Assembly (NCBI RefSeq): GCF_051622035.1
Contig: NC_135364.1
Location: 1,879,001 to 1,943,000 of the forward strand
Length of the DNA stretch: 64,000 nucleotides
Source: Arctopsyche grandis
Lineage: Eukaryota > Arthropoda > Insecta > Trichoptera > Hydropsychidae
Reading direction: 5' to 3'
In this document: piece by piece, positions 1 to 64,000 of the stretch
Position numbering within the stretch: the first letter of the stretch is position 1
Layout of the letters: the number at the start of each line of letters is the position of its first letter
Program-made: the position numbers and the translations under genes
Notes under the pieces: model-generated
What the model was told of the DNA's origin: nothing
The model's input: the letters and a program-made list of their open reading frames with translations, nothing else
Database searches by the model: none

Positions 1-319
1 AAAAAATGGCCCCTAAATTTGCGCCCCCCTTATACACATTTATTATATACAGTACCGGTAATTGAAATCGAATCACCCCTATATATCTTGAATTGTCACA
101 ATTTCTTGCTAGAAGGTCTCCTTCTTTCTAAAATACTTATTTTTTTTTATCAATAGGGTAGTATTCGGAATATTTTGAGGTATACTATTAAGTTCTCGTG
201 CGGATTTTGAGTTCATGAACATGGCGAATTTTGCTTGGTGAAAAATTGACAAATACATAATTTCGCTGTCTTCAATGGGATTGTCCACACGAAAAATTAC
301 GTTGCAGTTGACATGTCAA

Positions 320-564
320 CAGACAAGTTTAGCACATTTCCTCAAAAATAATCGAGAAACGGAATCCGTAAATCGCAAGCCAGGTAGTCGTAGCGTAAAA
401 AAAACAGACCCCCAAGAAAATCGGATGATAAAACGTTCGTATTAAAGGGATCGCTTGAAAACTGCCCAGGATATTAGAGAAGAATTCATACAAACGACTG
501 GAAAGACATCATCGTCGAAACTATACGAAGACGACTTCGACAAACAGAACTTGTATTTATGTAT
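320..564 (+). pseudogene. Tc1/mariner-like transposase relic, N-terminal part
   Basis: One frame reads through a Tc1-type DNA-binding N-terminus with pieces such as ETESVNRKPGSRSVKKTDP, then ENRMIKRS, a stop codon, and KTAQDIREEF. This matches the usual Tc1 layout (ETGSV, GRPRK-like linker, DRxI, TAxxI helix). It is broken by the stop near 446 and ends where the hAT element at 573 begins, so the hAT transposon appears to have landed in or beside a dead Tc1 copy. No catalytic DDE part is present. Assignment is by motif order only. Confidence 0.55.
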
Positions 565-572
565 GTGTATAT

Positions 573-3286
573 CAGTGGCGTATATTGGGTGTGTGCTAGG
601 TGTGCGGCGCACACCCGTGAAAACCAAAGACCACATAAAGTAGTATTTTAATACAAAATAATGTGTTGTTGTATAAACAGGCATTGATGTGTATGGTGTA
701 TTTACCGCGTGCGCTTGGTCGTGTATGGTGTGGTGTGCAGTCTGCAGCGTGTTGTGTGTATGTAGTTTGTGCGCCGCGACGAGAGAATACCTATGCCGTG
801 CAGCAAATTGGTGGGTTTGGTTGGAGTGTGCAGGCGGATATTCGCTTGTATAGGTTTGTTCGCGATATTAAGACGCACGGTGTGCTACGACTTCAGAGCA
901 CCGCGCACCGCACCGCACCACTCGGCAATTGACCGAATGCGATGCGACACGTGGTCTCGTACTTTTTCGCACATTCGTATTTTTATGGTCATATTATTAC
1001 CTCTAATAACTAATAATGGCTAACAGTGTTCAAGACATTTTAACTATTCCGTTTTCAAATAGAAGTTTTGAGATAAAATTAAAAATAATTAAATATGGGA
1101 AACCGTGTCCGTCTCTTCCAAATTTATCCAGTTTGCATAAAGAAAAAACAAAAGTTTACACTAGACATTTTTGCGTTTCAAATTATAAAAAATTCGAATG
1201 GATTACAGGCTGTGAAATTCGATCCAAACTTTTCTGCTGGCCATGTTTATTGTTCTCCAAAGATATTAATGTGTGGAACAAAGAAGGATTTGCTGATCTC
1301 AACCATTTGACAGCAGCACTGAAGAAACACGAAGGATCGCAGGCACACGTTCAATCATTTCTTTCCATACAAATGTTTGGCAAACAACGAATCGACGTAT
1401 TAATTGACAGTCAACGTAAAGCCGAAATAAGTCGACATAATGAACAAGTAAATAAAAATAGAGATGTTTTAAAACGAATTATTAACGCAATAATCTATCT
1501 AGGAAAACAAGAACTGTCCCTGCGAGGTCACGACGAGTCATGTAATTCCGTAAACAAAGGCAATTACATTGAATATCTAAATGCTCTTCGAGAATATGAT
1601 TCTGTTTTAGATACTCATTTAAATACTGCTACTACCTTTCGTGGTACTTCTCCAAGTATACAAAATGACATAATCGAAGCAATCGCTCATGTTATTAAAG
1701 TTCATATAAAAAATGAAGTAGAGTCAGCAAGTTTTGTTGCTATTATTCTCGATGAAACTTCAGATATAATGACAAAATCACAGCTCTCAACAGTTTTACG
1801 TTTTGTATGTAAAGGCAATGTACATGAACGGTTTATTAGTTTTACAGACGTTAGTGCTGATAAAACATCTAATGGTCTATTCCGTCACGTGGTGAACATA
1901 GTTGAAGAATTTAAAATTCAAGACAAATTGGTTGGACAGACTTATGATGGAGCAAGTGTAATGAGTGGACACGTAAATGGTTTGCAATCCAAAGTCCTCA
2001 ATGCTTATCCTTTTGCTCTTTTTACACACTGTTATGCTCATGTATTGAATTTAGTATTGCAGCAAGGTCTTTCTGATATTAAAGAAAGTAAATCATTTTT
2101 TCAAACTTTAAATGGATTGTCTACATACTTTTCAAAATCTTCCAAAAGAGTATTCGCTTTACAGGAATTTGTGACAAAAAGACTTCCCTCTGTAGCACCC
2201 ACAAGGTGGAATTTTACATCTCGTTTAAGTAGCACAGTACAACAATACAGAAGTCAATTTACAGATTTTTTTCGACATGTTATAGAAAATTGTGAATTAT
2301 GGGACACAGATACTGTTATAAAAGCACGAGGGTTTTTAGGCTTTTTAGAGGATTTTCAAACAATTAAACTTCTTCAAATTTTTTCAAAACTGTTTGGAAT
2401 AACTGATGTTTTGTATAACATTCTTCAATCTAAATCTTCGGACGTTTTATATTGTTGTAAAAAAATTAATGATGTTTTGCAGCAACTGAAATACGAAAGG
2501 GATAATAATTTTGAAATGTTATGGAATAATTATTTAAATGAAAAAAATGATGATCATGATCGTAGGCCACAAAGATTAAAAAATTATTCAGAAGTAGAAG
2601 ATAAAACTTCATTTCGTCAATTATATTTCAAAATAGTTGATAGCATAATCGCACAAGTCGAATGTAGATATTCTTCACTTTCCAAATTAGAATATTTCCA
2701 CCTTCTTTGTAATGATAAATATGACGAATATAAAGAAAATTTTCCAAATGTTTTAATTAATAAATTAAAAGATTTTTATGGATCACTGTTTGATTATATT
2801 CGATTGAAAAACGAACTCATTGTGCTATATTCCAGCTCTGAATTTTCAGAGAAACCTGTTCATGAATTAATACAATTCATGACAAAAAATAACCTCAAAT
2901 CTGGTTTTAAAGAGGTGTTTAAGCTGGGAGAATTAATATTAACGATACCAAGCAGTACAGCTTCAGCAGAACGTTCTTTTTCGGCGCTGAAAAGAATAAA
3001 AACTTGCTATAGAGGTACGCAAGGTCAAGATAGATTATGTGGCCTTAGCTTAATTTCAATAGAAAAAAAGTTATTGGTGGAATTAAAACAGAAAGACACA
3101 TTCTATGCAGACGTGATTGAAAAGTTTATGTCTCAGAAACGTCGCATTGAACTTATGTATAAATAACTAATAAATTAAACATTTTTGTAATGCAAAACGA
3201 GTATTTTTTTTTAATTGCTAATTTTATACCCTATGCCCTACGGCATACACAGCACACCCGGTATTAACACCCACCGTCCGCCACTG
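573..3286 (+). mobile_element. Complete hAT transposon with TIRs, 8-bp TSD and intact transposase
   Basis: The left end begins CAGTGGCGTATATTGGGTGT and the right end reads ACACCCACCGTCCGCCACTG, giving imperfect terminal inverted repeats that start CAGTGGCG. The element is flanked by an 8-bp direct repeat GTGTATAT at 565-572 and 3287-3294, the target-site size of hAT elements. The 2714-bp element holds one uninterrupted transposase gene, so it could be autonomous. The right-hand duplication runs straight into a TA microsatellite. Confidence 0.9.
1016..3166 (+). CDS. hAT family transposase (ZMYM1-like, TTF-type zinc finger)
   Basis: A 716-aa protein in a single exon. Residues about 45-115 form a TTF-type zinc finger region (YTRHFC, then CWPCLLFS, then H and H in ALKKHEGSQAH). 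A central DUF4371/RNase-H-like region contains the acidic residues expected of hAT enzymes: IILDETSD near 247 and QTYDGASVMSG near 310. THCYAHVLNL and APTRWN are typical of this family. The C-terminal hAT dimerisation segment has TIPSSTASAERSFSALKRIK, including the catalytic Glu. It would cut and paste its own element in the nucleus. The ATG at 1016 gives the full-length zinc finger. The frame is intact with no stops, and the gene lies inside matching TIRs. Close relatives are usually annotated as zinc finger MYM-type protein 1-like. Confidence 0.9.
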   Translation: MANSVQDILTIPFSNRSFEIKLKIIKYGKPCPSLPNLSSLHKEKTKVYTRHFCVSNYKKFEWITGCEIRSKLFCWPCLLFSKDINVWNKEGFADLNHLTAALKKHEGSQAHVQSFLSIQMFGKQRIDVLIDSQRKAEISRHNEQVNKNRDVLKRIINAIIYLGKQELSLRGHDESCNSVNKGNYIEYLNALREYDSVLDTHLNTATTFRGTSPSIQNDIIEAIAHVIKVHIKNEVESASFVAIILDETSDIMTKSQLSTVLRFVCKGNVHERFISFTDVSADKTSNGLFRHVVNIVEEFKIQDKLVGQTYDGASVMSGHVNGLQSKVLNAYPFALFTHCYAHVLNLVLQQGLSDIKESKSFFQTLNGLSTYFSKSSKRVFALQEFVTKRLPSVAPTRWNFTSRLSSTVQQYRSQFTDFFRHVIENCELWDTDTVIKARGFLGFLEDFQTIKLLQIFSKLFGITDVLYNILQSKSSDVLYCCKKINDVLQQLKYERDNNFEMLWNNYLNEKNDDHDRRPQRLKNYSEVEDKTSFRQLYFKIVDSIIAQVECRYSSLSKLEYFHLLCNDKYDEYKENFPNVLINKLKDFYGSLFDYIRLKNELIVLYSSSEFSEKPVHELIQFMTKNNLKSGFKEVFKLGELILTIPSSTASAERSFSALKRIKTCYRGTQGQDRLCGLSLISIEKKLLVELKQKDTFYADVIEKFMSQKRRIELMYK

Positions 3287-3289
<3 letters not shown>

Positions 3290-3348
<59 letters not shown>
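3290..3348. repeat. (TA)n microsatellite
   Basis: Uninterrupted TA dinucleotides of about 58 bp directly next to the right target-site duplication of the hAT transposon. Confidence 0.95.
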
Positions 3349-3354
<6 letters not shown>

Positions 3355-3361
3355 CAATATA

Positions 3362-3660
3362 CAGTGGCAGACTGGCCATACAAGCGAACATGCCCGATGG
3401 CATGTGGGCCCCACTATCTGTTAGAAAATATGGGCCCTCAGTAAAATTAAATAACTTTTTAACTATTTCACGTGTGTAAAAATTTATAGGATATTGCACT
3501 TTGGGATCTAAAGTTTGGGTATTTCAACAAATCGAATTTCTTACGATATACAAAAACAACTAATACCTGCTTTAACAGCCCAAGGGTCGATTAACTTTTT
3601 TATTAGGCTCGAAATGTAAGTTTCAATATTTGCGTGGGCCCTTTTGCCGGGCCCATTTCC
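3362..3660 (+). mobile_element. Probable hAT terminal fragment
   Basis: The segment opens CAGTGGCAGACTGGCC, a hAT-type 5' end, and contains GTGGGCCCC and GCCGGGCCC motifs. No matching right TIR or 8-bp duplication is visible, so it is treated as a truncated copy. The following stretch to 3896 shows nothing recognisable. Confidence 0.35.
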
Positions 3661-3893
3661 AACGTCAATATTATGTAACAACTACCTACTGAAATAAAAA
3701 TGGTAATAAACAAATTTCCGTGAATAATATAAACTGAATTGCTTAAAACAATTTTGTTAGGACGATTCATCATCAACCAGCGAGTTAAATTTACTTCATA
3801 CTTTCAAAATAACATTTTATTATACTTCGACGATATAGTAAGATTTAAATACACAATTTTAAACAGTTTCCGAATATAAAATCTATTCCTAAT

Positions 3894-3896
<3 letters not shown>

Positions 3897-3976
<80 letters not shown>
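3897..3976. repeat. (TA)n microsatellite
   Basis: About 80 bp of pure TA, interrupted at 3977 by a solo LTR and resumed after it. Confidence 0.95.
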
Positions 3977-4525
<549 letters not shown>

Positions 4526-4529
4526 ATAT

Positions 4530-4618
<89 letters not shown>
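4526..4618. repeat. (TA)n microsatellite
   Basis: About 90 bp of TA with one phase break near 4541. The unique sequence that follows, 4619-5172, is AT-rich and shows no gene or repeat that I recognise. Confidence 0.9.
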
Positions 4619-4620
<2 letters not shown>

Positions 4621-5172
4621 TGGGGGCGGCAAGGCGTGCGCTTGCATGAAAGCAGTCACGGTCACCCTACATCGTTTACATGCTCGACGAACAGGATATC
4701 ATGGAGGACTGTACCACTATCAAAAAAACCCTCAAAAGAACCATTACCTAACATAAGTACATCTTCGACTTCCCTGTATAAGTATAAGGTACTAGATCTG
4801 TTACGGTAAACGGACTACTAGTCATATGTGAACCGATAACAGGATAATCAGTCACACGTCGATTTATTGATATTAAGCTTAATTAATATATTATAAGCAA
4901 ATGTGAAACTGGTTTTTTTTTTACGTATTTCTGAACGTTTAAAATGAATTATTTTTTACGAAACGTAATAATATAAAAATCTATGTATTTTTCTTTATTA
5001 TTTCGTATCAAATTTGTTTTATTATCTGAGTATTTCTTGTAAAAAATATTAACTTAATAAAATAAAATACTTTTTTATATTGAGGGTTTCTAGTACGTCT
5101 TTTTTTAAGAGAACGTGTCCTCTTTTTGTTATGTTATCTTTTCTTAATTAACCATTAAAATTTGTAATGGTT

Positions 5173-5330
5173 TGTGGCGCCTCTTCGGCATGGTCGGGTT
5201 TCGGTCACCTTCCTGCGAGTTGGGACCAACTCGACCGCGCTCAAAAGTTGCTACAGCACTTCTTCCTCGGCTGCCACAATAAACACTCGTGCATCAACAA
5301 GCTAGTCGTCTCATTTGCCCTACCCCCATA
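5173..5330 (+). mobile_element. Short LTR-like repeat, second copy
   Basis: Begins TGTGGCGCCTC and ends CTACCCCCATA, with GGTT on both flanks (5169-5172 and 5331-5334). It contains CCACAATAAACACTCG, where AATAAA could be the LTR polyadenylation signal. It is the inverted relative of 4364-4525. Confidence 0.5.
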
Positions 5331-5577
5331 GGTTGAATAAGTATTTACCAAAAATTAAAATCTGATCTAACAAATATTTCTTCTTATTGATTACTATTGT
5401 TGTCCCCGTTGATTTCAACGGGTAGTTTTGTAAAGGAATTGAAACACGAATAAAAATAAAGTCATATATAAGTATAATGTAAGGTAATTTATAGGCGCAC
5501 GCGCAGGTAATATTAATCTTAATAAAAAGTGGCACATTATGCACTTAGCGATCCAACCCGTTCGAAATGATGAATTA

Positions 5578-5578
<1 letters not shown>

Positions 5579-5629
<51 letters not shown>
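5579..5629. repeat. (TG)n microsatellite
   Basis: About 50 bp of TG. Just upstream, 5388-5450 contains CCCCGTTGATTTCAACGGG, a hairpin shared with 13550-13589 and 50951-51000 (Helitron-like 3' end, decayed here). Confidence 0.9.
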
Positions 5630-5632
<3 letters not shown>

Positions 5633-5681
5633 CCTCTAGAATCCAGAATCGAAATCGAAACGGCTGGTTTCGAAAAGATAT

Positions 5682-6135
5682 TGTAACGTAGAGATTAGGT
5701 GGGTGACGCTCGTGGACCGATGGCTTACGAGCGCTAATCACCTGATCTCTCGTTCGTCCCAAAATGTCCTCGCCGAATGAATAAGCCGTATGTAACGGCC
5801 AATGGGATCGCCCCACTCATCGACCAATAGTTTACATGTGTATGTATGTATGTGTGTTGTGCCCAACGGGTATAAATATGGGGCGATCTCGGTCTGGAAA
5901 CCAGCGAGCAGCCGCCAGCGCGCACCACAACATCACCGCGAATCGGATCCCAGATAATTCGCAAGATCGATAGGCATGGAGTAAACTCCATGGAACTATC
6001 TCTAAAATATTACCCACTACTACTCTGGAAACCATTCCGACTTGGAGCGCCAACGAGAACACACGAATAAACACCATCTACAACGTCCTGCGTCTATCTC
6101 TCCGATTCTGGAAACCCCCTCTTCACGTCTACGCA
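5682..6135 (+). mobile_element. Probable solo LTR with TATA box
   Basis: Starts TGTAACGTAGAGATTAGG and ends near CACGTCTACGCA. It holds GGGTATAAATATGGGGCG at about 5868, a strong TATA box. It is homologous to 14046-14353 in the opposite orientation (shared GATCACCTGATCTC-like and CCAATGGGATCG blocks). The target duplication is not clean here. The stretch 6136-6375 shows nothing that I recognise. Confidence 0.55.
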
Positions 6136-6374
6136 AAAATATTAATGCACGTATTAGAAATTACGAATTAAGAATTGATACGTTTTGTGCAAAACCGACG
6201 CCCTGGGAGCTTCGCCCCCAGCGCCTTACATTTTTTCTGTTTTTATATATATTATTTTTAATTTATGAGTTGTATGAATGCACCAGCAAATATGAGATTT
6301 TAAGAATTTGCAAAATAAAATTGTCTGCGGCGCGGTGCAAATCTGGTATTATTTTCTCACTTATTAAATTTGAG

Positions 6375-6842
6375 GTTGCACTTTTCGGTTCGGTTCCGGT
6401 TTGGGTCCCTTATTTATATATCTATTCATTCCTCTAAAAAAAATGTGTTCACTTGGCCGTTGCACGTTGAAAGATAAGCTGCGCATTTCAACATTTTTAC
6501 TTCATTTCGACACGTTGCATAAAAAGATCACTTCAAAATACGTACACATATGGCTTTTTCATATTTGCGTAATACTTTAATAATGATCATCAATTTTAGA
6601 GGAGGATTTCAAGTCTTTCGGCTCAGTATGTAATACTATGAAGATCGATTCGTCAACAAAGTTTGTCGATCAATGATGCTCGAAGCAGTGCAGTGCGGAA
6701 ACTTTTAGCTAACAACCTGTTGACAGTTGGCTTCGAGTTCTCGACTTTTCAATTGCACGTGCTCTTGTTATTAATATAGCTGGTCGTTTCGGTGCTCAAA
6801 TTCAAATAAGAATATATATTTCATACATCATTCTAAACAAAA
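6375..6842 (+). promoter_or_regulatory. Conserved upstream block of kelch copy 1 (promoter/5' UTR)
   Basis: This block is nearly identical to 15238-15777 before copy 2 and is recognisable before copies 3, 4 and 5. The best conserved core is GAAGCAGTGCAGTGCGGAAA near 6683, followed by GTTGGCTTCGAGTTCTCGAC and GGTCGTTTCGGTGCTC. Conservation in non-coding sequence next to five start codons suggests promoter and 5' UTR. The transcription start is not determined. The start context AACAAAAATGTC is shared. Confidence 0.6.
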
Positions 6843-9800
6843 ATGTCGAAATTCAACGGAGAAGTTCCCGAACAACGTGCTAAACTAATTTTAGGCCGAA
6901 TGTTTGACATTTACGAACAAAGTTTGCTGTGTAATATCGATTTGGTAGTCGGCAATAACAGGTTGGTGCATTTCTTGTGTATGATAATACCATTTGCCTA
7001 TAAAGTTGCACTTATTTATATCAAACGAATTGCATTTTTCCAGATTTCAAGTACACAAGTTGATCCTTGTTACGAATAGCGATTTCTTCTTAAGTAGAAT
7101 AAACGATACAACCAGTGAAATAATTTTAGAAGACAGTGACGAGATACTTGCGGAGTCTGTCAAGAAGACGATTAAGTTCTTGTATGTCGGTGAAATTGGT
7201 AAGAATATATGTAGGTGAATAGAAACCATGTGTTTTGAAAACATATATAAACATATCTAAGGTCAAAATTTAATTTCAGACTTGCAACTACATCTAGCTG
7301 TGAACATAATCAAATTCTCCAAAATGATTCAGGTGTGTGAACTCGAAGAGTACTGTTTGGCGTACCTTGAAAAAATAAGAGACAATAAAAATTATATTTT
7401 TATTGAAGATTTTGCCAAACGACATGGATATTTGCAATTACTTGAGCGATCAAAAGTTTATATTGCGAAGAATTATTTAGAGGTACGTCTTAAGTACGCC
7501 TTTATGTTATTGATTTATATGATGTTGTATTTGGTATCATGGATTTTAATATAAACACAAACTTAGCTATAAGATGACCCAAACCAGTCCTAATTTTGTC
7601 CATTTTATAATTTTAATGCGTTTTTTCCCCTCTTGTCAGGCACCTATTAATGTACACATCGCAACTGCGCATTTTACATACATATTTCTACCCTTTTGAA
7701 ACAATTCAATTTCGATCACAAAAAATACTGTAATTTGATATTTGTCAAGTGCTTTTTTTTTTCAAAACAACTACATAGAGCTTAAAAGATTTATATAATG
7801 ATACCACATAAAAACTGGGAAATAACTGTGTTTATCATAATATTATCTAAAAATCTGATTGGTATTGCAGATAATCCAAGAAGATGAATACCTCGATATG
7901 AGTTGTGAACGACTGGGGGAACTTTTACATTCGGATGATTTAAAAATAGCAAGAGAAGAGCAAGCATTTCAAGGATTGAAGATTTGGGTGCAGAAGAATT
8001 ATGAGTCTCGGAAAAAGCATTTGGACACCCTGTTGAAATATATCAGATTACCTTTGTTACCCGTCCAGGTATTTCCTGCTTCATGACAAATTTCATAGAT
8101 AATTCAAATTCGTCTATATTTGTTTATAATTTTCCAATGTGGATTTCTAAATTTTCAGTTTATATTAAATGAAGTGAAACCCCTCTGTTACGATTCATTA
8201 AGTTGTTGTCAAATGCTGTTGGATACATTTGAATACCATCATAATCCTGAAAGAAGACTTCAATTTCTTTTGTTAAATTCGAAACCTCGAAAGTCCTACC
8301 AACAAACTGTGTTAATTGTAGGAGGACAAAATGATAGTGTATTTATCATATTTATTTTCATTTCTTAAAATTACAAGTTTAAGTTTCATTAATAACGTCC
8401 ATTTTGAATTTAAGACTTCAGGTAAAATTGAAATATTCGATGCTAACGATGACAAATGGTCTACATATCATGATCTGGACAGTAAAACTACTAAATTTGG
8501 GGCTGTCGTGTTGAATAACAAACTAATTACTATGGGTGGTGAATTTGGCGGTAAAACCACGAACAAGGTACTATTCGTTCCATTAATAGTTTTTATTTTT
8601 ATTTTAAGATCTAAATCGTATGATTGTACGTATTTAACGCGATCTATCATGCAGATTCCACACATTTGTATTTTGAACAAATAAATAGAGATTTGTCTTT
8701 TCTGACAAGTGTATGTGTATGTTAATGAACATTGACTCGTTATTGTACATGTTACAGTTGAAGTGTACTTTCAGATGTAATATATTCCAACTGGGGTTTT
8801 AGATCATTCATATTCTAATACAATTCAGGTAGTAAATTATATCTCTACAAGCGCAAATACACTTTCAGCAATGTACGCCAGTTGTAATACAACATGCTTT
8901 TACGAATACTTTATAATACAAATATGGTCTCGAATACCGTATTGCGATAGCTCTAAGAATGTGTTCAAAACAAAAATGTGACTTTCCAACTCAATTTACT
9001 AGTCGAGTGACGTTTTCACAAAAACCTAACCTGATACCAACTCATGGTTGAACTGTATTTTCAGTTGTAATATATTTTGACAGTTGGAATGTAATTCGCC
9101 ACATGAATCAACTTGCGTGATTTACAGGGAATATCTTCCAACTAGTCAAAATATAAGTGTAAAACATTAGAAAATATAACAATGTTAGATAAAATGGAGG
9201 TTGCCTTTATCAGAGAGTGGTTACTAATTTTAACTGACAATTGAGGATTCAAACGTCGATTGCCCCGATCAAAAAAAAAAAATATTTTTACGTTTTGCTA
9301 AATTTCACAGGTGTCTTGTTTTGATATCGTCAGAAAGGAAACAACAGAATTGAAAGCGATGCAACAAGAAAGGCGATATTTCGCAGCCACCGTCATCGAT
9401 AACCAAGTTTTCGTCATCGGAGGATTTAATAATAAAGTGATGAATTCCGTGGAAAGGTTATTTTCTTGAGTCAAACTTTAATTTTTCTTACCTTCGATAT
9501 TTAACGCGATTGTCTATTATTTATTTCATTTTTTTTAACCTGGTTGATTTTCTAACGGAAAATTTATATTAATAATTAATAAAAAAATTAAATTTAGCTT
9601 TTTTTTATTAAACTTTATTTAATTTATTAACGTGATTTTCGTGATCTAATTTTTCGTGACCTCATCTTATCTTACAACCCATTGCGATATCCTGCATTTT
9701 GGATACTATCGTACCCTCCCAAGTAAGATTTAACTAGGATTTATTTTAAAGTAGACAATTTATTTTAAATTCAACACTTCATCTTTAAAATCACCGTAAA

Positions 9801-12317
9801 GACAAATGAAAAAACCACGTGAATATTCAAATTTTGTCACTAACTGATAATATTACATTTACAACAATAAATGTTTTGAAAACAACTCCACTATTGCGTA
9901 AAAAAAACGTAAAACATAAATTTCGATAAAACTTTGCACTCAGTATTCTGAATGATCTCGATGATTAAGAATAGAAATAAATAATAAATTATAATGAATA
10001 CTTGATATTAAATTACATAAAATGCAAATAATGATACAGTCACAATGAAATTTTCCGGTTTTCATTTCAGGTATGATTTAGTTACGAATACGTGGACTAA
10101 TGTGGCTCATATGTTGACACCACGTTGTTATCACGCAATAGCAGTAGTAGGGAAAGACATTTATGCCATCGGAGGTTACGACGATAGTTATAATAGAATA
10201 AACACAATGGAAATCTATGATTCACAACAAGATAAATGGACAGCAGCCCCACCAATGAAAGAAAAAAGAAGAGGTTGTGCAGTAAGAATTCATTGTTATA
10301 TTCACGAATCCTACAACTGATCGATTTGTATCAATCAGAATGAAAGAAAAAAAACATGAAACTCTGCAGTGAGAATTCTTTTTACTTTATCTATATTCAC
10401 ATATGTATCTACGTAGTAACAATAGATGAAATTTTGTGATCATGCGAAAAATAAAACTCGAGATTTTGACTGATTCGAACTCAGAATCGATCACTGATCA
10501 CGTTTTTATGATCTACATAAAAAATGTGTGTGTGTGTCTGTTATTCTTAACTCCTATCGAACTGAAACTAAGTATCGGTTACTAAAATTCTAATCGATAT
10601 GATGTAAATTTTTTTCAAACTTTTAAGTTGATCGGAAATGGTACCTCCCCTTATAGGTGTCATTTTTATTAATTCAATTATTTCCTAAACTGTTCACCGA
10701 ATCACACTGAAATTTTTTGTACATACATATGTACATTGTTTAAATATTTTTACCTCAACTGAAATTAGTACTTTTAATCTAGAGGTTCGAGGTTTTTTAT
10801 TTCTCTCTGGGAAAATTTTCGGAGTATTGAATTGAGATTTCAGATCTAGAAGTATAAGCTTAATACCAAGTAATATATAAAATTTGGTGAGCACCCGTCA
10901 ACCGGAATTGGCAGTCTACTCCTGTTCGATTTTTATTTCACTATTTTTTGATCCCTTACACTAGAAAATTCAAGTAAAATCTCTATATCAATGTGATGAA
11001 AATCATCAAATTGAGTAAACCGGAAGTGGGATATTTTCCCCTTAAAAAAGAAAAAAAATTGTCACCACACGATTTTTTCCACATCCCTTAATATATCAGG
11101 TTGAAAATTTATATTCGTTATCTTTATATACTAACATAGAGATGATAAGGTTTTGGTCAGAATTCGTAAGCCGGAAGTAGAATTTTTTTTAAAATAATAT
11201 TTCATTATTTTATTTTGACCTTTTAACCTCTACAAACCCAACTTTTTAATATCGGTTTTAATAATATTCTTTATTTAATTTCTGTTATTTAGACTTATAA
11301 GGATAAATATATATGGGCGAAATTTTTTTTTAATTTCAATTTTGGAAATACAGTATGTTCATGGTTATCTACAAATAGTACCAAGTTGTATGAACTGTTA
11401 TTGTTGATGTTTAATTTTAAAAAATAAACGATCATTTAATTTTTAAAAATAAACCCAGAAAGCAATAAAAAACTTTATGTACATTATAATGTACACTGGG
11501 CATGTAGAAGTTAAATTATTTTTATCTTTTTGATATGTAATGTGTATAATATTTATTAAAAAATCCCGACAACCGAAAGTAGAATTTTTGTCTTGTATAA
11601 GATTCCTTACATTTGCGCTCAATTTGTATCGAAAATACTCTCATAGCCGGTATATGTGAATGTGTATGTACGTTGAATTATCGAATTTTGTTTTTTTATC
11701 CTTATATTCCTCAACACATAAATAATGTCGTGGGTTGGTCACATCCGATTTTTTTTACTAATGAATCCTATAACCGATCAATTTGTATTAATCAGCTTTA
11801 AATACAAACACATAACAGTTAAGTCGTCTTCGCTGAATACCATTTGTTGCAACTTACAGGCTGTCGCAATGGGAGACCACATTTACGCTATTGGAGGTTG
11901 TAATGGATCATCGGATCTTAAATCAGTGGAGCGATTTGACATCAAGTCTCAAACCTGGACGTCGGTGGCCAGTCTTCCTGAACCAAAGCATAGGCATAAT
12001 GCGATTGCTTTCGACGAGAAAATCATTTGCGTTGGTGCGTTTCTCAGTGATTTAAATACAGTACAAATTTATCTCATTTACCGGGTGTTGTGTGATCGTT
12101 TTTAAAAATGGACCGTTTTTTAAACACGAATTAATTGTTACTTTAACGAAAATATTAATCAATGTGTCTTAAAATATTTTCAGGAGGTGAAAATTCAAAA
12201 TCAGTGCTTAAATACGACCCAGGCACAGACAAATGGACAAATCATGGATCAATTTCAGAACCGCGTTTCTATTTTAATTTATTAGTAGCATCTACAAATG
12301 CACATTATAAAGAATGA
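6843..12317 (+). CDS. Kelch-like BTB-BACK-Kelch protein, cluster copy 1 (10 exons, 557 aa)
   Basis: Exons: 6843-6961, 7044-7198, 7280-7482, 7871-8068, 8159-8338, 8415-8567, 9311-9456, 10071-10281, 11860-12034, 12184-12317. All junctions are GT-AG and the joined frame is open. The BTB domain spans about residues 24-115 (CNIDLVVGNNRFQVHKLIL), BACK about 125-230 (SCERLGELL, FQGLKIWV, YIRLPLLP) and six Kelch blades about 275-557 (LITMGG, VFVIGG, DIYAIGG, HIYAIGG, IICVGG). By family it would be a CUL3 ligase substrate adaptor; the target is unknown. Introns 6, 7 and 8 are long. Intron 8 carries a dispersed repeat. The 5' half is almost identical to copy 2 and the 3' half to copy 4, pointing to gene conversion. 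No canonical AATAAA was seen close to the stop. Confidence 0.92.
10290..11720 (+). repeat. Dispersed CCGGAAGT-rich repeat in intron 8 of copy 1
   Basis: This segment contains several CCGGAAGTRG motifs, TATCGAACTGAAAC-like and TCGAACTCAGAATCGATCA blocks. Homologous stretches occur at 30310-30880 with 31343-31530, 33290-33900, 39180-40500, 41210-41340 (reverse), 48190-48890 and 63440-63600 (reverse). Presence outside the kelch introns argues for an old transposable element; no termini or coding region were found. Confidence 0.55.
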
Positions 12318-13070
12318 ATATTCGATAAATATGTATTTTATTTCAATTCAACGCAATTAAACACATCTACATAAACATAAATACAATTACAGACACACAT
12401 ACATTAAAGACACACATACTAACACACATATTAGCTCACACACATTTTTCTATATAATGAAAATATTATCAGTGATCGATTCTAAGTTCGAATCAGTTAG
12501 AATCTCGTTTTAGAATTTTCGCATGATCATAAAACTTCATCTATTGTTACTGGGTCTACCTCACGGGTCGGAATGTGAAATTACCGAAAACGCAAATATC
12601 GGAAGGCAAAGATCGAAAATCGAAAGATCAAAAAAAAAAGGGTGCATGGTGCAATTTTTTTTTAAATAGTTTTTTACCTTTTGCCTTTAAGCTATTATAT
12701 TCAAAATTTTAGGTGTGCACGATTTCTAAACTAAGACGCGCAACTCGTCATTATGGGGTATGCTTTTGATAAAAAATGGGAGATTCTTAGTGTTCGTTTT
12801 TTTCCCCGAAAATTATGTTTTCAAATGCTTCGTATTCAGGGTTTCTCAACCGAGGAACCCTCTGACCAATGTAATATAAACTCTTACCAATGTAATATAA
12901 ATTTTTACCAAACACGGATTAAAATTCTGACCCGAAAAATACGAGCCCTTAATATTTGGGTCTTCATGTTCCCGCTTACCCTATTTCAAATATACGAATA
13001 ATAACAATTGTTGCATAATTTTAAATATAATATGCATTATTTTGTAACGTCTATTAGACTGTTTGGTGAC
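12318..13070. other. Intergenic DNA between kelch copies 1 and 2, repeat fragments
   Basis: Near 12580-12660 there is a CGCAAATATCGGAAGGCAAA block shared with the terminal inverted repeat of the MITE at 57272-57564. Sequence 12700-12860 is the reverse complement of parts of 22680-22980 (GGGTTTCTCAACCGAGG against its complement). No coding potential was recognised. Confidence 0.4.
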
Positions 13071-13075
13071 ACAAC

Positions 13076-13240
13076 ATCTCGTTCACGGATGTTCCGCTCA
13101 CCGACAGCACGCTCACGGCATTTAGAATACTGCCATTTCGCTCATCGACACTTCGTTCACCGATATCTCGCTCACTGGCGCTTCGATCACAGACGGTTCG
13201 GTTCGTTCACGACCGTTGGCACAGAGACCTGTCGTTCACA
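13076..13240 (+). repeat. Repeat related to one arm of the 41993-42330 palindrome
   Basis: GACACAACATCTCGTTCACGG followed by repeated CGCTCAC/TCACCGA words resembles the ACGACAACTCGTTCACAG outer end and TTCACCGATA words of the long palindrome at 41993. Only one arm is present here. It is probably a decayed member of the same fold-back family. Confidence 0.35.
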
Positions 13241-13359
13241 GATATTATAGGGGATGGCCAGAGGGCGACAGGGGCAGCTCCCGACTTTTGCTTCAATTCC
13301 GGTTCCCATTTTTTGCTTCAGTTCCGGATTCCGATTACTGCTTCAGTTCCGATTCTGAT

Positions 13360-13490
13360 TGGCGCCGTCCACACACGATATCTACTATCGATATTCCCAT
13401 ATCCAGTTCCCATATTGCAACCTGTGGTTGCTATTTAGGAACTGGATATGGAAATATCGGTAGTAGATATCGTGTGTGTGGACGGCGCCA
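13360..13490 (+). mobile_element. MITE with about 50-bp terminal inverted repeats
   Basis: The left arm 13360-13410 begins TGGCGCCGTCCACACACGAT and the right arm 13438-13490 ends with its complement, with few mismatches. The centre reads GCAACCTGTGGTTGC, itself a small palindrome. A second copy of the central and right part lies at 25890-25995. No coding capacity. Confidence 0.7.
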
Positions 13491-13539
13491 TTAATTAATT
13501 ATTACTATACGTATTTTTACTTCATTTTAAATCATGTAT

Positions 13540-13589
13540 CAATTTGTTTCCGAAACCACCCGTCGAAATTTCAACGGGCACAACACTAG
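13540..13589 (+). mobile_element. Helitron-like 3' end
   Basis: CCCGTCGAAATTTCAACGGG forms a hairpin 6 bases before ACACTAG followed by T, the CTRR-plus-hairpin arrangement typical of Helitron 3' ends. Related ends appear at 50951 (reverse) and, decayed, near 5390. The 5' end was not located. Confidence 0.45.
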
Positions 13590-14045
13590 TATAAATATAA
13601 AAAAATATCATTTGGTAAGATTTCTATCAAAATTATCATCACGGCTTAAATTAATGTAATTAAATATTATATTACCTATATATGTATTATTTCGGTCATC
13701 CAAGATTGGAAAGGTATAAAGGCGTTTTTTATACCAAATTTAACTTTGAACTGAGCTAAAATTTTGGTTTTTTAAAACACGAACCCGCTTTATCAAAAAA
13801 TTCATTCTTGTGAAATATGTATATCAAAATTAATCTCATTTAAATTTTATGATTGTTTAATAGTCTTTTTAAAAAAGCATTTTTTTAAGTAACAAATCGA
13901 TTATTTATATGTCCTTAGCCGGTTGGCTGCCGCGGACGCTTAAAGGCGCCAACGACACTATGTGCCGTACGCCCAAGACGCCAATATGCGCGCGCGGTCT
14001 ATTACGCTCGATTTCAAATAAATTTATTATAAGAGTTTATGATAT

Positions 14046-14353
14046 TGTTGTGTGGACGTGACGAGGAGGCTTCCAGAATTGGAGAGAAAGACGCAGGAAG
14101 GTTATAGAAGTCGTTTATTGGTCTGCTCTTGTCGGCGCTCCAGGTCGGAATGGTTTCCAGGCCGAGAGCGCCCCATATTTATACCCGTTATACCCGCTCA
14201 ACAACTATTGGTCGATGAGTCAGACGATCCCATTGGCCGTTGCATACGGCTCATTCATTCGTAGAGGCCATTTTGGCGGGAACGAGAGATCAGGTGATCT
14301 GCGCTAGTAAACCATCGGTCCACGAACGCCACTCACCTAATCTCTACGTTACA
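14046..14353 (-). mobile_element. Solo LTR (opposite orientation to 5682-6135)
   Basis: On the - strand it starts TGTAACGTAGAGATTAGG and ends CCACACAACA, with 4-bp ATAT duplications at 14042-14045 and 14354-14357. It contains the same TATA region (complement of CATATTTATACCCG) as 5682-6135. Upstream 13590-14045 shows no recognisable feature. Confidence 0.65.
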
Positions 14354-14399
14354 ATATTTTCATTTAATATTGTAGTGACATATATCCTTAACCCAAATA

Positions 14400-15200
14400 T
14401 ATTGTAGGCGGGGTAGGAAGTGTTGACCGTATCCCAGCCTAACGAAACACTGTTGTGCTTGTTTTAAGTTGTTGTATTGTTTGCCTAAATATTGTACAAG
14501 TGTATTAGAATATTTGAGGAAGTTTCTCGAAGCGGCTATTGGCTGCTGACTGGTGTCGTGCGGCTGCTGGATCTGTAATGTGTCGTTGCTCTAGATCTGG
14601 CTGAGTTGCAAGCGTTCTTCCATTGTAGGGAAGTGTAGTGGTAGCTGGTCAGATGGTGGATGTCGACTGCTGTCGTGGTGGTTGCTGAAGTCTGACTGGT
14701 TGTTGTTCACTCGTGGTGGCTGTTGGAGCTTGACTGGTTGTCAATGTAGCATCGTCTGCTGCTGCCTGTTGACAGAAGTTGTCTGGGTCGGATCTCCTTT
14801 TATATTGTTTTTGGGGATCCACGTGACTTGTTTACTGGCGATTGATTCTGAGAACCGCAGGTGGTGTTTACGTGTGCAAGTTATGCGAGGAATGTGGTTT
14901 CGTTGTTTGGGTGGAATATTCTCGAATATGTGGCGTCGTTCCACTCGATTTAGTTTTTATCGCCCTTTGTTCTAGTGAGTCTGGATGTTTGTTCAATGGG
15001 TTACAATGCAGTTGTTATTTGTGCACTTTAATGGGTGCAGGTGTTCTTCGACTTCGCGTCGTACTGCTTGATTTGTTGGGGTGGAATATTCTCGATTCGA
15101 GATGACGTCAATGGTTGAGCGTGAGAAATGTATTCTCCGTCGCAATAGATGTTTCGATTGTGGTGACGAGATTCCTAAAATATAATATAACTGCATTGGG
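14400..15200. other. Unassigned GC-richer intergenic segment
   Basis: Two imperfect copies of GGGTGGAATATTCTCGA, at about 14908 and 15078, and a TG-rich stretch between 14520 and 14760 are visible. Short open frames exist on both strands but have no recognisable domain. It may be the remains of an LTR or other element; no function is assigned. Confidence 0.3.
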
Positions 15201-15237
15201 TTGTCAAATAAAAGTAGAAATCGACTTTACCTCCAAC

Positions 15238-15682
15238 CTTTCGGTTTTTCGGTTCCGGTTTGGGTCCCTTATTTATATATCTTTCTTTCCTCTAAAAAAA
15301 TTAGTTCATATGACGGTATCTATAGGTCGGTGTGGAAAGTTTACTTGGCCGTAAGACTTTGAAAGATGAGCTGCGCATTTCGACACGTTGCAGAATAAAG
15401 TCACTTCAAAATACGTTTATATATGGCTTTTTCATATTTGCGTAACACGTTAATAATGATCATCAATTTTAGTAGAGAATTTCAGGTCTTTCGGCTCAGT
15501 ATCTAATACTATGAAGATCGATTCGTCAACAAAGTTTGTCGATCAATGATGATCGAAGCAGTGCAGTGCGGAAACTTTTTGCTAACAACCTGTTGACAGT
15601 TGGCTTCGAGTTCTCGACTTTTCAATTGCACGTGCTCTTGTTATTAATATAGCTGGTCGTTTCGGTGCTCAAATTCAAATAA

Positions 15683-15758
<76 letters not shown>

Positions 15759-15777
15759 TACATCATTCTAAACAAAA
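15238..15777 (+). promoter_or_regulatory. Conserved upstream block of kelch copy 2, with TA expansion
   Basis: Closely matches 6375-6842 upstream of copy 1, including GAAGCAGTGCAGTGCGGAAA and the GGTCGTTTCGGTGCTC segment. It differs by a (TA)n tract of about 70 bp at 15685-15756 placed about 20 bp before the ATG, where copy 1 has only a few TA units. If the 5' UTR runs through it, the leader of copy 2 would contain this tract. Confidence 0.6.
15685..15756. repeat. (TA)n microsatellite in the presumed 5' UTR of copy 2
   Basis: Pure TA repeat, expanded from the AAGAATATATATTTCATAC sequence seen at the same place in copy 1. Confidence 0.95.
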
Positions 15778-18700
15778 ATGTCGAAATTCAACGGAGAAGT
15801 TCCCGAACAACGTGCTAAACTAATTTTAGGCCGAATGTTTGACATTTACGAACAAAGTTTGCTGTGTAATATCGATTTGGTAGTCGGCAATAACAGGTTG
15901 GTGCATTTCTTGTGTATGGTAATACCATTTGCCTATAAAGTAGCACTTATTTATATCAAACGACTTGAATTTTTCCAGATTTCCAGTGCACAAGTTGATC
16001 CTTGTTACAAATAGCGATTTCTTCTTAAGTAGAATAAATGATACAAGCAGTGAAATCATTTTAGAAGATAGTGACGAGATACTCGCAGAGTCTGTCAAGA
16101 AGACCATTAAGTTTTTTTACTTTGGTGAAATTGGTAAGTATTTAGGTGAATAGGAACCATGTGTTTTTAAAATATTTATATGCCGATGCTCATCTTCTTA
16201 TTTCAGACTTGCAACTACATCTAGCTGTGAACATAATCAAATTCTCGAAAATGATTGAGGCGCGTGAACTCGAAGAATACTGTTTGGCGTACCTTGAAAA
16301 AATAAGAGACAACAAAAATTATATTTTCATTGAAGATTTTGCCAAACAATATGCGTATTTGCAATTACTTGGGCAAACAAAAGCTTATATTTTGGATAAT
16401 TATTTACAAGTACGTCTTATGTACGTTGATGATTTTTATTGCATGTGATGAATACATTGTAAAAATGTGATTTCATGCGACAAAAACAGTAGAAATTTTA
16501 GGTTTTCCAATCAAGTGTTCCACATAAAATTTGATCATTCTCAAAGAGCTCCCATTCGATACTTAACCATTGTTCCATAATGAGTTTTTCTATGTAGTTT
16601 TATTAATTATTCTAAAACCCTTCAAACTCTTATTATTCAAACGATTTATGTTTAATTATCTCTTTTTTCAAGGAAAAAAATCACATAATTAGATAGGGAG
16701 GCTAAAATCAAAGGGTATACCCTTTTTTTTTCAAAACGAAATTACATATGTTCTTCACATTACAAACATACACATATATAATGATAACGATTTTAATACT
16801 ACATACATAAATATATGTAGCACAATCGAGAACATAAAAATATTTGACATAATATTATCTAAAAATCTGATTGATATTGCAGATAATCCAAGAAGATGAA
16901 TTTCTCAATATGAGTTGTGAACGACTGGGTGAACTTTTACAGTCGGAAGATTTAAATGTAGCAAGAGAAGAGCAAGCTTTTCAAGGATTGAAGATTTGGG
17001 TGCAAAAGAACTACGAGTCTCGGAAAAATCATTTAGATACCTTGTTGAAATATATCAGATTACCTTTACTGCCTGTTCAGGTAACTATTTCCTATTTCCC
17101 TATTGATATATTTGGAGCATTTACAAATGTTATAATACATACATATGTAGTATAATTCAAATTCATCAACATACGTATGTACATATATATTATTTTTTTA
17201 TTCTCTAAGCCTAATGTTTATTAATGAATTACAGTTTATATTAGATGAAGTGAAACCACTCTGTTACGATTCATTGCGTTGCTGTCAAATGCTGTTGGAT
17301 ACAATAGAATACCATCACAATCCTGAAAAAAGATCTCGATTATCATCGTTGAATGCAAAACCTCGAAAATGCTGCAAACAAACTATATTAATTATCGGAG
17401 GAGAGCATGATAGAGTATACATCCTATTTATTCAAAAAATTCCCAGTTAAAGTTTCATTAATACCGTTCAATTTGAATTTTAGAATTCGGGTAAAATTGA
17501 ATTTTACAATGCTGACAATGATAAATGGTCTACATATTATGATATAAACAATAAAATTACTTTATTTGAGGCTGTTGTGATGAATAACAAACTGATTACT
17601 ATGGGCGGTCTATTTGATAATAAATCCACGAACAAGGTACCATCACTAATTTTTGGTTCTATACATATTAAAATTTCAGTCATATTTATATTTAGCATAT
17701 CTATCACACATTTTGAGCGATGTGTTTTGACTACATATGTACATATAAATTTGTCTTTTTAAATTGAAGTTTATATTCTTTCAATTAAATATATGTACAT
17801 AATTATTTCTTGTCATTATTTCGTTAGTCAATTATAGTTAGATGTAAAACTTGGACATTAAACGCCAAGTTTCTACACAAAGTCCAATGCACTCAAAGGA
17901 GTATGAAACGCTGTATGCTTGGCATAACGATGAAAGACAGGAAGAGTAAAATGCTGGTGAGAAGTATGACAAGAGTAGTTGATATAGTGGATAGAGTAAA
18001 TAAATTGAAATGGCAATGAACGGGCCACGTGGATAGAAGAATGGACGAAAGGTGGACAAAAGAAGTGCTAGAATGGTACCTGAGAGAATGCAAAAGGGTA
18101 AAAGGAAGATTGCAGGTACAATAGGTAGACGAAATTAGGAAAATGTGTGGGGTGAGATGGATGAGTTGCGCAAAACAGAGACGAGTGGAAGCGTGTCGGA
18201 GAGGATTTCATCCAGCAGTGAATGGTGAATGACTGTAGATGATGATATAGATTGTAGATCCATAAGTGTGAGAACATAAAATGGTCATATTCACAACCAG
18301 ACAGGGTACCAATTTTAGTTGTAGCAATTAATTCTGCTAGACCAAAATAACTTTCCGACCATACTTGATAGTCGATGATTCCAAATGATTCCAACATTAT
18401 ATACGTTGATTGCCAGATCTATAAAAATATTATTTCTACTTTTTGCTAATTTCAGGTGTCTTGCTTTGATCTCGTCACAAAGGAAACAACACAATTGCAA
18501 TCGATGCAAAAAGAAAGGCGATATTTTGCAGCCACTGTCATCGATGACCAAATTTTCGTCATCGGAGGACGCAATGAAAGAAATGGAGCGATGGATTCCG
18601 TGGAAAGGTTATTCACTTATATTTTGACTTATAATATATTTTTTATTTAATTATATTGGATGACGGACATTTGGCCGCATGGAAACTTCAACGACGGACT

Positions 18701-21700
18701 TTTGACAGAAATGACATTAGGCCGAGAATTGAAAATTTCATTTAGCCAAAGTCCATCAGCCAAGTGTCCTTTCTGCCAAATGTCCACGCACGGTATATAT
18801 TATATGTACGTGGTATGGAGCATGACAGATGACGCTGTTCAGGACCACGGTTGAGGTGAAGACCAAGCACGTGCGTTTTCAGTTATGTTGTTTATTAATA
18901 CAATGATACATGTGGTGGTTTGACGACCAACCGCTCGGAGTGCAGGTCTAACTGCTACTCACGGTTACATCTCTGTCCCTTTCATCCCTCACCCCACAAT
19001 CAGTCATAACATACTCTTTCTCAGCCAAATCCCATAAATCAGCCTTTCGTTCAATTCCAACCCTACATGTACAATATTAAATAAAATTATATTATATAAA
19101 TAGGAATAATAAAATAAATATTAATGTTTATAGATCATATTAACCACGAAATGTAAATAATGATAATGAAGTAGCAATTAATTTTTCCGTTTTTCATTTA
19201 AGGTACGATTTGGTTACAAATACGTGGACTAATATGGCTCATATGTTGACACCACGTTGTGGTCACGGAATAACAGTAATAGGGAAAGAAATTTATGCCA
19301 TCGGAGGTTGTGATAATAGTAATAATAAATTAAACACAATGGAAATATATAATACGCAACAAGATGTTTGGAGAGCAGCCCCAAAAATGAATGAAAAAAG
19401 ATATTATTTTGCAGTAAGAATTGTTTTTATTTTTGCTCACAAAGCCTACAACTGATCGTTTTCTATAACACGATTAGCGGATCAGCGCATAAACTATTCA
19501 GCGCAACGACAATCCAGCGCAAAATCAATTTTTTCAATAAGTTTTAAATTGGTTGAAATGCAAGATAATTTAAATCAATGGTCGATCAATACATACATGT
19601 GGGTGGAATTCCTGAATAGATGACGCTATTCAGGACCACGATGGGATGTGGCGGTGGAATTGAAGATCAAACACGTGCGTTTTCAGTCATGTTGTTTATT
19701 AAAACGACACCACGCGGTGGTTTAACGACCAACCGCCCCCAGTGGAAGGTTAACTTCTACTAACTGTAAAATAGCGGTCCTTTCGCGCCCTCTGCCACTT
19801 TTCCATCCCCCCTCTACAATCGGTCGTAACATACCCTTTCTCAGCCATAGCCCATACATCAGCCTTTCGTTCAATCCCAACACTACAACTCGGCCTTTCC
19901 TGACCACAAACCTGCCCTCAGGTTTCTCTCACCTGCCGGGCCATTCCTCAATCATATTACACATAATTTTCAGACATACTTCTCAATAGTCTTCAACATA
20001 CTCCACAATAATCTCAAACTTACTCCACAGTAACCTTAAACATATTTCAGTATCATATCAATTTTTCACGTTTCAATACAATTCAATCTTCAAAAAAAGT
20101 TACACACAGATCATCACAATTAAAGTTACACATAAATCATCACAATTGCAATTTAAAATCATTACAAAAAATACATAGCATTAAAATCAACACCTTCACA
20201 TTGGAAACAAATCACATTTTAAAATCATTACAGGAAATACATAGCATTAAAATTAACACCTTTACATCGGAAACAAATCACATTTTAAAACATCACTAGA
20301 ATTACATTTCAATACAATTATCTCATATTCTTCTAGGCATGTGACCAAATTAAAACATTATTCAACATACCAAACACTCGCCAAAACATGAAAACACTAG
20401 AATAATCAATAAAACATTAACAATATTTCAAATCATAACTACTAACAAAATAAAACAATAATCAAATATCATGTAAGGCTTAACTAAAACCCCTCCGGGT
20501 ACTCCACTTATTCTCTAATTCACTGACACACACTTCACTTCAATCGGCACAACCTAAACACTATCCGATGCCAGTCGCGATTCCACGCGGCTGTCCGATG
20601 ATGTTGTCCGCGATGGACCTCCCGTCGCCCCACGGCTTTCCATATGGTATCTTGCCACATATGAAGTTGACCAATATCGTTCCTGGTTCACCGATATATC
20701 CAAAAACTCCTTTCTTAATCCATGGTCTTATTTTATTTTCCATTAAAGTAACATCAATCTGACTACGACCGAGCTTGAAAGTGAATACATTGTCCTTTGG
20801 TGTTGAAATTTTGACTGGGTCTCTTATTCCTTCTGGTGATTTATCCATATCTTTTTCTTCATGTTTCCCATTTTCTTCGTCTTCATCTTTAGGATTCTTC
20901 GAATGACCATGAGACCCTTTACTGAATTGACCATCGGGCGGTTCATCTTTATTTGAAAACGCCATGTCTCCGTTGTCCCAAAGCCTTCCAATATGCAAAC
21001 CATCACCGTCCATACTTCCATCACCCATGTCCAGGCCTCCATTACCCGTGTCCTCACTTCGATCACTCATGTCTACACCGTCCTCTTCATTATTGGAAAC
21101 GTCTATTCCACATGGTTTGCGATGCTTACTTTTATCATTCTTCATCCTAATTGAATCTGTGGTTGATGATCGATTTTCTGTGTTCGGTCGCACTGAAGAA
21201 TAGTCCAGATGAGCTCGAGACGGCGACGCTGGAGGCTCTAAGGGGGTCCTCACCATCTGACCATGTGACATGTTTGATGTTCCATCAGCCTCGCTTGAAC
21301 AGGAATCGTTGGGTTCTGCATGAGCAGACATCTCTTGTGAAGCCCGTTCTTCTTTTTCCCTCCGCAGACTCTGTTCCAACTTAACCTCGATCGGAACTCG
21401 TGGTTTTGACGTTTTATCGCGTTCCACTTTGATTTTTTCTTGCTCTCCATCCTTCAAGTCCGAATCAGCCCTCCTTACTCCTTCCGCAGCCTTTCTACGA
21501 ATGGCACCGGAGCTGTTACATTGGTCTCTTACCACAGGAACACTTTCACTAGTGATGATGCCGCATCGATGTACGAAGTTCTCGCCGGCGAGGTTGTCTT
21601 CACTGCCTGTGTCGATCAGTGCCGGCGTCCTCGCCTTGGGTCTCCAGCCGCCTCCAGTTGAGGGTGCGGGCACTGCTTTGGCCGTGGCTACGGTTGCGGC

Positions 21701-24643
21701 TGCTTCTTCTGCCTTTACCTTTTCCACCAGCCCTTCGAAGGCGCTCAACTTGTCCCTGAACTCCTTCAAATTGCGGGCACCATGCAGCATCCCCTTCATA
21801 GAAGACCTGCCAGGGATCCCGTCGATGACGTATTCCATGAGGTCGCGATCCTCGATCGAACCCACGCTCGCCATCTCCCGCATCCGGTAAAAGTACTCGT
21901 TGACCGATTCCTCTGACGTTTTCTGCGACTTGGACAGCCTCCTATGGACTGACGCCCCACTCACCATCCGAGCGAACTCCTCCAGTAATGCGCTTTTGAG
22001 TTTCTCCCACGAATAGACCCCATCTTGTATGCGCAGGAACCTCTCGGCCACCCCCTTGACCAGGCGTTTCCCAAACAGCAGCTTTTCCATGCTGCCCCAA
22101 CCTGCCGAGTGTGCGACTTCTTCGATCTGCGCCACCCACTTTTCTACCGGATAGTCGTCGTTTCCGGTGAAAATGGGGACGGCGCCCTCCATGTCTTGGA
22201 AAGTCAGCTTGGCTCGGCTGGCGACTGGCTCTTCTATCGCCCTCTCCCGAACCCCTCTCGACGTCCTACGACCAGATGTCGGCCTCCTCCTCCGATACAT
22301 TGTAGCACGTGGTCTTCAAACTGCCGCCTAATCCCGGACGAGCCCCCAATTGTGGGTGGAATTCCTGAATAGATGACGCTATTCAGGACCACGATGGGAT
22401 GTGGCGGTGGAATTGAAGATCAAACACGTGCGTTTTCAGTCATGTTGTTTATTAAAACGACACCACGCGGTGGTTTAACGACCAACCGCCCCCAGTGGAA
22501 GGTTAACTTCTACTAACTGTAAAATAGCGGTCCTTTCGCGCCCTCTGCCACTTTTCCATCCCCCCTCTACAATCGGTCGTAACATACCCTTTCTCAGCCA
22601 TAGCCCATACATCAGCCTTTCGTTCAATCCCAACACTACATACATACATACGTATACGCGTACATTTTAGATATGAATAGCAGAACCCATGAAGATGGGC
22701 TTGCGGACCTTGGTCTAGAATCCGTTCATACGTAAGATTTTACTCTTTTTAAGAAATATTTTTTGCGGAACTCAGTTGAGAAACCCTGAATACGTAGGAT
22801 TTGAAAACATAATTTTTGGGGAAAAAATCGAAAACCAAAGATTCTTCCATTTTTTATCAAAAGCAAAGTTCATAATGACGATTTGCGAACCTTAGTTTAG
22901 AGACCCTGCATACGTAAAAGTTTGGATAGCTAAAAAACTATTTGAAAAAAAATTCCTGTCCGGTTTAGAAACCCTGCTTGCATAATATTTCAAGGCACAA
23001 AGAATATCAATTAAATTTATTCGCATCTGAACGTTCTTGTGAGCTTTTACAATATGATCTTAATGCTCTTCATGATTGGTCGTTAACCAACTGTTTGCCT
23101 CTTAATGTCTCCAAGTGCAAGGTTATGTGTTACTCCAGATCCAGATCCACCCCCAATCGTACCATTCCATATCTTGTTGGTAACTTTTTATTGAACTGGA
23201 TCGATTCAACTGTTGATCTTGGAGTTGCATTCCAGAGTGACCTAAATTTCTCTGTTCATATCGACTCTGTGTGTTGCTCTGCCTCACGAATGCTTGGGTT
23301 TGTCTTTCGTAATTCTCGACACTACCATAATCCCGCTGTTTTGAGATTGCTGTACAATGCTCTAGTTAGGAGTATCTTGGAATACGCCTCTATGATCTGG
23401 AATCCTTACACTAAGTCTCTATCTGTGAAGCTTGAACTTGTCCAAAGACGATTTCTCAGACTGCTTTATAAGGAGCAATATGGGATTTACCCATACTTAT
23501 TTCCTTCAAAATTCGTCATGGGTATGGTCGGCTACACTTCTCTTGACCACAGGAGGAGTGTTGCCCTCATCAAGTTCTTGTTTTCCATATTTAGAGGCTG
23601 TATCTCCTGTCCGTCTATCCTGGCTGAGTTCGGCCTTCATGCTCCAGAGAGTGTGATATGGACCCGCCATCGTCCCCTTTTTCACACTCCTTTGGCTAGA
23701 ACTGTGGCTTTTAGTTATTCTCCCATTCCTCGCGGCCTCGTTTCTTAAATTCACTGGATGGTGCCATTGACATTTGTCACGTCTCTCTTCATTCTCTGCA
23801 CCTCCTAAGTAATGGAGGTCGCGACCGTTTAGAAAGGTTGAGTTAGTGTTTTTAATTATGATTTCATGTTTTATTTAGTTATCTTTTCCTTATTTAATTT
23901 GTTTATTTAACTTGTATTTTTTCCTTTTGTACTTCTTAATCTTTTTAGCACACTCGTCGCTTTGGAGCAATCTGTTAGACGAGTGTGCTTGATTAATTGA
24001 TTTTGTAAAATAAAATAAAATAAAAATAAAAATTTATGAAATTATCATGTAGATATGGCCGAAAATTTCAATACAGTAATTATTTTCGAAAACGCATTTA
24101 AAACTTGCGCTGATTTGTCGTGCCACCAAGACGAACACATCACAGCAAAGTCGTTTTCGCTAATTACGATTTGTTTCAACTTGCAGGCTGTCGCAATGGG
24201 AAACCATATTTATGCCATTGGAGGCCATTGCGGATTATCGAGTCTTAAATCAGTGGAGCGATTTGACATCAAGTCTCAAACCTGGACGTCGTTGGCCAGT
24301 CTTCCTGAACCAAAGTTTGGGCACCAGGCGATTGCTTTCAACGATAAAATCATCTGCATCGGTGAGTTTCGCAGTCATTTACATTCAATATTAATATATC
24401 GTATTTACTAACCGTTGAATGATAGTTCTGAAAAATGGAACGTTTTATAAATACGAATTATTAGGTAATTTAATGTAAACGTTTTTCGTAATAATTTCAG
24501 GAGGTCATATTTCAAAATCAGTGCTGGAATTCGATCCAGGCACAAAAAAATGGACAGATCTTAGATCAATTTCAGAACTGCATTCCTGTTTTAATTTATT
24601 ATTAGCACCTAAATATCTATGTAAAAAATATAGAAACATGTAA
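15778..24643 (+). CDS. Kelch-like BTB-BACK-Kelch protein, cluster copy 2 (10 exons, 562 aa)
   Basis: Exons: 15778-15896, 15979-16133, 16207-16409, 16883-17080, 17235-17414, 17484-17636, 18456-18607, 19203-19413, 24187-24361, 24501-24643. Junctions are GT-AG and phases match copy 1. The frame is open despite a 4.8-kb intron 8 swollen by an LTR retrotransposon (antisense) and a LINE fragment. Exon 1 is identical to copy 1 at the nucleotide level. BTB, BACK and six Kelch blades are present (LIIGGEHDR, LITMGGLFD, IFVIGGRNE, IYAIGGCDN, IYAIGGHCG). The C-terminus is LLAPKYLCKKYRNM, longer than in other copies. The stop codon TAA overlaps an AATAAA polyadenylation signal at 24642-24647. Intron 6 holds an RTE relic and intron 7 a solo LTR. 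Confidence 0.9.
17845..18260 (+). pseudogene. RTE-clade non-LTR retrotransposon relic (3' end)
   Basis: A decayed frame reads KRCMLGITMKDRKSKMLV, then RVNKLKWQ-stop-TGHVDRRMDERWTKEVLEW, then RWMSCAKQRRVEACRRGFHP, the characteristic C-terminus of RTE/BovB-like reverse transcriptase polyproteins, followed by GATGATGATATAG, resembling the usual short-repeat tail. In-frame stops show it is dead. It lies in intron 6 of kelch copy 2, same strand. Confidence 0.7.
18805..19067 (-). mobile_element. Diverged solo LTR in intron 7 of copy 2
   Basis: Shares GATGACGCTGTTCAGGACCA, CACGTGCGTTTTCAGT, TGTTTATTAA and CAGCCTTTCGTTCAATTCCA with the LTRs at 19598 and 22351, but with many substitutions. It is therefore an older insertion of the same or a sister family, in the same orientation as the full element. 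Exact termini and target duplication are uncertain. Confidence 0.65.
19598..19887 (-). repeat. 3' LTR of the gag-only retrotransposon
   Basis: Direct repeat of 22351-22640. The adjacent interior on the - strand reads GGTCAGGAAAGGCCGAG, a weak polypurine tract candidate. Confidence 0.9.
20561..22300 (-). CDS. Retrotransposon Gag with truncated protease motif and unusual C-terminus (579 aa)
   Basis: Residues about 35-200 resemble a Ty3-type Gag capsid (VPIFTGNDDYPVEKWVAQIE, FLRIQDGVYSWEKLKSALL, SVNEYFYRMREMA, LMEYVIDGIPG). No CCHC zinc knuckle is present. At 227-236 there is ALIDTGSEDN, the active-site loop of a retropepsin, but the rest of the protease is missing. The remaining 330 residues are highly charged (Ser, Glu, Asp, Lys rich) with no domain that I recognise, ending in a glycine-rich tail. 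The gene looks like an internal deletion that fused gag to the first codons of protease and then to other sequence. The product could form particles that carry the element's own RNA if a related element supplies Pol; that is inference. Confidence 0.75.
   Translation of the reverse strand: MYRRRRPTSGRRTSRGVRERAIEEPVASRAKLTFQDMEGAVPIFTGNDDYPVEKWVAQIEEVAHSAGWGSMEKLLFGKRLVKGVAERFLRIQDGVYSWEKLKSALLEEFARMVSGASVHRRLSKSQKTSEESVNEYFYRMREMASVGSIEDRDLMEYVIDGIPGRSSMKGMLHGARNLKEFRDKLSAFEGLVEKVKAEEAAATVATAKAVPAPSTGGGWRPKARTPALIDTGSEDNLAGENFVHRCGIITSESVPVVRDQCNSSGAIRRKAAEGVRRADSDLKDGEQEKIKVERDKTSKPRVPIEVKLEQSLRREKEERASQEMSAHAEPNDSCSSEADGTSNMSHGQMVRTPLEPPASPSRAHLDYSSVRPNTENRSSTTDSIRMKNDKSKHRKPCGIDVSNNEEDGVDMSDRSEDTGNGGLDMGDGSMDGDGLHIGRLWDNGDMAFSNKDEPPDGQFSKGSHGHSKNPKDEDEENGKHEEKDMDKSPEGIRDPVKISTPKDNVFTFKLGRSQIDVTLMENKIRPWIKKGVFGYIGEPGTILVNFICGKIPYGKPWGDGRSIADNIIGQPRGIATGIG
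22331..22348 (-). other. tRNA-Pro primer-binding site
   Basis: On the - strand TGGGGGCTCGTCCGGGAT, 18 bases that match the complement of the tRNA-Pro 3' end including CCA, two bases from the 5' LTR. The same primer is used by murine leukaemia virus; here it belongs to an insect-type LTR element. Confidence 0.85.
22351..22640 (-). repeat. 5' LTR of the gag-only retrotransposon
   Basis: Direct repeat of 19598-19887. Begins (- strand) TGTAGTGTTGGGATTGAACG and ends CACCCACA. Confidence 0.9.
22680..22980. repeat. Short internally repeated segment
   Basis: Four diverged versions of a phrase like GTTTAGAGACCCTGCATACGTAA occur at roughly 90-130-bp spacing. Part is the reverse complement of 12700-12860. 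Nature unknown. Confidence 0.45.
22984..24025 (+). mobile_element. 5'-truncated LINE with reverse transcriptase C-terminus and 3' hairpin tail
   Basis: An open frame from about 22984 to 23748 gives the end of a reverse transcriptase (WSLTNCLPLNVSKCKVMCYS, VDLGVAFQSDLNF, LVRSILEYASMIWNPY), typical of the jockey/CR1 group. The 3' UTR has an inverted repeat GCACACTCGTC...GACGAGTGTGC (23948-23988) and ends in (TAAAA)n. Palm motifs upstream, including the FADD box, are missing, so this is a dead 5'-truncated copy. It lies in intron 8 of kelch copy 2. The hairpin tail is shared with the SINEs at 43-57 kb. Confidence 0.8.
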
Positions 24644-25678
24644 TAAATCTACTTTAAATATCTATATTTTTTATTTCAATTCGTAACACCTTAAATATAT
24701 GAATGATAACACTGAGAAACAAAAAAAAAACCAGAGCGGAGACTAGCCAATCGTTACTAAGTTTGACCCAATGAATTCGAATATGATATTGATTTTTGTT
24801 GGTGGGTGATCGTTTACGAGATATGAGCGTTTAAAAAAATCCGCGATTTTTACAGTTTTTTGGCTTTTGCGGTCTTTAACTCAAAATTTAGGATTGTTAC
24901 GCTCAAAGTGAGTATTGGAATCAATAGGCAGATATTTTTCCTATTAATTGTTATATTTCATTGCTTTAAAATACTTCTAATTAATTGTCTAGCGAATCTT
25001 AAAAGTCAAAAATATATTTTTTTACGGATTTTTTTTCCGTGCTATTTTTCATTTATTTGGCAAATTTTTTATTTCACCACGTTTATAAGGATTGGATTTC
25101 TATCTCAATATTTTTTTTTTATCTAAACGTACTAACTCAAGCGGTAATTGCATTTTAAATGCTTTCGTTGTATATATGGTTGTATCGCGTAATATGTTAG
25201 GTGCAAGCGAGATGGCATGTAGTCCGACCGCTGTACTCTGTGAGGTGGATTATATTAACTAGCGGGGAAGTTGGGAAAAAAAATGGTTTTTTCCCTACGA
25301 CGCAGCGGTACCTACCTACCTACTAAGAGAAACTGTGCATGCGCCAAAAGGGAGACCAGTATAACACGTGAGGGCGGATCTAGTGTATTATACATCAATG
25401 ATTTAAACGATATTTTTTGAATAAAAAAGTTTGAGAAATACCGATTCAAAAATGTTTATGCAATTACATTAGGAGACAGTTTGAGAATAGTCGTTTTTTT
25501 TTTAAACAAAAATATCGTATTACGCAAATGCAAGTTAGGGAATCCTTGGATCTTTGAAAAATCTAAAACACAGATGAAACTGTTCTTAAGGATTCACTAG
25601 TTGATTAAGAAAAGAAAAGAGAGATTCACGGTCTATCTTAACTTTCGAGTACCGATACCAAAAAAATCACACTAGACG
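24644..25678. other. Intergenic DNA after kelch copy 2
   Basis: AT-rich sequence with homopolymer T and A runs; short frames have low-complexity Phe/Ile composition. I see no gene or clear repeat here. Confidence 0.4.
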
Positions 25679-26212
25679 CGATATGGGGTAACAAAGTAAC
25701 CCCACTCAAAATTGAGCATAATACATTTAAAACGGAGTAAAAGCCAATGTAATAAATGAAAACAATTCAATTATTTATTATTAACACGCTCTACATATAA
25801 TGATTAAAATGCATTGAATCAGTTATAAATTACTTGACAGAAACACATGATTGACCAAGTTCTGCGGCGTGACTGACACGCGCATGTATGCGTATATCCT
25901 GTTCCTAAATAGCAACCTGTGGTTGCTATTTAGGAACTGGATATGGAAAATATTGCAAATATCGGTAGTAAATATCGTGTGTGTGGAAAGCGCCATATGC
26001 GCATGCGTTGGCCATAAGGCGCGTAGTTTTGACCAATAAATTATATATATTGTGTAAAACGTCAATATCTTTATTATCCATGAGTATTTTTGATTTTTTT
26101 TCACATTCAATTCAATAGGGGAATACAATAAATTTCAGCTAGATACTATGTATTACGATTTAACAATTAGTTGAAAAACAAGAATTTTGGGGTTGAGGTG
26201 TACCCCATATCG
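25679..26212. mobile_element. Non-autonomous DNA transposon with CGATATGGGGTA inverted ends
   Basis: The left end CGATATGGGGTAACAAAGTA and the right end (complement) CGATATGGGGTACACCTCAA, both continuing to ACCCC, form imperfect terminal inverted repeats. The 534-bp interior has no coding region and contains a nested MITE at 25890-25995. Superfamily not determined. Confidence 0.5.
25890..25995 (+). mobile_element. MITE copy related to 13360-13490, nested
   Basis: Contains a near-perfect hairpin TTCCTAAATAGCAACC-TGT-GGTTGCTATTTAGGAA, then CTGGATATGGAAAAT, ATCGGTAGTAAATATCGTGT and GCGCCA, all matching the right half of 13360-13490. The left arm differs, so the copy is rearranged. Confidence 0.6.
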
Positions 26213-27340
26213 ACATGGGAGGCTTAAAAATGAGTTTATATGATAGTGGAAAGGGTCAACGCAATATAAGGACTAAAAAAAGTGCAAATTTTGGTAATGT
26301 TACGTTTCTATTTCAAATAATTGTAAAAAATTACAACTTATTTTTTTCCATGAATTAAAATGCAAAATAAGTATAATATTCAACTCTCGGAAGATTTTTT
26401 GTACCAACGTTTCCAGAGTGAACTAGTACCCAGAAACCGAGAAATTTCGATAGACCCAAAACTGTAAAATTAGGAGTGAAAAGTGATTATCCCATGATCA
26501 CATACGCATACTTTAAGTGTCTACCAACAGAGAAATGTAATAATAATAGAAGGGCCCTTACGAATAAAATATTGTTGTCAATATTACGCGGTACGTCTCT
26601 ATAGATACGTTACAATGCACGAAATACAATCGGATCAATTTACTTATAAAAATGTATCCCATGTTGCTTATCGGACATATGTCGAGCACCAAGCATCAAA
26701 TACGACTGATGCTAAAATTATTAAGGAATGTCACTTGACAACAATATGACGCCTAAAGCCACTTCTATTAATATAACTAGTGAGTGGAACGAAAGCGTGC
26801 TGTTCATTGTTAATTGTTGGTCATGCTTTGTTAAAGGTTCGCCGAACCTTTTTTTTGCACTCTAGCTTTGTAAAAAGACCCAAAACACTCGATTCCTGGA
26901 AAAAGCACGCTCCCTATCCGCCCTTTAAATATAACATTTCTCTGTCTACCAAGCCCTAGAAACTTATAGACTTCAGAGTTCATTTAACGCGGGTTGTGAA
27001 ACCAGGCCCACCGGTTTTTAGCATAATTAGTAATACTATTAATTAAAGAAAATAATAAAAAAAGAGTCGGATTCGGTTGGATTTTAAGGACTTCAACTCG
27101 TGAATTCGGTTCGGTGATTACTGGTCACAAAGTCACTAAAATCTCTATAACGGAACATCTGGCAGCCGAAAAGTCTATCAAACTAACTATAAATATTAAA
27201 CTAACGAGAACTTGAGTGCCAAATATTGTGTATTCGCGATTTTCGTGGTAAAAATTGTCTTTGTGACCACCGCAACGTGACGAATAATCTAATTACCGCG
27301 AATTCGTCCTACTAACGACATCTACCGGTCGCCCTTCCTG
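26213..27340. other. Intergenic DNA before kelch copy 3
   Basis: No gene recognised. A short palindrome AAAGGTTCGCCGAACCTTT lies near 26836. Near 27060 an AGAGTCGGATTCGG block resembles the hAT-like sequence around 49540. Otherwise nothing stands out. Confidence 0.35.
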
Positions 27341-27344
27341 GTAG

Positions 27345-27671
27345 AAGTTCGTTTGGCCCTAAGACCTCGATGTTGTACAAAAAATTCGCATAATATAACT
27401 CTTTCGTATTTGCATAATACAGTTCATCGATTTAAAAAGAGCATATCAAGTCTTTCAGATTAGGTATAGCACATCGTTATAATATGCAAGTATTATATGA
27501 AGACAAAGTTTTTCTTTGATGTATGGAGCTGTGCAGTGCGAAAACATTTTTGCGACTTCAGTTCGCTTCAAGTTCTTGACCTTGTGGCATTCTGTCGTCA
27601 TTACATACCAGAGGTCGTTTCGGTTACAGATTCGAATAAGAATATATTGCACATATACGTTCTAAGCAAAA
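27345..27671 (+). promoter_or_regulatory. Conserved upstream block of kelch copy 3
   Basis: Diverged version of the block before copies 1 and 2: GTTCGTTTGGCC near 27350, TCAAGTCTTTCAG near 27448, CTGTGCAGTGCGAAAAC near 27529 and GAGGTCGTTTCGGTTACAG near 27610. Presumed promoter and 5' UTR. Confidence 0.5.
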
Positions 27672-30600
27672 ATGTCCAAATTCGATGGAGAAGTTCCCGA
27701 ACTCCATGCAACAGCAATTTCAGGGCGAATGTATGACTTTTACGAACAAAAGATATTGTGTAATATCGATTTGGTAGTCGGCAATAACAAGTTGGTATAT
27801 TTTATTTACATATATGGTAATTGTCTATGAAATATAATAGTACTTAAGTCAATCAAACGACTTGCATTTTATCAGATTTGCAATGCACAAGTTGATCCTT
27901 ATTACGAATAGCGATTTCTTCAAAAGTAGAATAAATGATACAACCACTGAAATCATTTTGGAGGACAGTGACGACATACTCGCGGAGTCTGTCAAAAAGA
28001 CAATTAAGTTTTTCTACTGCGGTGAAATTGGTAAGAATATAGATGAATAGAAACCGTGTGTTTTTAAAACATTTATATATGTACAAACATATCCTATGAC
28101 CAAATTTTCATTTCAGACTTGCAACTACACCAAGTTGTGAACATAGTCAAATTATCCAAAATGATTGAGGCACGTGAACTTGAAAAATACTGTTTGGCGT
28201 ACCTTGAAAAAATAAGAGACAGCAAAAACTTCATTTTCATTGAAGATTTTGCCAAACAATATGGGTATTTGCAATTGCTTGAGCAAACAAAGGCTTATAT
28301 TACGGGGAATTTTTTAAAGGTATGACTTTATATTGTTGATTTCTATGACATCTGATTTTGCAAAGACTACACAAATCAATGCCAATTTTCTAATTCAAAT
28401 GCACATATGTACATTTAACAATTACCCATTTTACATATATACATATTTATTTCTTCCCTCGAGAAAATATTACAATTTAGGTTAACAAAAAGAGCTGAAA
28501 GTTCATTTCAAAATTTAACCATTCTCAAGAAGCCTCCCATTCGACATTAAAACATTGTTCTGTAAATAGTTTTTCTAGTCCTCTTAAGTATTCTAGTATC
28601 CCTCAACCTCCTTTTATTCAAAACGATTAAGGTTCAGTTGTCTTTTCATTCTAGGAAAAAAGTCACATATTAGATACGAAGGGTGAGAAACAAAGACTAA
28701 GCTCTATTGTCAAAAGAAACTTATGTACATGTGTTCACCTCACAAAGTGATAAATCGATGACAAACGATAACATAATGATGTTTTTCATATTGTAATGAT
28801 TGGTATTACAGATAATCCAAGAAGATGAATTCTTAAACATGAGCTGCGAACGACTGGGTGAACTTTTACAGTTGGATGATTTAAATGTAGCAAGAGAAGA
28901 GCAAGTGTTTCAAGGATTGAAGATTTGGGTGCAAAAAAACTTCGAATTTCGGAAAACGCATTTAGATACTCTAATGAAATATATCAGATTACCTTTCTTG
29001 TCCGTTCAGGTATCGATGAGGCGTTAACAAATTTCATAGATAATTTAAATTCATCTACCTATGTATTCATTATTGTCTAATGTAAATGATTCAATTTACA
29101 GTTTATTTTAAATGAAGTGAAGCCGCTGTGTTATGGTTCATTGTCTTGCCGTCAAATGGTATTGGATACGTTGGAATACCATCGTTATTCTGACAACGGA
29201 CTTCAATTATCTACATTAAAACCAAAACCTCGAAAGTATAAAAAGCCAGCTTTGATAATTGCAAGAAGTCATAATTTGGTATGTGTCCTATTTATATTAA
29301 TTTATAAAATTCCAAGTTAAAGTAAAATTACATTTATAACAGTCAATTTGACTTTTAGGTTTCAGATGAAATTGAAATTTACAATGCTGAAGATGATTCA
29401 TGGTCTGTGTATGATGATTTGGACAATGGAACTGTCCAGTTTGGGGCAGTCATCTGGAATAACAAACTGATCACTATGGGTGGTTTAAGTGAACATGAAA
29501 CCATAAATAAGGTACCATTACTACCATTAATAACTTTTAGTTCTATTTTAAGATTTCAATTGTATTCATTGTATTTAACCTGATGTATCACGCAGATTCC
29601 ACACATGGGTCGTTGGTACACGAATATTGGATATGGATATCTATTTTGACCAAATAAATGGAAATTTGTGTTTTTTGTTTATCTTTCAATTAGATGTATA
29701 TATGTATGTACATAATTATTTCTTGTGATTATTTTGTTCAGCGTTACCAGGTTGAATCATTCTCAACTATTAAACATACATAGCTGATGTACATTTATAT
29801 ACATAGATCCAAAATAGTGAAAACATTAGAAAATATTACAGCATGACTAAATATAGTGACATCCATTTTTAGAGAAAGAGTCTTAGTTTTATTTGTAGCA
29901 ATTTAGTCAAGTGATTTATTCCGATAGACCCGAATGACTCTCCGACCAAACTCGAAAGTTCATGATTGCAAAATGATTCCAACGTTCGTTATATGCGAAT
30001 TGGGTTTCATAAAATTGAGGATTTAAACGTTTATTGCCCAGATCCATTCCACTATTTAATTGGTTTTGTTTTTATTAATTTCACAGGTGTTTTGTTTAGA
30101 CCTCTCGACGAAGGAAACAACAGAATTGCAAGCAATGCACAAAAAAAGAAAATATTTTGCAGCCACCATCATCGATGACCAAATATTCGTGCTCGGAGGA
30201 CACGATGAAAAACACAACTCGATGAATTCCGTAGAAAGGTTATTCACTTTTATTTTGACTCACAATTTTTCTAATCGTAGTGAATGAGCCCATATATTTA
30301 TTTTATCTACAATGTTCATAGTAACAATAGATTTTCAAATTTTTTGAACACTTCGTCCTATCGAACTGAAACTTAGCATCGGCTACTGAAATTCTTATTG
30401 ATACGCCGTAATTTTTTTTTAAATTTTTAAGTTGACCGGAAATGGTACCTCCCCTTTTTTTAAGTTTTCGTATTCAATTATCTCCCAAACCACTAATCAA
30501 ATCGAATTGAAAAATAAAATTGAATACTAAAATAATAAAATTTTTAAATTTTACACCCTAATATCACACCTTAATATTTTTAAAATAATTTTTCCTAAAC

Positions 30601-32724
30601 CGGAAGTAGTACTTTTACTCTAGAGAATCGAGGTTTTTTATATTTTTCTCAGAAAGCTTTTAGTTTATTGAACTGAAATTTTATATCTAAAAGTTTAGGC
30701 CTAATACCGAGTTATTAGTGGCAGTTTACTCTTGTTCGATTTTTCTTTCACTATTTGTTTCGACCCCTTAAACATGTGTGCTCTTCACAAAAAAATTCAA
30801 GTATAATTATTGTATCAATGTGATGAAAATAAAAAAAATCACTAATTTTAATAAACTGGAAGTGGGATTTTTTCCTCTTAAGGTCTGACCGCACTATACG
30901 ACAACCGAGCGATCCGACACTTCACAACAGTGTGCGACAATATTAGGTAAACCGCACTTGAACGACAGCGATGCGACACTCTGCAGTAAATTATGTCAAT
31001 CATTCGTTCGATACCTCAGAGCAAAATGAACGCTATTATAGTATAACGAAACGGACGCTATTATAGTATCTTTGATATGCGAGAAACCCAAAAGATTATG
31101 GCTACATGCTATTTCAAAGTCACGATATGAAGAAGGAGAATAATTGTCGCAAGGAAACCCCCCCCCCCCCCACTCAACGAAACCTTGCGTCAAAGTTGGT
31201 CAAAAAGTTAACTTTGACGCAAGGTGTCGTTCTACGTCATGCGACTGTCGCGCAGTGCGATATGTCTCATAAAAACAATATTTGGTCGCGTACTGTTGTG
31301 AAGTGAAGGATCGTTCGGTTGTCGTATAGTGCGGTCAGACCTTTAGAAAGGTCAAAAATGTTGTGCCCACGATTCTGTCCACACCCCTGAATGTATCAAG
31401 TTGAAAATTAATATTTGTATTATTTATATACTAACTTAGAGCTGATAGGGTTTTGGTCAAAATTCGTAAACCGGAAGTAGTATTTTTTTTTAAAACAATA
31501 TTTCATTATTTAATTTTGACCTTGTAGTAAACTAGTAAAGTAGTCGTTCAGTTCAAATCAAAAGTCAAAAGTACGTATTTTCACTTGGGATTTTTTCCCA
31601 CTGTTAATACTATTTTATATTGAGTATTTTCTATTGAAACATGTTTATTGGGATAGTGTTCTGGCCACTCTATTTTTTGTTTTCGTTTAAAAGCGTTAAT
31701 TAGAGGTGTGCTGAATTTTAAATCGGTAAAATTTCGTATTAGTAGAGCACGGATTTGTTTTGTGTACGCTGTACGCACGATTTGCGCACAGCTTACGATA
31801 TCCAGCGATACGATATAAGAACCCATTTCGATATCCAGCATTTTGCATACTGCTTGCACACTCACAAGTAAGATTACGTGTAAGATCAAAATACATGCGT
31901 TGTATTGCATAGATATTAAATCGCAAAATGTTATAAGTGATTTATTACTAAACTTCAGTGCTCATATGAGTTTTTATTAATTTTTCCGTTTTTAATTTCA
32001 GATATAATTTGCTTACGAACACGTGGACTAATAGAGCTCATATGTTGACACCGCGTTGTTTGCACGAAGTGGCAGTCGTAGGAAAAGACATTTATGTCAT
32101 TGGAGGTTGTGAAAATAGTATCTTTGGGATTAACAAAATGGATATATATAACACCCAACTGAATAAATGGACAAGAGCCCCGAGAATGAAATATAATAGA
32201 TATTTTTGTGCAGTAAGAATTTTTTTTTATTCACCAATCTTACTACTGTTCGGTTTCTACAACACAATTAATCGAATTAAAGTCAAACATATCACAGTAA
32301 AGTTGTCTTCGCTGAATACGATTTGTTGTATCTTGCAGGCTGTCGCAATGGGAGACCACATTTACGCTATTGGAGGTCACAATGGAATATCGCTTATTAA
32401 ATCAGTGGAACGATTTGACATCAAATCTCGAGCCTGGACATCATTAGCCAATTTTCCCATACTAAATTACGGGATGAGGGCGATTGCTTTCAACGAGAAA
32501 ATCATTTGCACCGGTGAGTTTCGCAGTCATTTAAATAAAATACTAATTTATCGTATTTAATAGACTCTGTGTTATCGTTCTGAAAAGAGGAACGCTTTAT
32601 AAATATACATATATCGTTTTCTAATTTAATGTAAATATATTTCGTAATAGTTTTAGGACTTGTTGATTCAACATTACTGCTGAAATATGATCCAGATACA
32701 GACGAATGGATTAATCTGGAATGA
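27672..32724 (+). CDS. Kelch-like BTB-BACK-Kelch protein, cluster copy 3 (10 exons, 536 aa, early stop)
   Basis: Exons: 27672-27790, 27876-28030, 28117-28319, 28812-29009, 29102-29278, 29359-29511, 30087-30238, 32002-32212, 32339-32513, 32657-32724. Phases match the other copies. The first exon ends AACAA before GT where the others have AACAG, a weaker donor. The first Kelch blade has lost its Gly-Gly (IIARSHNL instead of IVGGQNDS). Exon 10 ends at a TGA where copies 1 and 4 have TCA, removing about 20 C-terminal residues; the sequence after it is still homologous and open. These signs suggest relaxed constraint or a changed last blade. AATAAA lies at 32837-32842. Intron 8 contains a PIF/Harbinger MITE. 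Confidence 0.85.
30310..30880 (+). repeat. Dispersed CCGGAAGT repeat in intron 8 of copy 3, left part
   Basis: Homologous to 10560-11050 and 39390-39830; continues after the MITE at 31343-31530. Confidence 0.5.
30881..31342 (+). mobile_element. PIF/Harbinger-type MITE
   Basis: About 50-bp inverted ends starting AGGTCTGACCGCACTATACG on both sides, flanked by TTA at 30878-30880 and 31343-31345. The related sequence at about 33466-33480 shows the empty site CCTCTTAGAAAGG, confirming a 3-bp TTA duplication, as in PIF/Harbinger elements. Inside, one frame reads KRLWLHAISKSRYEEGE then stop, resembling the RRRRxWVHPI...R..GE segment of Harbinger transposases, so this is probably a deletion derivative of a coding element. 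The second half has a run of 13 C. Confidence 0.75.
31540..31980. other. Unassigned part of intron 8 of copy 3
   Basis: A 109-codon open frame on the - strand (31581-31910) has no recognisable domain. Its upstream part (GCGATATCCAGC, CAAGTAAGATTACG) resembles intron 7 of copy 1 near 9690-9730, so it is more likely intron-derived than a gene. Confidence 0.35.
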
Positions 32725-34800
32725 ATTTCAGAACCGCATTACTATTTTAAATATTTAATCGCACCTACATACATATGTACATATATGCATCTACATACTT
32801 ACATTTGTACATTATTGAAGAATGATAAAATTTTGTAATAAATCTACTTTAAATACATACATATTTTATTTCAATTAATAATATAGCGAACCGTTTATAT
32901 TGTATGTACATACATACATACATACATAGTAGAAAAATTGAACGAGAGAAAATGCTCTACTTCCAGTTGTTGGATTTAGTTCATAATTTTTTCATTGCTT
33001 AATACACATTGCCATAAAAATTATAAAAAAAGAATATCAAAATTTAAAAATTATATAAAAAAAATTAAAAGATCGAAATAAAATATTTAAAAAAATTGCT
33101 AATTCCAGTTTACAAATCCTCATCAATTTTAGGCAACCGTTACATTTTTTACTATTTTCAGAGGAAAAAATCTCATTTCCGGTTTATCAAATGCTTTAAT
33201 GTTTTTTTTTATATTAACATGATTGATATAAGAATTGCGAATATATGTACATATAATACGCACTGTAATTTTTATTTTATCTGTGTACGTTGTAACAATA
33301 GATAAAGTTTTGTTATCATCCAAAAATTCTAGCTCGAGATTTTGACTGATTCGAACTCAAAATCGATCATGTGTGCTCTTTACGAAAAAATTCAAATATA
33401 ATTGTATCAATATGAGGAAAATAAAAGAAAATCATGAATTTAAAAAACCGGAAGTGGAATTTTTTCCTCTTAGAAAGGTCAAAAATGTTATGGCCACTAT
33501 TCTGTCCACACCCCTGAACGCATCAAGCTGAAAATTTACATTTGAATTCATTATGTTCTAACTTAGATAAGGTGATAAGGTTTTGGTCAGAATTCGTAAA
33601 CCGGAAGTAGTTTTTTTTTTTTAATAATATTTCATTATTTTATTTTGACTGTTTTAAATTGTATTAATCTTCTTGATATTTATTGTGTATAATACTGATA
33701 GTGATTTTAAGCAATAGAAAAAATCCGAAAATTGGAAGTAAAACTTTTGTCTTGTGCAAGTTTTCATACATTTGCGCTCAATTTGTATCGAAAATACTGT
33801 CATAGCTATTAGTATTTCATAATGCTGCCGGTATGTGTGAATGTGTCTATACGATTCTGTATCGAATTTTGTTTTCTGACCTTCTTATGTTCCTCAAATA
33901 CATAGATAAAGTCATGGGTTGGTCACATCTAAATTTTTTTTAGATGCAGTGACATGAAAATCGCGAACTTGCAATAGTGATCGTTCTCTTTATGGTCCGT
34001 ACACATTAAGCCAACGAATGCAAACTTAGTTGGGACAGTAGTGTACAAAATATCGAAATAATAATTAAATTAAAAAATTTAAACTAAATATCAAAATTAA
34101 AACTATTATTGAAATTAAATTCAAATATCAAAATTAAAATTATAATTTATATATATTAAAATTAAAATTAAACATCGAAAGTTATTATTCAAAATATACA
34201 CAATTTAAATAAACTTTCGAGATTGAGCTAAAATCGGATCATTAATAATTTAATTTCCTACATAATAATCATAACATTTCAATTTACCTAGAAAATTTGT
34301 AGATAAGCTAATCATTCGGCTAGTTAAATATAAGAATTCGACGATCTTATCATTGAATTCTTATTATCAGAATTCGACTCTACTGCTATTACAACGTTTA
34401 CGATACAATCGCATATGTACATATGTTTATATGTATGTATCACAAGATTATAACGTTTCATTATTCCACATATCAGATTACAAATATTCGTACAGTGTTT
34501 GTTTTCAAACTGTACATATTGGTTCAATCGAATCATCGAAAACATCGAATAGAAGTCTATTTATTTGGTAGTTACCACTAAACTACGTAAAATGCGCCAA
34601 AAATAATAATATGAAGATTGTCACAATCATTTTGCGAATTAAACGAATTTAGTTACACATTTCTGTAATACAGATTTTATTTAATTTACGTAAAACCAAA
34701 ATTTTTATTTGATTATTAAACATTAACACACAAACAGATGACTTTTTACTATCTGTATAATTTATTAATATGTACATACATGTGTTCATCCGATACAAGA
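32725..34800. other. Intergenic DNA between kelch copies 3 and 4
   Basis: 33290-33900 is another copy of the CCGGAAGT dispersed repeat. 34030-34200 is a run of ATCAAAATTAAAATTA-like words. 32900-32935 is (CATA)n. No gene recognised; a polyadenylation signal of copy 3 sits at 32837. Confidence 0.45.
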
Positions 34801-35056
34801 TTGAGAATCTCAAGTCTTTCGGTTCAAGTAATAATGTCTATGTGTGTTTATAGATCGATTTGTCGGAAAAGGTTGGTGATAAATGCTGTTTGAAGCAGTG
34901 CAGTTGCGATAAAAATTTGTTACAAATTCAGTTGGCTTCAAGTTCTCGACTTGGCAACGCGTTTTTGTGATAGTTATTATCGGTCGTTTCTTTTACAGAT
35001 TCTCATAGCGTTTCGGTGCTCAAATAAAAATATATCATTATTAATTCTAAACCAAA
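34801..35056 (+). promoter_or_regulatory. Conserved upstream block of kelch copy 4
   Basis: Contains TCTCAAGTCTTTCGGTTCAA, GAAGCAGTGCAGTTGCGATA, GTTGGCTTCAAGTTCTCGAC and CGTTTCGGTGCTCAAAT, in the same order as before copy 1 and especially similar to copy 5. Presumed promoter and 5' UTR. Confidence 0.55.
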
Positions 35057-38000
35057 ATGTGCGAATTCGATGCAGAAATTCCCGATCGACATGCAAAAAA
35101 GATTTTAGGGCGCATGTTCGACATTTACGAAGAAAGTTTGTTGTGTAATATCGATTTGGTAGTCGGCAATAACAGGTTGGTGCATTTCTTGTGTATGGTA
35201 AAACCATTTGCCTATAAAGTTGCACTTATTTATATCAAACGACTTGCATTTTTTCAGATTTCCAGTACACAAGTTGATCCTTGTTACGAATAGCGATTTC
35301 TTCAGAAGTAGAATAAATGATACAACCAGTGAAATTATTTTGGAAGACAGTGACGAAATATTAGCGGAGTCTGTCAAGAAGACCATTCAATTCTTTTACC
35401 TTGGTGAAATTGGTAAGAGCACAGGTGAATAGAAACCGTGTTTTCTTAAAACGTTTATAAACATATCCATGGCAAAATCTCCATTTCAGAATTGCAGCTA
35501 CACCAAGCGGTAAACATTATCAAATTCTCCAAAATGATTCAGATGCGAGAACTCGAAGAATACTGTTTGGCGTACCTCGAAAAAACAACAGACAATAATA
35601 ATTACATTTTTATTGAAGATTTTGCCAAACAACATGGATATTTGCGACTATTCGAGCAAACAAAAGTTTATATTGCGAAGAATTATTTAGAGGTACGTCT
35701 TATGCAGTGGTGTAGTGTATAATAAAATGGAACCAGGACGGTGTTTAATTTGTATGATCCCCCCCCCCCCCTCTTTTTTATTACTTAAAACATATATCTT
35801 AATAGTGGTAGTTCAAATATTTTATTTTTATGATATTTTTTTATATTTTCTAAAAATTTCTTTCCCTGTTGACACAAAACCCGTGTTTGTGTGTCAACAG
35901 TAAGATTTCCGTTAAGCAAAGCAAAATCCACATATGTATGTATGTGGAAAATTTTAACATGTGAATTTAGAGATGTTTTTAGATAAAAGAAGCTCACAAA
36001 TTTCATCAAAACATCTTTTAAGTTGTCTTTTAAATTTTTAATATACTCAGATTACTTTTAGGTTTTGGTCACCAAATGTGCTCAAGTCTGCTCACACTAT
36101 TTAGCATACAAAAATGGAATATTATTTATTTATTTAATAATACATGGCGAAGGCGGCAAAGCCGATAGACTCACGGGGTTTGACTTAATATAAATGATAA
36201 ATTAAAAACAAAAATATTCATAACAATAATAAGAATAAAAAAAGTAAACATGAAAAAAAAATTGACATAAGAGAATATACCAAAAGATAAAAGTTAATAA
36301 AAACATCTGGGACGGTAACATAATAACTACGAGAAAACAAAAATATAGAAAAGATATTGGAAAAGAAGAATTACAAAAATCTTGAAGTTTTAGAAAGACT
36401 TCATTTTCTATTTTCTATTTTCTATTATTCATATTTCTATTTTCATATCAAAGTGCCAGGGTGGCGACCTGCTCCGACCTGGCCCGACTACATCACTGGT
36501 CTTATGTTTGCCTTTATGTGATTGATTTCTATGACATACGATTTAGCATGTTGTATTATGTATCATGGATTTTAATATAGCCACGAAAGATTTTTCGACT
36601 ATAATCATGGTTAAAAGACGACCCAAACCAGTCCCAATGTTTAATTTTAATGCATTTTATATATATATATATTAATGTACATATCGCAACTGCCTATTTT
36701 ATGTACATATTTCTTCCCTCATGAAACTCGCAATTAGACTCGGCAAAAAAAAACTGAAACTTGAAAATTGTCGAGAAATTGCTTTTTTTCAAAAAATCCG
36801 ATTGGTATTGCAGATAATCCAAGAAGATGAATTCCTCAATATGAGTTGTGAACGACTGGGCGAACTTCTACAGTCGGATAATTTAAATGTAGCAAAAGAA
36901 GAGGAAGCTTTTCAAGGATTGAAGATTTGGGTGCAAAAGAACTACGAGTCTCGAAAAAAGCACTTAGATACCCTGCTCAAATATATCAGATTACCTTTGT
37001 TACCTGTCCAGGTATTTCCAACTTCGTGAAATATTTCGTAGGTTATTCAAATTCGTCTATATTTATTTATAATTATTCAATGTGTATTTCTAAATTTTCA
37101 GTTTATATTAAATGAAGTGAAACCACTCTGTTACGATTCATTAAGTTGCTGTCAAATGCTGTTGGATACATTTGAATACCGTCATAATCCTGAAAAAAGA
37201 CTTGGATTCCCTTCGTTAAATTCAAAACCTCGAAAGTGCTGCCAAGAAACTTTGTTAATTGTAGGAGGACAAAATGATAGTGTATTTATCATATTTATTT
37301 TCATTTCTTAAAATTACAAGTTTAAGTTAAGTTCATTAATAACGTCCATTTTGAATTTAAGACTTCAGGTAAAATTGAAATATTCGATGCTAACGATGAC
37401 AAATGGTCTACATATCATGATCTGGACAATAAAACTACTAAATTTGGGGCTGTCGTGTTGAATAACAAACTAATTACTATGGGTGGTGTAACTGGCGGTA
37501 AAACCACGAACAAGGTACTATTCGTTCCATTAATAGTTTTTAGTTCTATTTTAAGATCTAAATATTATCATTGTACGTATTTAACGGCATCTATCATGAA
37601 GATTTCACATTTTTGTGTTTTGAACAAATAAATAGAGATTTGTCTTTTTTTGACAAGTGTATGTGTCTGTTAATGTATACATTGACTCGTTATTGTACAT
37701 GTTACAGTCGAAGTGTATTTTCAGATGTAATATATTCCGACTGGAGTTGTAGATGATTCATATTCGAATACAATTCAGCTAGTAAATTATATCTCTACAA
37801 TCGCAAATGCACTTTCAACAATGTGCGCCAGTTGTAATACAACATGCTTTTACGAATGCTTTATAATACAATAATGCGGTAATATTTGCTAGGTATTATG
37901 AATAAAAGTTAAGAGTGCCGTATTTTGGATAGCTCAAAGATTGTGTTTAAAACAAAAATGTGACTTTCCAACTCAATTTACTAGTCGAGTGACGTTTTCA

Positions 38001-41000
38001 CGAAAACCTAACCTGATACCAACTCATGGTTGAACTGTATTTTCAGTTGTAATATATTTTGACAGTTGGAATGTAATTCGCCACATGAATCAACTTGCGT
38101 GGTTTACAGGGAATATATTCCAACTAGTCAAAATATAAGTGTAAAACATAAGAAAATATAACAATGTTAGAAAAAATGGAGGTTGCCTTTATCAGCGAGT
38201 GGTTACTAATTTTAACTGACAATTGAGGATTCAAACGTCGATTGCCCAGATCAAAAAAAATATTATTTTTACGTTTTGCTAAATTTCACAGGTTTCTTGT
38301 TTTGATATCGTCACAAAGGAAACAACAGAATTGAAAGCGATGCAACAAGAAAGGCAGTCATTTGCAGCCACCGTCATCGATGACCAAGTTTTCGTCATCG
38401 GTGGATGGAATAATAAAGCGATGAATTCCGTGGAAAGGTTATTTTCTTGAGCCAAATATTAATTTTTTTCCTTCGGTATTTAAGGAGATAATCTATTATT
38501 TGTTTCATTTTTTTATTGGGTTGATTTTCTAACGGAAAATTAATATTTAATGATTCAAAAAAATATATTTTATTAATTTAACTAATTTATTAACGTGATT
38601 TTCATGACCTCAACTTATCTTTCAACCAGTGGCGGATCAAGTAAATGGGGGGCCCCAGGCGCATTTGAAATTTGATGCCCCCCACTTCAGCAAAGAAAAT
38701 GCTATCATCGTTTTTTAACATGCTTTTCAGTATATGGGTTTAAATTTGCACTCAGAATTCCGAATGATCTCCGGTTCATAGAATGCCAGCCACAAACCTC
38801 AAAATATTAATAAGAAAATTTGGTGGAATCCTATACATTTGCGAATATTATATTTATTGAGAATATAAATAAATAATAAATTAGAATGAATACTTAATAT
38901 TAAATTCGATAAAATGCAAATAATGATAAAGTCGCAATGAAATTTTCCGGTTTTCATTTCAGGTATGATTTAGTTACGAATACGTGGACTAATGTGGCTC
39001 ATATGTTGACACCACGTTGTTATCACGCAATAGCAGTAGTAGGGAAAGAAATTTATGCCATCGGAGGTCACGACGATAGTTGTAATAGATTAGACACAAT
39101 GGAAATCTATGATACACAACAAGATAAATGGACAGCAGCCCCACCAATGAAAAAAAAAAGAGATGAAACTGCCGTGAGAATTCTTTTTACTTTATCTATA
39201 TACACATATGTACATACATATATCTACGTAGTAACAATAGATTAAGTTTTGTGATCATGCGAAAATTCAAACTCGAGATTTTGACTCATTTGAACTCAGA
39301 ATCGATCACTGATCACGTTTTTATGATGTACATAAAATAATGTGTGTGTGCGTGTGTCTGTTATTTTGGAGATTTTTTGAACACCGTTAATCGTATCGAA
39401 TTGAAACTAAGTATCGGTTTCTAAAATTCTTATCGATACGATGAAAATTTTTTTCAAACTTTTAAGTTGATCGGAAATGGTACCTCCCGTTATAGGTGTC
39501 ATTTTTATTAATTCAATTATTTCCTAAACTGCTCAGCGAATCAGACTGAAATTTTTTGTACATATGTTCATTGTTTAAATACTTTTACCTCAACTTAAAT
39601 TAGTACTTTTAATCCAGAGGTTCGAGTTTTTTTATTTCTCTCTATGTACATATATAATATATAAAATTTGGTGAGCACCCGTCAACCGGAATTGGCAGTC
39701 TACTCCTGTTCGATTTTTATTTCACTATTTTTTGATCCCTTACACTAGAAAATTCAAGTAAAATCTCTATATCAATGTGATGAAAATCATCAAATTGAGT
39801 AAACCGGAAGTGGGATATTTTCCCCTTAAAAAAGAAAAAAAATTGTCACCACACGATTTTTTCCACATCCCTTAATATATCAGGTTGAAAATTTATATTC
39901 GTTATCTTTATATACTAACATAGAGATGATAAGGTTTTGGTCAGAATTCGTAAGCCGGAAGTAGAATTTTTTTTAAAATAATATTTCATTATTTTATTTT
40001 GACCTTTTAACCTCTACAGACCCAACTTTTTAATATCGGTTTTAATAATATTCTTTATTTAATTTCTGTTATATAGACTTATAAGGATAAATATATATGG
40101 GCGAAATTTTTTTTTAATTTCAATTTTGGAAAATACAGTATGTTCATGGTTATCTACAAATAGTACCAAGTTGTATGAACTGTTATTGTTGATGTTTAAT
40201 TTTAAAAAATAAACGATCATTTAATTTTTAAAAATAAACCCAGAAAGCAATAAAAAACTTTATGTACATTGTAATGTACACTGGGCATGTAGAAGTTAAA
40301 TTATTTTTATCTTTTTGATATGTAATGTGTATAATATTTATTAAAAAATCCCGACAACCGAAAGTAGATTTTTTGTCTTGTATAAGATTCCTTACATTTG
40401 CGCTCAATTTGTATCGAAAATACTCTCATAGCCGGTATATGTGAATGTGTATGTACGTTGAATTATCGAATTTTGTTTTTTTATCCTTATATTCCTCAAC
40501 ACATAAATAATGTCGTGGGTTGGTCACATCCGATTTTTTTTAGTAATAAATCCTATAACCGATCAATTTGTATTAATCAGCTTTAAATACAAACACATAA
40601 CAGTTAAGTCGTCTTCGCTGAATACCATTTGTTGCAAATTACAGGCTGTCGCAATGGGAGACCACATTTACGCTATTGGAGGTTATAATAGATTTTCGGT
40701 TCTTAAATCAGTGGAGCGATTTGACATCAAGTCTCAAACCTGGACGTCGGTGGCCAGTCTTCCTGAACCAAACAATGGGCAAAACGCGATTGCTTTCGAC
40801 GAGAAAATCATTTGCGTTGGTGCGTTTCTCAGTGATTTAAATACAGTACAAATTTATCTCATTTACCGGGTGTTGTGTGATCGTTTTTAAAAATGGACCG
40901 TTTTTTAAACACGAATTAATTGTTACTTTAACGAAAATATTAATCAATGTGTCTTAAAATATTTTCAGGAGGTGAAAATTCAAAATCAGTGCTTAAATAC

Positions 41001-41102
41001 GACCCAGGCACAGACAAATGGACAAATCATGGATCAATTTCAGAACCGCGTTTCTATTTTAATTTATTAGTAGCATCTACAAATCTTCATTATAAAGAAT
41101 GA
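35057..41102 (+). CDS. Kelch-like BTB-BACK-Kelch protein, cluster copy 4 (10 exons, 557 aa)
   Basis: Exons: 35057-35175, 35258-35412, 35490-35692, 36814-37011, 37102-37281, 37362-37514, 38292-38437, 38963-39173, 40645-40819, 40969-41102. Same phases and length as copy 1. BTB (CNIDLVVGNNRFPVHKLIL), BACK (SCERLGELLQSDNLNVAKEE) and six Kelch blades (LIVGGQNDS, LITMGGVTG, VFVIGGWNN, IYAIGGHDD, IYAIGGYNR, IICVGG). Exons 5-10 and the introns between them are nearly identical to copy 1, but exons 6-9 differ by many amino-acid changes clustered in the loops. Intron 3 is interrupted by a hAT MITE and intron 7 by a hAT end. AATAAA at 41102-41107 overlaps the stop codon. Confidence 0.92.
35705..36498 (+). 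mobile_element. Non-autonomous hAT element in intron 3 of copy 4
   Basis: Starts CAGTGGTGTAGTGTATAATA and ends GGCCCGACTACATCACTG, with the 8-bp duplication GTCTTATG at 35697-35704 and 36499-36506. The same intron in copy 1 lacks it. A (C)12 tract follows the left end, and the middle (36120-36300) holds an A-rich insert with CATGGCGAAGGCGGCAAAGC, perhaps a nested retroposon tail. No transposase. Same family, inverted, at 45593-46719. Confidence 0.8.
38637..38745 (+). mobile_element. Truncated hAT-like end in intron 7 of copy 4
   Basis: CAGTGGCGGATCAAGTAAAT followed by GGGGGGCCCCAGGCGC interrupts sequence that is continuous in copy 1. No opposite end is visible. Confidence 0.45.
39180..40500 (+). 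repeat. Dispersed CCGGAAGT repeat in intron 8 of copy 4
   Basis: Near-identical to 10380-11720 in copy 1 apart from a short deletion around 39650; this similarity is part of the copy 1/copy 4 block. Confidence 0.6.
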
Positions 41103-41445
41103 ATAAATTGTGAAATGAATATTCAAAAAATATGTATTTTATTTCAATTCAACACAATTACAGACACACATACATTAAAGACAAACATATTAGCACACAC
41201 ACATTTTTTCAAGATAATGAAAATGTTATCAGTGATAGATTCTTAGTTCGAATCAGTCAAAATCTTGAGTTCGAATTTTCGCATGATCACAAAACTTCAT
41301 CTATTGTTACTACGTACATAGATAAAGTAAAAAGATGACCTGTAAGGGGATATTCCACTTTCAGTCAGTTTTAATTTGAAAAACATATATAATGATATAT
41401 ATTTCGTTCGTGTATTATATAGGGATATGTATATATTATTTGGTA

Positions 41446-41947
41446 TCTAATCTATAATTTGAAAAGAGACTTTGTATGTAAGTATCCTTGGTCGTCGTTG
41501 TCCGTAGATCGGTGACGTCATCGAACACGTGATTCGATTTTTTTTTTTTTCGATCCATCGGCGCCGATTTGTTTTTTTCGATTCAATGGATTCACCCCCG
41601 CGGGGGCGCAAGGCGAGTAGCTTCATGGGGCCCCGCCAGGGGCGCCACAAGGGGCGCAGCCTCATGGGGCGCAGCCCCATGGGGCTCAAAAGGGGGCGCA
41701 GCTTTATGGGGCACAGCCTTATCGGCCGCAGCCTTATGGGGCGCAACCTTATGGGGCGCAGCCTTAGGGGCGCAGTCTTATGGGGCGCCGCCTTATGGAG
41801 CTTAGCCGCATGGGGCCCCAAAGGGGGCGCAGCCTCATTTTTTTTTTAATTTTTAAATTTTTTTTTAATTAAATGTTTACTATTAGCTTAGTCATGTTTA
41901 AGCGGTTTATATTATAAACACTGAGCGAAGCCGGGTAATACAGCTAG
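41446..41947 (+). mobile_element. Non-autonomous Helitron with GC-rich minisatellite
   Basis: Begins TCTAATCTATAATTTGAAAA after an A and ends GAGCGAAGCCGGGTAATACAGCTAG before a T (written in two parts: GAGCGAAGCCGGGTA and CAGCTAG), the TC...CTAG structure inserted between A and T. Two further complete copies are at 55377-56079 and 56484-56729. No Rep/helicase frame is present. The interior holds the minisatellite at 41583-41836. Confidence 0.75.
41583..41836 (+). repeat. GC-rich minisatellite, about 15-bp unit
   Basis: Repeats of GGGGCGCAGCCTTAT and variants, roughly 15 units, in an otherwise very AT-rich region. Long frames cross it on both strands only because the unit is a multiple of three; none is a credible gene. 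Confidence 0.8.
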
Positions 41948-41992
41948 TATACAATATAGAGTGAAAAAAAAAGTTATAGCTGACGGTGACAC

Positions 41993-42330
41993 GACAACTC
42001 GTTCACAGATTTTCCGTAAACCGAGGATGCGCTCCAGGCATTACGTATACGGCCATCTCTTTCTCATCCCGTCTGTTCACCAAGATCTCGTTTACTATGC
42101 CATTACGTATGCATCCATCTCTTTCACAGACCGTCTGTTCACCGATAATAGACGGTCTGTGAAAGAGATGGCTGTTATCGGTGAACAGACGGTCTGTGAA
42201 AGAGATGGCTGCATACGTAATGGCATAGTAAACGAGATCTTGGTGAACAGACGGGATGAGAAAGAGATGGCCGTATACGTAATGCCTGGAGCGCATCCTC
42301 GGTTTACGGAAAATCTGTGAACGAGTTGTC
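41993..42330. repeat. Near-perfect 156-bp inverted repeat (long palindrome)
   Basis: The left arm 41993-42148 and right arm 42175-42330 are complementary with about one mismatch; the spacer 42149-42174 is 26 bp. The spacer repeats the word GACGGTCTGTGAAAGAGATG that is also in the right arm, so the left arm can pair either with the spacer (short hairpin) or with the right arm (long hairpin). Words such as CATCTCTTTC and GTCTGTTCACC recur within each arm. It is probably a fold-back element; a one-arm relative is at 13076-13240. Confidence 0.85.
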
Positions 42331-43210
42331 AGGTAACCATAGCTGACTTAGCGAAAGAGTAGCAAAGAGGGCAAAAACGATCGAAATAGTGTGGACAAAT
42401 GCGTCAATGTGGACAATATACGTCACTGATAAAGATGATGGAGTATTTTCGAAAGATTATCTGTTTGATGTATGTATATTGATGACCAAACCGGGCAAAA
42501 TGGCAAAGTTTGAAAACGATCGGATTAGAACCCAAATTTCGTCAGACGAAAAAAATCGAAAGTGAAGTAAGAAGAGGCTAGTACAAAATAATAAAAATCG
42601 AAAGTGAAGTGAGAAGTGGCTAGTAAAAAATTTCAACGTAACGGTTATCATTTCTTTCACCAGTACCAAGTTTCAGAGTGATAAGATTAGCATTGTATTA
42701 TGTATTTTGTTTAGCACTGAATAGACTAAAACTACATAAACGAAAGTCGAGTCGACACTGCCAAATTAAGGTTTTAAAGTTCATCGTGGGCAAATTGAAT
42801 TTTAAGCATGTCTAAATGGAGATTTCCCGCTTTCAACCGTCCCGTCGCCAGACCACCTTCCCGCCCATCGACCCCGCCCCTCCCCTCCCGGGAAATTGCA
42901 CATTTCCCGGCCTCGTTACAAACCTGGACCCGGTCGGAGCAATCAACCAGTACATACTACACGCAAATAAACGGATATTTACAACCAACTAACCGTCTAC
43001 TAAAAGTGTAAACGGGCTGATTTCACAGAATTTTCCACCTGCTGGAAAATCACAATTGTAATGTATGTATATTCATATGTTGAAATGAAGACAACGCATC
43101 TCGTCCGTATATGAAAATACGCCAAATCAGAAACCACCACACGTAAAATGTAAATAACGAAAAGAAAGGAAAGTGCGAGCTATTTTTTGTTATGATACTG
43201 TCTTATGACT
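42331..43210. other. Intergenic DNA with a short tandem duplication
   Basis: At about 42553-42630 the phrase AAAATCGAAAGTGAAGT..AGAAG.GGCTAGTA is present twice in tandem. A 67-codon frame at 42808-43011, Pro and Arg rich, has no recognisable domain and I do not call it a gene. Confidence 0.4.
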
Positions 43211-43221
43211 TCATAGAGAGT

Positions 43222-43659
43222 GATTTTTTATTTTATTTTATTTTTATTTTTCAATTAATCATGCACATTCTCCTAACAGATTGCTCCAAAGCGGCGATAA
43301 ATTATATAATACATATATTATTAAATACATAATTAAACATACAAACAAATCGAAACAACATCTGACATCTATGGTCAGACATAATAACATTATTTATTAT
43401 GTATAAATACGAAATATTTATATTTCAATAATCGTTCATAGAAACATATATGGAGAAAATCTAGCGAAACATAAGAGATAATAATAGCTCAAGGTTTTCG
43501 CAATAGAAAATTAGATTTTACAAGAATCGTTTCAAATCAGAAAAATTGACAAATTCTGATAAGAAACGACCGACCTTGACAATCCAATGTCTGGCCAGCA
43601 ACGAAACTCCAGTGGGAAGCGAACTCATGACCCCTAGCACTAGAGCACGCTGCTGGTTT
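43222..43659 (-). mobile_element. tRNA-derived SINE, copy a
   Basis: Read on the - strand: tRNA-like head (complement of GCACGCTGCTGG...), a body with TTTGTCAATTTTTCTGATTT, the LINE-type tail word CGCTTTGGAGCAATCTGTTA, and an AAAATAAAATAAAA end. Same structure as 45811-46257 and 54606-55021. Confidence 0.65.
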
Positions 43660-43904
43660 ACGTCGCATAATATTTTTTTCAATGAATGAGTATTGTATGT
43701 AGGATGTTTTTGCTATAATACAGTAAAATGATCAATTTTTTGTAATAGTTCTTCATTTTTCAAGCTGCTGTGACACTACTATACTACTCGCTTAAAACTT
43801 GCTTTACTGTGCTAAAAAAAATCCGCTAGCTACTATGCTAGACTCTAAGCGTCTATTATAAAAGTCGCTGAATTATGAGACACTGAAAAACTCGCAAATT
43901 AATG

Positions 43905-44205
43905 GGACATCTATGAATTGTACATAAATATTATTGTACATTAATCAATCTCAAATAGTGGTGACATAGTAGATGGGAAGGATATTTAGCCAATTTTACC
44001 GGGAAACGTTTGAACAATGAAATCAGAGAAAATTGGCAAACTCTGATAGGAAACGATCGACCTGTAGTCACAAATATCCAGGTCTGACCAGCAGCACTAC
44101 AGATATACTCAGAAAATTATTTTCAATCGAGGTCAGCTCATGGGATTGAACCCGGCGCCTCTCGACGCTAAGCAGAAGCTTAACAACCCAGCTATGCTGC
44201 TGGCT
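43905..44205 (-). mobile_element. tRNA-derived SINE, copy b
   Basis: - strand head AGCCAGCAGCATAGCTGGGT, a B-box-like GGGTTCAATCCC and a body with AGAGTTTGCCAATTTTCTCT. The tail is truncated. Confidence 0.6.
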
Positions 44206-44802
44206 ATGTGTTTTAAATTAAAATAATGCAATAAATACTTCCGAGGTTAAATTAATAAAAATCATTTTATCATGTATTAAACGTCGAATAATATAAAATA
44301 AGTGGAAGAAATGAAAAAAATAGTGGCTGAAGCAGCGCCATCATTCCAAGGCGGATATCATCCTCACACTGGCTATCGAGAGCGACACGTACTGAATTCC
44401 CCCTATCTATGAGACACGTGTACAAGGGGCTTTCCATGAAAATAATTATTTGTGTTGATATTGATCAATGCTTTCATTTCGCAATGGCATAATTCGAATC
44501 ATAATGGTTTTGATGTGGAATGCATAATATATGAAGACCCAGTATTCAGTATATTAAGAGAAATAAAATAAAATATAAGTTCTGGTCATTCACTATCCAT
44601 GGCATTGCGGCAAGTGTTATTTATTCATTTCATTCATGCATGCCAAATTAATCATTCATACATGCACTCTTTGAAGTTTCAATATTAATTCCTACTGTAC
44701 ATATATTTATTCGTGGAACAAGACTGTGCTTATTTTTAGGATTGATCAATATCAAGCTACATAAGGTCAACTATAAAACGACTTTGCAGCTTTTTATCGT
44801 TA

Positions 44803-45119
44803 AAACCATTAATACAAGCATTTTTACACAATGTAAATTCATACAAACATCATCCACAGTGATATCTATGGAGAAATGTTTGCAGCATTTTATTATAGAA
44901 ATTGGCGAATCACAAGACGCTGAATAGCTTGAGATTTGCAAGAGAGATTTCAATGGAAATGCAAATTTACAGGAAACGTTTCAATGAAAATCAGAAAAAT
45001 TGGCAAACTCTGAAAGGAAACGATCGACCTGGAGTCACAGACCAAGGTCTGGCCAACAGCTACTAGTGGGAATCGAACCGTAATCACAATATGTTAAGCA
45101 CTAGTCCATGCTGCTGGTT
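44803..45119 (-). mobile_element. tRNA-derived SINE, copy c
   Basis: - strand head AACCAGCAGCATGGACTAGT, B box GGTTCGATTCC, then GGAGTCACAG-type body (complement) and GATATCACTGTGGATGATGT. Lacks the hairpin tail. A 61-codon frame in its body is not a gene. Confidence 0.65.
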
Positions 45120-45289
45120 ATATAAAACATTGATCTATTTTGTATGTTTTAGGCGCAACTTATGAATATAAAGCGTATCTTAGATGACATTCCATATATG
45201 TATGTATACGCTTTATGTAAGTACAAAGTTTCTGGCCAGGAAGGTTTACCTGTTAGGCTTTCTGGTATAAATTAAAGTAAAAATAAATA

Positions 45290-45580
45290 AAAATACAAGC
45301 ATTTTATACAATACGAATTCATTCAAACATCAGCCACAGTGACATCTATGGAGAAATTTTTTACAGAATTTTATTATAGAATTTGGTAAACCTGAAGACG
45401 CTGAATAACTTGAGATTTTCAAGAGAGATTGCCAATTTAGATGAACCGGTCCGATGAAAATCATAAAAATTGGCAAAATCTGATCGACCTGGAATCACAA
45501 ACAGTCACTAGTAGGAATCGAACCGTAATCACTCCGCTCGAAAGCACAATATTTTAAGCACTAGTCCACGCTGCTGGTTA
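45290..45580 (-). mobile_element. tRNA-derived SINE, copy d
   Basis: Same head and body as copy c (CAGCAGCGTGGACTAGTGC, GGTTCGATTCC on the - strand), with an internal deletion around 45480. It lies 13 bp from the hAT element at 45593. Confidence 0.6.
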
Positions 45581-45592
45581 TAGATATGTATG

Positions 45593-46719
45593 CAGTGATG
45601 TAGTCGGGCCAGGTCACCGCCCTGGCACTTCAATTGATATAAACATTGTTTTTCGAGTGCAATTAAAAAATATTTTGACTAAAATTTCATATAAAATGTT
45701 GTATTCCAAATATTGTGAGTACATACATATATAGAGTCTCGTTCTAACACTCGATGACCACAATCGAATAGTAAACTGAGCACATTCAAAACTTAAAAGA
45801 CGTTTAATTTTATTTATTTTATTTTATTTTATTGTCACAAATCAATACACACTCGCCATTACAGATTTGCTCCAATGCGACGGGTGTACGTTAATGAAAT
45901 ACATAAACAATCAGAAATCAGAAATACAGTAATACATACATATACAATCAGAATATATAGAATATAACAATTAATCAGAAATAATAATCATAGTGACATC
46001 TATGGATTTCAGATTACTGTGTATAATTAATACAAATTATACACAGGCAGATTTTTGTGACAACAGGATTAGATTTTTTGATACCAATTTTCAGGAACCG
46101 TTTCAGCAATGATCAGATAAAATTGGCAAACTCTGATAGAGAAACGATCGATTTGGAGTCACAAAACCCCCAAATCTAACCAGCAGTGGCGAGGACACGA
46201 ACCTATGACCTCAGTGATGCTAAATATATACGCTATCACTAAGCCAAACTGCTGGCTAATGAAATTTATTGGCTTTTTTATCTAAAACCACCCAAAATTT
46301 CGAAAGAAAATATTCTTTAAACTATTGAGCATACGCACTTGAGGATAGATACAATGAGAGAACTCAGCTTAAATGAATAGTCATCTCTAAATTCACATGT
46401 TAAAATTTGATAGTTTTTTGACATATGTATACATATGTATACACACGGTTTTAGCATTGCTAAAACCAAATGTTGCTGTTGACACATAAAGACGGGTTTT
46501 GCAGAATCAAAGATGTTGAAGTGGATGGAGGTTTTTATAAATTATAAAAAATACATAATAATTGCAACAAGTAAGAATATTTTTTAATTATTATTTTTTT
46601 ATAAATATTTGAACTACCAATATTAGGATACAATTTTTTTTTAGTAAGAAAAAAAGCGGGAGGGGGTCGTAAAAATTAAACACCGACCTGGTTCTTTTTT
46701 ACTTAGCAGTACACCAGTG
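45593..46719 (-). mobile_element. Non-autonomous hAT element carrying a nested SINE
   Basis: Left end CAGTGATGTAGTCGGGCCAG equals the complement of the right end of 35705-36498, and the right end (TTAGCAGTACACCAGTG) corresponds to that element's left end with one altered base. The flanks TATGTATG and TATGTACA are an imperfect 8-bp duplication. The SINE copy at 45811-46257 sits inside. Confidence 0.65.
45811..46257 (-). mobile_element. tRNA-derived SINE, copy e, full length
   Basis: About 445 bp. - strand: head AGCCAGCAGTTTGGCTTAGT, a B-box-like GGTTCGTGTCC, body, then tail CGTCGCATTGGAGCAAATCT with flanking inverted GTACACCCGTC/GGCGAGTGTG words and an AATAAAATAAAATAAAAT end. The tail matches the 3' end of the LINE at 22984-24025. 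Confidence 0.7.
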
Positions 46720-48063
46720 TATGTACATATGTATGTATATAAGATTCACGTATTTCAGTAGTATTATAGAGTGCGGCAAAGAGTAACAAACTTGGCTAAA
46801 GTGGATGCTGTGGAAACATCACACGACACTGGGAAAATTTGGAAATCAAGTGTCCACACACGCGCGAATCCCAAACCCGTATTAACGTTATCGGAAAAAC
46901 CTCTAAAGAGCCTACAAAAGGTGAGGTACGCGATTGCGTGTGGCGCGTGAATAATTCAAAAGGACCCCCCCCCCCATCATCCCCATCTCCACATAGTTCT
47001 CTTTTATAAAACAATGAAATTTTATTCGAGAGAGTGGGTTTATTTTCGCCATTATTCTAGTCGGCCGGGTCCATAGTCGGCCACTTGCCGCCACATGTTC
47101 CCATTTCTCGGTTATGTTTGAACACGAATGCGGGCCCTGAACGAATGCAAATTTTCCCTTTCTTGCCTGGCGGCTGCCACTTTTCCTTATTAGGTCGGGA
47201 AAACAACACGGCGATGCTCTCCGCGAGAAGTAAATAGACCAGGTGCTCGTCCCGGAAAAACGCAAAAGATTTTCCGCGATCGCTGAATTTTCACTTTTCA
47301 CGCCGACGGTCTCTCCCCATGTTGATTTACATACACACCAGTTTCTAGCAATGAAAATATCTCATAAATAAATTTGTTTATTCAAAAATCAAAAATTATG
47401 TGAAAATCTATTATCTGTGAAAGGTCAATGCGCAAATAGTATGGAAGAAAAACCCACGGCGGACAGAAATGAAATTGTGAGGATATATAGATAAATGTCT
47501 CTAGTTTATCATGGTAAGGGTCGCTTTCTTGTGGGTTGTGGGAATATTGAAAAAATATTGCAACGAGCGAGACGCGACCCTATACCTGTGTGTGAGAGAG
47601 AGGGAGCGAACGTATACCTGCCGGGTATGTACATCAACATCACGCGGGACGTACATCAACTCGCCAAAACCCTTTACTTACTAAAGTTTTGTAAGCGTCG
47701 AAGGGTAGCTACCCGTGGAGAAGAAACCAAAACAAACCCGGAAGAAAAAAAAATCTGAGTATGGCTGCTTTAGTGGCTATTTAACAGAACGACAACTTAT
47801 ATTTAATAGTAGTATTCGATTTTTTGAATAAATATATTTTTGGTTCAAACTTTGTTCTCCCATGGATTCTAAATAAAATAACCATATATAATGTTAAGTG
47901 AATTCATACTCTTTCATTTTATATCATTTTCATTCATGTCTGCGACCGGGTCGGATTGCGCCCAATGACCTTTAATTAAAAAAAAAAAATTTTAGCGTCA
48001 TTCAAAATGAACCGATTTTATTCGTATTTATTTAGTAGTATTTTAATTCAACTATACGTATTA
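46720..48063. other. Unassigned intergenic segment
   Basis: GC-richer sequence around 46800-47320 and 47460-47760 with frames of 60-129 codons on both strands, none with a known domain; a run of nine C at about 46966. CATCACGCGGGACGTACATC near 47640 is not repeated elsewhere in the window. No function assigned. Confidence 0.3.
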
Positions 48064-48190
48064 CTAGCTGTATTATCCGGCTTCGCTCAGTATTTGTAAT
48101 ATTACGCTAATCTAATAGTAAACATTTTATTAAATTTATTTGAATAGTTTTATTTTACATGTATATACATTTATTTGAATACTCATTTAT
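48064..48190 (-). mobile_element. Truncated Helitron, same family as 41446-41947
   Basis: CTAGCTGTATTATCCGGCTTCGCTC at the + left side (written as CTAGCTGTATTATCC then GGCTTCGCTC) is the complement of the family 3' end; ATCTAATAGTAAACATTTTA follows as in the other copies. The 5' end is missing. Confidence 0.6.
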
Positions 48191-48890
48191 TTCTACTTTA
48201 TCTATGTACGTAGTAACAATATATGAAGTTTTATGATCATGCGAAAATTCGAACTCGAGATTTTGACTGATTCGAACTCGGAATCGATTACTGATCACGT
48301 TTTCATGATCTAGAAAAAATGTGTGTGTCTGTGTATTTTGGGGATTTTTTGAACACCGTTGTTGATTCGTTTCACATGATTGGTTTCGGTCAGTCCGGAT
48401 GACAAATTTTGAAACTCTATCTGGTGAGGACTTATAGAATTCATAACTTGAAAATCATAATCGAGAAAGAATATTACGAAATACAAAAACGTTGTAAACA
48501 TAGAATGAATTCAAGACGATAAACGATATATAATAATAATAATTATTATTTTTAGTTGTTTGTGTATATATATGTTTTGTATTTGTTATGTCTAATTTAT
48601 TATTTTGTTTCTTGTCTTTTCTGTTATATTTTTGACCATTGTGGCGCATTAGGAATTCCTGTAATGCTACAACGGTCCAAACTTTAAATAAATAAATAAA
48701 TAAATATCGAACTGAAACTTAGTATCGGTTACTAAAATTCTTATCGACACAACGTAATTTTTTTCAAATTTTTAAGTTGACTGGAAATAGTACCTTCCCT
48801 TATAGCTGTCCTCTTTTTTTAAGTTTTTGAATTAAATTATCACCCAAATCGCTAACTGAATCGGATTAAAATTTTTTTTATTAAATTGAC
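48191..48890 (+). repeat. Dispersed CCGGAAGT-type repeat split by a retroposon tail
   Basis: 48191-48360 and 48710-48880 match 10380-10680. Between them, 48370-48715 ends with GGTCCAAACTTTAAATAAATAAATAA, a LINE/SINE-like (TAAA)n tail similar to 62095-62150. Confidence 0.5.
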
Positions 48891-48904
48891 TGTCACGAAC
48901 AAAC

Positions 48905-49064
48905 AAACATATATAATAGTAAGTAAATCGGCAAACTGCGATGGAAATTGATTGATCTGGAGTCACAAATTCCAGGTCTGGCCAGTAGAAACCGGTGGGA
49001 TTTGAACCCGTGACCACTTTGTTCAGAGCATTATATACTAACCACTAGTCTATTCTGATGGCTA
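48905..49064 (-). mobile_element. tRNA-derived SINE fragment, copy f
   Basis: - strand GGGTTCAAATCCCACCGG (B box) followed by TGGCCAGACCTGGAATTTGT and body words of the family; truncated tail. Confidence 0.55.
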
Positions 49065-49131
49065 TGATAAGTTAAGATATATTTTGTTAAAAAATAAAAC
49101 AGTTATCGTCAAGAAAGATATGTGTATTTTT

Positions 49132-49580
49132 CAGGGCTGTGGAATTGACCAAAATTTACATTCTCTAAAGCTTAACTAAAATTTCTTTCGAAATTATACA
49201 TATATGTATATGTATTAGATTAAAGGAATTAAAAAAACCACAAAAAATTGATAAATAACACAGTTTATTGAATTAGTAATGAAATAGTATATGTGTATGA
49301 ATTTCATATACAAACAAATCAATTTAATCCAAAAATTGAGAATTTATTTTTTCCAAAACGGAGGAAACATCGGTTTTGGCCAGAACACATTAAAATATGT
49401 GCAATTCAACGATTTTATTTAAAATTTAATTTAAAATCAAGACTTTTATAAAGAAATTAAAATTATAAGTCGATTTACTTCAATAAAATAGCATTAGTTA
49501 ACGCATACCGTAATACTAGTAATTAAAAAAAAATAGTCGGAGTCAGTTGATTTTGTACGACTCCAACTCTAATTCCACAG
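49132..49580 (+). mobile_element. Possible non-autonomous hAT element
   Basis: Starts CAGGGCTGTGGAATTG and ends GACTCCAACTCTAATTCCACAG (shown as GACTCCAACTC and TAATTCCACAG), giving short imperfect inverted ends. The outermost bases of the right end and a clean duplication are not visible. Interior AT-rich without coding sequence. Confidence 0.4.
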
Positions 49581-50627
49581 ATTTGATATATTTGTTCCAT
49601 TGATATATCCAAATATATAAATAATTGATTTCAAAATATTGGAATCTATTGTGAATCACTTACATAAAATTTTATTAATTTAAAATTGATTAAACGTACT
49701 ATATTATGTACCTTATATGTCAATTTCAATATACATATATAATTTTCATATAAAAATTCTTCTGCATTATATAAAGCCGAACAAAAGCTATAATTAACGA
49801 AATTTGAATTTTTCAATATTCATCAAGACTGGTGCAATTATCTACAATTAATAACCTTAATTATTATAATGAAAATATCCAAGCGATAGTCTTCATTAAA
49901 AACAGACATCAAAATGAAAATATCAAAATAGCTTTGATGCCGAGTAAAAAGCTTCATAATTAACAATTCCGAAAATTTTTATACTAATACAAAAAGCGCA
50001 ACATACATACATATGTATATCAGAGATATATATTTTTTATTATTATAAAAATAAACACACGCATAGTTCACATTCGAGCATTCGCTCACGTTCAGTACAA
50101 AAAGTAAAATAAATAACCATTTATTACATATCGAAAGGAAAACACGCGTACTCGCATGGAAAGAAAGCCGGAAAAAATCGTATAATTCGCAACGGAAAAA
50201 AATCGCACAAAAACTGATATTCCTCCGTATACATACACATACATTTGTATACACAGATATATATTAAATGTTTCCAATTTTGCTTCAACAGTTGCTTTCG
50301 CTCACGTCACGACCATTCGACACACTCGTTGATCTAATTCACATCCACACGCACTGCACATACATTTCTGAAAACGTGTTCTTCCACTGCTACAATCCAA
50401 TTATTCCCAAGTTTTATATATATACATATACATATGTATGCTTACATAAAAATAAAACATTGAACCGACTTCCGGAATTCGGTTGTTTTCAGACTCGAAC
50501 TCGAACTCAAACTTCCGTTATATTTACAGAAAGATTTCAACTTATTTACAGAAAGATTTCCATGCAAACAGCCAGTACAAAGTTGTATATACATACATAT
50601 ATATGTATAATAAATGATCACTGAAAG

Positions 50628-50628
<1 letters not shown>
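49581..50628. other. Unassigned AT-rich intergenic DNA
   Basis: Short frames only. ACATACATATGTATAT-like simple sequence recurs. I see no gene or clear element. Confidence 0.35.
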
Positions 50629-50714
<86 letters not shown>

Positions 50715-50716
50715 TA
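50629..50716. repeat. (TA)n microsatellite
   Basis: About 85 bp of pure TA. The sequence that follows to 50950 is AT-rich and unremarkable. Confidence 0.95.
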
Positions 50717-50950
50717 TTAAATGGTATTTGTATATGTAAGTTGTATAAATCACCGATGGTGTCTTGTAAGGATTTAAATATCAATGAAATTAAATCAGTT
50801 TTGTATATTTGATTGATTTATGAGTATGTAACTCGAGAAAGTTCCATACCGAATTGTATTAAAAGCATGAATATTCATAAATTCAAGATTTAAGCTTTAA
50901 TATATACGTATGTAAATATGAACTTTCAAGCTTTCAACAAACATATGTAA

Positions 50951-51028
50951 CTAGTGTAGTGCCGGTTGATTTCAACGGATGGTCGCGGAAAGGAATTGAT
51001 ATACGAGTTATAATAAAGTTATATGTAA
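50951..51028 (-). mobile_element. Helitron-like 3' end (CAACGG hairpin family)
   Basis: + strand CTAGTGTAGTGCCGGTTGATTT is the complement of the 3' end seen at 13540-13589 (hairpin then ACACTAG). Shares GGAATTGATATACGAGT-like sequence with 5440-5460. Confidence 0.4.
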
Positions 51029-51366
51029 CTAGCTAAACCCGGCATGCGTTGCAATGCCACAATAACGAATGCAATTCTCGTTCACGTTCCCGTTCCCGTT
51101 CCAGTTCCTGTTCTCATTCCCGTTCCAGTTCCTGTTCTCATTCCCGTTCCCATTTGTCGAAAAAACGCAGGCAGCGAACACATTTGAAATTATTGCGTTG
51201 CAATGACACTCATTCCCGTTTTTCCCGTTTCCATTCCCGTTGTTGGGCGATTTTTTTTCACAGTAATCTTCCCGGACATGCATACAACAAATCCTGAAAG
51301 TTCCATCGTAATCGGTTCAGCGGCTTAGGAGCCTATTCGAGACACGAGGATATTCATTTTTATATA
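51029..51366 (-). mobile_element. Helitron-like element with hexamer minisatellite
   Basis: Begins (+) CTAGCTAAACCCGGCATGCG after an A, the complement of a CTAG 3' end with the GGCATTGCAACGCATGCC hairpin. CGTTCCCGTTCCAGTTCCTG repeats at 51083-51150 give a TTCCCG hexamer array. The far end near GGATATTCATTTTTATATA is a plausible 5' terminus but is not certain. Confidence 0.45.
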
Positions 51367-51380
51367 TATGTACATATACT

Positions 51381-52239
51381 CAGTGGCGGCTCGTCCATAC
51401 GCACTGCGGTACTGCAGCACCCCCAAGGAAATTAAGAAAAATTTAATATTATTATATACATAAATGTATGTATATTATATAAAAATATAAATATTATTTA
51501 AGGGTGAATTAAGCTCATCCGTACACCGATACATCCAATAATGATCATACATCGTGGTACTAATATCAGAAAGTGAGGCATCATTTATGATTTTGTGCAG
51601 TACGGTTTTCGATGGAATATGCCGAGTGGGCGAAGGAGGGGCGCGGGGGCAGCTAGAAGCTTGGTCCGAACTGCACTCCCAACAGTACACATTTCTTTTT
51701 GCGTTCGTGTGCGCGCCGCGCGCTCTTCTCGCGCGCAATTCTTCTGCTCCTTTTGTGTTTCCTTCTTCACCTCTTGACAATTTTCACGTTTCTACACTTC
51801 CTTCTACACGACACTATTTAAGATGGTATCAAAATCAAGAGAAGCTGCAATCTAGTAATATCGATGCATTTTCAATTAAAGAAAACTTAAAAAGTTAAAA
51901 ACTACCTCTGAGCCAGAACGGTGTTTTTCATCAATAAATAGAATAAAGACATACATATATAAGAAACACAATGGTTCAGGACAGATTGACGGCTTTGTCT
52001 ATGCTGTCAATTGAAAAAAAAATGATTATGAATACTGAAAAATTTAACGAAAAGGTGATAGACCTTTTTTCAAGGAAAAAAGACAGAAGAATCAAATTTT
52101 TAATGAAATAAAATATGTACATATAATGTTTAATTTTGATAATTTTGATGTTAATAGTAAAATATAATCCAAATAAACATTTTTTTTATTTTTAATCAAC
52201 CGCAGCACCCCCAGATATCTTATCCACGAGCCGCCACTG
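51381..52239 (+). mobile_element. hAT deletion derivative keeping the transposase C-terminus
   Basis: Ends CAGTGGCGGCTCGTCCATA and (complement) CAGTGGCGGCTCGTGGATA, with the perfect 8-bp duplication CATATACT at 51373-51380 and 52240-52247. Inside, a frame at about 51974-52110 reads QDRLTALSMLSIEKK, matching QDRLCGLSLISIEKK at the end of the transposase at 1016-3166. Most of the gene is deleted. It is related to, but not derived directly from, the 573-3286 element because the ends differ. Confidence 0.85.
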
Positions 52240-52279
52240 CATATACTACCTTTTAAATATATTTAAATTAATATTTATA

Positions 52280-52444
52280 TTGAATTGTTTAATATTAAAA
52301 AAAGGTAAAAACTACCTACCTATGTATGTACCTACACGTAAACAACATGAAACACCAATAGAAAAATTAAATTAATTAAATAAATTTTCAATAGATGGCG
52401 GTAAATTATCTGCCAAGCGGAAACATATATCAGTATATATATAC

Positions 52445-52515
<71 letters not shown>

Positions 52516-52690
52516 TAGAAGTTTTTTCTTTTGTTATTATATTTGTATATACATATATACGTTTTGGCAGTGGTTTAGCTGTGACGTACATATGCATGTC
52601 GAATCGAAACGACTATTATACATGTATGTAGTACGGCGAGCGTTATCTCAGACAGACAGACACACAGAATAACGATATTATATACATTAT
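52280..52690 (+). repeat. Repeat, left member of an inverted pair
   Basis: Shares GGTAAAAACT, TTCAATAGATGGCGGTAAAT, GCCAAGCGGAAACAT, GGCAGTGGTTTAGCTGTGAC and CGTTATCTC..ACAGACAGACA with 54150-54460 in the opposite orientation. It differs by a (TA)n expansion at 52446-52508. Confidence 0.65.
52446..52508. repeat. (TA)n microsatellite
   Basis: Pure TA tract inside the repeat above. Confidence 0.9.
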
Positions 52691-52699
52691 TCCTAAGTT

Positions 52700-53640
52700 A
52701 GAATAAAAAATGTCGATTATTTCCACTATTCGTAGCCCACCCTTCATTGCTTTCGCGCCTACCCAACAACCATATCCTTAAACGGAAAATCCCGTAGATC
52801 ATGTTTATTGTGTGCCAAGTCTCCGGACTCTGACGGTAAATCAGTGTTGCCAGCGGTCGAGACATCATTACGACGGCCACGTGTTGGCTCGTGTTCGTCC
52901 CTCCTTCCGACATTTTCCGGCTTTTCCGGAAGAGGCCGTGGAGGGAGGAATAACATCACGTCTCGTTAGTCGGGAAAACCCACCTGTGGGGAGGGGAGAT
53001 GGGGAGACTCCCATAAATCATGGGACGTCCCGCACATAGTAATAGACCTGTCAACCGGATACAGGATTATCGTCCCGGTCCATCGGCCAGACGCTCACTA
53101 TCCCGCCGATACGGGAAATCGCGTCTCCTTAAATCCTCTCCTTTTTGGACCGACCCGCCGCAAATGGATATTAATACACTTCGTTTTTACTTATTTTTTT
53201 TTTGTTGTTGTTGTTTATTTTGTTCTCTATCTCTCGTTTTGTTTAAGATGCCATTCTTTGGAATGAGAACTCCTCCCCATCCCCGAGGAGGCAGGTGGAT
53301 GCTTGGAGAGGTACAGCGTTGAAACTTTTAATGTGTTGACTTTGTTCAATTCGTTCTACTTATATTTCATTATGTCGGTTACATTTTAAATTTACAGGTA
53401 AATCGAAATTAGTACATCAAAGTATAATATATAACTTTCTTGGGCTAACACTTCTTATTATTAAACAGTATATACATATGTATCTACCTACATATTGATA
53501 CACTTTGAACAGCTGATATTTTTGTAAGATTTATTTTTATTAATATAAATCTTATTATTTTCAGTCTATCTATCACTATCTATAACTAACTATCGCAGCA
53601 CCACCTGAAAAATTACGAAAAAATCACATTTACTTGCATT
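52700..53640. other. Unassigned segment, GC-richer first half
   Basis: 52700-53330 has balanced base composition and frames of 60-100 codons on both strands without recognisable domains; a TATTTTTTTTTTG run lies near 53190. No gene called. Confidence 0.3.
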
Positions 53641-53669
53641 TTGATACTTGACATACTCATTAATAATGA

Positions 53670-54150
53670 CAGTGCCGGCCCAATGGCGCCCTCGGACAAT
53701 TTTTTCTAAACATCCTGAGAAAAAAATAAAAAAACGCATTACCATACTCCTTTTTCCGGGCTTGGAACTTCACTACAGTTTCAGGCAGTGTCGGCAAAAT
53801 CATATAGCAATTTCCGCTAATTTGGTTGCTTCATGAGCTACACCTGGATCATTTCTTTCAGTTCCAGATAAAGTAATTAAAGCATCATGATGTCAACAAT
53901 TTGATAACGAACTGCTTTGACACTTGCTATCTTCGCTTCCGATCGTGTATCAGATAAAAAGGCATTATTAAAGGCGTTAGAATCTTCCAGTTTATATTGA
54001 AGCTGAATATAGTGTAAACATGTTTATACTTTAGAAAGTAGAGGAAAGCGCCGTTGACCCTCTAATTTAAAGTTTTGCAGGGCCTTTGGCGATCTAATTT
54101 TAAATTTTAAAGCGCCTTTGGCGCATCGAGTGGCGCCCTTGGGCACCACC
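53670..54150 (+). mobile_element. Possible decayed hAT-like element
   Basis: Begins CAGTGCCGGCCCAATGGCGC and ends around GGCGCCCTTGGGCACC, loosely complementary. The interior has repeated GCGCCTTTGGCG words near 54110. No duplication seen; boundaries uncertain. Confidence 0.3.
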
Positions 54151-54460
54151 CGACCCAGACTGTGTGTCAGTCTGTCTGTCTGTTTGAGATAACGCGTTTG
54201 AGTATTATAATAGTCGTTCCGATTCGACATACATATGTACGTCACAGCTAAACCACTGCCAAAACATAAATACGAATACAATGACAAAAAAAAACTTCTT
54301 TATATACTGATCGCTATTAATGTTTCCGCTTGGCAGAGAATTTACCGCCATCTATTGAAAATTAATTTAATTAATTAATTTTTCTATCGGTGTTTTATAT
54401 TATTTGTATGTAGGTAGGTAGGAAGGCAGTTTTTACCATTTTTTTTATATTAAAAAATAA
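54150..54460 (-). repeat. Repeat, right member of an inverted pair
   Basis: Reverse-complement relative of 52280-52690, lacking the TA expansion. Two inverted copies 1.5 kb apart could be two insertions of one element or arms of a larger one. Confidence 0.65.
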
Positions 54461-54605
54461 ATAAAAATATATTTAAAAAGCATTTGAAAAAATTAGACCG
54501 AGTGGGGAGCGAACACATGACCGACAACACATTTATTTTCATTTTTTTTTTAATTTAATAACTTAATATGTCAACACCCATGCGATGATATGTCATCAGG
54601 TACAA

Positions 54606-55021
54606 CACTAGCAGCATGTACTAGTGGTTAGTACATATATAATGCTTTTGAGCGTAGTGGTCAAGGTTCGATTCCCACTAGTAGCTGTTTGCTACTAGTG
54701 GGAATGTGCTACCTTGGTTTGTGACTCCAGGTCAATCGTTTCCTTTCAGAGTTTGTCAATTTTCCTGATTTTTTTCATTGAAACGATTTCTGTAAATTGG
54801 CATCTCCTTTCCAATCTCTCTTGAAAATTTCAAGTTATTCAGCGTCTCGAGGTTCGCCAATTTGTTTTAAAAAAATCTCCATAGATGTCGCTGTGGATGA
54901 ATTTACATTGCATAAATGCTTGTATTGATTGTGTTGAACGTATTGTATATGTAGTAGTACACTCATCGCTTTGAAGCGATCTGTAAAAGCGAGTGTACAA
55001 GTTTGATTTAAAAAAAAAATT
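54606..55021 (+). mobile_element. tRNA-derived SINE, copy g, full length, + strand
   Basis: Head AGCAGCATGTACTAGTGGTT (A-box-like) and GGTTCGATTCCC (perfect B box), a body GAGTTTGTCAATTTTCCTGA, tail ACACTCATCGCTTTGAAGCG, then CGAGTGTAC and an A run. The B box and tRNA-like order show an RNA polymerase III origin. The tail copies the LINE hairpin of 23948-23988. Confidence 0.75.
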
Positions 55022-55376
55022 ATAAACCTGACACCTCTATTGATTATTCCTTATCTCCTTCAGACGTAATCGGATCAAGTATTTTTCAATATTAGCATAT
55101 CGAGCAACGATGACGGTTATCGAATATAAAAGACACATTCACTGCAGTGAGTGAGTCACTACATTCATTATCAACAGACATTTCACCATCTTCAAGTCAG
55201 AACATTATCATCAACCCAGCTACTGTCAACAATCGGATTACGAGCTTCAGTTGTAACGGTAATAAATTAATAAAAATAACTGTCAATTGAGATGTTGACC
55301 GAACAGTCATCGACTCATCATCCTAATCAATTTAAAAATACACCTTTCGAACATAAGAATACAAACATATACAGCA
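55022..55376. other. Unassigned intergenic DNA
   Basis: No recognised feature. A stretch near 55110-55250 (GAGTGAGTCACTAC, AACAGACATTTCACC) has balanced composition but no open frame of note. Confidence 0.3.
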
Positions 55377-56079
55377 TCTAATATATAATTTCGAAACAGA
55401 CTTTGTATATACAATCTATATACAAAGTTCGTTCGTTGGTTCGAAGACGATACGTTCGATTTATTTATTTTTCGATTCATAGGCGCTGATTCGATTTTTT
55501 TCGATTCAAAGGATTCAAAGTCCCCGGGGGCGAAGGTGCCGGGGGCAAAGGCTCCGGAGGCAAAGGCTCCGGGGGCGCAGGCGCCGGATTCTGGTATACA
55601 TATAATTTCGAAAGAGAATTTGTATATATGTTTGTTTGTTGTGCGTGCATTCGCACGGCACATTTCAGGTATTATTTCCTAACGCATGCGCGCTTTATGT
55701 GTTCATGCGTTGTTGTTTATTTTGTACTTGGTTATGTACAGTGTGGTTTTTTTTATTAGAACAGTGATGTGCGGTTGTTCTTGTGCGATATTCATGAACA
55801 ACCGTCTCGTTCTCCGACGAAAGGGTCTCTTAGACTGTATTCGTTGGGGGGGTGGTGGCCTTATGTTGAGGGCTTTAAGGGTCAAATTCCTTGACCTCTA
55901 AAGTGGGCTTAGAATGTTTGTTTGTTCGTGAAAGTCAATTTAATAAAAAATCAAATGAGTATTCAAATAAATGTATGTATATAAAATAAAACTATTCAAA
56001 TAAATTTAATAAAATGTTTACTATTAGATTTAAGCGGTTTATATTACAAATACCGAGCGAAGCCGGGTAAAACCACTAG
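55377..56079 (+). mobile_element. Non-autonomous Helitron with GC-rich minisatellite, second copy
   Basis: Starts TCTAATATATAATTTCGAAA after A and ends GAGCGAAGCCGGGTA...CCACTAG before T. A GC-rich array of GGGGGCAAAGGCTCC-like 15-bp units lies at 55518-55590. A second partial copy of the 5' end occurs at about 55597, so the element may be a nested or duplicated form. Confidence 0.7.
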
Positions 56080-56483
56080 TACATATATAATATAAAGGAC
56101 ATCTAATTCCAATTTAAACGAACATATCATGTCTAGATCATTTGGAATCGTTTCAACTTTTCTGAATTGTCGTAAAACCAGGTGCATGAGTCGTTTCAAA
56201 TTCGAGCGAAAATTCCAATATGGACCTGTCCTCCCTTAAATGCGAATACATCCCTCCCGTCGTTTTCCACCCGTGCATTTTCCGTTATTGAAATAGTGTT
56301 TACGGGCACGCAGAAGCCGTAAAAACTCACCCCGACATTACGAAAAAGACATTTAAACTTTTGTCATTATTGACTCTAACGTCTCTAACGTACCCCATCC
56401 GAAATAAAGTTTAATGGATTCAAAGCGCAAACGGGAAAAACCCGCGAAAATCAATCAGTTTTCGATCTCATTTTATTATCAAA
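56080..56483. other. Unassigned intergenic DNA between Helitrons
   Basis: Balanced composition, no gene or repeat recognised. Confidence 0.3.
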
Positions 56484-56729
56484 CTAGTTGTTTTATCCGG
56501 CTTCGCTCAGTATTTGTAATATTAAATGCTTAAACATGGCCAATCTAATAGTAAATAGTCATTTGTTTTTTATTAAATTTATTTGAATCGAAAAAAATAT
56601 CATATTCAACCAATTGAATTGTCGTCATAGATACTTTCTATTGTTTACTAAGTTCCCAACCAAAGATATATACATACTTATATACATACTTACTTACATA
56701 CAAAGTCTCTTTCGAAATTATATATTAGA
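56484..56729 (-). mobile_element. Short complete Helitron of the same family
   Basis: On the - strand it starts TCTAATATATAATTTCGAAA and ends with GAGCGAAGCCGGATA and CTAG, inserted between A and T. Only 246 bp, without the minisatellite. Confidence 0.7.
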
Positions 56730-56912
56730 TTATATACAAATTAAATTTCATCAGGAATAATTGAGCCTTTTTATTTTTTGCTAGCTAAATTAACAGGAAA
56801 GTTAGTCATATTTGTATGTGTAAAACTATCAATACCATATTTTATTTTTATTATTACTAGACGGGAATACCCCAATGCGCCTTCCTAGACAATTAATTAC
56901 AAACAATGCAGT

Positions 56913-57171
56913 ATAGTCCTGAAAACATCACTCGATTTTCTTCGTTAAATTCAAAGCCTCGAAAGTGCTGCATACGAACTGTATTAATTGTTGGAGGATT
57001 CCGTTGTGATGTGGTATGTAATATATAATTTAATTTGAAAAATCCACGTTTAAGTTACATTTATGACGTTCAATTTGAATTCCAGACTACAGGTGATGTT
57101 GAAATTTACAATACATACGACGATGAATGGTCTACATATTATAATATAAGCTATGAAACTACTTTATTTGG
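56913..57171 (+). pseudogene. Orphan kelch-like fragment (end of exon 5, intron 5, start of exon 6)
   Basis: 56913-57013 matches the end of exon 5 of copy 5, 57014-57085 the intron with GT and AG intact, and 57086-57171 the start of exon 6, ending abruptly at TTATTTGGAG. It encodes VGGFRCDV where copy 5 has VGAFRCDV, so it keeps the ancestral Gly-Gly. Intron retention shows a DNA-level duplication, not a retrocopy. No flanking exons were found. Confidence 0.85.
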
Positions 57172-57189
57172 AGGTGGGAATTAATTAAT

Positions 57190-57795
57190 TAATTAATTTA
57201 TCCATTGAGACATCTATGAATTTTAAGACTTAATTTTTACATATTTTTTACAATTGTACATACCCTAAATCGGTCTCCGTGACGAAACAGAATGTTAAAT
57301 TACAGAAAACGCAAATATCGGAAGGCAAAGATCGAAAATCGAAAGATCTTAAGTTGAAAGATAAAAAAAAAATGGTGCATGGTAAACGGTACATACTCAC
57401 GTACATACTCAATTAATTTGTGCGAGCAGGATACAACAGGAACAAGAGGAACAGGCTGTTCCTCCCGTATTAATGTGCGCGCGCAGAATCTTTCGAATCG
57501 CAGATCTTTGCCTTCCGATATTTGTGTTTTTTGTAATTTAACATTCTGTCTCGTCACGTAGACCCACATTAAATACAGAGGATTTGTGACAGCAGGTAGG
57601 ATGATTTTTTTTGCCAATTTTGAGGAACCTTTTCAACAATGATCAGATAAAATTGGCAAACTCTGATAAGAAACGATCAACTTGGAGTCACAAATATCCA
57701 AGTCTAACCAGCAGTATTAAAGATTAGCCCGGGATCGAACCCAATAATCTCTTGGTGCTAAATATAAAAGCAACCACCGAGCCACACTGCTGGCT
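57190..57795 (-). mobile_element. tRNA-derived SINE, copy h, interrupted by a MITE
   Basis: 57565-57795 contains the head and body on the - strand (AGCCAGCAGTGTGGCTCGGT, GGGTTCGATCCCGG, AGAGTTTGCCAATTTTATCT). 57200-57270 contains the distal body (ACATCTATGAATTTTAAGAC). The two parts are separated by the inverted-repeat element at 57272-57564. Confidence 0.6.
57272..57564. mobile_element. MITE with about 55-bp terminal inverted repeats
   Basis: The left arm CGTGACGAAACAGAATGTTA...CGCAAATATCGGAAGGCAAA and the complementary right arm flank about 170 bp of unique DNA. An end of the same family lies at 12550-12660. A 105-codon frame on the - strand across it is not a gene. Confidence 0.65.
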
Positions 57796-57989
57796 AAATG
57801 TGTATATACATATATGTATTTATTTATTTAAGTTTAAGTTTGAACCATCGTGATATTAAAGGAGTCCCAAATGTGCCACGAAGGTCGCAAAATACAGAGA
57901 GAGTTAAGAAAAATAGAAATATATACATATACACACGAAAAAACATGCATTTATTAATTAATTTAATTTAATATGTAATTTTGATCATT

Positions 57990-58185
57990 TCTTCAATAAA
58001 GTTTGTCGATCAATGATGCTCGAAGCAGTGCAATGCGAAAAAAAATTGTTTCAAATTCAGTTGGTTTCAAGTTCTCGCTTTGGTGACGCGTTTTTGCGAT
58101 AATTACCACCGGTCATTTCTGTTACAGATTATAATATTGTTTCGGTGCTATAATTCGAATATATTTTAAATTAATCTAAGCAAAA
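57990..58185 (+). promoter_or_regulatory. Conserved upstream block of kelch copy 5
   Basis: GTTTGTCGATCAATGATGCT, GAAGCAGTGCAATGCGAAAA, GTTTCAAGTTCTCGC and GTTTCGGTGCT in the usual order. Shorter than in copies 1 and 2; the sequence before 57990 is unrelated, so distal elements have been lost or replaced. Confidence 0.55.
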
Positions 58186-61100
58186 ATGTCCGAATTCAAT
58201 GGAGATGTTCACGATCGACGTGCAAAAACAATTTTAGGGAAAATGTTTGGCATTTACGAAGAACGTTTGTTCTTTAATATTGATTTGGTAGTCGGCAATA
58301 ACAGGTTGGTGCATTTCTTATGTATGGTATTTGCCTATAAAGTTGTACTTATTGATATCAAACTACTTGCATTTTTTCAGATTTCCAGTGCACAAGCTGA
58401 TCCTAGCTACGAATAGCGATTTCTTTAAAAGTATAATAAACGATACAACCAGTGAAATCATTTTGGAAGACAGTGACGAGATACTTGCAGAGACTGTCGA
58501 GAAGACGATTGAGTTTTTTTACCTCGGTGAAATTGGTAAGGATATATAATTAATATGTGTATAGAAACCGTGTGTTTTTAACACCATTTATATACCCATC
58601 TTATGATCAAATTTTCATTTCAGACTTGCAACTACATCAAGCAGTCAATATAGTCAAATTCTCAAAAATTATTCAGGCGCGTGAACTCGAAAAATACTGC
58701 TTAGCATACATTAGAAAAATTAGAGACAGTAAAAATGCCATTTTCATTGAAGATTTTGCCAAACAAAATGGATACTTGCGACTGCTTGAGCAAACAAAAG
58801 TTTATATTACGCATAATTATTTACAGGTACGTCTTATGTACGACTCTGTGTATTATATTATAATGTATCTGAATTTGCATGTGATAGGTTTTAATAAAAT
58901 GCTATTTAATATATTGGAAAAATGTGAGTCGAAAATGTATCAAAATTTAATCATTTTCAAAGAGCTTTCCACTCGAACCATTGTTCTATAATGAGTTTTT
59001 CTTTATAGTTCTCTTTATTGTTCTACATTCATTCAACCTTCTTTTGTTTAAAACGATTTACATTCAGTTATCTTTCATTCAAGGAAAAAGTCAAATATTA
59101 GATAGGTAACGTAAGATACAAGTGCTATGCTCATTTTTCAAAAAGAAATTGCATATCTACGACATCTCACAAACTGGTGAGATATCGCACAGATGAAAAC
59201 ATAACAAAAATGGGAAAAAAGCCACATATTAGATAAGAAGGGGGAAAAACAAAATAAATGATGACAAACGGTAAACATAACGATGATTTTCATATTGTAA
59301 TTCAAAAAACTGATTGGTATTGCAGATAATCCAAGGAGACGAATTTCCAAATATCAGCTGTGAACGACTGGGTGAACTTTTACAGTCGGATGATTTAAAT
59401 GTAGCAAGAGAAGAGCAAGTGTTTCAAGGATTGAAGATTTGGGTGCTAAAAAACAACGAGTCACGGAAAAAGCATTTAGATTCCCTGTTGAAATATATCA
59501 GATTACCGTTGTTACCTGTCCAGGTATTTCCTGCTTCGTGACAAATCTCATCGATAATTCAAATTCGTCTATTTTTATTAATAATTTTCCAATGTGAATT
59601 TCTTAATTTTCAGTTTATATTAAATAAAGTGAAACCATTCTGTTACGATTCATTGCGTTGCCGCCAAATGTTATTGGATACATTAGAATACCACCATAAT
59701 CCTGAAAAAATCACTCGATTTTCGTCGTTAAATTCAAAGCCTCGAAAGTGCTGCATACGAACTGTATTAATTGTTGGAGCATTCCGTTGTGATGTGGTAT
59801 GTATCATATATACATAATTTAATTAAAAAAAATCCACGTTTAAGTTACATTTATGACGTTCAATTTGAATTTCAGACTACAGGTGATGTTGAAATTTACA
59901 ATGCATACGACGATGAATGGTCTACATATTATAATATAAACCATGAAACCACTTTATTTGGGGCTGTCGTGTTGAATAACAAACTGATTACCATGGGTGG
60001 TGAAATTGGCGGTGAAACCACAAGCAAGGTACCATTAGTTCGAATAGTAATTTTTAATTATATTTTAAAATTATTGATTGCAGGCAATGTGTTTTGAACA
60101 AACAAATAAAATTTGTCTTAAATATATTATCTTAAAATTAAGCATATGTACATACATACTCATTTCTTATGATTATTTTGATTGACATTTGATTACAAGG
60201 TTAGATCGTTCCCAACTATTAAATATAACAACCAAAACTTTAGAAAATTTTACAGCATTACTAAAAATGGTTTGATTTTTAAATGGTTTTTATTATTACG
60301 AAATTTTGTTCACAATACATCTTATATCTATTTTAAAAGCTACTGATCTACTGATCATTTTCTATTTTACAATTTAATTTAAATTGGTTAGTAATCATAG
60401 TATTATATTATTCTAATGTTAATGTTAAACATAATATTAAAAAGAGCTTAAAAACCTATTTACAATTCTTATAAATGCTCATAATACATCTAATACATAA
60501 TATTTATTAAAGACTCTCTAAAGTCGATGACCTAAAGCAGATTGTATTTAAGTAATCTGTGTTTATACCTGAAGGGTATAGACATTTTGTTGTAATCACC
60601 GAGACTCTTAACAAGTGTGTCAGTATGGTTATTAGTGATTCTGTCATAGAATCTACTGGTTAGTTTGTTAGTAATGTCTGTAACAAACTGAATATTATAT
60701 ATGGCATGCAGTTTTTTCAATTTAGTATATATGGGTGTATTATAAATTATTTTTATGGATTTATTTTGTATTACTTGGAGCTTGGAAAGGTTAATATTCG
60801 AGGCGTTATTCCATACAGGTGAAGCATAGGTTAATAATGGTAATATGAGCGCGCGATATAATTTTATTTTATTTTGAGTTGATAAAGAACTATGGCGATT
60901 AAATATTGGGTATATTGAAGATATACCCCGCATCGCCTTGACTAAAAATGGTGAGATCCATAATCAGATAGAGAGTCCTAGTTTTAGTTGTAGGCATTTA
61001 TTCCACTTGACCAGAATAACTTTCATACCAAATTCGATAGTCGTTGCTTGCGAAATGATCCCAACATTCGTGATAAATACAAAATTAAATTTTGCCTATA

Positions 61101-62989
61101 TACTATTAGTTTTATTTTTTTCCAATTTCACAGGTGTCTTGTTATGGTCTAGTCACAAAGAAAAGATCAGAATTGCAAAAGATGAAACAAGAAAGGCGAC
61201 TATTTGCAGCCACCGTCATCGATGACCAAGTTTTCGTCATCGGAGGACGAAATGATGATAACAAAGCGATAAATTCCGTAGAAAGGTTATTCAATTTTAT
61301 TTTAACTCATTTTTCATATCTTGAACTTATATTTTATTTGTTTAATTATTTTTTGTTGTGTTGTGACACTTTCTTCCTAATTTTGACCATAAATTCCAAT
61401 CCATGCCAACTGTTAGCTTAGTGTAACATTTTATTAACATTATATTTAATAAGAATACATAATTTTTTTCATTTGTTTTATATTTGTAAATTTCAATTTC
61501 TTCTTATATTCTATCTTATAACCTTTTCCAAATATTTTAATACTATAGTTTAATTATGCAATGTACTACATATTTTGTCATGCCTTTATTCTTTACTTTT
61601 TAATTTGTTTTCCTTATATTTATCTTTTTCATTTTTGTAAAAATCTATTATTGGACTCGGATGTTACATATATTATTTATTTACTTTTTGTTTTTTTATA
61701 CCTATCTCTGTACATCCTGTCCGTTGATTTTTCAATTAATAAAATAAAATAAAAAATAAAATAAAATAATTTGTCTGGTAGCCTACGCTCATCATTATGT
61801 TTATAATTGAATATGATATATGAGTGAAATTTTGATCGTCTCTCTTCCACTTGGGCCTCGCAGGGATGTTTTGTATTTGCGGTTGCTTCTTATATATTGG
61901 GGCTGGTTATACATGCAAGGCATTCCCTATTTTTTATTTTATTCTTTGATATTTTTACTTTAACTGCTATAATACTATTGTTTTTTATGATTATGTATCA
62001 ATGTATTTTTTGTCTGTGTATATGTATATGTATGAATATGTATGTATACATATGTATATCTCTCTGTATTTTTTCGACCATTAGGGACTTCTGTAATGGT
62101 CCAAACTTATTAATTGAGGAATCCACAATGGTTCAAACTTTAAATTAAATAAATAATTATTAATTATATAAATATTGAAATTAAGATAAATATTAATTAT
62201 TAATCATCATAGCACTAATTTAATTTCAGGTATGATTTAGTAACGAATACGTGGACTAAAGTGGCTCATATGTTGACACCACGCTATTTTCACGAAATAG
62301 CAGTAGTAAGAAAAGATATTTATGCCATTGGAGGTGTGGACGATAGTGGTAAGAGATTAAACACAGTGGAAATCTATAATACGAAACAAGATAAATGGAC
62401 AGCAGCCCCACCAATGAAAGAAAAAAGATATTATTTTGCAGTAAGAATTGTTTTTATTTTTGCTCACAAAGCCTACAACTGATCGTTTTCTATAACACGA
62501 TTAATCGATTCGTATCAATCAGCTTTAAAGAGAAACACAACACAATAAAGTCGTCTTGAATATGATTCGTTGCACCTTTCAGGCTGTCGCAATGGGAGAC
62601 CACATTTACGCGATTGGAGGTCATGATGGATCATCGACTCTTAAATCAGTAGAGCGATTTGACATCAAGCATCAATCTTGGAAATCATCGACAAGTCTTC
62701 CTAAGCCAAAACGAGGGCACAAGGCGATTGCTTTCGGCGAGAAAATCATTTGTGTCGGTCAGTTTAGAAGTCATTCAAATGGAATACCAATTTATGTTAT
62801 TTACTAAGATCAATTTATGTTATTTACTTTAAGTTGGTGATCGCTCCGAAAAGTGCCTAGCATTTGCTTATTTAATTCAAATATTTATCAACGTGTCTTA
62901 TAACAATTTCAGGGGGTGTTAATTCAAAATCAGTGATAGAGTACGATCCAGCTACACATAAATGGACACAGCAATCAACATACAAGTAA
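58186..62989 (+). CDS. Kelch-like BTB-BACK-Kelch protein, cluster copy 5 (10 exons, 541 aa)
   Basis: Exons: 58186-58304, 58381-58535, 58624-58826, 59326-59523, 59614-59796, 59876-60028, 61134-61285, 62230-62440, 62583-62757, 62913-62989. GT-AG junctions and phases as in the other copies. BTB has FNIDLVV instead of CNIDLVV. The BACK-to-Kelch linker encodes FILNKVKPF. Blade one has VGAF instead of VGGQ. The C-terminus ends at KWTQQSTYK, without the SEPRFYFNLLVA strand that copies 1 and 4 have, and the DNA after it is unrelated, so the last exon was cut and given a new end. Intron 6 holds a jockey-like insertion; intron 7 holds two retroposon-like tails. Confidence 0.88.
60272..60940 (-). mobile_element. 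5'-truncated jockey-like LINE in intron 6 of copy 5
   Basis: A - strand frame reads KAMRGISSIYPIFNRHSSLS, then LYRALILPLLTYASPVW and LQVIQNKSIKIIYNTP, the C-terminal region of jockey-type reverse transcriptases. The insertion is bounded by a 12-bp duplication ACTAAAAATGGT (60260-60271 and 60941-60952), and copy 3 has related sequence uninterrupted here. No in-frame stop was seen, so it is fairly young, but catalytic motifs are absent. Confidence 0.8.
61560..62150 (+). repeat. Retroposon-like tails in intron 7 of copy 5
   Basis: A T-rich stretch ends in TCAATTAATAAAATAAAATA at 61732-61770, and a second unit ends GGTTCAAACTTTAAATTAAAT at 62130-62150, like 48690-48715. These look like 3' ends of 5'-truncated non-LTR elements. 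Confidence 0.45.
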
Positions 62990-64000
62990 TATACAAATCA
63001 ATGAATGTAATTAAACTTGAATTTTTAACCAGGATTTGAACACGTCAGTTTTTGACGGTTGTACATAAAATTTCAATTAAATTTTGCATTTCAATTTCAA
63101 GTGCACTGAAGATATGCACTATTGACGAATCGAGTATATCAAGCCGGAGTGATAAGTGCTTGGATTTTCCACGATTAAGCTAGTGGAAAACTTTGTATCG
63201 AGGAGCGTCAAATGTGACTAGCAAAACGATTTGTTTTGAAAAATTTATTAACACAACAAAAAGAGGGATTTTAGTCTTGTTGTTATTTTGATTATCAAAG
63301 ATTTTTAGATCTATCTTACGGATTTTGAATATAAGTATTATTATAATATTCGAAGAAATTATTTATTTTGAATTTTAAAATATGAGCTTATATGTATTTC
63401 AAAAATGTTAAAAAATCTAAATTATTCTAAAAAAATTTTAAAGTGACCAACTCATGACTTTATCTATGAATTTGAGGAATATAAGAGTTATAAAAATCTA
63501 AATGACGCACACATTTGGGTTATGAGATCATTTTCGATACACACAATATAAGAAAACTTACACTTTAGTATTTTCAAACAAAACTTCTACTGTCAGTTGT
63601 CCGAATTTGATCACATTTATTTATATATTAATATTACTACATATAATGTTAAAACAAATAGAATTACAAAATTTTGTTATTATATTTAACAACACTTTAT
63701 CGACTCTGAAGTACAAAATGAATACAAATATAAAATCATTGGTGTGGAAGAAATCTCGTGGTAACAATGTTTTTGACTATTTTGTCCCATTTCCAGTGAA
63801 ATGGTTCATTCTTTTTATTTTTTACAAACTATAAATATACGGATCAAACTGCACTTTTAGTAAACAGCTAAAGGAAATTTGATCAAAAGTAAACTGCGAC
63901 TTCTGGTTGATCTGATCTTCATCAAATTTATTATAATACATAAAATTAGCCTCTAACCGATACGAAACATACGAATTTCCAGTTTGATGCATTGAACATT
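62990..64000. other. Sequence downstream of kelch copy 5
   Basis: 63440-63600 is a reverse copy of the end of the CCGGAAGT repeat (complement of 33780-33940). The rest is AT-rich with no recognised gene; a 75-codon frame at 63607 is low complexity. Confidence 0.4.

Follow-up and report, generated by a model that had tools for sequence, protein, structure and literature searches.

Tandem copies of one gene that are nearly identical raise the question of what the few differences between them mean. In the caddisfly Arctopsyche grandis, a sequence-only reading of the window (the whole stretch of DNA analyzed here, 64,000 nt, C10:1,879,001-1,943,000, in an assembly of 475.7 Mb and 189 contigs) had pointed to two copies of a Kelch gene whose ninth exon differs in two short clusters inside near-identical DNA, and had suggested positive selection on target choice or micro-conversion from diverse donors. 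Our analyses suggest that such tandem, near-identical copies differ mainly at a few predicted target-contact residues, which is probably a sign of selection that has repeatedly altered recognition.

A tandem array of BTB-BACK-Kelch genes

The window contains five BTB-BACK-Kelch genes on the plus strand, K1 (copy 1; 6843..12317; 557 aa), K2 (copy 2; 15778..24643; 562 aa), K3 (copy 3; 27672..32724; 536 aa), K4 (copy 4; 35057..41102; 557 aa), and K5 (copy 5; 58186..62989; 541 aa), which are members of a larger tandem array. Each has 10 exons, and the exon singled out earlier had been numbered correctly as exon 9. Exon phases match among the five copies, all 45 introns are GT-AG, and the proteins are 536 to 562 aa long. 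The K1 model comprises exons 1 to 5 at 6843-6961, 7044-7198, 7280-7482, 7871-8068, and 8159-8338 and exons 6 to 10 at 8415-8567, 9311-9456, 10071-10281, 11860-12034, and 12184-12317. K3 and K5 have an early stop in exon 10 (32657-32724 and 62913-62989, respectively), which ends before the last strands present in the other copies; these genes are either functional short forms or decaying. A fragment of a further copy, consisting of exons 5 and 6 and closest to K5, lies on the plus strand at 56897..57176.

A further 200 kb of C10, adjoining and near the window, was taken for modeling more copies, and the exon 5 and 6 splice sites of some copies were set by copy-to-copy comparison. Of the 18 array copies modeled in all, 15 are open throughout, counting gene H, whose exon-6 donor is doubtful (not GT in the model). 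Copy A has four in-frame stops, with its exon-5 donor and exon-8 acceptor unclear in the model; exon 3 of copy G is unclear and carries stops; and exons 1 to 3 and 7 of copy F were not found. At the genome level, a Kelch_1 profile search returned at least 150 matches (the best 150 of 1287 first-look candidates scored) and a search with the exon-9 peptide at least 91 at E values up to 1e-6 (150 of 336 candidates scored). The number of Kelch genes is thus large. Among the matches listed, the exon-9 peptide is found on C10, C2, C8, C6, and C9, with fewer or more distant matches on C4, C7, C41, and C188. A more distant BTB-Kelch gene, with exon peptides ∼32 to 57% identical to those of K1 to K5, lies at C188:5001-13500 and also on C41 and C2. 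On C188 it forms a tandem array with a unit of ∼7.45 kb, two units being 99.9% identical over 1049 bp, and the exon-9 search gave equal-scoring matches on C188 (at least 13), C41 (at least 4), and C2 (at least 6); this distant array of C188, C41, and C2 looks ampliconic.

K1 combines BTB (39.4 bits; cut-off, 20.5), BACK (82.3 bits; cut-off, 20.9), and Kelch_1 (222.9 bits; cut-off, 20.1) domains in a single protein, the combination that defines the KLHL type. With regard to a six-bladed propeller, K1 has six Gly-Gly positions and aligns, at the level of sequence, over the Kelch domain of KEAP1; K3 and K5 stop before the end. The BTB motif that binds Cul3 is hydrophobic-x-Glu. The BTB-BACK part of K1 aligns with KLHL3 (4hxi) at an E value of 2.6e-26, and the M-S-E of KLHL3 falls on T-S-E in K1, so that K1 retains the Glu of this motif but has Thr where a hydrophobic residue would stand. 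By-eye inspection of K1 to K5 found no hydrophobic N-terminal stretch. The K1-type proteins are putative Cul3-ligase adaptors.

Clustered replacements in exon 9 of K1 and K4

Exon 9 of K1 (11860..12034) and its counterpart in K4 (40645..40819), both on the plus strand, have exactly 10 base differences in 175 bp, in the two clusters described by the sequence-only reading and confirmed here base by base (11900, 11905, 11909, 11910, 11915, 11988, 11989, 11992, 11997, and 12000 in K1). The first cluster, with five base and four amino acid differences, occupies the BC loop after the Gly-Gly pair (11899..11916; codons 469 to 474), and the second, with five base differences that yield four amino acid differences and one silent change, the DA loop (11986..12000; codons 498 to 502). 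As had been claimed, eight codons are replaced (C469Y, G471R, S472F, D474V, K498N, H499N, R500G, and H501Q, from K1 to K4 in copy-1 numbering) and one is silent (N502). The 72 bp separating the clusters are identical in the two genes.

The flanking introns are far more alike. Intron 9 (12035..12183) is indeed identical in K1 and K4 (0/149). Intron 8 had been described as differing only at scattered sites, which omits 179 gap columns; it has 33 differences in 1435 aligned bases, of which 26 precede position 10871 and 7 lie in the distal 989 bp (10871..11859). Set against the neighboring intron tract, exon 9 is significantly more divergent (10/175 versus 7/1138; Fisher's exact test, P = 1.2e-5), and in this tract exon divergence is about nine times intron divergence, the opposite of the usual order. 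Comparison of the 33 nt of codons 469 to 474 and 498 to 502 with the same introns gives P = 1e-12 with limits chosen post hoc; when the loops are instead delimited by where the Gly-Gly pair and the residue equivalent to Arg lie (27 nt), they contain 8 of the 10 differences (P = 4e-6). Drift of K1 and K4 as pseudogenes was rejected, their reading frames and splice sites being intact.

Changes map to the predicted substrate pocket

To place the changes on a Kelch fold, we used a list of 21 KEAP1 residues that we take to be its substrate contacts. Six of them are named as Nrf2 contacts in the available text of one report (PMC4668279), and the others, except G603, are met by docked small molecules in the part available of a second (PMC12029559). 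The Kelch domains were aligned to human KEAP1, by which 20 of the 21 contacts were mapped (N382 was unmappable); the pocket map is this alignment, and the limits of the pocket and opposite-face loops are our own. In exon 9, C469Y corresponds to KEAP1 Y525, D474V to Q530, H499N to S555, and R500G to A556. Elsewhere, R452D and G453E align with S508 and G509, Y421H with F478, R358Q and Y359S with N414 and R415, and E328V with R380. Over exons 6 to 9, K1 and K4 differ at 27 residues, and the changes affect 10 of the 15 KEAP1-contact homologues compared with 17 of the 212 other residues (P = 2e-7). Eighteen of the 27 fall on the 40 pocket-loop residues (P = 1e-9) and nine lie outside the pocket loops. 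The proposal that the changes occupy target-contact segments after the Gly-Gly pair and before the next strand is supported by the alignment, which places them in the BC and DA loops of the predicted substrate pocket. K1 was rejected as a KEAP1 orthologue: across the 20 contacts mapped, the two proteins agree at a single residue, R427 of K1 (KEAP1 R483).

Contact homologues evolve fastest among 15 array genes

The same comparison was extended from the five window copies to more copies of C10, using a Kelch alignment of 16 genes (A and F were left out; G and H were kept). Entropy and codon models used 15 of these, which are not independent of one another, with C dropped as a near-duplicate of B and, for entropy, columns with more than four gaps excluded. 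Mean entropy was 2.21 bits at the 20 contact homologues and 1.76 bits in 53 pocket-loop columns, compared with 0.60 bits in 63 opposite-face columns and 0.63 bits in the other 177. All seven of the Kelch positions that vary most among the 15 genes are contact homologues. Position 474 has ten residue types among 16 genes, with the DNA on either side little changed.

Codon models were fitted with our own scripts rather than PAML, with branch lengths fixed after M0 and naive posteriors (NEB). On one tree, ω was 3.76 at contacts and 0.63 elsewhere, and fixing the contacts at ω = 1 cost 2ΔlnL of 139; with the loops as classes, ω was 2.15 in pocket loops, 0.44 in opposite-face loops, and 0.53 in the core. 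M8 was favored over M7 for the Kelch domain (2ΔlnL, 162), with 14% of sites at ω = 3.4; of the 22 sites with a posterior of >0.95, 20 belong to pocket loops, and 15 correspond to KEAP1 contacts. When each exon was given its own tree, contact ω was 3.63, whereas 40 randomly drawn sets of as many sites all stayed at or below 1.28. When the synonymous rate was also left free, contact ω was 2.07 (P = 0.003) and that of the wider pocket-loop set 1.37 (P = 0.04). The synonymous rate itself was raised 1.8-fold at contacts and 1.7-fold in pocket loops, a sign of conversion, of changes spanning several bases, or of a poorly fitting model.

Mean ω was 0.44 in BTB-BACK (a codon model of 16 genes, F and G left out) versus 0.73 in Kelch. 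This BTB-BACK control gave a small M8 signal (2ΔlnL, 21.4; P = 2e-5; three sites), from which it follows that recombination or weak selection moves such site tests, and recombination among copies can inflate them. For 7 introns that are near-identical within a gene pair (4 pairs in all), changes in the adjoining exons were counted by codon: there were 24 amino acid and 0 silent changes in pocket codons and 22 and 14, respectively, in other codons; without K1-K4, the counts were 17/0 and 21/13. Intron pairs with fewer than 100 aligned bases, more than 2% difference, or very unequal length were excluded, which removed K1-I intron 7 and K1-K4 intron 8. The J-K pair supplies 11 of the 24 pocket changes, its exons 8 and 9 being less alike than their short intron, and the B-C pair contributes three amino acid changes in exons 6 to 9, one of them in a pocket codon.

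Taken together, dN/dS exceeds 1 at the contact homologues, in the predicted substrate-binding part of the protein, and not in the putative Cullin-binding part (BTB-BACK, 0.44, with its weak M8 signal). Silent and intron divergence do not equal amino acid divergence, and the changed sites are not scattered over buried positions. Together with the clustering of changes at contact homologues, these sequence comparisons support the earlier suggestion of positive selection on target choice.

Gene conversion and the origin of the loop differences

Near-identity is distributed among the copies as a mosaic. Between K1 and K4, dS is 0.066 in the Kelch half versus 0.383 in the BTB-BACK half, and each half yields a different best tree. 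Intron 7 of K1 is nearly identical to intron 7 of gene I (5/614), intron 6 of K4 to intron 6 of I (12/776), and genes B and C are nearly identical from intron 5 onward. This pattern implies that exon- and intron-sized segments move between copies, as under gene conversion, and the genes are mosaics because their background is homogenized by this process. In B (C10:1810477-1815268) and C (C10:1818993-1823988), the near-identity runs from intron 5 to the 3′ flank, and exon 5 differs at 18 of 180 bases. Exons 6 to 10 of this pair have only four amino acid differences, two of them at the residue after Gly-Gly; the sole exon-7 and the sole exon-10 difference each alter that residue.

We consider it most probable (about 0.78) that these are tandem KLHL-type paralogues in which purifying selection and gene conversion have kept the BTB-BACK half and the propeller frame alike, while the pocket-lining residues of the BC and DA loops have been under diversifying positive selection. 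A possible though less probable history is that the loop differences predate the similarity around them: the flanks would have been homogenized recently, conversion tracts covering a loop would have been removed by selection, and old loop islands would have survived. Selection for different pockets would still be required, but fresh adaptive substitutions would not. The evident conversion of exon- and intron-sized segments, the unequal K1-K4 dS and discordant trees of the two halves, and the raised synonymous change at contacts are in keeping with such a history, as is the occurrence of several K4 loop codons in gene I or other genes. It demands, however, that conversion tracts end within a few bases of each loop, because the 72 bp between the exon-9 clusters are identical, and the restriction of N502 to K1 and K4 among 16 aligned genes suggests a single recent common loop. 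An unlikely source of the differences, in our judgment, is the copying of short loop cassettes from other paralogues, with new combinations favored or tolerated by selection. Genes I and K, ∼220 kb apart, have a common exon-8 BC-loop block, and in the exon-9 DA loop N-x-G-Q is common to K4, I, J, M, and N and K-x-R-H to K1 and H. No close donor was found in the assembly: the DA-loop 24-mers of K1 and K4 have no second match within 2 mismatches, the BC-loop 30-mer of K4 has none within 3, and that of K1 has two other matches, on C2 and C10, at 3 mismatches each. Donors could have been lost, be unassembled, or be more divergent. The idea that an entire loop was copied from a close donor was set aside, given no match within 2 to 3 mismatches for three loops and two 3-mismatch matches for the fourth. 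Conversion is evident for exon- and intron-sized segments; micro-conversion from diverse donors, the other option of the earlier proposal, is possible but unlikely. Point change and shuffling may both be at work in the loops, and selection on the pocket is needed whether they change by mutation or by shuffling.

That exposed loops simply drift freely under relaxed constraint is very improbable. The loops do lie at the surface, and under a free synonymous rate ω of the wider pocket set exceeds 1 by just a modest margin, but loops of the opposite face, also exposed, evolve slowly (ω, 0.44 to 0.46), by which exposure alone was rejected; the contacts exceed 1 even with that rate free (P = 0.003), and introns beside changed loops are nearly unchanged. 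An artifact of assembly, paralogue collapse, or model choice seems hardly credible. The array is repetitive, the codon scripts are our own, and recombination is present, but the raw difference counts are free of any model and the copies are neighbors on the same contig, each with flanks of its own. An assembly or haplotype origin for the K1-K4 difference was rejected, the two genes being separated by 28.8 kb of a single contig and having further members of the array around them.

A proposed mechanism and known counterparts

Under diversifying selection on the pocket, the BTB-BACK half and propeller frame would be common to the array and each copy would display a different pocket. If KEAP1 and KLHL20 are a guide (available text of PMC4668279 and PMC6720452), alteration of the pocket should change which peptide it binds, and changed pocket residues would thereby change the set of proteins bound and degraded. 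The selecting force could be a moving target, such as proteins of intracellular parasites or partners in germ-line genetic conflict. More tentatively, and with the odds against it, the array may be a germline repertoire of intracellular recognition proteins, in which one ligase-docking half is joined to many pockets, exchangeable by conversion and diversified at the contacts, that destroy foreign or selfish proteins. Because its pockets vary while the frame is common, the array is a natural set from which to learn how Kelch pockets choose their targets, and it points to evolutionary conflict acting via protein degradation.

The nearest known case is, by analogy, that of the nematode F-box and MATH-BTB adaptors, for which positive selection is described in substrate-binding but not Cullin-binding domains (Thomas 2006, as given in the available text of PMC4334554). 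Like the caddisfly array, these are large families of substrate adaptors with selection in the substrate-binding part; as far as that text goes, the caddisfly differs in having a Kelch propeller, in belonging to another phylum, and in that its sites map to known contacts of the fold. The BTB-BACK-Kelch layout and the BC/DA-loop pocket are those of KEAP1, KLHL3, KLHL20, and other KLHL proteins (PMC4668279, PMC6720452, PMC6650413, and PMC10146909, in the parts available). These sources describe a conserved patch at the pocket of KEAP1, KLHL2, KLHL3, KLHL12, and K13 (PMC6650413) and, for any one KLHL protein, conservation of its loops (PMC10146909), whereas the pocket loops are the fastest part among close K1-type paralogues.

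The nearest case for the combination of tandem paralogues, conserved introns, and diversified coding sequence is that of the Hessian fly SSSGP effector genes, where conserved introns and flanks around diversified coding parts are ascribed, in the available text, to positive selection and homogenization (PMC2955719). SSSGPs are there small secreted salivary proteins, unlike the large BTB-BACK-Kelch products of K1 to K5, in which no signal peptide was evident by eye. An expanded BTB-BACK-Kelch set in an insect is also known from the termite Zootermopsis nevadensis, with a KLHL10 expansion to 37 such genes versus 10 in Macrotermes natalensis; the available text reports no pocket selection there (PMC4348803). 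Within a partial coverage of the literature, we saw no description of a tandem animal family whose Kelch pocket residues are under diversifying selection.

Other features of the window and genome

Intron 8 of K2 carries two identical 290-bp direct repeats, 2753 bp apart (19598-22640), which enclose a frame on the minus strand (20564-22315) whose gag-like match is weak and falls short of the Pfam cut-off; near-copies of the repeat occur in inverted orientation at ∼3961-4275. On C1, at ∼36084329-36085669, frames resembling ND2, COX1, and COX2 are open when read with the invertebrate mitochondrial code, inside a chromosome-scale contig; they represent either mitochondrial DNA copied into the nucleus or a misjoin. 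A 718-aa open frame at 1010-3163 with DUF4371 and hAT dimerization domains is a hAT-type transposase, and directly downstream of K4, at 41985-42338, is a palindrome with 167-bp arms, 97% complementary and 20 bp apart.
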